Positions 1 to 64,000 of a DNA stretch of 64,000 nt are shown piece by piece. Within the stretch, counting starts at the first letter, position 1. Every line of letters starts with the position of its first letter. This DNA is from Ricinus communis (lineage: Eukaryota > Streptophyta > Magnoliopsida > Malpighiales > Euphorbiaceae). Under the pieces are notes generated by a model. It saw only the letters and a list, made by a program, of their open reading frames with translations, was not told the origin of the DNA and did not search any database. The position numbers and the translations under genes were made by a program. Location of the stretch: contig NC_063257.1 in NCBI RefSeq assembly GCF_019578655.1, positions 15,500,001-15,564,000 on the forward strand, in the 5' to 3' direction.

Positions 1-2236
1 TCAGGGTCATGTCACCGGTGGCGCGATCAAGGTAAGCGCGGCAGCAATGAGGCGTAAATCGCGACGTGTGGCGGCCGGCTTCCGGCTTCCGGTGGCCTTC
101 CGGCCGATCTCGGTGGCGATCAACTCCCTTGGAGAGCTTCCTTTGGCGGCCGGGCTTTGGTGGCCGGAGGAGAGAGTTCCGGCGAAGTGGAGGCAGCCGC
201 ATTTTTGGGCTTTTCCGGCAAGATCCGGCGGAGGATGGACGATCGGAGGACGTATCCCGACTCTCCTCTGCTCAAGCTTCGCGATGGCACTGATTTCGTG
301 GCGATCGGGCTTCGTTTGCAAATCGACGGTCGAGATCGTCCGCAAATCTCTCCGGATGATCGGGTGTCAGATCGGAAAATCGGAAGCGGGGATCGTCATC
401 AGCGCATCGTTGTGAGTCCGATGGTGTGTTCGGATCGTCGATCGGACTCCGGCGGCCGGAGGCGAGTCGACCGAGCGATCGAGCGTCTCAGTAATTTTCT
501 TTGGCCTGTTAATTTTAGAAATTCTTGGTTTATTTGTGTTTATTGGGTTATATTGTGTATTTGATGATATTGTGAGTCAAAAATAATTGTCTGTCAGCTG
601 CCTGCCTTGTGTTTTGTGCTGTGTGGCGGAGTCGGGAAATAGTGAAGTTTGGGGACCCGACTCCTATTGTTTGAATCGTTAAGTATTTGGAGTGTTTTTC
701 TGGCAGGTCCTGGACCCGTTTTTATGGGGGGTAATGTTCGTGTTGTAGAGGAGGTTCTGCCGGATTTTCGGTAGAATTCTCCTGAGTCGAGATTCTTAGA
801 CAGTCAGTCCTAGGAGTCTAGACCTAAGATTAAAGATCGATTGTTTCATCGTTTTGATAAATTATTTTCCGTGACTAGATTGTCAGTTCGTTCGGCTCGC
901 TCCTACCGAGGCACCGGAGCAGAGCTAGGAGGTCGCCAAACTTGTGAGTTAAAGTCATTTAATCTTTGCGCTATTGCTAGTCTGATTTTAATATGCTATT
1001 TAGAATTTGTGCTTAATATGATTATTAGTATCGCAAAATAAATGATTTCACTTGATTATTAATATTTGAAATAATATAAATATTATTATTAGTATGTTAT
1101 AATAAGATAAACGGTATTATTTTTCCCCTCACAAATTGCACGTTGTTTTACCTTAAATCTTTAATCTTTATTTCGATATGTGTTGGTTGAGTTCATCAGA
1201 CAATGATATTTATTATATGTGATGATTGCGTTTTGGGAAATGTGGCTTGTAGAACATGCCGCCTGATGGGTTACATCAGGACCGCGTGCGCACCGATAAT
1301 AATCATGGACATGTAATAAGATATTTATGGGTTTGCCCTGGTCGAGCATGGCTCTCTGGGCTGATTTGTGTAAATTGCCGGAGGTAAGGTCCCTGGTCGA
1401 GCATTGCTCTCGGGGCGCCAGTCTTATTGGATTAAGAGAGCCGAATGGCTACTAGATTTCTTATTTGGATACTTAAGTGACCAGACTGGAGGTAAGGTCC
1501 CTGGTCGAGCATTGCTCTCGGGGCGCCAGTCTTATTGGATTAAGAGAGCCGAATGGCTACTAGATTTTGGGGTTTAGGGTTCTACCGAGCCACTCGTCCC
1601 GTAAAAGTAAAAATATATTTTTATTTATTCATTTATTTATTTATTATGGTATGATTATAATATGGATTGTATTCACGTGCATGGTTGATATATTGATTCG
1701 AATGATCAATATTTTCTATGAAGAAAGTAATAGGGTATGATTATAGTATGATTGGTATTTATGTGCATGGTTTGATATACTGATTTGAATAATCTATATT
1801 TTCTGAGAAGAATGCAATAGTCCCCAAATTATTTGATTTTAACTCACTCTCGAGACTGACAGTCTCCATTTATATTTTTTTTTCAGATTCGTGACTGTTA
1901 GTTCTCTCGCGACTCTTATTCAGTAACCCGACTCCTTCATCATCGGGTGATGTATTTGATTTGGTATGTAAATTGGTAAATCTTAGATTCTCCGCAGTAG
2001 TAATAGTAAATGTATCAGTTGTAAATTTTCTGAGCTTCGGGTCTCGCCTAGTTTTTCTGGTAGACCGAAGTAATTTTGTAAAGTGTAACTATTAAGATGA
2101 TTTGTGGTTTTAATAATATTAATTTGAGATGAGATTTGTTTAAATCAGTGAGTGTCAGGCTTACTACGGGTTTCGGTGGCCTTAAGCCTACCCATTCCCT
2201 AGTGCCGGTCACGGGCCCACGGGTGGGGTCGTGACA
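1..2236 (+). mobile_element. Tekay-type LTR, left end outside window (E0)
   Basis: The segment ends in GGGGTCGTGACA, the same terminus as the other plus-strand LTR here (end at 52725) and the mirror of the TGTCACGACC ends at 3538, 10562 and 24160. About 80 bp before the end lies the block (acgggtttcggtggccttaagcc) shared by all these LTRs. What follows at 2237 is not a primer-binding site, so this is a 3' LTR or a solo LTR. The GC-rich part (about 40-480) matches the minus-strand LTR at 7560-8060. The long ORFs there lie in LTR DNA and are not genes. Subfamily assignment is inference. Confidence 0.85.
1380..1567 (+). repeat. Perfect direct repeat inside the LTR
   Basis: A unit of about 79 bp beginning ggaggtaaggtccctggtcg starts at 1380 and again at 1488, apparently without mismatch, separated by about 29 bp. 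It contains the sub-motif CTGGTCGAGCATTGCTCT, which recurs in every LTR of this family in the window. Confidence 0.9.
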
Positions 2237-3537
2237 GAAATAGTTAATATAAACTCTTGAATCTTTGCACAAATCTTTTTGATCTCCTTGAATGAGTCTT
2301 CAAAAGCTTGTATCTATGATGGTTGTTCTTTCTAAAATAGCTAACTGTCCCCCCTTTTATAGCCAAGACTCAAAGGAGACCCTATTTTGCTCTAAATTTC
2401 TGAGTTTCTTATGAAAGAAAACTCTCTTCTATTTGACACGACTTGGCAAACGGTTATGCCATGTCCTTCACCTTATGAAACGGCTTAGCACACTCCCGTG
2501 TGTAATTTCATGCTGAACTTTCACAACTTCTTCGATTTGGACAGAAGCAATCACGGTTTGGAACACGCTCGTGCGATTCCCGTGTATTATATTCTTCAAC
2601 ATCCAGTGGTAGACACGGCTTCTAGCACGACCATGTGTCAAGTAATACTTCCTGATCCTTCTTCCAGTGTGCAACACGGGCACAAGCACGACTGTGTTGG
2701 AAGCTGTGACATTATCTTTTCATGCTCGTTTAGTATCCCTTTCTCGTCTTTTCTATAAGACGAAAAAAACTTATTAAAATTAAATACAAATTCCTAAATA
2801 AAGCAAAAGTACATAAAATACTAGAATAATGATATAACTTAAATAAATCCTAATTAAACCTAAATTCTTTCTAATTAATATAACTATTTATTCAAAAGCT
2901 ATTAAAATTCAACTTATAGACATATATAAAATTACACACAATAAATGCCACCACACTAGAGCCTTATTTGTCCTTAAGCAAAAATCAAATTTAATACTTT
3001 AAAACTAGCTCAACTACAATAAAAAAGTTACAATGTCTAAGAAATGCAAGTTGACAATACTGGGACCGAAAAATATTTATCAAGAAAGATAATTGAAAAA
3101 AAGTACATCATGTATTAATAATTTACTAATCACAATCTAAGCATTTAACTCTTTGAAATCTAATGAACAAAATGTTAGGAGAAATGCATCAAAGATTATA
3201 ATTCCTTTTGAAAATAAAAATTGGTATTTCACAAATTTTTTTTTTACTGCCAAATGGGCCATTTGGATACTCATACTCTAATTAGAGTATTAGAGTAGAT
3301 TAAGAGCATAAAAATTTAAATTTTTAGTATTGTTCTTACTAAGAAAAGAGAGATATTGTAAAGAATTAAAACAAGACGCATTCTCTCCCAAAATTAAGCT
3401 CAAACTCAATCTTAATCTAAGTTTAAACTATAAGAACTAAATTATGCACACATGAAGACTATGTGCGACTATCTTAAATAATAAACTATTAAGTAGTTCA
3501 GTGATCAAATAAAACATGCATATTTATACACCATTAC
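2237..3537 (-). repeat. Non-coding 3' part of Athila element E2
   Basis: There is no convincing coding frame. Around 2480-2700 are repeated acacgg / cacgac / ccgtgt motifs, the same style as the Athila untranslated region at 14280-14740. The stretch joins 12402 onward once E1 is removed, so it is probably the 3' UTR or 3' LTR of the minus-strand Athila. The exact LTR border could not be found. Confidence 0.45.
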
Positions 3538-3894
3538 TGTCACGACCTCATTTGTGGGCCCGTGACCGACACTAGGAAATGGGTAGGCGTAAGGCCACTG
3601 AATCCCGTAGTAAGCTTGACACTCACCGACTTAAATAAATCTCATCTCATTTAATATTATTGATTCCACAAATTCGAAACCATTAAATTTACACGATTAA
3701 GTCGGTCTGCCAGAAGAATTAGGCGAGACCCGAAACTATAGAAAATTTCAACTGATACATCTACTATTTCAACTCCGGAGAATCTAAGATTTTACAAATT
3801 AACATACCAAATCAAATAACATCACCCGATGATGAAAGAGTCGGGTTACTAGATAAGAGTCGTGGGAAGACTAACAGTCACAAATCTGAAAAAT

Positions 3895-6297
3895 AGTCAC
3901 AACCAAATTTATTTATTTATTTTTTATTAATAATTAATATTCATTAACATGTCATTAAACATGTCATTTGCATCATGATTATATATGATCTATTTTATTA
4001 TATTATGTGGTAGATAAATAAATTATTTAGTTACATATTGATTTAATTGAAAAGTAATGATTTTGGACTAAATTGGAAAGTTAGAAAGAAAGAGGATTAA
4101 ATTGTAATTTGCCTATTTCTACACCAATATACCACATCTTTCATTTGTTCTTATCTACGTATGCTTTCCAATTTCCTTTTCTTCTTTGTCTCTCTCATTT
4201 TTCTCCTTTCCTTCTTCAACTTTGATTTTCCAAATCAAACTCTACAAAACTTTTAGTAAGTGAAAATCAAATTCTTCTTTTAAGCTTGAAAGATTTGGGC
4301 TTTCTTAATCAAGGAAAATAAAGGTGAGTAATTTTAATTGCTTGATTTTGCTGTAAATTAGGGTTAATGATATGAAATTGTTGATGATTATGTGTTTTGG
4401 AATTGTTTAATCAAGAGTAAACATGCTTTTACTTGTGATCTTGAAGCTGAAATTTCTGGGCAGATTTTTCACTTATGATTTTGTGACCTTAGATGCTTTA
4501 TCTCGAAAATTTTCAAACATGAAAGTTGTAGGTATATGTCTCAAGAATATCTCTGTAAAATAGTTTTGCAGATTGTTGAGTGAGTAGAAACTTATGAGGT
4601 TCGATTTTGCTGCTGCTCTGCTTTTGGTTCAGCAGGTGACCTGGTTTTTGTGCTGACATTTTGAGGCATTTAGAGGCTGAAACAAGCAGAGAGTTAAACA
4701 TGAAAGTTGTTCATTTATATATCTAGTATACGGCTGCAAAATTTCATAATTTTTGGTTGAGTATAACGTGAGATATATTGAACTTAATATGGCCTGCCCG
4801 AAACTGTTTTAAGCAGAAATCGGGCTTAGGATTCAGAAATTTGTTGCTAATTTTGTGTTTCACAACTTGAGCTAGAGAAGTCAAAATTGAGTAAAATTAG
4901 TGTCTATAGAAACTTTAGAATGTTAAATTTATATCTGGAGAGTTTCATCAGAAAATTCATTCGTTTGGTTGGTCATTTAATAAGAAACTTTTTGCTGTTC
5001 TGTTTAGATGGAAATTTGAGCAGCTGTATAGAAAATGCCATAACTATTTCTATACCAATGATTTTGAAGTGATTCTTTCTGCTATGGTTTCTATAAAAAG
5101 GGAAGTGTAATTCTGGAAAATATGAAATTTTTATTAATTGTACATAAGTTTTGGTGTAATTTCTAAGTCAGTACCTACAAGCTACCTTCATCAACAAATA
5201 TGTTGATTTGTTGTCATTCATCTCATGCATCATATTAATATCTAGAATATATGTTATTTTGTTGAAATGTGACATTTTATTGATAGTAAATATATATATA
5301 TATATATATATATTTATGCTTGTGATTGAATTGTATTTATATTGAATATGTGAATAGGTTCATCCAAAGGCAAGGAAGTGGTAAGAGAAAAAGAATAGGA
5401 TTACTTTGTTATCCTATAACTTTTGGTAAGTATTTAATAGACTAAACTTTGTGTATATTGAGTAGGGACTGCTGTTTGATTATTTGATAATTTCTTGGTT
5501 GATTGAGTTGATATTAGTTATGTTTTTGGCTTGTTATAAAGTGAATTGATTGTGATGTATTGTGAAGTGAATTGATTGTGATGTGTTGTGAAGTGAAATA
5601 ATTGTGATTAAGGATTGATGACTTTTGTATGGATATTGTGTGATCGGGAAAGCTGAGCCGGGCGAATAACTACCCGAGTATGTGAGATGGCAAGACTGAG
5701 CCGGGCGGATAGTCTTGTCAAGTGGTTACTGAAATTTAAAAATGTGAGGAAATGTAAGGATGAGTCATCTGATCCTAATTTGATAGAAATAATGTGGAAT
5801 TGAATTATTTGACTTGGTTGAGTTTGAGATTATTTGCATTACGTGAGATAAAATTATATGTTTATGAGAATAACTGAAATGGTTGATTTTGTGATTGTTA
5901 GTTAAGTGTTGGTATAATTTTCTGTATTGATAAAGATTTGATAATTCTAGCCTAATATACTATAGTTTAGTAAATTAAATGCTTATTGAGTCGCTAGCTC
6001 ATTCCTTAGCAAATTTTTTTTTTCAGGTTAGTGCAGTTGTAGATAGCCTTAGCTGTGCATTGCTCTCTTTGCATCAGTCAATATTATCAGGTGGGCCAGA
6101 GGAGTTATCTAAAGCATTGGGGCATTTTGGGAACTTGTGTGAATTAAACTACTGTATAAATATTTCTTATATATATTAAGTATGTCATGCCACTTAAATT
6201 GTATGAATGTATATTGTAACTAAGTAGTAAATTATGTTTATAAAGTTATATATATATATATTGCTATTCAATGGGAAGTTTGAGTTGGGGTGTTACA
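3895..6297. mobile_element. Solo-LTR-like insertion in the E1 3' LTR
   Basis: The sister LTR has the empty site (gaaaaatagtaaagttgag near 10913). Here about 2.4 kb is inserted, with ends tcacaacc (left) and GGGGTGTTACA (right), in the style of Ty3 chromovirus LTRs. It contains the gctgagccgggcg repeats (5650-5715) and a T-rich CAGG motif near 6025. No coding domain is present. Borders are good to about 3 bp. Only AGT is shared at the two edges, so a clean 5-bp duplication is not shown. Confidence 0.7.
5289..5312. repeat. (TA)n microsatellite
   Basis: A run of about 12 TA units inside the solo-LTR-like insertion. A shorter one lies near 6248-6261. Confidence 0.9.
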
Positions 6298-8923
6298 GTA
6301 AAGTTGAGACTGTCAGTCTCGAGAGTGAGTTAAAACCATATATGTAAAAATAGTTGCAAACATCTCAATAACACATTTATTTACTTTGAAATAAATAATA
6401 AGTCATGCAAAAATAAACGTGTCATGTCATGCTTAAATTAAATAAAATAATTTTCACACGCTATGGGACGGAGTACTCCGATAGAACCCTAATCCCAACA
6501 CAAACATCTCGATCAATCTCCATACTGACATCTCGACTAATCTCAATTCTAGCATCCCAACTATTCTCATTCCAATAGGACTGGCGTCCAGAGAGCAAAG
6601 CTCGACCAGGGTCCTTAACTCCAGTCCGGTCACTTAATGTTCACTATCAGCCTTAGCCTTTCAGCTCTCTTATTCCAATAAGACTGGCGCCCAAAGAGCA
6701 ATGCTCGACCAGGGACCTTACTTCCAGTCCGGTCACTTAGGTATCCAAATAAGCTAGTGCCCAGAGATCAATGCTCGACCAAGGACCTTTACTCCGGCAA
6801 CCACACTCTACTAAGCCCAAAGAGCGATGCTCGACCAAGGCAAGTCCTAATCTTTACTTTTCAAATTTACCTATTTACCCTTTTCCATCACTCTCGGACC
6901 TATATCGGTACACTCATCAACCTAATGTGTTCCACTGCCGTCCCATCCCGTGTCATCACAAAATCAATAAAAATCGTAATGCGGAAAATGAAATATACAT
7001 AAACAGTACATAAAAAATTAGTCAAAATATTAATCATTAAATCAGAGAAATCATATAAAATATTAGCATGACACACGTAAGCAGATATATGACTTTAACT
7101 CACAGCTTTGGCGGGCGACCTCCTAGCTCTGCTCCGATGCCTCGGTTGGACTGAGCCGAACAGACGGATTATCTAATCACGGAAAACAATTTATCAATAA
7201 CGCTGAATAATTTACAATTGACCCTAGGTCTAGATTCCTAGGTCTGACTGTCTAAGAATCTCGATTCGGGTAAATTCTACTGAAAATTCGGCAGAACCTC
7301 CCCTAAAATACGGACATTTACCCCCCGTAAAACGGGTCCAAGACCTGCTAGAAAAACACTTCAAATATTCAACAATTAATACAATGGGAGTCGGGTCCCC
7401 AAGACTTCACTAATTTCCCGACTCCGCCACACAGCACAAAAATCACGACTACGGCAGGCAGTCCGACAAACAATTATTTTTGACTCACAAATATCATCTA
7501 ATACACAACACAATTCAATAGACACACAATTAAACCAAGAATTCCAAAATTAACGGGCCAAAGAAAATTACCGAGACGCTTGATCGCTCGGTCGACTCGC
7601 CTCCAGCCGCCGGAGTCCGATCGACGATTCGAACACACCATCGGACTCGAAACGACGCGCTGATGACGATCCCGGTTTTCAATTTTCCGATCCGACCCCT
7701 GATCATCCGGAGAGATATGCGAATGATCTCGACCATCGATTTACAAACGAAGTCCGATCGCCACGAAACCAGTGCCATTGCGAAGCTTGAGCTGAGAAGA
7801 GTCGGGATATGTCCTCCGATCATCCATCCTCCGTCGGAGCTCGCCGAAAAAGCCAAAAAATGCGGCTGCCCCCTACTTTCTCTCTCCATCAGATCTTTCA
7901 TTTCCGGCCACCCCAGGCGTCGCCGTTGCCGCCAAAAGAGAGCCCTCGCCGAGGGGATTCGATCGCCATCGACTCGCCAACGCCTCTTCCTCGCGATTCC
8001 CACGCTCGCTACGCCGCCGGCTCGCGGGTGCCGACTGCTAGCCACACGCACCTTCTTCTTCCCCGGCCTTCTCTCTCTCCCCGACGCCGACTCTCCCTAA
8101 ATAGTAACCGATTCCATAAATATATGCTATGGAATTCACAAAATAATTAATTTATCTTATTATTACTCTATCTTATTATTAATCAGGGATTTCGTATATA
8201 GCTAGAACAACCCTCAAAAATTGCAAATACTAATTTATTAAGAATTAGTCGGATTGAAGCTTTTTTAATTACAACAATTTTACCCTTCAAAATTTCCAAT
8301 TAACCCCTAAACTTTTCTTTAGCCTTTCAATTAAGCCCCTAACTAATTAATTTGGGCCAAATTAGAATTATTGAAAATATATAATTACATATATACCCTT
8401 ACCGACACATTTATTTATAAAAAAACCAAACATACAAATTTCCATTAAAATCCAATAATAATAAAATTATACTTTTAATCCTTATTCCAAAATAAATCTC
8501 CAATTTAGCCCTAACACACAATTAAATTAAATAACCAATTTGCTAAATATTTTCCAACTTAAAATTTAATACCATTAGCTAATTAAAATACCAATTTCCC
8601 CTAAAATTCTTTTGTAAAAACACCCTTTACAAATTCTTCCATAATTCTCCAATATATATTTTATTTATATAAATATGTATTTGGAGAAAATTTTGAAAAA
8701 CGAAAAATATAATTTATTTCTCAAAGGATTTACTTAATTAATTTCTTAAAAATCAAACTAATTGGATATAGAAAATAACTCATTTATTTGTCTAATATTA
8801 AAATTTCCATTAATCATTCCAAATTAAACCAAATAAAAATAAAGTAAAATTAATTTAAATAAAAACTCATTTATTAATTATTATTAATAAAATCATTATT
8901 AAAGAAAATTTCCGGGAATTACA

Positions 8924-8936
8924 TTCTCCCCCCCTT
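8924..8936 (-). other. Polypurine tract of E1
   Basis: On the minus strand the bases next to the 3' LTR start read AAGGGGGGGAGAA, directly before TGTAATTCCC. This is the expected plus-strand primer site. Confidence 0.8.
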
Positions 8937-8937
8937 A

Positions 8938-10540
8938 ACAAAAATTCGTCCTCGAATTTTAAAAGAAAAAGGGGCTACACTACAAGACTGAAACTAATTT
9001 CGACTTCTCGGAAACTTTCCTCGGAAGAAATAAACTTAACCACAAGACCCATTGACAAAACCCTTAAGCAAAACTGGCGAACCTGAGAATCCACGATCCT
9101 GACTTACTGCTCCTCGAAAATCAAATTTTCACTTACCTCCATACATCGAGGGTCCAATACGAGCAAAGGATCGAAAATACACTTCCTCAACTCAGACCTA
9201 CGAACCATTGGATTGATCTCAGAGAACATTACTTGGCGGAAAGTCCAACTTGCACGCCACCTCACCAACCTGCCAACAAATCCAAAGGTCCCCATAACTT
9301 GCCTTCCTTACCAAACCGCATAACTTCTAGCACAAAAGATGCCTTAGAAATACATACTCTCCAATACCAATCTCCACGTGCTCCTACTCGGGTTTGCACA
9401 ACCTCTCTGCTTCTTAAAAGCTGTCTTCAGTTGCTCATGAGAAAAGAATCTTCTCCGAAGGATCTGGACCAACTCGGGTCCCACCAAAAAATCCACTCGC
9501 CAACTTCCTTCCTACTGACGTGTCCCTTGCACGTACAGAAAATCCTTAACATTCATATCTCATCATCCACGACATATCATCCATCTGGTCGCAATAACCG
9601 ACACAAAACCAAGCCATCCTGACATGAAATTCCTTTTCGACTGAAATCCAGAAGTCTCCCCTATTATCCAACATGGCCTACTATGCCACAGACTCATTCT
9701 CACAACAACTCAGCTTGTCATCCAGAGAATGCCCAAGCTAACACAATTTACATTTAAAAGGTTTACTTATTTATTCGCTTTATAATCATCACTGATAAAA
9801 ATTTATTGTATTCTAAGAAAAATACTTTATAAAATCATAAAATCTCTAATGGTTCCTTTATATAAAATTTTACAATATCGCGCACCAGGGTGATGATGCC
9901 CCCCATCACCAAGGGTTGCAATGCACGATGTATGATGCATGTCCTAAAAATGAAATTGTGCATGCCTAACAGTGAAATGCCATAATGAATTCTTTCGGGA
10001 CTAGGCACAATATTGTATTTTAAAAACACTTGTTCTACTTAGAAAAATAAATAATATTTGCTTAAGTTTCTCTGGATTCCGAGCATCCGAAAATACTCCT
10101 ACCACCTTTCTTAAGCTTCTTACAACCACAAAACTCAACCATAAATGCTCTGACCTCTGCTCGACTTCCTACGCACTAACTTCGGCGCCACTCATTAAGG
10201 CGATGCCTAATACGATGACGAGGCAGTTCATGACACGACTGCACTACGCTCTACACTAATTCTGACTGTGGTGCCCACCATCGAAACAACAATCGAAGCA
10301 TCCAAGGGCCCAACTGCACCAATTACTCGAAGAAAACGGCATGAAGCTACCGCGCTTCAGATCTTCCCATCGCTACAATGCTCATTCTCAACACAGCATC
10401 AAAGACAAACTCACAAAAAAAGAATGGCAGACTCTCTAACAGTGAAAGCTGAGATACTGGAGTCAATGAAAACAACAAGACAGACTTGATCCTAGCTCCG
10501 CAGTACCGAGAATCTCAGCCTAGGCCGAAGGAAATCTAAA
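8938..10540 (-). pseudogene. Deleted gag-pol remnant of E1
   Basis: The part next to the 3' LTR aligns with the integrase C-terminal end of E3 and E4: the minus frame at 9104-9295 keeps residues of the region that reads HPVFHISILRKYI in E4, but heavily decayed. About 10080-10540 corresponds to the 5' leader and start of gag. RT, RNaseH and the integrase core are missing. 9760-10080 is AT-rich with no recognisable domain. E1 therefore depended on other elements to move, or lost its centre later; the sequence cannot decide between these. Confidence 0.7.
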
Positions 10541-10557
10541 CCTAAGCTCTGATACCA
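10541..10557 (-). other. Primer-binding site of E1 (tRNA-iMet type)
   Basis: The minus strand reads TGGTATCAGAGCTTAGG, complementary to the 3' end of initiator Met tRNA, 4 bases inside the 5' LTR end. It fixes the minus orientation of E1. Confidence 0.93.
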
Positions 10558-10561
10558 ACTT

Positions 10562-12401
10562 TGTCACGACCCCATATGTGGGCCCGTGATCGGCACTAGG
10601 GAATGGGTAGGCATAAGGCCACCGCATCCCGTAGTAAGCATGACACTCACCGACTTAAATAAATCTCATCTCATTTAATATTATTGATTCCACAATTTCG
10701 AAACCTTTAAATTTACACAATTAATTCGGTATGCCAAAAGAATTAGGCGAGACCCAAAACTACATAAAATTTCAACTGATACATCTACTATTTCAACTCC
10801 GGAGAATATAAGATTTTACAAATTAACATACCAAATCAAATTACATCACCCGATGATGAAGGAGTCGGGTTACTAGATAAGAGTCGCAGGAAGACTAACA
10901 GTCACAAATCTGAAAAATAGTAAAGTTGAGACTATGAGTCTCGAGAGTGAGTTAAAACCATATATCTAAAAATAGTTGCAAACATCTCAATAATACATTT
11001 ATTTACTTTGAAATAAATAATAAGTCATGTAAAAATAAACGTGTCATGTCATGCTTAAATTAAATAAAATAATTTTCACACGCTATGGGACGGAGTACTC
11101 CAGTAGAACCCTAATCCCAACACAAACATCTCGATCAATCTCCATACTGACATCTTGACTAATCTCAACTCTAGCATCCCGACTAATCTCATTCCAATAG
11201 GACTGGCGCCCAGAGAGCAAAGCTTGACTAGGGTCCTTAACTCTAGTCCGGTCACTTAATGTTCACTATCAGCCTTAGCCTTTCGGCTCTCTTATTCCAA
11301 TAAGGCTGGCCCCCAGACCCTAATCCCAACACAAACATCTCGATCAATCTCCATACTGACATCTTGACTAATCTCAACTCTAGCATCCCGACTAATCTCA
11401 TTCCAATAGGACTGGCGCCTAGAGAGCAAAGCTTGACTAGGGTCCTTAACTCTAGTCCGGTCACTTAATGTTCACTATCAGCCTTAGCCTTTCGGCTCTC
11501 TTATTCCAATAATGCTCGACCAAGGACCTTTACTCCAGTAACCACACTTTACTAAGCCTAGAGAGCAATGCTCGACCAGGGTAAGTCCTAATCTTTACTT
11601 TTCAAATTTACCTATTTACCCGGCCTTCTCTCTCTCCCTGACGCTGACTCTTCCTCCTTCTTTTCTTCTTTCTTTTCCTTTCTTTCCTTATCAGGATTTA
11701 GCCCCCAAACTTTTCTTCATTACCACTTAGTTCCTCAACTTTTTTAATTACAACAATTTCGCCTTGCAAAATTTTCAATTAACCCCTAAACTTTTCTTTA
11801 GCCTTTCAATTAAGCCCCTAACTAACTAATTTGGGCCAAATTAGAATTATTGAAAATATACAATTACATATATACCCTTGCCGACACATTTATTTATAAA
11901 AATACCAAACATACAAATTTCCATTAAAACCCCATAATAATAAAATTATACTTTTAATCCTTATTCCAAAATAAATCTCTAATTTAGTCCTAATACACAA
12001 TTAAAATAAATAACCAATTTGCTAAATATTTTTCAACTTAAAATTTAATACCGCTAGCTAATTAAAATACCAATTTCCCCAAAATTCTTTTATAAAAACA
12101 CCCTTTACAAATTCTTCCATAATTCTCCAATATATAATTTATTTATATAAATATGCATTTGGGAAAAATTTCGAATAACCAAAAATATAATTTATTTCTC
12201 AAAGGATTTACTTAATTAATTTCTTAAAAATCAAACTAATTGGATATAGAAAATAACTCATTTATTTGTCTAACATTAAAATTTCCATTAATCGTTCCAA
12301 ATTAAACCAAATAAAAATAAAGTAAAATTAATTTAAATAAAAACTCATTTATTAATTATTATTAATAAAATCATTATTAAAGATAATTTCCGGGTATTAC
12401 A
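10562..12401 (-). repeat. 5' LTR of E1 (1840 bp)
   Basis: On the minus strand it starts TGTAATACCCGG at 12401 and ends GGGGTCGTGACA at 10562, next to the PBS. Compared with the 3' LTR it carries a 209-bp tandem duplication and lacks the GC-rich middle segment. Confidence 0.92.
11108..11512. repeat. 209-bp tandem duplication in the E1 5' LTR
   Basis: The block starting accctaatcccaacac at 11108 starts again at 11317 and runs to about 11510 with almost no mismatch. The other LTR of the element has one copy, so the duplication arose after insertion or during the last replication. Confidence 0.88.
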
Positions 12402-12797
12402 ATTACTCTCTAATTATACTTGAGCTTCAATCTTTGCACAGAGAATCAAAATAAAGGTTTTAAGGACAAGCATTATAATCAATGTGGAAAAATGAGTTGA
12501 CAATTAATAAAAATTGAACAAAATGAAAAATGAAAACAAAATGCAAAATGAAACCATCCCATACCTAGTTCTTAAATATATAGAACAAAATATATGATCC
12601 TCCTGCACACTACTCTAGGCATTGTCCTCAATGACTAAATTAAGAAGAAGATATAAAGAAAATAGGAAGCATAAATAAGTAAACTAATAAGAAAATAAAA
12701 GAAAAGGGGATGGAAGTACTGTGTGTTTGCGTAAAAATTGGAAGAAAATTTGTATCACCTTCCAAGCATAAAGAAACAATAGAAAATATTTAAGAAG

Positions 12798-14041
12798 TTA
12801 CACTAACACAGAATCCCATAAAGAATTAGAAATACAGAAATAAAATGATAATATCAAAGGGTGCATTGTCATCATCATCATAGGCAGCTTCGGTGTTGTC
12901 AACAGTCTTATTGTTGGTGTCATCATCGTGGAACTCCTCGGTACCAACAGTTGTAGAATGAGAAGGAAACACAGGGCGAGGAGCCATTGGAATACCCTGG
13001 CTACGACAAAGGTTAGATAAATCATCACAAAGCCAATGGAGAAGCTCAGAATGGTATTGTAGAGTGGCTTTGATACTAGGTGCCGACGAGGAAGAAGAAG
13101 GTGCACCATGGTGAAAACCTCCTGGGTTGTCATTGGCGGGAACATCATTTATGGTTCTTTTAAGATATATTGCGTTGCTCTTATATTAACCAATAAAATC
13201 TTCTTCATGACACTTAAATTGAAAAGAATTACACTCTTGGATTAAGTTGGTTAGGGTGTTGAAAACACCTAGGTTGTGAGCTAGATTAGTAATGTAGGAA
13301 CCTCCATAAATGGCACCCTTTTCTTCCTAGACATACTAGCCATGTGGAAAGCAAACCCATAACCTAAGTGTGGTATAAGTCCTTTATCAAAACAATGCAA
13401 ATAGAATAAGTCCCATTTGGTGACTACCCCGTGCTTTCCCTACGTCCACAAATGGTAAATGCAATGAGCCTATGCAGATAACACAGGGAAGGACTAGCTA
13501 TGGTAGAAGTTATCTAACTCTAATGTCATAATTTGCATTAGCATTTGGGCGAATGATTTCTCTCTAATATGCAGTAGGACGTGTGTGCCCAAAATTTATA
13601 AGTATACTAAAGCATGCATCACTCATGACAGATGTGTTATCATAAAACTCACATCCAACAAAAAACTCATTCAAAGAAATTGAGAATTGCTTACCCCTAA
13701 GATGGAATTTTACAAACCCAGATTGTATTTTAGTTGACTAATCCCTTTGCAAGTGAAAAAGTAAACAAAAACTCCATGAATAGCTAAAAGAATGGATTTT
13801 TAATATTTATGAACCTATCCCATTTAGATATCTCAATCATTATTCTAATGCTATTACTTAACCCAATCAAGTCTAGATCATAGTAGTCAATCTTATAAGA
13901 TGGGTGAATAGATAAAGAGATTAGAATGGCACACCTTTCCTTGTATTGATTCTCCGTAAATGATAACAGAGGGTGGAGTTGCTGCGAAGAGGAGCGTTGG
14001 CACGACGATGAAGGTCGAGTTGGTGGTGGTGGCATGGTCAT
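12798..14041 (-). pseudogene. Athila env-like ORF relic (plant transposon protein type)
   Basis: The minus frame begins at 14041 with MTMPPPPTRPSSSCQRSSS and continues through YKERCAILISLSIHPSYK and YDLDLIGLSNSIRIMIEISKW. This matches in style the ORF found downstream of pol in Athila elements, whose function is unproven. The frame is lost near 13790, and a second piece (13148-12798) is low-complexity. It belongs with the gag at 15540-17076. The relation to any envelope protein is only positional. Confidence 0.5.
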
Positions 14042-14814
14042 GTCTTCATCGTATGGTGAACGATGTCGTTTCGTGGATTGCTTCTTCTGTGCAATGGTTT
14101 TTTTTTCTATTATGATTGCGTGAAGAAAATGACAAATTTGAGTGTGGGGTATGTGGGTTTTAGAAGAAAGGAGTGGCAGGTATGAAGAAAAGTATTGAAA
14201 AGAGATAAAAAGGTAAAAGCAAGAGTGGGTGGCGGCTAGGGTTTTATCACTACCCTTTTTATAATACTGCCTGACGCGGCCGTGTGCGTGCCCGTGTCTC
14301 TAGCCGTATGTGAGACTGGAATCTAATGTAGTTATTATGCACGACTGTGTGTCATCCCTTGTTGCTGGGCGTGTATGTTTCAGGGCTAAATTACCTATGC
14401 AACACACGGCCGTATAAGAAGCCGTGTGCCTTCCCGTGTTTGGTATTATGCTTAATTCATAAAAAAGGCTTTATTAGGAACGACCGTGTGTCATGTCGTG
14501 CAGTACAATTCGAGGGAACATGGCCATGAGCAAAACTATGTTTGGATTTGGAAATCAAATGTTAACATGATTTACAATAAACACGGTCGTGTGTCAAGCC
14601 ATGTGCTTACTCATGTGTGATACTGATGTTAAAACATATTGGCACGAGGTGATGCATGGGCGTGTGCTCAAAAAATGCAAATTTTAACAATTGTGCAAAC
14701 CTGAGCACGGCTAACAACACGACCGTGTTCCAAACTATGTCTTGACTGTCATTCCAAATTGGGAGGGAGCTGTTTAAGCTCCACGTTAGGCGCATCTTCC
14801 TCCCTCAAAGCATT
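14042..14814 (-). other. Untranslated spacer of E2
   Basis: No coding frame is supported. It holds many short cacg/cgtg words (cacggccgtgt and similar, 14270-14740), as in the pre-env region of Athila E5 at 46340-46480. Such regions precede the env-like ORF in this lineage. Confidence 0.55.
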
Positions 14815-15540
14815 TATTGAAAATAAATCACGAGGTAATGACTCATACCTTAGAGATTGTCGATGTGGAAGTGCTAATTGTGCATTCAAGGTATTATTAT
14901 AGGCAACTACCTCAAGTGCTTCATCATCGGATTCTACTTCATGAATTAGGCAAGCTTCTAATGGATCTTGAGGATGTTGCTTTTAGAACACCTTTTCAAT
15001 GCATCCTTGAATGGCATCAATTCTAAAGCATGATTGCACCATTGAAGGATCTTGTGCCAACTTAAAAACATCAAACTCCATTGTTTCTTCCCCAACTTCA
15101 AGCTTCATCTTACCTTGCTTTACATCAATTATGGCTCCTACTCTAGCAAGGAAAGATCGTCCTAGAATTATAAGAATTTGAAGATCTTCCATCTCAAGAA
15201 TAACAAAGTGGCACATAAAACTCCCCAACTTTTACAGAAACATCCTCCAAAATTTCTTCGGGATAGAGTATGGATCTATCGGCTAATTGTAGGGAAATAT
15301 TTATGTGTTTGGGTTCTCCAATATTCAATTTCCTGTATAAAGATAAAGGCATTAAAGTCACACTAGCTCATAGATCACAAAGTGCTCTACCAATAGACAA
15401 TTTACTAACAACACAAGGTATAATGATACTCCTTGGATCCTTAAGCTTTAGATGAAGCTTATTTCTGATAACATCGCTACATTCCTCATTCATTGGTATG
15501 GTCTCATGATCACTCATTTCCTTTTATTAGATATGGTTTC
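14815..15540 (-). pseudogene. Athila protease relic of E2
   Basis: The frame 15228-14983 contains ILGRSFLARVGAIIDVKQG and LEVGEETMEF, the conserved end of the Athila aspartic protease domain; E5 has ILGRPFLATSRTVIDV at the same place. The active-site D-[ST]-G part is not in this frame. The protein matured the polyprotein in its functional ancestor; here it is broken. Confidence 0.75.
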
Positions 15541-17076
15541 CTTGAGGCATTTGGCATACTTTGGTATTTGAGTGACCGCCTCAAAAAATGTAAAGATGAT
15601 GATGTCTAATTGTTTGAACACTTTCAAAACCTTCTAAAATTGCTTGACAAGTGTTCAATTCTTGATCCTTTGAAGGAATGGCAGTTAAGGAATCTTGGCT
15701 TCCCTGGGCTAACGCCGATCACTCTTTGGCATATAACTTTCAGTTTGCATCTGTTTATGCTCTTCCCTTGGTTGCTTAATCTTTTGCTCCACTTCAGGCA
15801 ATTATTTTCCACTCCTCAAAGTTACAGCCTTTGCATGCTCTTTAGAATTTTCAGATTGGCTAGGTAGATGGCCTATTTGACAAAAATTTGAGGAACTTGC
15901 GTGTGATGCTATTTAGTGTTCTAGCATCTTATTTTGCGTGGCCAATTGTTCCAACCTTTCTTCTTGCCGCTTTAGACTTGCTTGAACTGCTTGCATTGCC
16001 TTGTTTTGGGACTGGATGAAGTTCTCCATCATCATCTCGAGGTTTTCTTAGGTTCAGGTTGAGGGTAGGAATTCTTTTGTTGAAAATCCGGTGGAGGTGG
16101 TACTTTGTATCCTTGATTAGCATTGGGATTGTAATTCCCTCCTTGATATGACTACAAGAAGTTTGGGTGGTTCCTCCACCTAGGGTTGTATGTGTTGGAG
16201 TATGGACTCCCTTGAGGTCTGCCATTAAAATTATTCAGGGTATTAAGTTATTTAATTGAGCAGTCTCAGGAATAAGAATCACCTTGTTGACATTCTATAA
16301 TAGAGTGTCCTCCTCCACATACTTCATAAGATAGCACCTGTGATGGATAACCTACGAAATTCAACCTTTCTAATTTCTTAGTGAGGGAATCCAATTTGGC
16401 ATTTACCATGCTTAAGCTATCAACCTCATACACTCTTGCTACTTTTCTAGGCTGATTTCGCTCCTCATTATCATTGACAATTATTAGATGGCATCTTCTA
16501 TAAGAGTACATATGCATCCTCTGTTGTCTTGCTCATGAAGGAGCCTTGTATAGTAGCATCAATGGTAATTTGAAAGGATTCAGACAATCCTTGATAGAAA
16601 GTTTGCATGAGAAGCCAATCTAAAATACCATGGTGTAGGCAATGTCTTTGCAAGTCTTTAAATCTCTCCAAGCTTCATAGGCGATATTTAGCAGTCTTTC
16701 TAGGTGAGTAGTACTTAGTAAGAAAAGCCTTAGAAAATGTATTCCATGAAGTGATGGAATTCAGTGCTAATGATCCAAACCATAATTTTGCCTTATCTTT
16801 CAATGAGAAGGGAAATAACCTAAGGCGAATAGCATTTGTGCTCACTCCATTGATCTTTAAAATGTCACAAATGTCGAGAGAAGAGGCTAGATGAGCATTG
16901 TGATCCTCTGATGGTAGTCTGCCAAACTGATATTGTGAAACCATTTGGATGTATGCAGGTTTGATTTCAAAGGTATTAGCTTCAATGGTTGGCTTCACAA
17001 TGCAATTTTGTCTTCCTATGATACTTGGAATTCCATATTCTTTTAAAGCTCTAGCTTGTCCTACTGGTTCAACCAT
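15541..17076 (-). pseudogene. Athila gag relic of E2
   Basis: The best piece is minus 17076-16675, with SIIGRQNCIVKPTIEANTFE, FGRLPSEDHNAHLASSLDIC and LRLFPFSLKDKAKLWFGSL, the Athila gag/capsid core. A further piece (16517-16266) has a zinc-knuckle-like VCGGGHSIIEC whose first Cys is replaced by Tyr. A third (16225-15929) is the linker. Frameshifts at about 16640 and 16240 break the protein. It is homologous to E5 gag at 40889-41554. Confidence 0.85.
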
Positions 17077-17289
17077 TCTTCTACCTCTTTCTCTTTTCTC
17101 CTTTCGCTTCTTTTTGCAAGTCTTTTTGATTCTGGATTTACTTTCTCTAGTTCAAGATGTTTCAAATCTTGTTTGTATAAACAAGAGTAAAGTATTTGAA
17201 AATAAAAAATAAAAATAATTAAATAAAATAGAAATAAAGATGTTAATCTAGCGGAAATAAAAAGTATGCTAATATTGGTATTGTCGATC

Positions 17290-17308
17290 TCCCCAGAAAC
17301 GGCGCCAA
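17290..17308 (-). other. Athila-type primer-binding site of E2
   Basis: The minus strand reads TTGGCGCCGTTTCTGGGGA, the PBS region typical of Athila and Tat elements. It lies 5 bases inside the LTR end (CCTAACA at 17314). It fixes the minus orientation and the inner LTR border. Confidence 0.92.
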
Positions 17309-17313
17309 GAACT

Positions 17314-18102
17314 TGTTAGGCAAACTCCACAAGTGCACGGATCGCAACAAGTAGTAAATAGTGAATATGAGTATTTATTATAATTCTTTTAAAAAACTTT
17401 AAATTTAGTCATAAATAAAAACTTGCAGCAACCTTGAAATGAATAAATTGCAAAATATTTACAAATAAAGTTTATTTCAAGTTTGCAAATAAAAGGATTC
17501 AACTATCCAAAATATTGCTATATATAATTTTTTTACAAAATTTACATTAACCATAACTAAAAAACATGCAACTTTTAAATCAAATTAAAGAAAAATTCCA
17601 CCAATTGTAAAACAATTAAATAGAAAACATGGTATTTCAAAAGTAATCCAAAGCTTTACAACCATTAAAATAATTTATAAAATAATCTATTATAAAGAAG
17701 CCATAACAAAAAAAATAACATAGCATCAAAACTAAGAAGAAAAATGATTGCATGATAGTGTTCTCATGATTTCTCTAACTATGTGGAATAGTTTCCTAGT
17801 GCTCTTCACACTCTTCTATCTTTGTCTTATTTTCTAGTAAGGATCGCATGCTTCTATGGTACTGTGTTTTATCTCCTAAACTCTCTCTTTTGTCTTCTCT
17901 TGGTCGGAGGGTTGTTCTTATTAGGTGTACTAGTGTTGGTCCTAGCTTATTTATTTCCATTATAGACGGCTCTAGTTCTAAAGTATTAACTCGGTGTCTA
18001 GAGGTTGACCAGTTAGAGCAGGCACTTTGAAACTTGGAATTGGGTAAGGACACTAAAAGAGCACTAATTGCTACAAGTCTAGTTCCGGTGAGGAATATAT
18101 TA
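17314..18102 (-). repeat. 5' LTR of E2
   Basis: The inner border is set by the PBS. The outer border is placed where similarity to the E3 LTR begins (acctcccctaaatta, 18104). It is about 0.79 kb, AT-rich, with no ORF of note. The TG start could not be picked with certainty. Confidence 0.6.
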
Positions 18103-18953
18103 GAACCTCCCCTAAATTACAGAAATTTACTCCCGTACAACGAGTCCAGAATCTACTAGAAGCACTTCAAATTATTTGTGATTAATTAACGGGAGTCAAG
18201 CCACCAAAACTGCATTATTTTTTCTGACTCCACAACACACCACAAATCACAATTAATTAAATCTAATTAATTTTAAATTACCATAATTGATAATTAATAG
18301 CCATAATATTTTTTTAAAATTATAACATAATTTAGTAGGACCAAATAAAATTATACCGAGCCGAAATTTCAAAATTTCGCATGTCAGGGAAACACCGGGG
18401 TCCAGAAGCTGGTCCTACCAACAGTGTCGGAATTCGAATACGAAAACGCCTACGCGAAGCTTGAGTTGCAGGAGAGTCCGAAAACACAAGAGATTCGACC
18501 GAAAACTCATCGCAAGGCACCGAATCGGTGCCGGAAAGGGGCTGCTCCGGTGACACTTGACCGAGGCTGCTAGCGAGGGTTTCACAGTGGGGGGGAGCTC
18601 GGCTTAGGGGTTTCCGATGGTGGGGAGCTCAATTCCAGCATCGGATGGCTGAATGAATGCCGGTAGGAGGTAGAAACGGCAACGTCAGCTCCCTTTCCTT
18701 CGGCGATGCTGCTGTGGAGGGGAAGGAGGAGGGGAAGGATGGTGCGACAATGGGAGGAAAGGAGAGGGGAGCTGGCGTGGCGAAACTGATCGGCAGTGGG
18801 AGGGGAAAAGAGGCGATTGGCAGGGAGAAAAGGGGAAGGAGAGGGAGGAAAGGGAAGGAAGGAAAAAGAAAGGAGGGGGGGGGGAGGAAGGAATTTATTT
18901 ATTTATTCATTATTATTATTATTACTATTTTTTTTTATTTTCTGGATATTACA
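18103..18953 (-). repeat. Truncated 3' LTR of E3
   Basis: It matches the first 850 bp or so of the 5' LTR (25520-26356), including the purine-rich tract and the TGTAATATCCAG start. The rest of the LTR is absent where E2 begins. Confidence 0.85.
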
Positions 18954-18966
18954 TTCTACCCCCCTT
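18954..18966 (-). other. Polypurine tract of E3
   Basis: The minus strand reads AAGGGGGGTAGAA directly before the LTR start TGTAATATCC. E4 has AAGGAGGGTAGAA at the same place. Confidence 0.85.
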
Positions 18967-18989
18967 AGAAAAAATTCAACCTCGAATTT

Positions 18990-20760
18990 TAAAAGAAACA
19001 CGACTTACCTCAGGATTGGAACAAATGAGGATAAAAACTTCTCATTTCCTGCTCGGTCTCCCTGGTACACTCTTCTGACGAATGGTTCTGCCACAACACC
19101 TTTACCATCAGAATAACCTTAGAACGCAGTTGGCGAACTTGAGTATCCACGATCATGACTGGCTACTCCTCATAAGTCAGACCTTCACTTACTTCCATAT
19201 ATTAAGGCTGCAACGCATGCGAAGGGTTCAAAATGTACTTCCTTAACATTGATATGAGAAATACCGGATGCACGTGCGAAAAATTTGGCGACAAGTCCAG
19301 CTTGTATGCCACCCCTCCAGTTCTGTCTATAATCTCAGAGGGTCCCACATATCGAAGGGCTAATTTGCCCTTCTTGCCAAACTGTAGCACACCACGCATA
19401 GGAGACACCTTTAAGAACACATATTCCCCAACACTGAACTACACGTGCTTCTGCTTCGGATCCGCATAACTTTTCTGCCTATTGAAAGCTGTCTTCAGAA
19501 GCTCGCGGATAATGGAAATATTTTCTGAAGTTATCTGAACCAACTCTGGTCCTGCTAACTTTCGTTCGCCAACCTCTTCCCAACACATAGGAGATCTGGA
19601 CTTTCGGCCGTACAGTGCATCATAAGGTGCCATCTCAATGCTCGAATGGTAGCTATTGTTATACGCGAATTCAATCAATGGTAGATACCAATCCCACTAA
19701 CCACCAAAATCTATCACGTACATCCAGAGCATATCCTCTAAGGTCTTATAGTCCTCTCCGACTGTCTGTCCATCTAGGGGTGAAAAGCTGTACTGAAGTC
19801 CAATCTGGTACCAAGCTCTTATTGTAGCTTTTTTCAAAACATCGAAGTGAACTGCGGTCCGCTGTCAGACACTATGGAAATAGGAACGCCGTGAAGACTG
19901 CAATTCTCTCCAGATACACTCGCGCATACTTAGCCATAGAATAAGTAGTCTTCACTGGAAGGAAATGCGCAGACTTAGTCAATCGGTCCATAATCACCCA
20001 AATAGAATCATAACCAACTGAAGTTTTGGGTAAACCCGAAACAAAATCCATAGTAATCCTTTCCCATTTCCACTTTGGTATGGGAAGCAGTTGTAATAAC
20101 CTTGACGGCTTCTGATGCTCTAATTCGACCTGTTGACACGTAAAGTCCACGGACAACGGGACATTATGACCAGCCAGCACCCTTCTATGTCCCCCAAAAA
20201 AAATGAAATCTTTACACCCCAGAAAAAGTCGTTACAAATGATACCAGCAACAAGAACCATTGCACACCAGAACGATGAAATCTTCATTCTAGAGTAGTTT
20301 GGGCATAAAGAAAACAACTAACATAGATTACGTTAGACACACACCTCTTAAAAATCAAATGAGTTTAAAGAAAGCTAAAACCTGAGGAAACACTTGGAGA
20401 CAAACTCTGTCACATCCCTTTTCATTCCATTTCACCAATAATTTCCTTTCAAATCATGATACATCTTGGTGGAGCCCGGATGCACGCTATAAGCTGTACC
20501 CTCTTCTAAAATCTCCTTTCTAAGATTATCCACATCGGGAACACACAGCCTAGTGCCTATCCTGAGAGTACCATCATCATCTATAAAAAAATCATTAGCT
20601 CGACCTTGCTTTACTTCTCCCAAGATTTTCCATAACTGTGGGTCCTGATTCTGAGCTAAACTGATTTTGTCAATATGTACAGACCAAGCCCTGAAATGTG
20701 CTAATAATGCTTTCGATTCCAATACCTCCATCTGTAGCCCTTCGTCGTACAGTTCGTGCA
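18990..20760 (-). pseudogene. Integrase relic of E3 (zinc finger, DDE core, C-terminal and chromo-like tail)
   Basis: Minus frames in order: HPGSTKMYHDLKGNYW (N-terminal zinc-binding region, 20761-20432); WKWERITMDFVSGLPKTSVG with first catalytic Asp and DRLTKSAHFLPV (20180-19872); SDSGPQFTS with the second Asp just left of this; IEFAYNNSYHSSIEMAPYDA (19678); FLKVSPMRGVLQFGKKGKL and HPVFLISMLRKYI (19420-19202). A decayed chromodomain tail follows. Several frameshifts separate the pieces, so it cannot be translated as one protein. In an active element this protein inserts the cDNA, and the chromodomain biases the target. Confidence 0.88.
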
Positions 20761-21130
20761 AGACTACCTACTGACTTCTTGCTCAAGGTATCTGCCACAA
20801 CATTCACTTTACCTAGATGGTAGAGAATATTACAATCATAACCTCTCAGAAGCTCCAACCATCTCCTCTATCTCAGATTCAATTCCTTCTGTTGAAAAAT
20901 ATACTTCAAGCTTTTATGGTCCGTATATATCTCGCACGTCTTACCATAGAGATAGTGCCTTCAGATCTTTAAAGCAAAAATTACTGCTGCCATCTCCAAA
21001 TCATGGGTAGGGTAATTCTATTCATGCTTCTTCAATTGCCTAGATGCATAAGCCACTACCTTACCATTTTGCATCAGGATGCAACCCAAACCCACTCTGG
21101 AAGCGTCATAAAACACTGTGAGTCCACCAG
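20670..21130 (-). pseudogene. RNase H relic of E3
   Basis: Minus-strand pieces read LTLPSRT, then the region matching E4 [27 protein letters not shown] and NILYHLGKVNVVADTLSKK (20858-20670), the end of the Ty3 RNase H. Frame breaks occur near 20860 and 21020. Confidence 0.8.
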
Positions 21131-21960
21131 TCCGAGAGGGTAAGGTCAATACCGAAGTGAAGTCAAATAGTCTTTCAGCTTCTGAAAACCTCTTTCACAC
21201 GCGTCAGTCCACTGGAACCTGACGTTCTTTTCAGTCAACTTAGTCAAAGGTGCTGCTATCCTCGAAAAATCTTGCACGAATCGACAGTAGTAGCCTGCCA
21301 ATCCTAGAAAGCTACACACCTCAGTCACCATGGTCGGTCTCTACCAGTCAGTCATTGCCTCCACTTTCTTAGGGTATACTTGGATGCCCTCTCTAGACAC
21401 AACGTATCCTAGAAAAGCTATGCTTTCTAACCAAAACTTGCACTTGGAGAACTTAGCGTACAACTAATGTTCCCTCAACGTCTGAAGTACCATCCTCAGA
21501 TGCCACGCGTGCTCTTTTTTGCTTCTAGAGTACACTAAGATATCATCAATGAATACAATGATAAAACGATCCAGAAACTGCTTGAACATCCGATTCATCA
21601 GATCCATGAAAGCCGTAGGAGCATTAGTGAGTCCAAACGACATTACCAGGAACTCATAATGCCCATAACGTGTCTTGAGACGACAGGTCTTCCTTACAGA
21701 TCCTCAACTAGTGATACCCCGATCGCAAATCAATCTTAGAGAAGCATGCGGCTCCTTGAAGCTAATCGAATAAATCATCGATGCAAGGAAGCAGAAACCA
21801 GTAATGAATCGTCACTTTATTCAATTACCGGTAATCAATACAGAGGCGCAAAGTACCGTCCTTCTTCTTCACGAACAAAACAGAAGCACCCCACGACTGG
21901 GTCTAATTAAACCCTTATCTAGGAGGTCCTGTAACTACTCATTTAACTTCTTTAGCTCGG
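21131..21960 (-). pseudogene. Reverse transcriptase relic of E3
   Basis: Minus strand motifs: [23 protein letters not shown] region, [10 protein letters not shown] and the catalytic FIDDIL box (about 21560), then FLGLAGYYCRFVQDFSRIAA (21331-21146). In-frame TAG stops replace Gln in GYHQLRI (about 21705) and in LFDQLQGA (21762-21764). The second stop is shared with E4. Confidence 0.88.
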
Positions 21961-22591
21961 CTGGTGCCATTCGGTAGGGTGGCAAGGAAATAGGTGATGT
22001 ACCCGGTACCATGTCGATACAGAAATCTATCTCCCTATTAGGCGGCAATCTTGGTAGCTCTTCTGGAAATACATCAGGATACTCGTAAACCACCTGAACA
22101 TCCTCAACGCTACCTTTTCCTATTGAGGTATCCTTAACTAAAGCTAGATATCCCTGACACCCACGGTGAAGCATCCGCCTAGCTGTAATAACTGACATGA
22201 GATTCGATGGAGTAGGTACCTGCTCACCTTTAAAATGGAACTCTGAGTCTCTCGGTATTCGAAAAGCTACTTGTTTCTCCCGGCAGTCCAACATGGAAAA
22301 TTGCATAGCTGACCAATCCATTTCCAAAATTATGTCAAAATCCATTACGTCCAATAGAATTAAATTAGCAATTAAATCCTGACCCTCAACTGACACCGGA
22401 CACGACGGAAACACAACATCGATCTCTAAGGCATCACTTAATAGCGTAATGACCAACATCGAAACTTGAAGTCTAACGGGTTGGACATCCAATCTTAAAG
22501 CAAAACTAGGCGATACAAAAGAATGGGTAGCCCCATGATCTAATAAAACTCTAGCTTCAGAATAGCAGACAGGAATAATACCTGACACCAC
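21935..22591 (-). pseudogene. Aspartic protease to RT start of E3
   Basis: A 218-codon minus frame. Residues about 16-24 read LLDHGATHSF, where the family has D-S-G at the active site, so Ser is changed to His here. The flap and following motif is ILEMDW in place of ILGMDW. It continues through YEYPDVFPEELPRLPPNR and PPYRMAPAELKKL, the start of RT. Both altered residues make catalysis doubtful even where the frame is open. Confidence 0.88.
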
Positions 22592-22597
22592 AGCATT

Positions 22598-24120
22598 TTA
22601 GGCTCGCGCGTCTTGATGACTAAGGATGAACACTCTCGATTGCCCACGGCCTGACTGCTGAGAGCCTGAAGCTTGACTTTGAAGTCTGCTCCCAGATCGG
22701 CCTCCCATAGATCTACCTCCAAAACCACAGTCCTGCTGGATGACAAACTGAGATCCACCCTGAAAGTATCCTAGAGCTAAAGGAAAAGCTAGCCCAGTCG
22801 CACTAGCAGACAAGCCTTGAGGAAAAGCTGGCTGACTGAAGTAGCGGGGGCATGCTCGAGCCATACGACCCATCTTGCCACACCTGAAACAGGCTCCGCT
22901 GAAAGCTAGGCACAATCCCTGATATGACCTGCCACACACTCGACAGGTGCTGGCTCCAAAACTAGAGCTGTTGTAGCCTGAACTCTGCCCACTACCACTG
23001 AAGCCCTATCCTGGTCTGAATCCTCTGCTACCCTTCCGGTTGTGTCTGCCCGGCCTGCTGGTCGGAACCTCAGGAGTAGGCTCCACTACCATAGTACGGC
23101 ACAACTAGTTGTGCATTAGACTAACCCTCAATCCTTGTCTTCTTTTTCTTGCCATTGTCAATCCCCTAGCTAAATCCTTGCAGGGTCATCTCCATTTGTC
23201 TGGCCATGTCAGTCACTTCTAGGAAGCTGCTCCTCCTAGACTGAACCAAGGAGACAAACTTTGGACTAAGTCTTGATATATATTTCCTGTTCTTCAGCTC
23301 CTCGGTCCCTACAGCATAGGGCGCATACCTACTCAGCTGTATAAACTGTCTGGTGTATTTTACTACTGATAGATCTCCCTTAATCAGCCTTTCAAATCTC
23401 TCTTTGTACTCTTGCCTCACGTTAAAAGGGATGAAGTACTCCTCAAACCTGTCTCTGAACTGTCTCCACGACAATCCATCCGAAAAGGGGCGGATATAGT
23501 CTCTGAACCACTGAGATGCTATCCCCTTCAAAGAAAATCCGACCATCTCGATGGTCCTCCTATCAGAACAGTGAAAGTCGGATGCCCTTTTCTTGACCTC
23601 ATCCAATAAGTCCAAAGGGTCCCCAAATGTTCAAATTCCATAGGTCTTAACTTAGTGTATTCAGATATGGGAACCTCGTCCGGATTCCTAATACCGGACC
23701 TACTACCACGGCTTCCTGAACCTTAGGCAGCATGTTACTGCTGAAAGACCAACAACTGCTCTAAGGCCCTCTGCATCCTAGTCATACCGGCTACAAACGC
23801 CTCCACTAGGACTCTACCAGCACCGTGTGCCTCCTGAGTCTTGGCCTAATATGGTTGGGCGGCTGCTCGAGGCGCACCTTGCCTCCTGGCATCACGGGCT
23901 GATGCCGGTGGGGCCGTCTGAGCAAAAAATGCATCTTGCCTTCTTGTGCCGATGCTATAGCTGCAGTCGCTCAAGTTCTCGGCATAGCAAGGGCTGAAAA
24001 TAAACAACAAGTTATCAAACCCAACAGACTCTCTAACATATAGCACAGATACTAGAATCAACGAAACACACAAGGACAGACTCGATTTCTAACTCCATAG
24101 TAGTTAAGGAAGCTAACCTA
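22598..24120 (-). pseudogene. Gag relic of E3
   Basis: The frame 23615-23166 is the capsid core: GIASQWFRDYIRPFSDGLSW, FRDRFEEYFIPFNVRQEYK, FIQLSRYAPYAV. The frame 22939-22598 holds a zinc knuckle CFRCGKMGRMARAC whose His is replaced by Arg. 24073-23700 is the N-terminal, Ala-rich part. Frameshifts near 23620 and 23150 break it. Confidence 0.88.
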
Positions 24121-24138
24121 GATCGAAGGAAAACAAAA

Positions 24139-24155
24139 CCTAGGCTCTGATACCA
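24139..24155 (-). other. Primer-binding site of E3 (tRNA-iMet type)
   Basis: The minus strand reads TGGTATCAGAGCCTAGG, 4 bases after the LTR end GGTCGTGACA (24160). Confidence 0.93.
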
Positions 24156-24159
24156 ACTT

Positions 24160-26305
24160 TGTCACGACCCAATCTGTGGGCCCTTGACCAGTACTAAGGA
24201 ATGGATAAGCTTAAGGCCACCAAGTCCCGTAGTGAGCCTTACAAATCGATATTCAATAAACTGCATATAAAAAATATAATATTAATCATGTTTGACATGC
24301 CATACATAAATCTAGCTGGTCTTTGATAACATTTCACGTTCATTATGGACCAGAATGATCATAACAAATCAAAAATACTATTGCGGAAGGTTTAAAATAT
24401 AAGATAACTGAAAATATAAAAAGTATAGATCATTTACAATAAGTCCAATGAAGAAAAAAGTCTGGCTGTCAAAATGCAGGACGACGAAGAACTCTAACTG
24501 TCACTTGAAAAATAAAATTGAGACTGTCAATCTCTAGAGTGAGTTAAAATCACATAACTCTGTAACTATTGCAGTCTCCTCAATAAAATAATTTTCATTA
24601 ACTCAGTATATCATGCCATTGTGTATCAAAATACGAGTCATGCGTCCGAAAACGTTTAAGGACTTATGGGACGAGTGGCTCAGCAGAACTCTAACCCAAA
24701 ACGCTAGTAGTCTTTCGGCTCTCTTATTCTAATAGATCGGGCGCCCAGAGAGCGAAGCTCAACTAAGATCCTTACATCTAGCCTAGACTCTTGTTCCCCA
24801 ACTAAGCCGGCGTCTAGAGATTATTGCTCGACCAGGGACCTTTCTCCGGCAGTCAAACTTTCACAGTCCAGAGAGTTAATACTCGACCAGGTCAAAATCT
24901 AAAAATAACTTTTATTACCTGTCTCTTATTATTACCAGTGTGCACGCGATCCTGATGCAACCCATCAGGTGGCATGTTCTACTGTCACCTCATCCCAAAG
25001 TCACAATCATAACATTTATAAAAAATCATAAATAGACTATCCATAGGCAACATAATTTATTCAATTGCATATTGAGAAATAAAGTTTAGTAATATTGGGT
25101 AAAGCAAACATGCAAAATATCTGTAGAGATAATAGTAATAGTATTAAAATAACATTATTTAAAATATTATAAATAACGAGATAAATTAACTAATAATAAT
25201 ATTAAAATTATTTGTGATGATTATCAATTAAATGAAGTTTACCTATAATAATGATAATGATAATCATACATAAACATTAACCATTAAATATCGCATTAAA
25301 TCTAGACATTGCGAATGTACAACGATTATATGACTTTAACTCACAGTTCTATTGTGCTCCGCAATCCGCTCCTACGCCTCGGGTGGAGCTGGCGGGATGG
25401 GCGGATTATCTATCCACGAAAACACTCAGTTAATAGACATTCTTAAATTTCCTTAGGCCTAGATTCCTAGATTAGACTACCTAAAAATAATTCAGACTCG
25501 AGAACTCTGTCGAAAATTCGGCAAAACCTCCCCTAAATTACGAACATTTACCCCCCGTACAACGAGTTCATAACATGCTAAAAATACTTCAAATATTCTC
25601 AAATTAATTAACAAGAGTCGGGCCACCAAAATTGCATTATTTTTTTCGACTCTATAACATACCACAAATCACAATTAATTAAATCTAACTAATTTTAAAT
25701 TATCCATAATTGATAATTAATAGCCACAATATTCTTCAAAAATTATAACATAACTTTTGAGGTCCAAATAAAATTATACAGAGCCAAAATTTTAAAATTT
25801 CATGCATCCGAAAAAGACCGGGGTCCGGAAGCAGGTCCTACCAATGGTGTCAGAATTCGAATTCGGAAGCGCCTATGCGAAGCTCGAGTTATGGGGAGTC
25901 CGAAAATAAAATAGTTTCGGTCGGAAACTCGCCAGAAGGCACCATATCGGGGCTGGAAAAGGGCTGCTCTGATAAGCTGGACTGCAGTTGCCGGCGAGGG
26001 TTTCACGGCGAGGGAGCTCGGCCTAGTGATTTCCGGTGGTGAGGAGCTCAATTCTAGCATTGGATGGCTGAATGGATGTCGGTAGGAGGCTAAAACGGTG
26101 ACGGCAACTCCCTTTCCTTGAGGGGAAGGACGACAATGGGAGGAAAGGAGAGGGAGGGATTTGCGACAATGGCCTCGATCAAGACAGGAGGGGAAAAGAA
26201 GGTAGTCGTCGAGGAGAGAAGGGGAGGGATAGGGAGGGAAGGGAAGGAAGGAAAAAGAAAGGAGAGGGGGGTGGAGGAAGGAAAGAGAAAGGAAGGAATT
26301 ATTTA

Positions 26306-26337
<32 letters not shown>

Positions 26338-26356
26338 TTATTTTCTGGATATTACA
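24160..26356 (-). repeat. Complete 5' LTR of E3 (2197 bp)
   Basis: The minus strand starts TGTAATATCCAG at 26356 and ends GGGTCGTGACA at 24160. It carries GTCGAG/GCTCT repeat motifs (24720-24890) and a purine-rich block (26100-26300). The ORFs inside it are LTR sequence. Confidence 0.92.
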
Positions 26357-27960
26357 CTCAAGCTCTTACATTAAATGCAAAGAGAGGAGTTGGTGGAGAA
26401 AGCTCGACAGTCTTCAAAGGGTTTTAATCACCAGTGATAATGATTATGAGCTTTAGAGTACAGGTGGGGATGATTCTGCCTATAGCCCTTTATGTACACT
26501 GCAACGGTTAGTGATCTCAGAGAAGGCTCTTCTAGCGAGGCCCTAAGTGGATCAGATTCAAGGGTTACTCAAAAGGATGGAAAGAGTTAAGGCTAAGAAC
26601 AGCCAACAAGGTGAGCTCATGGAAGTTGAAGTCCAAAATATAAGGTACAAAAATTTAGTTCCAGCCCTATTACTAATCTAGTTGCTATCAAACTAACCTC
26701 CTTGCTTGGCCCATCTTCGAAGCAAGCCTTTTTATCTCAAAAAGCCTTAACTCAAAGACAACTTAGAAGATATAAAGTAAAACAAATGGCTCGTATATCT
26801 AATACAACCCTTGGCCCAAACTCATCCAACTCCCAATCCCAATTTTTTATTTCTGAGACAATTGCTCAAGAGCACCAAACAACAACCTAATCTCTATTGA
26901 AGATTTTAAACATCCCCTTGATCCTAAAATAGATAACTTTATGTTGAAAACCCTACCTTCTCAATCCTCTATTAGTGATAAGCCCCTTAAGATCTTTCTT
27001 TGGTGTCTGAGTTCGCTTTAGTGATTGGCGCACAACCACCATAAGAGAAATGGCATTCTTAGCTTGGAACTACCAAGGCCTTGACCTACCCCCGACAGTT
27101 AAAGCTTTTTGAGAGCTTATAAGGAAAAATAGCCTCTCTGTCATTTTTCTAAATAAAACGAAGCCGTGAAGTTCTTTCTTAGAAAAGCTTCGGAGTAGAT
27201 GGGGTTTTATATATATGTCATGTTGAATTAGTGGGGAGGGTTGTGATCTAGATTCAGATTTTGGGATCTAATAATCACTTTATTGATGCTTTGTGTTAGG
27301 GTGACTGCTTATGGCATTTTACAAGAGCTTATAGTCCTCTTAGACATGAGCAGAGAGCTAACTTCTTAAAGTCATTTGCAAGATTTAATTTTAATGATGG
27401 TACTCCTTAGACTTGCGTGGGAGACTTCAACTACTATTCTAGTCTTGCTGATAAGAAAGGAGGTTGTAATTTAGGTTGTATCAAACTGTGCTATTTAAAG
27501 AGCTTTTGGAAGTGAATGATCTAATCAGATTAGAATTCAAAGGGTAGAGGTTCATTTTGTCGAACAAGTGGCGGGGAGAAAATAACATTAAAGGTCGCTT
27601 GGATGAGGGAGTGGTGAATATAGAATGGTTGGCAGCCTATCTAGAGTCTCATGTGATTCATGATGCAATGATAGTCTCTGATCATATACCTCTAGTAGTC
27701 CAGATGAAGGAAAAGAAAAGAGCTTGTCAACAGTTAGGTACTAGTCAAGATTTTGTAAGTGGGACGGGATAGAAGTATTATGGAGAAGGCATGGTTGCGC
27801 GATGCTAGATTTGAAGAATCTATAAATATTTTTTTAATGAATCTAATAAGCTTGATCTCGAGAAATATAGTCTTGATAATCTAGTAGGTAATTTTGTAAA
27901 GCTTGACATCTTTGTCAATGAAGAAGGATGCCAAGACGAAAGAGCTTCTCATGAGCACCA
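26357..27960 (+). pseudogene. L1-type LINE relic (ORF1 end and ORF2 endonuclease)
   Basis: ORF2 appears to start at the ATG at 27050: MAFLAWNYQGLDLPPTVKAF, followed by SVIFLNKTK, matching the SWNCRGLG...FLMETK start of plant L1 apurinic-type endonucleases. Further on are TCVGDFNYYSSLADKKGG (about 27415), NIKGRLDEGVVNIEWL (27590) and SDHIPLVV (27680), then KAWLRDARFEE (about 27786). 26700-26890 may be the end of ORF1. Frames shift several times and RT is absent, being cut off by the Copia relic. Confidence 0.8.
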
Positions 27961-28009
27961 TTAGGACAATAGACCTTTCCATCACCATAAAAGAAAGCAC
28001 CTTAAGAGC

Positions 28010-29640
28010 TTTCAAAGGAGTAGTGACATCCCAAAGATCATCCTAAGGAGCTAATCATAGGTGATACCTTAAGGAGAGTAAGTTCTATACCTCATCTCAA
28101 ACACTTAAACAATCTTGCCTTTGTTTTTCAAATTGAGCCAATTAATATTATTGAAGCTCTTAATGATGAGTATTTAAGGAATTACAAGTAAGAGGAACTC
28201 AACCAATTTGAGAGGAACAAAGTTTGGAAACTTATTTCAAGGCTGAAAGATCATCCAATTATTAGATGTAAATAGGTGTAAAAGAATAAGCTAGATGAGA
28301 ATATTCAATGACTAGAAAGAAGGCTTGATTAGTTGCCAAAGGGATAACCAAGATGAACATTGATTATGCTGAAACCTCTGCTCCTATTATGAGATTAGAG
28401 GCCATTAAAATTTTACTTGCTTATGCATGCTAAATGAACTTTAAGTTATTTCAAATGAATGTGAAAAGTTCATTTTTGAATGGTTTCATTGGAGAAGAGG
28501 TGTATGTTAAACAACCTCATAGTTTTGAACACTTTAAATTTTCTAATCATATTTTTAAATTAATTATGATTTAAAACAAGCTCCAAGAGCTTAGTATGAA
28601 GGCTTGGTTTTTTTTCTTTTGTAAAATGATCTTACTAAAGGAAAGGTTTGATACAACTCTTTTGAAAATTCACAAGCATGATACTCTTATTTTCCAAATA
28701 TATGCTGATGACATTTTATTTAGAGCTACTAATGAATCTTTGTGTGAGAGATTCTCTAAGTGTATGACTAGAAAATTTGAGATGAATATAATAGGAGAGC
28801 TCAAGTTCTTCCTAGTATTGCAAATCAAGCAATGAGAACTTCATCAACCAATCCAATACACCAGAAGCTTCTCAAGAAGTTTGGTATGGATGGATGCAAG
28901 GTGGCCAAGACTCTAATGAGCACTTCAATAAAATTAGACAAAGATGAGAAGGGTAAGCTAATAAATGATATCGGATCTCTATTTTATCGTATGGCTTCTA
29001 GACTCGACATCATGTGTAGTGTTTGCTTTTGTACATGTTCTTAATGATGTCCTAAAGAGTCTCATTTGCATGTCATCAAAAGGATTTTAAAATGCATGCA
29101 TGGCACATTGCATTTAGGACTTTGGTATCCTAAGAACACATCTTTTGACATAATTGGCTTTTAAGATATTGATCATACAGGTAGTCTTTTAGATAAGAAG
29201 AGCACTTCTGGAACTTGCCATTACTTAAGTGAATATATAGTCTCTTGGTTTAGTAAAAAGCAAGTCTCAATTGCCTTGTCCAGTGCCGAAGCAGAATATA
29301 TAGCTATAGATTGTTGTTGTGCAAATATTCTGTAGATGAAACAATAACTCAAGGACTATGGGCAATGCTTAATCATATTTCTATCAAATATGATAACATA
29401 AGTGCCATAAATCTTTCTTAAGTTCCATTCAACACTCTAGGAGTAAGCATATAACATTAAGCATCACTTTTTGAGAGATCATATGCGAGTTGGTGATATT
29501 GTGTTAGAGTTCATTAACACCAATAACCAACTAGTTGATATCTACAACAAACCCCCAAGTGAGGAATGTTTTAATTTCATTAAAAGGAAACTTGGTATAC
29601 TTGATGAGAGCTCTTTAGACTAAAAATATTTTTAAAAATC
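28010..29640 (+). pseudogene. Ty1/Copia RT-RNaseH relic, Sirevirus-like
   Basis: Readable pieces in order: EELNQFERNKVWKLI (28190); IYADDILFRATNESLCERFS (28700), with the catalytic YADD; IGELKFFLVLQIKQ (28790); KTLMSTSIKLDKDEKG (28905); then in other frames STSGTCHYLSEYIVSWF (29195), ALSSAEAEYIA-like residues (29290) and LRDHMRVGDIVLEF (29470). The phrasing fits the SIRE branch. Many stops, and a deletion around 28600 removes the middle of RT. Confidence 0.85.
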
Positions 29641-31851
29641 TCACTCATACCTTCTATCTTACTTGTGCATCCTTACTTGTGATTTAATGCCTTGATATGT
29701 GTTCTAATGGTTAATTGAGATACCTCTATGATCATTCATAGTATCCAATTAATCATTTAAAGTCATTTTAATAATTAAATGATAGTGCCATTTTCATTTT
29801 ATGCTTTTTCCTTTGAAGAATCTCAAATTTTTATTTTGACTTGTAAATCGTGAGTGCAATCTCAAGATTGTATATACGAAACCTATTACTTCATTTCAAT
29901 TTGATTTTTATCAAAATTGTGAGCATGACAAGCATTTTGCAAACGTGATTTTCAATTTTTGACCATTATTCAATTTTGTAGGAAATCGCGAGCGCTACAC
30001 ATCCCTTTGTCATCGTTGCTTAAAAATTCCCTATGACCACTAAAGACAGTTTTTTGAAAGTTGCGAGCATAACTCTTGTTTTATTGTTGCGATTGCATTA
30101 AAAATTGTAATTTTTTAAATGTTACAATATTTTAAATTTAAATTTTCAATGCATTTTTAACCATTTTTAGTTCATATTAAGGCTATTTAAACCCATTACA
30201 AGGTGTTTTACTCACTTTACATTATTGACTCTAAACATATTCTAAGAATTTTTAGCATTTTCTCTCTCTTCTCTCAATTTCTCTCTCTAGCTTTTTATAT
30301 TTTTCCTTCTATTTTCTCAAAAACCTAATAACACGTAAGTAAAAGGCCTCATAAGGGAAATGAAGTAGCACCATTCAACCTTCAAGAAAAGGTTTTACAA
30401 GTATGGAAAGGATGAAAATAGTAAAGAAGGAAAGATTAAGTACAATATAATTGCCAATAAGGAAGTCTTACCAAATAAGATTCCATCCAAGTATTCCATA
30501 AGGCACTTAGGGATTGAAGATGAGGTATGAATGCGATTAGGGGTATCAATTAGGAAAAACTTGTTTTCCCCGTGAAGAAGGTTTTGTTAGGTTGACCAAG
30601 GGGTTTATGCACTTTAGATGTCAAGAAGAAACTCAGTGATCCCTTAGATATTATAGGATCACCTTCAACTTCTTTAAGAAGACCTATAGCCTTTCCAAAG
30701 ACCAAGTGGCAGATGTTTTTGGATTTCATCAAGAAGGATACTTCCATATAATGGACATGGAATCCTCCTTCTTTCAATTTTTGACCAAAATAACCATTGA
30801 AGAGAAGTTTGATGCTAAGAGGTCCTTCGGGTCAATTAATCTCTATTTTGATCTTAATATCCAAATTGTGTGTTGCTAATTGTTTCCTTGAGTGTTTATA
30901 TGATAGTGCTATGGAGATACAAAGATTAGACAAAAGGGCCCTAAGCTTTTCAAGATTGATTTATTAAAACCTCTAATGCGTGAGGGCGCTTTACATCTAG
31001 TCAAGTTGGCCATCCACGTGTATAGAACACTTGAAAGCCCCAACATATCAAGACACCTGGCAGTTAAAGAGTTTTCTCTATGAAAAGCTTGAGGGCGCTG
31101 GCAAATCAAGAGTTGAGCAACTTTTGGTCTATGAGCTCGAGTGAAGACAAGCCAAGCGCGAGGGTATTTTCATAGCACAGGGTGGCACTTGTAATTAATA
31201 CTGAGTCAGTGATCCTTGAGCCGTTATCCCTTAAAATTGTGCCATGTGGCAAGAGCCGTTAGAGATCCAATAACTATAATAAAAAGCGCGATGGTGCTCC
31301 GCAGGTAGAGTACTTTTTTCCAAGTCACCTACATTTGCAATTAATGAGCTATGGGCCATTTGTAATGACTTCTATTGGTATGTATATAAATACCCGTTGT
31401 TGAGACTTAAAATAAATGTGTATGAATTTTTTAGTACTCAAACTATTGCAAATTCATTTTTCTATATTTACTTTTTTCTTTGTATAGTGTAGTAAGTTGA
31501 ATTCTTCCATTCACTGTTATATTAGCTCAAGATCAAAACACAAGCTAAAGAATTTTGTATGAGCCTAGGATAAAAAAAAATAAGGAATTGGTTATTGAGT
31601 TTCCATTAAAACTCAAAGGTTAAAGGACTTAGTATGAGATTGAATCATTAAGGCAGAGGTACAATGTTAGCTTGTCAAACACTAAGTTATTGGATGAGCT
31701 TGCTAAAATCCAAGAATTGTAAACATGATATTTTGTTATAGTGAAATATTTAAATGTGATCTCGAGGAGTGGACATAGGAAGGATTGTTTCTGAACTACT
31801 ATAAAAATAAAAAATGATAAAGAAATAGATGAAGAAAGAAGAAGAAAAATG
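29641..31851 (+). other. Degraded 3' region of the Copia relic
   Basis: No domain is recognised. There are repeated gcgagc words (29860-30070) and a pyrimidine stretch (30240-30300). A weakly coding zone (30580-31110) includes SKDQVADVFGFHQEGYFHI in one plus frame; I cannot assign it. A TATA-like tatataaatacc at 31384 could be part of an LTR promoter. Borders are unknown. Confidence 0.4.
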
Positions 31852-31856
31852 ATAGA

Positions 31857-34066
31857 TGTAATACCCTAAGAAAATAAAATAAAATAAAATAAATAATAAA
31901 AATTATTAATAATAATAATAATTAAAAAATAAATTTCCTTTTCTTTTTCTTTCCTCTCCTCCCCCAACCCCCCCCCCCCTCTTTTTCCTTCCTTCCCTTT
32001 CTCCTTTCCCATCCCCTTTCTCCCCGACGCCGTACTCCCCTATCCTTCCTCGCTACCGAACGAACTGCTGCCACAACCCAGCCTCCTCTCCCTTCCTCCC
32101 GCTACCCTGCTGCCCTTCCCCTCCTCCTTCCCTTCCATAGCGACGTTGCCCGAAGGAAGGAGATGTCGTCGCTGTTACGGCCACCTGTCATCCTCCTTTC
32201 GGCCATCCGACGCCGGATTCGGGTCCCTCACCACCAAAAACCTCAGAAACAAGCTTCCCCTGCCATTTTCCACCGTCGGCGGCCTCGGAGAAGCTTCGCT
32301 GGAGCCAAGACTTTCTGGCCCCAATCTGGTGCCTTCTGGCGAGATTCCAGCCGAAACTCTTGTGTTTTCAGACTCTTCGGAACTCGAGCTTTGCGTAGGC
32401 GCTTCCGGATTCGAATTCCAAGACCGTTGGCAGGAACAGCTTCTAGACCTTGGTGTTTTTCGGACACGTGAACTATTAAAATTTTGGCTCGGTGTAATTT
32501 TATTTAGGCCCTAAAAATTTATGTTATAATTTTTAAAAAAATATTATTGCTATTAATTATCAATCATGGATAATTTAAAATTAATTGGATTTAATTAATT
32601 ATGATTTATGGTGTGTTGCAGAGTCAGAAAAAATAATGGAGTTTTGGTGGCCCGACTCCTGTTAATTAATCGCAGAATATTTCAAATGTTTTCAGCAGAT
32701 TCTGGGCTCATTATACGAGGGTAAATGTCTATCATTTAGATGAGATTCTGCCGAATTTTTGATAAAATTCTCGAGTCTAAAATAATTTTAGGTAATTTAA
32801 TCTAGGGGTCTAGGCCTAGAAAAATTTAAGAATGTCTATAAACTGAGTATTTTTATGAATAGATAATCCGTTCATCTCGACAGCTCCACCCGAGGTGTAG
32901 GAGCGGACTGCGGAGTGTGACAGAACTGTGAGCTAAAGTCATATAATCACTGTACCATTGGCATGTCTAGATTTAATGCGATATCTAAGATTAACATTTA
33001 TGTATGAATATCATTATCTTTATTATAAGTAATTTAATTTAATTGATAACTATCACGAATAATATTATATTATTAGTTAGTTTACCTCGTTATTTACGAT
33101 ATCTTGAATAGTATTATTTTAATACTATTAATTTCATCACCACTCATAAACTGCATGTTTATTATTCCCGAGATTTTCTAAATTTTTAATTCTCATTATG
33201 TTATTGAATACATGATGTTGGCCTGTGATTATTCTATTTATGATTTTTATAAATGTTGTGAATGTGACATTGGGATGAGGCAACAGTAGAACATGCCATC
33301 ATAAATTATGTTGGCCTCTGATTATTCTATTTACGATTTACAACAGGACTGCGTGCGCACCAGTAATAGTCAGAGGCAGGTAACAAAGGTTATTTTTAGA
33401 TTTTGCCTTGGTCGAGTATAACTCTTTGGGCTGTAAAAGCTTGACTGCCGGAGAAAGATCCCTAGTCGAGCAATGCTCTCTGGGCGCTAGCTTAATTGGG
33501 AATCAAGTGTCCAGGCTAGATGTAAGGATCCTAGTTACGCTTTGCTCTCCAAGCGGCAAACCTATTGGAATAAGGGAGCCGAAAGGCTACTAGCATTTTA
33601 GATTAGGGTTCTGCTGAACCACTCATCCCATAAGTCTTTAAATGTATGTTCTTTCTAAATTATGGCATGACTCATATTTTAATACAAAATGACATGATAA
33701 ACTGATTTAATGAATATTATATTGAGAAGACTGCAATAGTTACAGGGTTATGTGATTTTAACTCACTCTCGAGGCTGACAGTCTCAATTTTATTTTTTCA
33801 GGTGATAGTTAGAGTTCTTCGCCGTCCTGCATTTTGACAGCCTGATTTCCTTCTTCATCGGGCCTATTGTAAATAATTTATACTTTCATATTTTTAATTA
33901 TTTTAAATTCTAGACTTTTCGTAGTAGTATCTTTGATTTGTTATGTTTATCTTGGTCTATAATAAACATGAAATGTTATCAATAACTAGTTAGAAATTTG
34001 TGTATGGCATGTCAAACAGGATTAATATTATGTTTTCATATGCACTTATTTGAATATCGATTCAGG
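31857..34066 (+). repeat. 5' LTR of E4, 3' end deleted
   Basis: It matches the 3' LTR up to aatatcgatt, then jumps into gag (caggaagccgtgg). The last 85 bp or so of the LTR, the PBS and about 450 bp of leader and gag start, judged from E3, are missing. It opens with a poly-C/T tract at 31950-32000. Confidence 0.9.
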
Positions 34067-35010
34067 AAGCCGTGGTAGTGGGTCCGGTATCAGGAGTCCA
34101 GACAAGGTTCCCATATCTGAGTAGACTAAGTTGAGACTCGTGGAATTTGATGGGACATCTTGAGACCCTTTGGACTTCCTGGACAAGGTCGAGAAAAGGG
34201 CATCCGACTTGCACTGTTATGACAAGAGGACCATCGAGATGGCCAGATTTTCTTTGAAGGGGATAGCATCTCAGTGGTTCAAAGACTATATTTGCCCCTT
34301 TTTGGATGGATTTTCGTGGAGACAGTTCAGAGATAGGGTTGAGGAGTACTTCATCCCTTTTAGCGTGAGGCAGGAGTACAGAGAGAGATTTTTGAAAGGC
34401 TGGCAGAATACACCAGACAGTTTGTACAACTAAGTAGGTAGGCGCCCTATCCTGTAGGGACCGAGGTGCAGAAGAACAACAAGTATATTTCAGGACTCGG
34501 TCCAGAGTTTGTCTCCTTGGTTCAGTCTAGGAGGAGCAGGTTCCTGGAAGTGACTGACATGGCCAGACAGATGGAGATGACCCTGTGAGGATTTGGCCAG
34601 GGGACTGACGATGGTAGGAAAAAGAAGACCAGGATTGAGGGTCAATCTAGTGCGTAGCCAGTTGTGCTGTACTACAGTAGTGGAGGCTACTCTGGAGGTT
34701 CCGACTAGCAGGCCGGGCAGAGAGGCTACCATACCCACAAGAAGGGTAGACATAGCTGGAAGGGTAATAGAGGATTCAGGCCAGGACAGGGCTTTAATGG
34801 TAGTGAGCAGAGTTCAGGCTATAGCAGCTCTAGTTCTAGAGCCAGCACCTGTCAGATGTGTGGCAGGTCGCATCAGGGACCGTGCCTAACTTCCAGCAGA
34901 GCCTGTTTTAGGTGTAGCGAGATGGGTCATATGGCATGATCATGCCCTGGCTACTTCAGTCAGCCAACTTTTCCTCACGGCTCGTCTGCTAGTGCGACCT
35001 GACTAGCTTT
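34067..35010 (+). pseudogene. Gag relic of E4
   Basis: 34170-34433 encodes GIASQWFKDYICPFLDGFSW and FRDRVEEYFIPFSVRQEYR. After a frameshift come the linker and the zinc knuckle CFRCSEMGHMA (about 34905), which keeps its His but is followed by a TGA before the last Cys. The start is lost in the junction deletion. Confidence 0.88.
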
Positions 35011-35199
35011 TCCTTCAGCTCTGGGATTTTCTCACGGTGGATCCCAATTTATCGGCCAGTAGGGCTATGGTTTTGGAAGTAGGCCTATGGGAGGCTGATC
35101 TGGGAGCAGAGTTCAAAGTCAAGCTTCAAGCTCTCAGCAGTCAGGCCGAGGGCAAGCGAGAGTGTTCACCCTCACTCATCAAGATGCGCGAGCCTCAAA

Positions 35200-35806
35200 T
35201 GTTGTGGTGTCAGGTATTATTCATGTCTACTATTCTGAAGCTAGAGTTCTATTAGACCTTAGGGCTACCCACTCTTTTATATCCCCTAGTTTTGCTTTAA
35301 GATTGGATGTCTATCCCATTAGACTTCAAGTTCCGATGTGAGTCACTACACCATTAAGTGATGCCTTAGAGACCGATCTTGTGTTTCCGTCGTGTTCGGT
35401 ATCAATTGAGGGTCGGGATTTGATTGCTAATTTAATTCTATTAGACGTAAATTTGGGAATGAATTGGTCGGCTATGCATTATGCCATGTTGGACGGCTGG
35501 AAGAAACAAGTAACTTTTCAAATCCCAGGGGACTCAGTGTTCCATTTTAAAGGTGAGCAGGTACCTACTCCATCGAATCTCGTGTCCACTATTATAGCTA
35601 GGTGGATGCTTCGCTATGGATGTCAGGGATATCTGGCTTTGGTCAGGGATACCTCCGCAGGAAAAGGTAGTGTTAAGGGCGTTCTAGTGGTTTGCGAGTT
35701 TCCTAATGTATTTCCAAAAGAGCTACCAGGATTATCGCCTAATAGGGAGATAGAGTTCTGCATCAACATGGTATCAGACGACATCTATTTTCTTGCGCCC
35801 TACTGA
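35200..35806 (+). pseudogene. Protease relic of E4
   Basis: The first active-site region is near 35250 (ATHSFISPSF in another frame, with the Asp-Ser-Gly lost). 35381-35806 has FPSCSVSIEGRDLIANLILL, NLGMNWSAMH and FPNVFPKELPGLSPNREIEF. A short deletion removes residues before LGMNW relative to E3. Confidence 0.85.
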
Positions 35807-36545
35807 ATAGCACCAGCCGAGTTAAAGGAGCAGTTACAGGACCTCCTAGATAAGGGTTTTATTAGACTCAGTACGTCTCCGTAGGGTGCTCCCGTTCTAT
35901 TCGTGAAGAAGAAGGACAGTACTATGCGCCTCTGTATTGATTACCGGCAGCTGAATAAAGCGACAATTCGTAACTGGTATCCGCTTCCCCGAATCGATGA
36001 TCTATTTGATTAGCTTCAAGGAGCCGCATGCTTCTCCAAGATTGATTTGCGATCAGGATATCACCAGTTGAGGATCCGTGAGGGAGACATTCCAAAGACG
36101 GCGTTTAGGACGTGTTATGGGCATTATGAGTTTCTAGTAATGTCGTTTAGACTCACTAATGCTCCTGCAGCTTTCATGGATCTGATAAATCAGGTGTTCA
36201 AGTAGTTTTTAGATCATTTTTTCATTATATTCATTGACAATATCTTGGTGTACTCCAAAAGCGAAGAGGAACACGCGTGGCATCTGAGGATGGTACTTCA
36301 GACATTGAGGGAACATCAGTTGTACTCTAAGTTCTCCAAGTGCTAGTTTTGGTTAGAAAGAGTTGCCTTTCTAGGACACATTGTGTCTAAAGAGGGTATT
36401 CAAGTGAACCCCAAGAAAATGGAGGTGGTGACTGACTGGCAGAGACCGACCACGGTGACTCAGGTGCATAGCTTTCTAGGATTGGTAGGCTACTACCATC
36501 TATTCATGCAGGAATTCTCGAGGATAGCAGCACCTTGACTTAGAA
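35807..36545 (+). pseudogene. Reverse transcriptase relic of E4
   Basis: Motifs in one frame with stops: [71 protein letters not shown], then FIIFIDNIL, where the catalytic box FIDD has become FIDN. TAG stops at 35882, 36011 and 36203 replace residues that are Trp or Gln in relatives (TGG in E3 for the first, CAG in E3 for the third). Confidence 0.9.
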
Positions 36546-37080
36546 GAAAGTCAGGTTCCAGTGGACTGACGAGTGTGAAAGAAGTTTCTAGAAGCTGAAA
36601 GATTGTTTGACTTCAGCTCCGGTGCTGACCTTACCCTCTAGAATTAGTGAATTCTCGGTGTATTGTGACGCTTCTAGAGTGGGTTTGGGTTGCGTCCTAA
36701 TGCAGAATGGTAAGGTAGTGGCTTATGCATCCAGGCAATTGAAGAAGCATGAACAGAATTACCCTACTTACGATTTGGAGATGGCAGCAATGATCTATGC
36801 TTTAAAGATTTGGAGGCACTACCTCTATGGTGAGACGTGCGAGATATATACGGACCATAAAAGCTTGAAGTATATTTTTCAATAAAAGGAATTAAATTTG
36901 AGGCAGAGGAGATGCTTGAAGCTTTTGAAAGATTATGACTGTAATATTCTCTACCATCCAGATAAAGTGAATGTCGTGGCAGATGCCTTGAGCAGGAAGT
37001 CGATAGGCAGTCTTGCTCATATTAGCGCATAGAAGAGACCCCTGACTAGGGAGTTGCACGAATTGTACGACCAAGTGCTA
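36546..37080 (+). pseudogene. RNase H relic of E4
   Basis: 36607-36885 reads [20 protein letters not shown], with the first catalytic Asp, [20 protein letters not shown] and [18 protein letters not shown] follows (36886), then the frame resumes with KELNLRQRR and NVVADALSRK near 36980. Confidence 0.9.
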
Positions 37081-38510
37081 CACATGGAGGTATTAGAATC
37101 GGGAGCATCGTTAGCACATTTCAGGGTTAGATCTGTACTCGTTAACAGAATTAGGTTAGCTCAGAATCAAGACAATTACGAAAAATCTTGGAAGAAGTGC
37201 AGTAGGTCGAGCTAATGATTTTATTATAGATGATGATGGTACTCTCAAAATGGGCACTAGGTTGTGTGTTCCCAATGTGGATAATATTCTCTACCATCCA
37301 GAGCCTACCAAAATGTATCATGATTTGAAAGGAAATTATTGGTGGAATGGAATAAAGAGGGATGTGGTAGAGTTTGTCACCAAGTGTCTAACGTGTCAGT
37401 AGGTCAAATTAGAGCATCAGAAGCCGTCAGGGTTATTGCAACCGCTTCCCATACCAGAATGGAAATGGGAAAGGATTAATATAGATTTTGTTCCGAGTAT
37501 ACCCAAAACTTCGGCTGGTTATGATTCTATTTGGATAGTTGTGGAGCAATTGACTAAGTCAGTGTATTTCCTTCCGGTGAAGACTACTTATTCTATGGCT
37601 AAGTATGCACGAGTGTATCTGGAGAGAACTGTCAATCTTCACGGCGTTCCTATTTCCATAGTGTCTGATAGAGGACCGTAGTTCACTTCGAGCTTTTGGA
37701 AAAAGCTACAAGAAGAGCTTGGTACCATATTGAACTTCAGTACAGCTTTTCACCTCCAAACTAACGAACAGTCGGAAAGGACTATTCAGACCTTAGAGGA
37801 CATGCTTCGCATGTGTGTTGATTGAATTTAAGGTTGATTGAATTCGCATATAACAATAGCTACCATGGAAGCATTGAGATGGCACCTTATGAGGCATTGT
37901 ACGGCCGGAAGTGCAGATATCCTGTGTGCTGGGAAAAGGTTGGCGAACGGAAGTTAGCAGGACCAGAGTTGGTTCAGATTACTTCAGAAAAGATTTATAT
38001 TATCCGCGAGCAACTGAAGACAGCTTTTAGTAGGCAAAAAAGTTATGCGGATCCGAAGAGGAAGCACGTGGAGTTCAGTGTTGGGAAATATATGTTCTTG
38101 AAGGTGTCCCCTATGCGTGGTGTGATGCGGTTTGGCAAGAAAGGCAAATTAGCCCCTCGATATGTGGGACCCTTTGAGATTATAGACAGGATTGGAAAGG
38201 TGGTATACAAGCTAGACTTGCCACCAAATTTCTCGTATGCACATCCAGTATTTCACATATCAATACTAAGGAAGTACATTTCGGGCCCTTCGCACATATT
38301 GCAGCCTCAATATGTGGAAGCAAGTGAAGATCTGACTTACAAGGAGCAGCCAGTCATGATCATGGATGCTCAAGTTCGCCAATTGCGCTCTAAAATTATT
38401 CTAATGGTTAAGGTGTTGTGGTGGAACCATTCATCATATGAGTGTACCTGAGAGACCGAGCAGATAATGAGTCTTTACCCTTATTTGTTCCAATCCTGAG
38501 GTAAGCCTTA
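37081..38510 (+). pseudogene. Integrase relic of E4 with chromodomain-like tail
   Basis: Zinc region near 37310-37410 (KMYHDLKGNYWW, KCLTCQ then a TAG). Core 37436-37681: WKWERINIDFVPSIPKTSAG, VKTTYSMAKYARVYLERTV, SDRGP followed by TAG. 37822-38451: IEFAYNNSYHGSIEMAPYEA, HPVFHISILRKYISGP, and the tail IILMVKVLWWNHSSYECT, corresponding to the V-LW-NH-EEATWE chromodomain signature with the acidic residues lost. Confidence 0.9.
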
Positions 38511-38544
38511 TTTCTTTTAAAATTAGAGGACAAATTCTTTTTCT

Positions 38545-38557
38545 AAGGAGGGTAGAA
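38545..38557 (+). other. Polypurine tract of E4
   Basis: AAGGAGGGTAGAA immediately precedes TGTAATACCC, the start of the 3' LTR. Confidence 0.9.
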
Positions 38558-39121
38558 TGTAATACCCTAAGAAAATAAAATAAAATAAAAAATAAAAATT
38601 AATAATAATAATAATAATAATAAATAATAAAAATTAAAAAAAATTCCTTTTCTTTTTCTTTCCTCCCCTCCCCCTTTTTCCTTCCTTCCCCTTCCTCCCT
38701 TCCCTTCCCCTTTCTCCCCCGATGCCGACAGCTTCCCTCTCCCTCCTCGTGATAAAGCAAACGGATCACGCCGCCCGCTTCTTCCTTCCTCTCCGCCAGA
38801 CGCTTCCTTCCTCCTTCCCTTCTACAAATGACGCCGCTCAAGGAAGGAGTCACATCGCCGCCCGACCTCTTACCATCCTTTCGGCCATACGACGCCAGAT
38901 TTGGGTCCCTCACCAATGAAAACCCTAGGAACAAGCTTCCCCTGCCGTTTTCCACCGCCGGCAGCCTCGAAGAAGCTTTGCTAAAGCCGAGACTTTTCGG
39001 CCCTGATCCGGTGCCTTCTGACGAGATTCCGGTCGAAACTCTTATGTTTTCGGACTCTCTACAACTCGAGCTTCACGTACGTTCTTCCGGATTCAAATTC
39101 TAACACCGTTGGCAGGACCGG

Positions 39122-40415
39122 TGATGTGTTGCATTCTATACTTATTTTTATGCTTTATTTATTCATGTTTATGCATGTATTTGAGTCATTTTTATGCTAG
39201 ATTCACCATAATGGGTATCTATTTATGTTTTCAGGTTATTTGGACTCTCAGCTTCATTTTTGGAGAAAAATCAAAGGACTTCGGGCCTAAACAGGACTTT
39301 CAAGTGGATTTCAGGGCTTGAGTATGGCCCATGGCACCACTCTGCTGCCTGGCCGAGGCAATACTATTTCTCAGAGTACTATGTTTTTAAGGCCAGTGCA
39401 CGGCTTGTGCATTAAGCACGGCCCATGGCATGGCCCGTGCATGCATTTTCTATATATATGAGTTCAGTTTTTTGAGAAAAGTGTTCTGCATTCTGATTTT
39501 GAGACTCTTACGCGCATGCGCGACCTTCCACTTTCCAAACTTCTTGACTGACCTTGGAGACCATTTTCACATATTGAAGGACGGATTTGAGGAGATTCAA
39601 GCTTCTTTGAGAGATCGAAGAGACGGATTATGAAGCATTCAATTTGATTTTGGCATTGTCCACTTTGATTTGAGAGAAGGGTGTACATGTTCCAAGTCCA
39701 AGCTAGAGCTAACGAACTCACTGGGGTTCCTATTGTTGATGGATTTTTTTTTTATTTGTTTTGATTATTAGATTACCAATTTGTAATCCTTATTGCTTTT
39801 CAGTAATAAAAGTTTATTTTATTTACTTGAGACGTTGAGTTAAATGTTGTTTGGATTGTTTAATTGGTATTGAGAAATTCGTTAAACAATTGGAACTTGA
39901 TTAAGTAAGAACTAGTTAATAACACTTAGAGATAAGGTTAATTGGCAAGCCGGATTAAGGATTAACAACTCTTAATAGACTTGAATCAAATCTTAATGTC
40001 GTTCTGAGATTAATTGTTAGGCAGAGATTCCAGCATTTAGTTTCTAGAGTTAGGAACTCGGTGAGCTCGAGAGAGGATCTGAGTTCATTCTAGGATTCAA
40101 GCATGGATAATCAATTTGGTAATCAAGATAATCACCTTTAGTAATTCTATTGCAAATAGGTCATCTTTGAGTTTGCTTTCTTCCTGTGTTTGCTTTATTA
40201 TCTTTTCAATTTGTTTGGCATTTTACTTTGTATTTCATCATTTCTAGTTTATAGTTTAGTTGACCTTTCACCATTTGCTTAAGGTTAGATAACACTTAGT
40301 ACATTAGTAGCTTTAGGTTCACCCGTTCCCTAGAGGATACGACCTTGATACTCGCCATTATGCTAGACTATATCGATAGGTTCAACGCCTGTAGTCCGCA
40401 TCAAAGACTTCATCA
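39122..40415 (+). repeat. 5' LTR of E5
   Basis: It starts TGATGTG at the target duplication. It has palindromic cacggcccatggc words and a TATA-like tatatatatg at 39451. It ends in catca at 40415 (or gcatca at 40403), next to a remnant of the Athila PBS. Confidence 0.75.
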
Positions 40416-40419
40416 AGTT

Positions 40420-40445
40420 TTGTTGTCAGGGATCTTTGCAACGGT
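40420..40445 (+). other. Decayed Athila primer-binding region
   Basis: tgttgtcaggga sits where Athila elements read TTGGCGCCGTTGCCGGGGA. It is clearly altered compared with the intact site of E2 at 17290-17308. Confidence 0.5.
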
Positions 40446-40584
40446 GAACTAAAGTGAATTGTTCCTGTGTTAATTTAGCATTATTCTCTCATTCTTTGTT
40501 TCTGTATATTTTATTCTTTTTATTTTTATTTCATTTATTCATTATTCTTTCCTTGTTGGTTGTGATTTCCATTTCAGGTAGTTT

Positions 40585-41640
40585 ATGACTAGGAGCTCTA
40601 GCTCTGATCTTGTAGAGCCTTTGTCTGATCCGGAGCGATCCTTCAAAATTTTGAGGAAGCGATGCAACTCCGAGGAGGAGATCGAGGTCGAGATACCTGG
40701 ATAGACCAAGAGGGATGGAGAATCACAATGGAAATGTCATGCGACGCCAATGTAATCGATGTACGAGTTTGCTAGACCATCATTGGTTAGGACACGGACA
40801 GTATACCCGAACGCTTGGGTGGCGCCTAACAACTTCGAAATCGTTTCTAACATGATCTGATGGTTCGTAATAGTGCCTGCTTGGAGGGTTGCCGAGCGAG
40901 GATCCTAACGCTCACATTGCTAACTTCTTAGAGATATGTGATACCTTCAAGATAAATAGAACTACTGATGATGCCATTCGGCTGAGGTTGTTTCCATTTT
41001 CTTTGAGGGATAAAGCAAAGAGATGGCTGCAGTCCTTTCCATCGAACACTATCACTACTTGGAATTCTTTGGCTAAGAAATTTCTTTACAAGTACTTTCC
41101 TCTAGCTAAGACTGCTAAATTGAGGAATGACATTTCTTTTGTGCAGATGGACGACGAGAGCATGTATGATGCCTGGGAGAGGTACAAGGACTTGTTAAGA
41201 TGCTGTCCACACCACGGTCTACCAGTCTGGATGCAAGTTCAGACATTTTACAGTGGTTTGAATCTTGCTACTAGACAGATGGTTGATACAGCAGCAAGAG
41301 GGGCGCTAAACAGTAAGACGCCCGAGCAGGCTCAGAACTTGATCAAGGAGATGGCCATGAACAATTATCAGTGGCAGTCTTCTAGGAGCCGACCAGTGAG
41401 GCAGGGAGTAGTCAATCAGTTAGATTCTACAACAGCCTTGGTAGCTCAGATGGAGCTATTGGCTAAGAAGATCAACCAGCTCCAAATGTCGGCCCATGCA
41501 GCTCAGAGCAGCTGTGAGTTTTGCATTGGCCCGCATTTCAATACGAAGGTGTAATGCGGGAGGTTTGTTTGCTAGTACTTCTATTCCTTCTTCCTCTTCT
41601 ATTTTATCCACTGACCTTGAGTAGGTAGATTATATGGGCA
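40585..41640 (+). pseudogene. Athila gag relic of E5
   Basis: It starts at the ATG at 40585 (MTRSSSSDLVEPLSDPER). A TAG follows at about 40702 and frameshifts before 40889. The long open part (40889-41554) has PSEDPNAHIANFLEICDTFK, LRLFPFSLRDKAKRWLQSF and a knuckle start CEFCIGPHF followed by TAA. This is the capsid core, with the same family motif as E2 (PSED-NAH). Confidence 0.9.
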
Positions 41641-43028
41641 ATGGCCCGAGGCAGCAAGGGACCCCGTACAGCAACACTTATAACCCAAGGTGGCGTAATC
41701 GTCCAAACTTCGGTTGGAGAAATAACAACGCCCAGGGTCCACCAGGCTTTCAAAGACTGCATCAGTAGCCACCATAGCAATAGCAGCAGGCTAGACCATC
41801 ACAGCTTCCTCCACCAGTCGAGAAGAAATCTAACTTGGAGGAGCTGATGATGAAGTTTGTCATATCTACTGAGACGAGGTTCCAACAGACTGACAGTGTT
41901 CTTAGAAATCAACAAGCCTCCATTCAGAACTTGGAGAGTCAGATTGGGCAGATTTCTAAGATGTTGTCTACGAGGCAACAAGGAGCGCTCCCCAACACTA
42001 CAGATTCAAACCCAAAGGAGCATTGCAAGGCTATCACCTTGCGATCAGGTAAGCAGTTATCTAGTTCTTTACCATTAGCTGATGATGATGATGTTTCTAT
42101 ACAGGATGAGCCAGCTAGGAAGGAGTTAGAACCTGAGGTGATAGAAGGAGAGAAAGTGGAAGACAAGCAGAAGAGCCATGTGAGAGAGTACCAGCCACTA
42201 GTCCCCTACTATGCTCGACTTAAGTAGGAGAAGGTTGATAAGCAGTTTGGTAAGTTCCTTAACTTGTTTAAACAACTGCGTATTAACCTACCTTTTGTTG
42301 AGGCTATTTCGCAGATGCCGAAGTATGCCAAGTTCTTAAAGGAAATTTTGAGCAACAAAAGAAAGCTGGAGGATTTGGGACTAATGACTCTAAATAAGGA
42401 GTGTTCAGCTATTCTTCAAAATAAGCTGCCACTCAAAAGGAGAGATTCGGAGATTTTTACTGTTCCCTGCATTATCGGTGATTTGCCTATTAGTGGTGCA
42501 TTGGCTGATTTAAGAGCTATTATTAATTTGATGCCTAGTAGTTTGTTTGATAAGTTAGGTTTGAGTGAACCTAACCCCACTAGGATGAGCATTCAGTTAG
42601 CTGATAGGACTGTTAAGATTTCTAGGGGTATTATTGAGAATGTGCTTGTTAAGATAGACAAGTTTATTTTTCCTGTTGATTTTATAGTTATGGACATGGA
42701 AGGTGAGAGTACTGTGCCTTTGATCCTAGGTAGACCTTTTCTTGCAACATCTAGGACTGTTATAGATGTTTGTGATGAAAAGCTTCAGCTTAGGGTAGAT
42801 GATGAGACTATTACCTTCGACTTAGCTACTACTATGAGACATTCTTTAGACCATGATGATGTTGTGTTTTCTATGGATATTATGGATGATGTGGTTGAGT
42901 GTCATTTGCAGGAAATATTGTTTGATGATCCTTTGTGTTGGAGCAGCTCGCTAGTTTGTTGGCTACTGAGCCTAGCTGTTCTACTGACCCATTTCTTTCT
43001 TTGGACAGGTCAGGAGTGCAAAAGGTAA
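41641..43028 (+). pseudogene. Gag C-terminus and protease relic of E5
   Basis: 41835-42227 has FQQTDSVLRNQQASIQNLES, a coiled-coil-like stretch, and KEHCKAITLRSGKQL. 42264-43028 has the protease: ALADLRAIINLMPSSLFDKL, where the family usually has DLGASIN and the catalytic DLG has become DLR, then FIVMDMEGESTVPLILGRPF and ATSRTVIDV. A TAG at 42226 separates the two parts. Confidence 0.88.
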
Positions 43029-44780
43029 AGTCTTCTTTCGAGGACCCCCCGGTCTTAGAATTGAAGGAGTTACATAAGCACTTGAGCTATGGATTTTTGG
43101 ATGAGGCAGAAAAGTTGCTTGTGATTGGTGCAGCAGATTTGATGCCTAAGGAGCGAGAGATGAATTTAGACTCCCTCAAGAGGAATAAAAAGGCCTTTGC
43201 CTTCAAGATTACTGACATTCCCGGGATTAACCCTAGTTTTTGTTCTCACAAGATTTTGATGGAGGATAGCTATAGACCAGTAGTTCAGCCACAAAGGCGG
43301 CTTAACCCGAATATGAAGTAGTGAAAAATGAGGTAATTAAGCTCCTTAATGTATGTCTGACTTATCCTATTTCTAACAGTTCTTGGGTGAGCCTGTGCAG
43401 GTTGTGCCGAAGAAAGGAGGCATGACAGTAGTTCGTAATGAGAAGGATGAGTTGATACCCACACGGACGGTAATAGGCTTCCGAGTTTGCATTGATTACA
43501 GGAGGCTTAATGTATGTTTGACTTATCCTATTTCTAACAGTTCTTGGATGAGCCCTGTGCAGGTTGTGCCGAAGAAAGGAGGCATGACAGTAGTTCGCAA
43601 TGAGAAGGATGAGCTGATACCGACTCAGACGGTAATAGGCTTCCGAGTTTGCATTGATTATAAGAGGCTTAATGATACAACTCAAAAGGTTCACTTCCCT
43701 CTTCCTTTCATTGATCAGATGTTAAGAGAGATTGGCAAGACATATGTTTTACTGTTTTCTTGATGGCTTTTCAGGTTATCTCCATATTCCAATTGCACCT
43801 GAAGACCAAGAGAAGACGACTTTCACCAGCTCCTACGGGACTTTTGCTTATAGACGGATGCCTTTTGGTCTATGCAATGCGCTGACTACGTTTCAACGAT
43901 GTATGATGACCATTTTTGATGATATAATTAAGGAGTTGATGGAGGTATTTATGGATGACTTCTCTATTTTTGGTGATTCCTTTTCTTACTGTTTGGCCAA
44001 TTTAGAACGCATGTTAGCTAGGTGTATTGAGGTCAATTTGGTGCTTAATTGGGAGAAGTGTCATTTTATGGTGAGAGAGAGAATTGTGTTAGGGCATAAG
44101 ATTTCACATGCAGGGATGGAGGTTGATAGAGCTAAGGTAGAGACCATATCTAAGCTGCCACCCCCTAGTTCTGTTAGGGCTATTAGGAGTTTCTTGGGCC
44201 ATGTTGGTTTCTATAGAAGGTTTATTAGAAATTTCTCTAAGATTGCTAGGCCTCTTACTCAATTACTAGTTAAGGATGCACATTTTATTTTTGATGATGC
44301 ATGTTTATCTGCTTTTGAGTTATTGAAGAAACTATTAACCACAGCCTCTATCATGGCTTCGCCTGATTGGGGGCTGCCCTTTGAGCTTATGTGCGACACT
44401 AGTGATTATGCAGTTGGAATTGTAATTGGACAGAGGTTTGATAGGAAGTTCCAACCCATTTATTATGCTAGCAAGACTTTGATAAGAGCCCATGAGCATT
44501 ACACTACTATAGAGAAGGAGTTGTTGGTTGTTGTTTATGCCTTTGACAAATTCATATCATACCTCGTCTTATCATCGTCTTCACTGACCATTCAGCTTTG
44601 AGGTATTTGTTTAATAAGCATGATGCTAAGCCGAGATTGATTAGATGGATTTTATTGTTACAGGAATTCGACATTGTGATCGGAGATAAGAAGGGCGCAG
44701 AAAATTTGGCAGCGGATCACTTATCCAGACTAGAGAATCCGAGCTTGGAAGCACTTGATGAGAGCACGATAGATGATCGA
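43029..44780 (+). pseudogene. RT-RNaseH relic of E5
   Basis: 43383-43763 has VQVVPKKGGMTVVRNEKDEL twice because of a tandem duplication. 43732-44601 has FSGYLHIPIAPEDQEKTTFT, YRRMPFGLCNALTTFQRCM, the catalytic box VFMDDFSIFGDSF (about 43945), SFLGHVGFYRRFIRNFSKIA and the RNaseH start FELMCDTSDYAVG. RNaseH ends in AENLAADHLSRLENP (44700). The frame breaks at 43735 and 44600. Confidence 0.92.
43345..43667 (+). repeat. Tandem duplication of about 161 bp in the RT domain
   Basis: cttaatgtatgt begins at 43345 and again at 43506, and the following cttaatg is at 43668, giving units of 161 and 162 bp with few differences. The two units differ in length by one base (tgagcctg versus tgagccctg), so the copies are read in different frames. 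Confidence 0.93.
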
Positions 44781-44789
44781 TTTCCAAAG

Positions 44790-46110
44790 GAGCACTTGTA
44801 TTCATTAAAGGTATATTTTGATTCTCCTTGGTTTTCTGATTATGCTAACTACCTTGTGGCTAGGGTCTTACCAAAGGGTATTGACTTATCAGCAAAAGAA
44901 GAAATTCTTTGCTGATTTGAAATATTACATTTGGGAAGGCCCCTTCCTATATCGAGTGTGTGCAGACCAAGTCATTCGCCGATGTGTTTATAGCAAAGAG
45001 AGTCTCCAGATTCTGAGGCACTGTCATGAGGGACCCGTAGGAGGCCATCAAGTGGCAAACCATACTGCTAGGAAGGTGTTGGATGCATATTTTTATTGGC
45101 CAACTATCTTCTAGGATGCTAGGACATTTGTTCAGGGACGCTTATTAGCGCTCAGATAACATCTCTGCCTGTGAGGAAATGCCCCAAACTAGAATCTAGG
45201 TAGTTGAGATATTTGATGTTTGAGGTATTGACTTCATGGGACCCTTCCCTTCTTCTTATCGCAATAAGTATATTATTGTGGTTATTGAGTATTTCTCCAA
45301 GTGGCCTGAGACACAGGCTTTACCTACTGATGATGCCAGAGTTGTTTGCAAGTTCCTTAAGAAGTTATTTGCTAGGTTCAGCACACCTAGAGCGTTAATT
45401 AGTGACAGGGGAACACATTTCTGCAACGCTCAATTGGAGAAGGCACTCAGACGCTATGGTGTGACATAGCGGTTCTCTACTCCCTATCACCCACAGACCA
45501 GTGGGCAAGTTGAAGTTACTAATAGGGGTTTAAAACGTATTTTAGAGAGAGTTGTAGGTGTGAGTAGGAAGTATTAGGCTTTGAAATTGGATGATACATT
45601 ATGGGCATTTGGGACTGCATATAGGACATCCATACGTTTTACGCCCTATAGGCTTGTGTATGGGAAGTCTTATAATTTACCTGTTGAATTAGAACATAGG
45701 GCTCTTTAGGCCCTTAAAACTTGAAATTTTGATGTTGATTCTGCAGGTAAGGAGAGACAATGGCAGCTGAGTGAATTGGCGGAGTGGCGTCAGCAGGTGT
45801 ATGAAAACTCTTCAATTTACAAGGTTAGGACGAAGAAGTGCATGATCAGAGGCTCAGAGGTTCCCAGGAGTTTCAGATTGGAGATAGAGTATTGTTAGAT
45901 AACTCACATCTTCATTTGTTTCAAAGGAAGCTCAAGAGTCGATGGTCGGGGCCATTCGTGGTCAAGCAGGTTTTCCCATATGGCACGGTCGAGCTTCATC
46001 ATCCTGAGAAGGGTGATTTCAAGGTCAATGGACATAGGCTCAAATTGTATCATGGAAACTCATTGGAGATTGAGCAACAGGTTGATATGGTTATGTATTT
46101 GCAGGGATGA
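44790..46110 (+). pseudogene. Integrase relic of E5
   Basis: HCHEGPVGGHQVANHTARKV (zinc region, 45020), then the DDE core: first Asp in GIDFMGPF (preceded by a TGA), YFSKWPETQALPTDDARVV, second Asp in SDRGTHFCNAQLEKALRRYG, Glu in [10 protein letters not shown] (45500). The C-terminal domain is LKSRWSGPFVVKQVFPYGTV (45930-46110). Stops lie at 45112, 45466 and 45575. Confidence 0.92.
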
Positions 46111-47346
46111 TCCATTTCAGAGTCTAGCTATATGACTCGGGAACAAAAAAAAGCATTTCCATTTACTTAGTTGATTTTTACTTTATTCATCTTCATTTTT
46201 TTTAACTGTTTAGTGTTAGTTTATTCAATTTGATTGCGGAACTTTTTCCTTTGTTGGTTATTTTTGGGTTGATTTTGCATATTTGGAATGCCTTGGATCA
46301 TGTGTTTCATTTTCTGCAAGTTTTTAGAGAGTTTCAGAGCCGAAAATAGACTCGATGTGCGAGCAAGGGCACGTGCACGTCCGTGCTCGCTACACGGCCC
46401 ATTCCATGGCCAAAGCATTATGGACCGTTGCATGGATCACGGCTCGTGCACCCACCTATGTGCGCCCTTTCCTATACAAACACGTTCGTTCTTTCTTGTT
46501 ACTCTTTTGGCTTTCCATTTTTCTCCCCTTATCTATGAATTTTATGCGGTTTTCCAAGGCAAATCAGGTTAGTTTTTAATACTTTTAATTTCCATTCTCT
46601 TTGTGATTTACTTTGTTAGATTAGTTTTCCTGAAATTTTTAATTCTTTCATTGCTTAACTCGTTCTGATTGTTCTACTCTTCAATTTCGAGTCTTTTACT
46701 TAGTTTACTTGGATTTTAATTTATTTTTTTCTTTACTTGTCCCAAATTTAGGATTTTTCTTTCTTTATTTTCATTGCTATCTTTTTAATTCTGCTCTTTT
46801 TGTTTTGTTTGATTGATTCTTTGTTTTTCTTTTGCATTTTATTTTAGTTTTATCTTGGTATCTTCAATTTTAATTTTATTATCATTCTTTTTCTTTTTAC
46901 ACCATTTTCAAATTTTGAAATTTTCTAGGTTGAAATTTGTGAACTATAGGGACTATCAGTATTCTATGTGTTTTATGCTGTTGGCCTATTGATATTCTTT
47001 TGCTGTGAATTGCGGCTCCCAATGCCATTAGGCATTTTTATTGTTATATCTTGTGCTACAAAATGCCATTGGGCATCCCATTTTCTATCCTTTGCAGGTT
47101 TTAGAGGCTTGGGTACCTTCCCCTAAGTTTTCTGGCACCTAACCTTACCCGTTATGCTGCCGAAATTTCAGCTCAATATGTTTGTTGCTTGATTCATTTA
47201 CTTGCATTGAATGATTGTGAATGCTCGATGCTTAACTTTAATTTTTATCAGGTAAAATGGCAGACGATCAACAACACCGACACAACCCCTCTCGCCCTAC
47301 AAGTGAAAGGGCAAGAACAAATGCATCATCCTCTGAGCAGCATGAT
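46111..47346 (+). other. E5 pre-env region and truncated start of env-like ORF (copy A)
   Basis: It is T-rich and non-coding to 47256, with cacg words at 46360-46450 and a 3' splice acceptor-like ttttatcag before the ATG at 47257. The ORF starts MADDQQHRHNPSRPTSERAR and is cut at about 47346, where the sequence turns into the reverse complement of 46758. The turn lies in the shared word gatagc. Confidence 0.8.
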
Positions 47347-47735
47347 AGCGATGAAAACAAAGAAAGAAAAATCCTAAATTCGGGACAAGTAAAGAAAAAA
47401 ATAAATTAAAAACTAATTAAACTAAGTAAAAGACCTGAAATTGAAGAGTAGAACAATCAGAACGAATTAAGCAATGAAAAGAACTAAAAATTTCAAAAAA
47501 AACTAATCTAACAAAGTAAATCACAAAGAGTATAGAAATTAAAAGTATAAAAGTATTAAAAACTAACATGACTTGCCTTGGAAAACCGCATAAAATTCAG
47601 ATAGAAGAGGAGAAAAATGGAAAGCCAAAAGAGTAAAATGAAAGAATGAACCTATTTGTATAAAAAAGAGCTGGCATAGGTGGGTGCACGGGCCATGCTC
47701 CGTGCACTGGGCAGTGCAACGGTCCAACGGGTTTT
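47347..47735 (-). repeat. Inverted copy B of the E5 pre-env region
   Basis: The reverse complement of this piece aligns with 46421-46758 of copy A. At its right end it carries about 20 bases (cggactccggtg and neighbours) resembling the E4 LTR flank found just beyond 49302. Confidence 0.8.
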
Positions 47736-48329
47736 CGGACTCCGGTGATAGCCTCTCTATACTCATCTGACTGTGCCTCCTCAACTGTCCACATGCCCAA
47801 AGCTACTTCGAACTAAGCAACTAACATGGCAAAAGAGCGGCCAGTCGGAATGTGATGGTGCCTGGGGTGGTGTAATCCTGGAGATGCAGCTAGAGCCAGA
47901 AAGTGCTGAAAAACTCCTAAGTAATCTCCTTGTATGTGGACTCTCTGATGTCGAAAAATCTGTGCCATGGAAGTGTCTCTAAAAGGGAAGACACCTCATC
48001 AAACAATCTGACATCTCTCAATGCCTACCAGTCTACACATCTCCTTGTACCCAGCGTCTTATTTCTGACTATTATGAATCTGTCTATTTGCAAAGTATTG
48101 GTGAAGGTTAGAAATCTATGTCTGGGTGGTGCTGGTGGTTGCAGTCGAGCTTTAGGGTGATCTGCAACTCTAGGATGCACTAGGGTATGTGGAGGTGCTA
48201 CTCTAGGTGCTAGAGGTGCCTCTGAAGGTGGCTGCTAATCATGCTGCTCAAAGGATGACGCGTCTGTTCTTGCCCTTTTACTTGTAGGGCGAGCGGGGTT
48301 GTGTCGGCGTTGTTGATCGTCTGCCATTT
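47736..48329 (-). pseudogene. Env-like ORF relic of Athila, inverted copy C
   Basis: The minus-strand ATG at 48329 gives MADDQQRRHNPARPTSKRAR, the same start as copy A. A TAG follows after about 30 codons. Further on are FFDIRESTYKEIT, TTPGTITFRLAAL and WTVEEAQSDEYREAI-type residues (last in another frame, about 47770), as in the plant transposon protein ORF of Athila elements. Function is unknown; it is not an active gene. Confidence 0.65.
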
Positions 48330-49297
48330 TACCTGATAAAAATTAAAATTAAGCATCGAGCATTCACAATCATTCAATGCAAGTAAATGAATCAAGCAAC
48401 AAACAGATTGAGCCGAAATTGTGGCAGCATAACGGGTAAGGTTAGGTGCCAGAAAACTTGGGGGAAGGTACCCAAGCCTCTAAAACCTGCTAGGGATAGA
48501 AAATGGGATGCCCAATGGCATTTTGTAGCACAAGATATAACAACAAAAATGCCCAATGGCATTGGCGTGACAGAATTCTGACAAAGAAAAGAATATCAAT
48601 AGGCCGGTGATACAACACAGAATCGATAGCCCCTATAGTTCACAAATTTCAACCTAGAAATACACCCTATAATCTAACATGCAGAAAATTGAAATCAAAA
48701 GTAGAATCAAGCTAAGTAAAATCTCGACTAAGAATTCCAGAATTCGAAAATGGTGTAAAAAGAAAAAGCAAAAGAATGATAATGAAATTAAAACTAAAGA
48801 TACCAAGATAAAACTAAAATAAAATGCAAAAGAAAAATAAAGAATCAATGAAACAGAACAAAAAGAGCAGAATTAAAAAGATAAAAACGCAATCAAAAAT
48901 GAAAGGGAGATGGGAAAGAGACTTACCTAGATCCTGATAGCAATGAAAATAAAGAGAGAGAAATCCTAAATTCGGGACAAGTAAAGAAAAAAAATAAATT
49001 AAAAACTAAGTAAACTAAGTAAAAGACCCGAAATTAAAGAGTAGAACAATCAGAACGAATTAATCAATGAAAAGAAATAAAAATTTCAGAAGAACTAATC
49101 TAACAAAGTAAATCACAAAGAGAATAGAAATTAAAAGTATAAAAGTATTAAGAACTAGCCTGATTTGCCTTGAAAAACCGCGTAAAATTCAGAGAGAAAA
49201 GAAAAATGGAAAGCCAAAAGAGTAAAATGAAAGAATGAACCTGTTTGTATAGGAAAGAGCGTGCATAGGGGGGGTGCACAGGTCGTGCAACGGTCCA
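48330..49297 (-). repeat. Inverted pre-env region, copy C, forming the right end of E5
   Basis: The reverse complement aligns with 46421-47256. The small frames at 47189-47377 (+) and 48210-48395 (-) give nearly identical peptides, which demonstrates the inverted repeat. It ends at CGGTCCA directly at the ACCGG duplication. Confidence 0.85.
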
Positions 49298-50741
49298 ACC
49301 GGCTTCCGGACTCCGGTGTTTTCCGAACGCGCAAAATATTGAAATTTCGGCTCGGTATAATTTTATTTAGATCGTAAGATTATTTTATAATTTTAGAAAA
49401 AATATTGTTGCTATTAATTATCAATCATTGATAATTTAAAATTAATTGGATTTAATTAATTATGATTTGTGTTGCGAAGTCGGAAAGAATAATGCAGTTT
49501 TAGTGGCCCGACTCCCGTTAATTAATCGCAGAATATTTGAAGTGTTTCTAGTACGTTCTGGACCCGGTTTTGGACCCATTGTAGGGGGGGTAAATGTACG
49601 TAATTTAGAGGAGGTTCTGCCGAATTTTCGATAGAATTCTCGAGGCTAAAATAATTTAAGGCAGTCTAATCTAAGGGTCTAGCCCAAGGAAAATTTAAGA
49701 ATGTCTATTAACTGAGTGTTTTCGTGAATAGATAATCCGTCCATCTCGCCAGCTCCTCCCGATGCGTAGGAGCGGACTGCGGAGCGCGACAGAACATTGA
49801 GTTAAAGTCATATAATAACTGTACCATTGGCAATATCTAGATTTAATGTGATATCTAATAATTAACATTTATGTATGAATATTATTATCGTTATTATGAG
49901 TCATTTCTTTTAATTGATAATCATCACGAATAATATTAATATTATTATTAGTTAGTTTACCTCGTTATATATGATATCTTTAATAATGTTATTTTAATAC
50001 TATGAATATTATCACTACTCATAAACTGCTTGTTGCTATTCCTAAGATTTCTAAATTTTTAATTCTCATTATGTTATTGAATAAATTATGTTGGTCTGTG
50101 ATTATTCTATTTATGATTTTTATAAATGTAGTGAATGTGACATTCGGATGAGGCGACAGTAGAACATGCCACCTGATGAGTTACATAAGGACGGCGTGCA
50201 CACTGGTAATAATCAGAGGCAGGTAATAAAGGTTATTTTTGGATTTTATCCCGGTCGAGTATAACTCTCTGGGCTATGAAAGCTTGACTGTCGGAGAAAG
50301 GTCCCTGGTCGAGCAATGCTCTCTAGGCGCCGGCTTAATTGGGAATCAAGTATCCAGGCTGGATGTAAGGACCATAGTTGAGCTTCGCTCTCCGGGCACC
50401 AGACCTATTGGAATAAGAGAGCCGAAAGGCTACTAGCATTTTAGATTAGGGTTCTACTTTGCCACTTGTCCCATAAGTCTTTAAATGTATTTTCTTTCTA
50501 AATTATGGCATGACTCGTATTTTAATACAAAATGACATGATATACTGATTTAATGAATATTATATTGAAGAGACTGCAATAGTTATAGGGTTATGTGATT
50601 TTAACTCACTCTCGAGGTTGACAGTCTCAATTTTATTTTTTTCAGGTGACAATTAGAGTCCTTCACCGTCCTACATTTTGACAGCCCTACTTCTTTCTTT
50701 ATCGAGCCTATTGCAAATAATTTATACTTTCATATTTTTAA

Positions 50742-50896
50742 GGGAAAAGGCTCAAATTTGCCCCTAAAGTATAACCTCAGGTGCAGATTGGCCCTCTATA
50801 TTTTTTTTAGACAGTTGCAGATAATATCTCGCCAAACAAAGTTCTTAAGCCCCTCTTTTGACCTGTTAATGATGGAGGTGAAGAACGGAAGAAACT
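50742..50896. repeat. Left terminal inverted repeat of the MULE
   Basis: It starts GGGAAAAGGCTCAAATTTGC and matches the reverse complement of 52313-52467 with only a handful of mismatches. Confidence 0.93.
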
Positions 50897-51036
50897 TTCG
50901 TTAAATACAACTGAGGTGTTCGATTGTCTGTGAGTTATTTCCACTGTCTCTCCACTCCCTTTCTTTGTCTGTCTTTTTGTTTTTCTTGAGAAACCAAAAA
51001 AAAAAAAAGAGAAAACAGGAGGAAAAAAAAAAACCA

Positions 51037-51490
51037 GAGACAATCGAACCTGTGCAACTGTCTCCTTCTGTCCGCCGTTCCAGGCCTAAACATAAAAACT
51101 GCGACAGCCCGTCGTCTAAAGGCATTTGAGCTAGAACAATCACAATCATCGCGCAAAGTCCAAACTAAAAAAGAACAGTCTCTTAAATCACTTTCAAAAT
51201 CTCTCACTACTTGGCTTAATTTCCTCCTCCAAAACCCGAGATCCTGCGGCTGTGATTTAACCGTAATTAATGATCAAGATGGAAGCTTTCCAGAGAAGTT
51301 AGGGAGGAAGAGACAGAGGAATGCTCAATGGCGTAGTTCGAAGAGGCTGAGAGGCAGTGATTTTATGGAGATTAATGGAGCTAACGGGTTTTCAAATTCA
51401 AACAACTATGAATTGTTAAGGAAATCGTTGAAAGATGTGTATAGTTTGGATGATTTGAAGCACAGAATGAGACTTCATTTGAATTATTAA
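51037..51490 (+). pseudogene. Captured fragment of an ASPM-like (abnormal spindle) gene
   Basis: A frame open for 131 codons ends at TAA 51488-51490. Residues include ARRLKAFELEQSQSSRKVQ, KEQSLKSLSKSLTTWLNFLL, QNPRSCGCDL, GRKRQRNAQWRSSKRLRG and SLKDVYSLDDLKHRMRL. From memory this matches the N-terminal region of plant ASPM-type microtubule/spindle proteins, ahead of the calponin-homology and IQ parts. Upstream (51037-51090) the same protein seems to continue in another frame (SPSVRRSRPKH), so one frameshift lies near 51095. No ATG opens the frame. The fragment lies in the same direction as E4. It may be transcribed from the TIR, but nothing in the sequence proves it. Confidence 0.75.
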
Positions 51491-52312
51491 AGCAAAAACT
51501 ATGAATTATTAAAGCCAAAACTCATTTAGGACTTTCAACAAACACCTTAACTACCCATTCTTCTCCTTTGCCTTCTACGCTAAATCCTATTTCAAGACCT
51601 GCAAATAATCACAACCCATTTTCTACACAGTCTTCCAAGGCATAATATTCCAGTAAATAAAAATTTTAATCAGGAATTGTATCAAACACTTCTAAGGCAT
51701 AAAACAAAGCACAAGAGTCACGTTACCAATAAAGTAAAGAATTAGCAACAACAATATCATAGTTAAATAAAGTTGTTTTAATCAAATGGGCATGAATAAC
51801 TTTTGTCTCTTCAACAATATGATGTGCAGATTTTGAGTAGTTAGTGAACAAGGGAATGATAAGAAAAGAAGGTGGTTCTTCTTGTTCATATTTGATGGGT
51901 TGCAGAATATGGGTAGTGAAGATATAAGTTGGAAAAATGAGATTGGAATTATCTTGGTCATAATTAACATTGGATCAACATGTTCTTAGAAAAGAACTTA
52001 AGATGTAACCTTTATTTGACATGCAATTTTTAGTGGAGAAACATGACAAAATTGTTGGTCGAATAATTAGTTCTATATGTGTAGAGGTGAGTTTAAGAAA
52101 GAGTATTTATGGTTAAAGTGTGTTCAAGAAAGAGAATTTTCTTTAGTAAAGAAGAGTATTTGTTTTGCTCAACCAAAAAGAAAAGAGTATTTGTTTTGAA
52201 AAGAAATATGCATATTGAGAGAAAAATTAGAGTATTATAGAGAAAGAAGAGGAAGAAGAAGAAGTGCGGTGATGTGTACTGTAATGAGTCCCAAATTTAA
52301 AAGAAGTTTGTC
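51491..52312. other. Right internal part of the MULE, unassigned
   Basis: It is AT-rich. A short direct repeat (gaattattaaagc, 51481 and 51506) follows the ASPM-like stop. The minus frame 51970-51782 has no family I recognise. It may be another captured piece or 3' sequence of the same gene. Confidence 0.5.
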
Positions 52313-52467
52313 GCGACTTCCTTTCTTCAGCTCCGTCATTAACAGGTCAAAAGAGGGGCTTAAGAACTTCGTTTGGCGAGATATTATGTGCAACTGGCTA
52401 AAAAAAAATATAGAGGGCCAATCTGTACCTGAGGTTATACTTTAGGGGAAAATTTGAGCCTTTTCTC
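52313..52467. repeat. Right terminal inverted repeat of the MULE
   Basis: It is the reverse complement of the left TIR. The outermost bases differ slightly (gagccttttctc against GAGCCTTTTCCC). Confidence 0.93.
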
Positions 52468-52730
52468 TATTTTTAATTATTTTAAATTCTAAACTTTTTG
52501 CAGTAGTATCTTTGATTTGTTATGTTTATTCTAGTTTATAATAAACGTGAAATGTTATCAAATACCAGTTAGAAATTTGTATATGGCATGTCAAATAGGA
52601 TTAATATTATGTTTTCATATGTAGTTATTTGAATATCGATTAGTAAGGCTTACTACGGGACTTGGTGGCCTTAAGCCTACCCATTCCCTAATACCGGTAA
52701 CGGGCCCACAAATCGGGTCGTGACAATAGA

Positions 52731-53301
52731 GAATAAAAATTTAAAAAGTGACAAAAAGAAATTAAAAAAAAAAGAAAGGAAGAAATAAATGATAGAATAT
52801 AAAATGATGGGAGTGAGAAAGAAAATATTAGCATATATAAAAATATATATCGCTAAAACAAGTAATAAGTAAAAAGAAAAAATTAGATGGGGAATTTTAT
52901 TTTAATCCATCACTAGTGGAATAAATGAGTGAATTAGGTGGATATAATTTCTTTTAAATTAGCGATCAAATCTTTTTTTATCTTGAATCCATAACTAATT
53001 AAATATATGAGTAGAAGAACAAAAAAACTGATTTTTTTTTGTAATTAGCAATGGAATAATTCATCGTGAATTAGTGATGGAAATATCAATTGCTGAATTT
53101 GGCGTCTATCGCACGCCAAACTATCGCAAACATCAGTGCTAAAATTTAGCGCTTACGATGGAATAGTGATAAAATTTGTCTATCGTTATTCCGTAGCTAA
53201 AGAGAATTTCATAATATGTATTATGTCACTATTACATCACAAATCCATCGCTAGATAGCAATAGAAGCAATCTATCATTATTTCGTTAATTTTTTATAGT
53301 G
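52731..53301. mobile_element. CACTA-like terminus with subterminal repeats
   Basis: The end reads taattttttatagtg at 53301, i.e. CACTATAAAAAA on the other strand. Inside it are repeated variants of words such as ccatcgctag, gcgatggaat and ctatcgttat in both directions (52900-53280), the usual subterminal layout of CACTA elements. A possible partner end (tactataaaaataaaa, about 31798) lies left of E4. No transposase is seen. Confidence 0.5.
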
Positions 53302-53344
53302 AAAGTTAAAGCTATTAAAGGAATTGAGTGGCTACTTCTACTAC

Positions 53345-53943
53345 TCAAATGGCTTCTTCAAATACGAGGTCAACAAAAAGGAGCATTCTTAGGAATACTC
53401 TTCCTCCTCGCCCACCTATCTCCATTCCTAAGGTCTTTTAGGATTTTAAGGTTATTGTTGTTGACCCATGTAATCCCGCTCGACCTCTGAGCAAGAGACC
53501 TCAGAATGATTATGATGTTGCTGAGGTGGGGAGTCTACCTACCTCTTCCAAATGTTTTGATCCCTATCCTTATTTATAGAAAATATATATGCATGTTCGT
53601 ACCATCCAAACTCCTCCTCTGACTAAGGAGCTCGCTTAGTTGATTAACTTTCCTCACGATTTTAAGGAGCTCGAAGGATGTCATCCCAAGGAGTTCTGTA
53701 ATCAACAGATTTCATTACTTCTTCAGGTAATTTAACTTCTTATAAGAAATATTTCATCTTTTTATGCTCGGTATTCTGATTCTTTCTTCTTCACAAGCCA
53801 TATATATTATGAATGCTTAGAAGAAGAATAATAAGAGCAAAGCGAGTAAGCATCCGCTCCTTGAACTCGAGTTGAGAATGTTGAGTACTTACTCTGAAAA
53901 CAGGCTAAAGACTTTGCTTAAAAAAGCAAAGATAGGATACTGA
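53345..53943 (+). pseudogene. Unrecognised coding relic
   Basis: A plus frame from the ATG at 53349 reads RSTKRSILRNTLPPRPPISI, then (after a TAG) KVIVVDPCNPARPLSKRPQN, later LINFPHDFKELEGCHPKEFC and QQISLLLQ, followed by a donor-like gtaatt at about 53727. After an AT-rich gap, 53830-53940 reads SKASKHPLLELELRML and ENRLKTLLKKAK, a coiled-coil-like tail. It could be an additional ORF of the Tat element that follows, or a captured gene. I do not recognise the family. Confidence 0.45.
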
Positions 53944-53944
53944 G

Positions 53945-55800
53945 TTGAAGCCTTCTGAAAATCAAGTCGAAGGGGCTGCTGGTGCAGAAGCCGTGATCAC
54001 AAAGGAAGAAGAGCCAAAGTTTCGAGTCTATGGAGTTGAGGCAACGCCAAGGATTCTTAAGTTTGATGGTTCTAGTATTGAAAGGGCTGCTAGTACAGCA
54101 GTTGTGATTACCTCTCCATCAGGTGCAAAAACTTCCTTATCTTTTAATTTGGATATTGAATGCACCAATAATCAAGCAGAATATGAAGCACATGTTATTG
54201 GGTTGGAAATCCTTAAGGAGTAGGTGTTCAAGATGTGCTTATTATAGGTGATTCACAATTAGTACTTAGATAATTAACTGTGGTATATAAATGCAGTAGT
54301 TTATCTCTAACTCCAAATTTTACTGTAGCTATCCAGTTAATCCAAGGTTTCAAGGAAGTGGACTTTATGTACATACTAAGGGATATAAACTAGGAGGTTG
54401 ATGAACTAGCTCAAATTGCATTTGGCTTGAGGATTTCTAAGGAGTTGACAGATAAAGTAGTCTTATTGCATAAAAGAATTCATCCATCCATTCTAAAAAG
54501 AAGAATAATGGTAGATTCTTTTAACATGGATATGAATGTGGCTGGTGATTGAAGATCGCCATTTCAGAAATATTTGGACTGCCCCAGCATAAGAGTATCA
54601 CGTCAGATAAAGTTTTAAGCTCGAAATTTTATGCTTATAGAAAATGAATTGTATAGGAAAGGCTTTAATGGCCTGCTACTCAAATGCTTGGGTTTCCCTG
54701 ATGCCTTGGAGGTGATGAAACAAGTGCATGAAGGGGTATATGGTGTGTATCATTCAAGCGTCAAAATGAGGTGGTTGATCAGGAGACATGGCTATTACTG
54801 GCCAACAATCCTAAAAGATTGCATCAACTATTCGAAAGGGTGCAAGCAGTGCCAGAAGTATGGTAGTGTTCAAAGAGTTCCAACTTCAGATTTACACTCT
54901 ATAGTCAAGCCATGGCCATTTAAAGGATGGGCCATCGACTTGATTGGAAAGGTATATCCAGCTTCATCTAAAGGCCATAGTTTTATCATTGTGGCCACAG
55001 ATTACTTCACAAAATAGGTTGAAGCAATTTCAATGAACAAAGTGGAATAAAAAGATGTTCAATTTATAAAAGAGAATTTGATTCATAGGTTCAAAATTCT
55101 GCAATCAATCACCACACACTAGGGAATTATGTTCACTAGTGAGGAAATGAAGGATTTTATCGAGGACTACGAGATCAAGCTATCAACTCTACACCATACT
55201 ATGCTTAGGCCAATAGGCAAGCAAAAGCTTCGAATAAGGTTTTGGTCAGCATCTTGGGGAAAATGATTGAAGAAAATCCTCCAGATTGGCATAGGTTGCT
55301 TTTAGAAACTTTATGGGCATATAGGACTTTAAAAAGAGATGTCATAGGTGTGAGACCATTTACAGTCACATTTGGGCATGATGTAGTATTGCTTATGGAA
55401 GTAGTAGTGCCATCTCTGAGGATGGCAAAGCAAAATGGACTAGAGTCTGAGTACTCCCAAGCCATAGTGATGGAGTTGGAGGAACTGGATGAACAAAGAA
55501 TGCAGGCACTCAACAAAATGATTGCGCAAAAGAAACATGTCGCAAGAGCCTACAATAAGAAAGTCCAAAAAAAGTGCTTCAGAGAAGGAGAGTTGGTATG
55601 GAAATTAATACTGCCAATCGGTGCTAAGGATACAGAATATGGAAAGTGGTCCCCAAATTGAGAAGGACCTTTTAAGATTTATAAAGTCTTGAAAGGGAAT
55701 TCCTACTGGTTGTCCAATCTCTAGGGAGATCCTTATAAGAGATACATTAATGGGTGGTATTTGGAGAATTATTTTCCCACTTTGTGGGAATCAATAGAAT
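53945..55800 (+). pseudogene. Tat-lineage RNaseH and integrase relic
   Basis: The RNaseH part (53945-54480) has ILKFDGSSIERAAS, NLDIECTNNQAEYEAHVIGL and, shifted, VLIIGDSQLVLRQL-type residues, the second (archaeal-type) RNaseH of Tat elements. Integrase: GVYGVYHSSVKMRWLIRRHG, YYWPTILKDCINYSKGCKQC (zinc finger), FKGWAIDLIGKVYPASSKGH (first Asp), FIIVATDYFTK then TAG, and the C-terminal half 55242-55661 with WAYRTLKRDVIGVRPFTVTF. gag, PR and RT are missing to the left. Confidence 0.88.
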
Positions 55801-56199
55801 AGAATTAGTGTAGAAATTGAGACCGACACCACGACTGAATAAGAAGGTCACAAGTCTGTGATATAATTAAGGAGAATAGAAATGTTTATGACAAAATTGT
55901 GAGTCGGCTTGGTCGGCCACTTGCATCAAATAAAAGAGGTAGGCCTATTGACTACTGACTTAAAAGCTTGTTATGAATCATCGTATCAACTCAACATATT
56001 TGTGTGACAAGGATATAAAATGGCTGTAAATATATGTCAAAACAGGAGAATGAGCAAATAGGATAAAAAAAATAACTAAAAGCCATTTGTTTATTTAAGT
56101 AACTATTAAAACTAATAGTATCCTAAGAGAAACTTAGTGCCAAATGTCAATAGTAAAATCCTATTGAAACTAAATACCTAGACATCCAAAAAAATCAGA

Positions 56200-59100
56200 G
56201 ATTATCGAAATCGAAGTTTCGAAGAGCATTCCAGTCGAATAAGCATTATCGGCAAGCCTGATCAACTTGGCCTCGCTTAGAGCATTCCAATCGGATAAGG
56301 AGTTAGCTTTCTAAACAAGCTTGGTCTGCTTTGATTAAAGTTCCTCCACTTGTTTTAGGTTTTTCATTAAAGCTTCACTCTTAGCAATTGCTGCTTTCCA
56401 CTCCATAAACTTAAAAGATTTAATATCATAATCCCGAAATAAGCTGCTCCAATTTTCACCATACTTCCCACTTAAGGAAACTATGTCATCAAATTGTGTC
56501 TTCTTGGTTTTGAATGCATCAAGTTTTTATGAAAAGTCCATAATGGAAGAATGGGCCTAATCCAGAGTCCCAAAAATAGTGTTAGCCTTAGACAATGCCT
56601 CTATAGAAGCGTCCTAGCATAAGCAGACTGTAATACCAATAAGGCAACAGAGAATGAAGCTCTTTGGGGAAGACTGAGTGATAAGATATCCATAGTGAAG
56701 TGCAACTTCAAGGTCTTTTTAGCTATTATTACTTTAGTAGTAGGAGAGGTTTAATCAATAAATCCAATCGGAGTAAGGGGATTGTCTAGGAAGCTGATAT
56801 CCAATTGAATAGAAGGCACGATGAAAGCAAGTGGAGCAGCAAGTCTAGCATGCCAAGAAGCGAGATCATGTGACTCAAATCAAAATAAAAGTATGAATAA
56901 TTTAAAGAAGTGAGACATGTAGTGTTGATTGTATTAAAATAAGTTAGGGAATGAATAAGCAAATACTTGAGAAGGTGATGCCAAAGAAGACACATTTAGG
57001 TTGGCTTTGGAATACTCAATACCTTCAGATCCCACAATCTCAGAAGGATCATTCTCGATGCTATCATTAGTTGGAACCACTACACCAGGGATAGCACGAA
57101 AACTCTCATTCACTAGATCTTTCTCTTTTCATTATCCTCCTCAGTAATCTCTTCAAAACTAGTGTTGGAAGAAAGATACAGGTCAGAGTTGTGATCTTCA
57201 TCTGTTTCATTATCATTCCCCATTTTAGGAGCATTTAGAGTCACTCCACTACTGTTAGGATTGCCGAAGCATGTCCTTGATGTAGGGGTTGGAAGAGAAG
57301 AATCTAAAAAGGAAGAAAGGAAAGTACTTATATATATATATATATTATAAAAATAAATGTAAGGATAAAGATGAAGTACTTGCTAAAATGATGGGTAGAT
57401 GAGGAGAAGTCAGGTTGTCAAATATGTCATCCCACTAGAAAGTAAAAGATGCAACATCAGCCTGAGTAACATACTGCAAAGGTGCCACCAAAAACTGAGA
57501 TTAGGAAATAAAGGAAACCGTGAGTGATAGATAAGGTTCTTTTGATATGGCAGTGAAGGAATAACTTGGGCTGCACCGAACTGTCTTCCTCATAAGCAAG
57601 GATAGTAAGGTACCAAGGCAACAGAGAACCTGCACCAGAAGATAAAGAACATCCGCCAGTATATAAAGGCTTGCAATGCATACAAGCTTTCAACAATCCT
57701 TATTTAGTGGAATCACCTTTGGACTCCTTAAATTGGATGAGCGAGTCACAAGAGAAGAATCTGCTACATTGATTTTCAAACACAGTTGAGATGATTCCCT
57801 ATGTGTCACACTGAGGAAGAACCGAAGAATTTCATCAAGGGATTTATTAATGGTTTGATCTATAAGAAATAAACTTAACGCCTGAATTTTGTCTCTACAC
57901 CTTGCGTCAATACCCACTGATTCAGGGAAATAGGTGAACAACCAAATCTGCACCAACTATCGACCTCTACCAGCTTTAGGAAGTAGGGCCACACTCACAT
58001 ATTTATCAAGAGCTCCATAAACATAACCCAATAGAATAGTTCCTAAAGCAAACCTTTTCCCTACAGCCATAGCTCTTGCAAGGGGTAATACTCCATGGAT
58101 GGTTTGGCTGATGCAGAAAAAAAAGATGTATTTGCATATTAATACTAATAGGAAGTTAACATGTTCACAAGTAGTAGGTGGAGAAGTCAAATTGCACCAC
58201 TTATCAACAATTGTATGATATGAAGTATAGGTGGTTGAATAAGCAGAAACTTGGGGTAAGGATTTATCTTTTATATCAATTAGAAAAATAGCTTCATCAC
58301 CTATGATGGGGAGGTCAGTCAGAATGATGATGTCTCTTAAAATAATAAAAGCAGATCCAAATAGAAAGATGAAAGAGTTGAGTTTCGAGGACCAAAGCCT
58401 AAGAGCCACTCCCAAACAAATTGTTATTGAAGGTAATAGTGTGTTGGCTAATTTCTACCAATCTGAAGATTCCAATATCTTTCCATGATTCAGAAAAATA
58501 AGGAGTCAACCTATCTACCTATGTTTTCCAAGAAATAGTAGAGCGAGTGCAAGACTTGTTCCATTGAAGAGTCGCCACATTATGGTTGCGCAATAATAGC
58601 TCTATAGAAGTAAGGAGTTCCGAAAGAACAGTGGTTGGATACCTGATAGATCATATATAGTTATACTTATTGTGTTTAATTCCCTTACATTTTGATTGAA
58701 TAATGTACTTAATTGTGGAAATTGTGTTTATTCTAACCTAGGTGGTGAAATATCAAGGATTGAGTAGAATGCAGCCTAAAGACATGTTTTAAGGCATCAC
58801 TTGTTAGAAGCCAAGCCTTTTAGAGGAAGAGCAAAAATTTGGGCAGAAGATCATGTTCAATAAGGCGTGACCACGCCTTACAATCCGTGAGCTGCTAAAA
58901 TCTGCAGAAGAGAATTTCAAATTTTCAAGATAAATTCATGGTGGACCCACTTTTATATAATTTCCTTTATTTTTGAAGTGTTGGATAAAGAGAACTTACT
59001 CCCATATATTTAGGGTTTTAATTTGTTTAGATTACTCTTTATCTTATCCTTCTTTATAGGGATAAGATCATATAGGAAGTTTATTTTTTTTCATAAGGAT

Positions 59101-60445
59101 TATCTTATTAGGGTTTAGGTTTGACTTCCTATATAAGGAGGCTAGTTCTACCAAGTAGAGGACGGCTGAGAGTGCTTTTATATTTATTATTTTTCTTCTT
59201 CTATTCCCCACAATTCTTTTCTTGTGAATTTTTACTCCACCATGTGTGGCTAAGTTTTTAGTTTCTGATTCAAGAGTGAATAAATTCCAATTGTGATTTT
59301 GTGAGGCTTTGTGCTTAACAGAATTCTTCTTTAATTCAAGTATTCTTTATTTCTTGTTTTTATTATTTATGAATTTTTGATATTGATTAAACTAACGACT
59401 CAACTTTGATATTAATTTTTCTATTGCTAAACTTTGAGTTTGTGATCCGTAATTGTCATGAACGATTGACAGAAGTAGCAAGGAGCTGGCTCATATGTGT
59501 GTGATTGCGGCCTTTTCGAATTACATAGCTTGTGTGATAGGCTATAGGGAAATAAAGGAACAAGGTTAATTCAATTGCAGCTATCTTAATTAATTAATGT
59601 TGGTTTAGTCATTCTCATTATTCTTAATGCTATCATTGAGTTGATATGGAACGCTATCGTGCCCAGTTGACTAATGGTAAATTTTGATTTGGATGCTAGG
59701 TTTAAGTCAATTATATTAGGAGAATCTAACTTGTTGCGGCTTTTCCGAATAAGTAGACTATGTATTTGAATAGAAAAATTGATATTTAAGCCTATGATCA
59801 TGATTATAATTGGATGGAATTAGCACTCTTGAATTGGAAGTTTGTTAAGATTGATTTTTATTTACTTTAATATTCAGCCTTTATTATTTTCTATTTATTT
59901 ATAGTTTTAATTCAAACATTCAAAATCCCCCCATTTTTATTTTACTTTGAGAAGCTATCCACATTGGTTCCCTTGGGATTCGACCTGGTTTCACTATTTC
60001 TACAAGTTAGTTTAGGAAAATTAGAAATTTATTTTGAAAAGCTTTGACAACCCGTTTAATACCCAATGGCCATTTTCAAGCTAGATCCAAAAGAAGAGCT
60101 TTTGATTTTCTTAATACACAAAAACATATATAAAAAAGGACAATAGATCTTGAGTTAATCAGGACGAGGCATCTTACTTGAGAAGCATTGAAGACATCTG
60201 AACCAGTGGGTAAGTTTGAGAAAGTGGCTATGCTTGAAGGAATTAAGACCAAGATTCTCCTGCAAAGATTGGAAGTATAAAGATTCAACATCAGGAATCT
60301 CGAGTGAATTAGAAAGGACTTAAAAGAAAAAGCACTTACAAAGTCATGGTAGAATCAATACCAGTCAAGGAGATGTTGATGACTTTGTTGTCTATGGCTA
60401 CAAAGACAATATTGCATATGTTATTTCCTTAACTCATTCAAAAAA
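56200..60445 (-). pseudogene. Plant-mobile-domain (PMD) gene relic, antisense to the Tat pol, with introns
   Basis: Putative exons on the minus strand: about 60445-60340; 60259-60178, between TTTGCAG and GTAAGA; then from 60109 after attaag. The third exon is interrupted by a solo LTR (58644-60058), and the frame resumes in phase beyond it. PMD features follow: WKDIGIFRLVEISQHTITFN (about 58490), LNSFIFLFGSAFIILRDIII and LPIIGDEA (58380), CEHVNFLLVLICKYIFF, GVLPLARAMAVGKRFALG and TILLGYVYGALDKYVS (58170-57970). The C-terminal coiled-coil relic is KYGENWSSLFRDYD and EWKAAIAKSEALMKNLKQVE (56480-56330). There are stops at several places. PMD proteins of the MAIL type are host genes, but PMD ORFs also travel in Tat-type retroelements. 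The position, antisense and downstream of integrase, favours an element-borne ORF. Confidence 0.75.
58644..60058. mobile_element. Solo LTR inside the PMD relic
   Basis: It is 1415 bp, starting TGATAGATCAT and ending CCCGTTTA, flanked by ATACC on both sides (58639-58643 and 60059-60063). Near the right end is TTGGGATTCGACC (59970), a phrase usual near the 3' end of Athila/Tat LTRs. The inner end is TA and not CA. Taking out the LTR and one ATACC rejoins the PMD frame without a shift. Confidence 0.75.
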
Positions 60446-60791
60446 GTATTTTATATATATATAAATAAAAATAAAAATTACAAGCCAAATAACCTATTAT
60501 TGTTCTTGGTCGATATACTACCCATCCCTAAAAGTCCATTTGAACTATAAGAGGCTAAATTTACATGTGCTGAATTTTCTATGGTGCAATCATCAAAATT
60601 AATTAAATAAATTTTTTGTTTTAATAGTTAGAATTATCTTAGCCATGAAATAAAGATTTTTATTTAACTAATTAACAATTTATTTGAAAATTTAGGTTTA
60701 AATCCATTAGATCTCACCCAACATTTTCAATTATCATCCTAAATTTTGATTGTTAATATACTAATAATTATTCTTTAATTCAACTATTAGT

Positions 60792-60851
<60 letters not shown>

Positions 60852-61356
60852 ATCTTGGTTAGTAGATTATCAATTGAAATTGGATAAATTAAATAATCAA
60901 ATACTAAAATCTACCTCAAAAAATCATAAACCCATCACATATATTTTTTTCTTTTTCTTTTTCCAAGTAAATATTCAGAATAAATAAAAAATATAATTAA
61001 AAGAACACAAAATACCTTATATTTTTTGGAAATTAAAGAATGGGTGTATGAGAATTTTGATGGGTGGTAGATTGCCGGAGTTAATGGAGGGCCGTCGGAG
61101 GAGCTACTATGGGTGGTGACTGGCCTGCTAGGAGTGCTTGAAAGGTATGGAGGTGGGCGACAAGTGGTGGCGCGCTTTGAGGAGAGAAGATGCAACTGTT
61201 CCTGCATCTTGATGGCTACCGGCGTCTGGAGCATAAGCGACGATGGTGGAGCGACGTCGACGACTGCAAGAAGACGCAGCTAACGGTGCGACGTCGATAA
61301 CGATGATGGCTGAACGATGATAGCAGATGTGTGGTGACAGATAGATGGGTGGTGGT
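60446..61356. other. AT-rich stretch then GC-rich block, no gene supported
   Basis: 60446-60930 is AT-rich and non-coding. 61040-61356 is richer in gc with many gacg/ggtgg words; its minus frame (61234-60935) is Pro/Ser-rich at the start and has no family resemblance I can see. Confidence 0.5.
60793..60846. repeat. (TA)n microsatellite, about 27 units
   Basis: An uninterrupted TA run. Confidence 0.97.
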
Positions 61357-61991
61357 TAGAACTGTTCATAGGCCGGGCCTGGGCGGGCTCGGGCCGAGCC
61401 TGACTGGGCCTAACTCTTTTTTGAACAAGCCCGAGCCCGCCCAAGCCCGAAGATTTTTTAATATCTCTCTACCCAAGCCCGAGGCTAAATTTTTTTTAAA
61501 AGCCCAGCCTGGCCCGGCCAACTATTAAACCTCTGTTCATTGGCAGGGTCTGGGCGGGCTCGGGCCGGATCTGGGTGGGCTCAGGCCAGGCCTGACTGGG
61601 CCCGGCCAACAGTTCAACACAAATATTCAAAATTTAAACCCAATAATCATGTTCATCATGATAATAAAGATACAAACATCAATTATAGTTTTGTTTATAT
61701 ATTATTAATAACAACAAAACTATAAATAGAAATAATAACTAGCTAAGTGGTATAAGGCACTTAATTATAAGCAGAAGGTCATAGGTTCGAGTGCTCAGTA
61801 TGACATATTTTTTTCTAACTAAACTAGACATCGGGCCGGACTTGGGTTTCTATATAAATTCCAAGCCCGTCCCGAGGAGTACGGGCTTTTCGTGGGTTCA
61901 GGCCGGGCCGGGCTTTTACACAAAAAATTTCGTCCAAGCCCAGCCCGAAGAGTACGGGCCGGGCGGGTACCCAGGCCCATGAATAGGTTTA
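61357..61991. mobile_element. hAT-type non-autonomous element (MITE), 635 bp
   Basis: The ends are TAGAACTGTTCATAGGCC and the inverse of GGCCCATGAATAGGTTTA, an imperfect 18-bp inverted repeat. They are flanked on both sides by the 8-bp GTGGTGGT (61349-61356 and 61992-61999). Both subterminal zones are full of gccgggcc/gcccgagc words that can fold on each other. An 8-bp duplication fits hAT. There is no transposase. The duplication is low-complexity, which lowers certainty a little. Confidence 0.78.
61738..61798 (+). other. tRNA-like (Pol III promoter-like) segment inside the MITE
   Basis: agctaagtggtataaggc resembles a tRNA A box and, 40 bases on, ggttcgagtgc resembles a B box (GGTTCGANTCC). 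The anticodon stem does not pair well, so this is not a working tRNA gene. It could be a SINE head or tRNA-derived insert. Confidence 0.5.
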
Positions 61992-62589
61992 GTGGTGGTG
62001 AAACAAAGATGCTGTAAGTTTTTTTTCCTATCCTTAAAAAAATTATTATTAATGTTTTTAGTTGATTTTTTCTTTTTTCCCTTCTTCTTTGAGATTAAAA
62101 AAAGAGAGGAAATTGTTAGGTATTTAATAATCTTGTTGAAAGTCATTAGATAAGATTCGGACTTTAAATTCTAATTTGGAAAAGATTTGAATTTGATACT
62201 TTAAATTTTTTTGTTAAAATTTTCAAGAAAATAATTTTTTATATAAATAAATCTGATTAAGGATTATTTTAGAAAATAAAGTATGTAGGCAATTTATTTT
62301 GCCACTTCTATTTTTTCATTTTACTTATTTATTTGATTAATTCGTTTCTGAAAAAGATTTAATTGCTTAGTTCTTATAATTTTTGAAGCTAAACTATTCG
62401 AAATTGTGTTAAGTGCTTTTACCCATACAATTTCACCTTTCAGCCAAATCATATACGAAAGCAATTGTTTACACTTAAAATATTTTTTGGTCTAAGCCCA
62501 GTAACTTTAATATATTTCTAAGTATTAAATCTATGTGCATAATACCCGATGCAGTCCAATTACTGTTCTGACTCAACTATTTGAGGCGG
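61992..62589. other. AT-rich stretch without recognised features
   Basis: No supported coding frame, repeat or RNA gene. Confidence 0.5.
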
Positions 62590-62826
62590 TGTAGAATAAT
62601 AGTTATTTCACTGACTTACATATTTGATGTGAATCCAAGTTCAAAGCTTAAAGAGATCCAAGATCCATTAATAGTGCAAGAAGGCCCAATCACAAGGTCC
62701 AAATCCAAGAAGCTTCAACAAGCCATATTGGGTTTAATTAGGGACATTTGGAAAGCCCAAGAACTTCAACCCAATAAGGCATCCATGGAGGCCCAAGGAA
62801 TAATATTTAACTTGTTTTTATGTTAA
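62590..62826 (+). pseudogene. 3'-terminal coding relic of a Ty3 element
   Basis: The frame reads NPSSKLKEIQDPLIVQEGPI then TRSKSKKLQQAILGLIRDIW. The phrase GPITRSKxKKLQ followed by a short helix occurs at the C-terminus of many plant Ty3/gypsy polyproteins. The stop at 62824 lies at the start of the following LTR. Nothing of the rest of pol is present to the left. Confidence 0.6.
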
Positions 62827-63460
62827 TAAAAATTAGGGTTACATGTAGCCACCATACAAGTTAATGTGGTAATTAATACTAAGTAATGGCTATCAATGTG
62901 GGTAGTGGTTATTAAGAGCCACCATATACAAGTTAATGGGGTAATTAATACCAAGTAATGGCTATTAGTGTGGATAGTGGTTACTAAGGCCATTTAAGAG
63001 TAAAAGTAATCCTATGTGTGTGAGTCTATTTTAGTAGTGTGTGCATGGACTTGTACTCTATATAAACAAGTCCTTTTTCTCTTTCTTTTAGAGCATGATT
63101 GAATTTGATATATGAAATTTTGTTTGAGTTTTATTGTGAGGAATTTTGTCTTTAATTTCTTGCTTGAACTTTGCGACTTATCAAGCTTTATTCTAGCTTG
63201 TGGTGTCAAAATCTAAATCTTTGTTTTCTTGTTATTTATCAAACTTTCTTGTTTGTGGCATAAGAGGAAATTCAAAGTCTATCTTAGTATCTTTATCCTT
63301 GTTGGTAAAGGGGTTAAGTAGCATCCATCTTCTTACTTCAATCTTTGAACGATCTGAATTTGTGGATTAAATTGGTAATTTCTAGTTTTCTTCTAATTCA
63401 ACTTATCATAGTATTTTTGCTATTGGGGAGTTAATTGATGAAACCTACAATTCCCATCCT
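62821..63460 (+). repeat. Ty3-type LTR
   Basis: It begins near tgttaataaaaattagggtt and ends just before the PBS. It contains two diverged copies of the unit tagccaccata-caagttaatg-ggtaattaata (62848-62925 and 62916-62990) and a TATA-like tctatataaac at 63057. The outer border is tentative. Confidence 0.65.
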
Positions 63461-63463
63461 AAG

Positions 63464-63480
63464 TGGTATCAGAGCATTGG
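63464..63480 (+). other. Primer-binding site (tRNA-iMet type)
   Basis: TGGTATCAGAGCATTGG, complementary to the initiator Met tRNA end. It shows that an element in plus orientation starts here and runs out of the window. Confidence 0.9.
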
Positions 63481-64000
63481 CTCGAGATTGAGGTTTGCGT
63501 ATCCAATACTATCTTTTAATTCTCAATATCTTGTGTTCATCTTATATTTTGCACCTTTTGCCATCTATTGTTCTTGTTATTATTATTATTTTTATCTTTA
63601 TTCTTCTTATCTCAAGATTTTGTTTGCATATATCAGAAAAAAAATCGTCCTAAAAGAAAAAAATTGTTATCTTTGATATTTTTGTGTTAGGTCTCAGATT
63701 ACATAAAAAAAAATTTTGACTCTTCATATTCCATTGAGATCTATCTTTATAATTCTGTCTCTTTGTGTTCTTGATGATCTATCTTTGTTATTCATTTCTA
63801 TTAGCCTATTTGTTACAAATTGTTCATTTCTTTAAGCCTACCTTATTATTTTCTTGTTAGCCTACCTTTTTGTTTTTTTTTTATCATTGATTACTACATT
63901 CTTGAAATTTTGTTTGATTGAGAAACTTAATTCATCTAAGAAATCAAAAGGCAAATTTGAGAGGTAAAAGGCAAGAGTGTGAGATCATTAGAAAAAAAAG
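63481..64000 (+). other. 5' leader of the element leaving the window
   Basis: T-rich, non-coding sequence downstream of the PBS. gag would be expected just beyond 64000. Confidence 0.6.

Follow-up and report, generated by a model that had tools for sequence, protein, structure and literature searches.

The element at positions 50742-52467 of the window, by which is meant the whole 64,000-nucleotide stretch of Ricinus communis (castor) DNA analysed here, is very probably a well-preserved, non-autonomous Pack-MULE that contains pieces of two unrelated castor genes in opposite orientations, and these pieces are probably now decaying. It begins with a left TIR at 50742-50891 on the plus strand, which starts with GGGAAAAGGCTCAAATTTG, and ends with a right TIR at 52317-52467 on the minus strand. 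When aligned in inverted orientation, the TIRs are approximately 151 bp long and 93-94% identical (141/151, or 142/151 when one flanking base is included, with one gap), and the score of this match is 73, as compared with a maximum of 15 for 200 shuffled sequences, none of which reaches it. The 9-bp TSD TATTTTTAA is read directly on the left at 50733-50741 and on the right at 52468-52476, and its two copies are identical. These results bear out the TIRs of about 155 bp and the perfect 9-bp duplication claimed in a preliminary description of this DNA. Pack-MULEs are described as non-autonomous MULEs that contain gene fragments, with a TSD of 9-11 bp and TIRs of 100-500 bp (PMC3310237). The putative assignment of the castor element to the MULE superfamily is made only from the TIR length and the TSD, both of which lie within these ranges, and the element further resembles Pack-MULEs in that host gene fragments are located between the TIRs and no transposase is located inside.

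The absence of a transposase is indicated by a Pfam scan of 14 of the 16 open frames, the remaining two being located outside the element; the longest of the 16 frames encodes 166 amino acids. The matches of these frames to RMC1_C, Gemini_AL3, Holin_BhlA, PH_S11IP_C and DUF4211 are below the curated cut-offs and are taken as chance. The TIR end is found nowhere else in the window. No relative of the element is found among viral contigs, either by protein or by TIR end (0 matches for the latter), or among plasmid records. The left TIR is separated from the first captured piece by an A-rich spacer (50892-51054, plus strand). A 23-nt inverted repeat at 50918-50940 and 51027-51049 is not accepted as a fold-back scar, because 44 of 300 shuffled sequences contain an equally good one. 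Upstream of the right TIR, an AT-rich filler is located at 51965-52316, between this TIR and the second captured piece. The frames of this filler give no Pfam match above the cut-off and only chance-level matches to the castor protein P0126, which the second piece resembles; it may represent the 5' side of that capture.

The element is inserted in the 3' LTR of a Ty3-type retrotransposon. This LTR runs on the plus strand through 49302-50741 before the element (88.4% identity to 32439-33897) and through 52477-52726 after it, where it ends with GTGACA. Comparison of the window with itself reveals two further copies of the LTR that do not contain the element, at 31856-34062 on the plus strand and 24159-26344 on the minus strand. 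The flanks of the element, when joined, are identical to the former at 277 of 305 positions through the junction at 33889-33897, with a single 1-base gap far away from it, and to the latter, around 24411-24422, at 255 of 302 positions, with small gaps, one of which is 14 bases from the junction. The preliminary description placed the empty site in the sister LTR, and this is correct, because the copy at 31856-34062 pairs with the split 3' LTR of the same retrotransposon: its segments 31856-32437 and 32439-33897 match 38557-39119 and 49302-50741, and its last part matches 52477-52641. The region between these sister LTRs contains a Ty3-type protease frame (RVP_2, 35342-35803) and a frame with a Tf2-1-like SH3 domain (37822-38448). 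The TIRs, the TSD, the empty site and the ASPM homology described below support the earlier proposal of a Pack-MULE nested in an LTR.

The 3' LTR is split not only by the Pack-MULE but also by an insertion of roughly 10.2 kb (39120-49301), such that position 39119 continues at 49302. This insertion contains a gag frame (40874-41551) and a reverse transcriptase frame (43726-44598), and inverted and direct repeats are located near 46421-49318. The retrotransposons at 18102-26359 and 31856-52726 are related Ty3-type elements in opposite orientations, with internal regions that are 82% alike over 3.4 kb. The one on the minus strand retains TTGGTATCAGAGC beside its LTR, presumably a tRNA-Met primer binding site, which it resembles.

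The first captured piece (51055-51484, plus strand) encodes a fragment of the castor ASPM homologue, corresponding to residues 55-197 of this protein (P0006), with 129 of 143 residues identical. When the translated frame was used as a query without extension, five of 14 candidate proteins matched, of which three are plant 'hypothetical proteins' and two are nameless. When the query was extended with X so that full-length proteins qualify, at E values up to 0.001, 220 of 488 candidates matched, and the best 120 of these 220 are used in the analyses below. The top match is the Ricinus communis abnormal spindle-like microcephaly-associated protein (E 2.1e-69, 92% identity). The next species is Mercurialis (65%), and the ranks after castor are occupied, among the matches listed, by six other Euphorbiaceae (55-65%). 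This result confirms the proposed origin of the frame from the N-terminal region of ASPM. The parent protein contains CH and IQ matches above the Pfam cut-offs and an Arm match of 19.5 bits, just under the cut-off of 20.6; the Arm repeat is counted among the features of plant ASPM homologues. The captured piece is located before this CH/IQ/Arm region, and neither its frame nor two of its short relatives, P0003 and P0005, match any Pfam family. Mad2 was rejected as an identity of the frame, because the eight PDB sequence matches pointing to it are weak (E 0.075 or worse) and are ascribed to chance.

The ASPM frame is open from stop to stop at 50990-51490 and contains both motifs quoted in the preliminary description. 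The 131-codon frame reported there is open as stated, but it contains no ATG before 51365, and the ASPM match starts in another frame, at 51055. A frame-aware alignment places one frameshift after residue 68, beside a run of A at approximately 51094-51098.

The second captured piece was missed in the earlier account of the cargo, which was right about ASPM. It is located on the minus strand at 51964-51641, antisense to the ASPM piece, and encodes residues 9-122 of the castor 'pentatricopeptide repeat-containing protein At1g74600, chloroplastic' (P0126; E 6.8e-29, 78 of 107 residues identical). We take At1g74600 to be OTP87. The minus-strand peptide VIHAHLIKTTLFNYDIVVANSLL gave the first hint of a PPR protein, and a search with a query containing X at the stops and extended with X identified this castor protein as the sole match among 111 candidates. 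The PPR piece is damaged by one stop and two frameshifts and lacks seven residues by deletion. The captured frame has neither a Pfam nor a PDB match of its own, and its identity is based on the protein search and the frame-aware alignment; the parent protein itself contains PPR repeats according to Pfam. Castor proteins corresponding to both captures are present in the database.

The preliminary description took the open ASPM frame, in the midst of elements full of stops, as a sign that the capture is young or was kept open. This proposal is not supported, because the frame contains a frameshift and no start codon, the 3' junction of the piece is rearranged, the changes are not detectably steered to variable sites, and openness of this kind is common by chance. 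Simulated neutral change of 4% leads to 8.8% amino acid change, as compared with 9.8% observed (14/143), and leaves 45% of the copies open. The starting sequence of the simulation is the frame in its present, open state; any changes that occurred in the parent line would mean a smaller divergence of the capture and a larger chance of openness. By a simple count rule, eight of the 14 changes occurred in the capture and three in the parent line, and three are ambiguous. The mean entropy of the 14 changed positions is 1.65, as compared with 1.33 for the unchanged ones (P 0.28; permutation P 0.15). In contrast, the 43 differences between Ricinus and Mercurialis are concentrated at variable positions (2.28 versus 0.94, P 9e-12), and the differences of the capture are located at less variable positions than these (P 0.02). 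The homologues in this test, the best 120 of 220 together with the capture, are not independent, because many are isoforms or near relatives of each other. The power of the test is limited, because only 14 changes are available, and mild constraint is compatible with the result.

Maintenance of the frame by selection, either for a small ASPM-derived peptide or for a functional chimeric transcript, is nevertheless most improbable. The stop-free frame of 390 nt and the identity at 129 of 143 residues speak for such selection, as does the slightly higher variability of the changed positions, which is not significant. However, no ATG precedes codon 90 of the frame given in the preliminary description, the frame is shifted near its start, two of the changes (P to S and C to Y) affect residues that 118 of 119 homologues share, and a frame of this divergence would stay open by chance in approximately 45% of cases. 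An open frame in a captured fragment is by itself no evidence of youth or function. Both captured pieces have the appearance of passengers in decay and not of functional genes. Any function of the element would more probably lie in a putative antisense or small RNA transcribed from the TIRs than in a protein.

The host retrotransposon probably predates the Pack-MULE, a relation that the nesting itself requires. The K2P distances of the LTR pair are 0.160, 0.128 and 0.099 for three segments, as compared with 0.069 for the TIR pair, which represents an upper bound for the age of the element, because TIRs need not start identical. The two captured pieces have decayed unequally: 29 of 107 residues are changed in the PPR piece, as compared with 14 of 143 in the ASPM piece (Fisher P 0.0006). 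This difference suggests that the pieces were captured stepwise, on the assumption that the PPR piece comes from the gene for the castor PPR protein in the database and not from a paralogue of it.

A joint capture of both pieces from the two named parents would require that the PPR parent changed faster than a neutral piece. An earlier capture of the PPR piece, or a paralogous PPR source, is therefore likelier than such a joint capture, as far as can be judged from the protein alignments. A rather unlikely alternative is that both pieces were taken up in a single event, either from an already decayed source or from a PPR paralogue, such that the gap in divergence does not represent two dates. 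PPR genes form a large family, and their number favours a paralogue; the fact that a single castor protein matches among the 111 candidates and the faster than neutral change that would be needed in the PPR parent argue against this alternative.

The 3' junction of the ASPM piece bears on how this piece was gained. Two tandem copies of 21 nt, 95% alike, are located across it at 51480-51522 on the plus strand. A 19-nt sequence that runs across both copies (51494-51512) resembles the ASPM sequence at 51401-51419, approximately 90 nt upstream (89%). When 51380-51640 is shuffled 300 times, no shuffle contains a direct repeat that equals the best one of this stretch, the score of which is that of the tandem pair. 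The ASPM match ends at 51484 in 114 of the 120 homologues used (the best 120 of 220) and at 51472-51499 in the other six. The short ASPM-like repeats might represent a trace of template-switching repair; the tandem pair could instead have been generated by later slippage. Gap filling with template switching has been proposed for gene-carrying DNA transposons in animals (PMC8277862), and the mechanism by which Pack-MULEs acquire genes was described in 2012 as not understood (PMC3310237). At the left junction, a 13-nt sequence (51051-51063) that resembles the right TIR (92%) might be a microhomology, but it is given no weight here, because by a rough estimate chance alone would produce one or two matches of this kind.

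The intron-free state of the ASPM piece in the matched stretch could also be explained if a processed pseudogene or a segmental duplicate had landed in the MULE by a separate insertion. This explanation is very unlikely, since the sequence downstream of the ASPM piece, as read, contains no poly(A) run, the A-runs instead being located before the piece, since two unrelated truncated fragments are located inside one TIR pair, and since ASPM-like repeats are present at the junction.

A layered element, in which the two pieces were captured at different times and the copies at the ASPM junction represent a scar of template switching, is proposed here only tentatively. According to this proposal, the PPR piece would have been taken up first, and the ASPM piece would have been gained later in the course of gap repair or by template switching. 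A transposase supplied elsewhere would then have inserted the element in the 3' LTR of the older retrotransposon, and both pieces would now be decaying neutrally. If this proposal is true, the junctions of the element could show how MULEs capture genes.

On the plus strand, the stretch between the two captures (51523-51640) looks like coding sequence as far as approximately 51647. The coding-like sequence KAKTHLGLSTNTLTTHSSPLPSTLNPISRPANNHNPFSTQSSKA is located at 51511-51647 and possibly represents a third captured piece. Three peptides from the stretch give no Pfam match.

This type of event is well known, and the castor element adds a dicot case to the gene captures by Mutator-like elements. 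Relatively few Pack-MULEs are given for dicots, 46 for Arabidopsis and 220 for tomato (PMC3310237). The castor element shares its TIR and TSD ranges, its gene fragments and its non-autonomy with the Pack-MULEs described for rice, Arabidopsis and tomato (PMC3310237; PMC8903248), but differs from those described there in its passengers, ASPM and an At1g74600-type PPR protein, and in its host. Pack-MULEs with fragments from multiple loci are mentioned in a paper on flax (PMC3544724), and the castor element resembles them in containing two unrelated fragments; it may differ from them in that its fragments are opposite in orientation and unequal in decay. An antisense piece of a PPR gene is likewise located inside a DNA transposon of grapevine, Cactavine-5, which differs from the castor element in that it belongs to the CACTA superfamily and contains its own transposase ORF (PMC2528002). 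The pair of ASPM and PPR passengers is not met in the literature searched. The claim that an ASPM capture is unreported holds for the full-text literature, a scope outside which most subscription journals fall, because no paper that combines Pack-MULE with abnormal spindle is found there; nor did the literature search find a paper that combines abnormal spindle with Arabidopsis and At4g21820. Judging from titles and the beginnings of abstracts, none of the papers found for castor in connection with Pack-MULEs or gene capture has castor Pack-MULEs as its subject, and the word Ricinus is absent from the texts of PMC8903248 and the review PMC13317346. Because the retrotransposon, the element and the captures can be placed in a likely order, the castor element offers a good opportunity to test whether capture is stepwise and how capture junctions form.

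Several other features are located elsewhere in the window. A 56-nt palindrome at 60793-60848 is merely a TA repeat and was dropped. Direct repeats of 664 bp are located at 8260-8923 and 11739-12401 (95% alike), and further direct repeats, 94-95% alike, are located at 6297-6693 and 10919-11315, and at 3538-3897 and 10562-10921. These repeats look like a younger repeat family. A minus-strand frame at 57960-58454 matches the Plant mobile domain of Pfam (PF10536, E 4e-15), a domain that is often associated with transposons.
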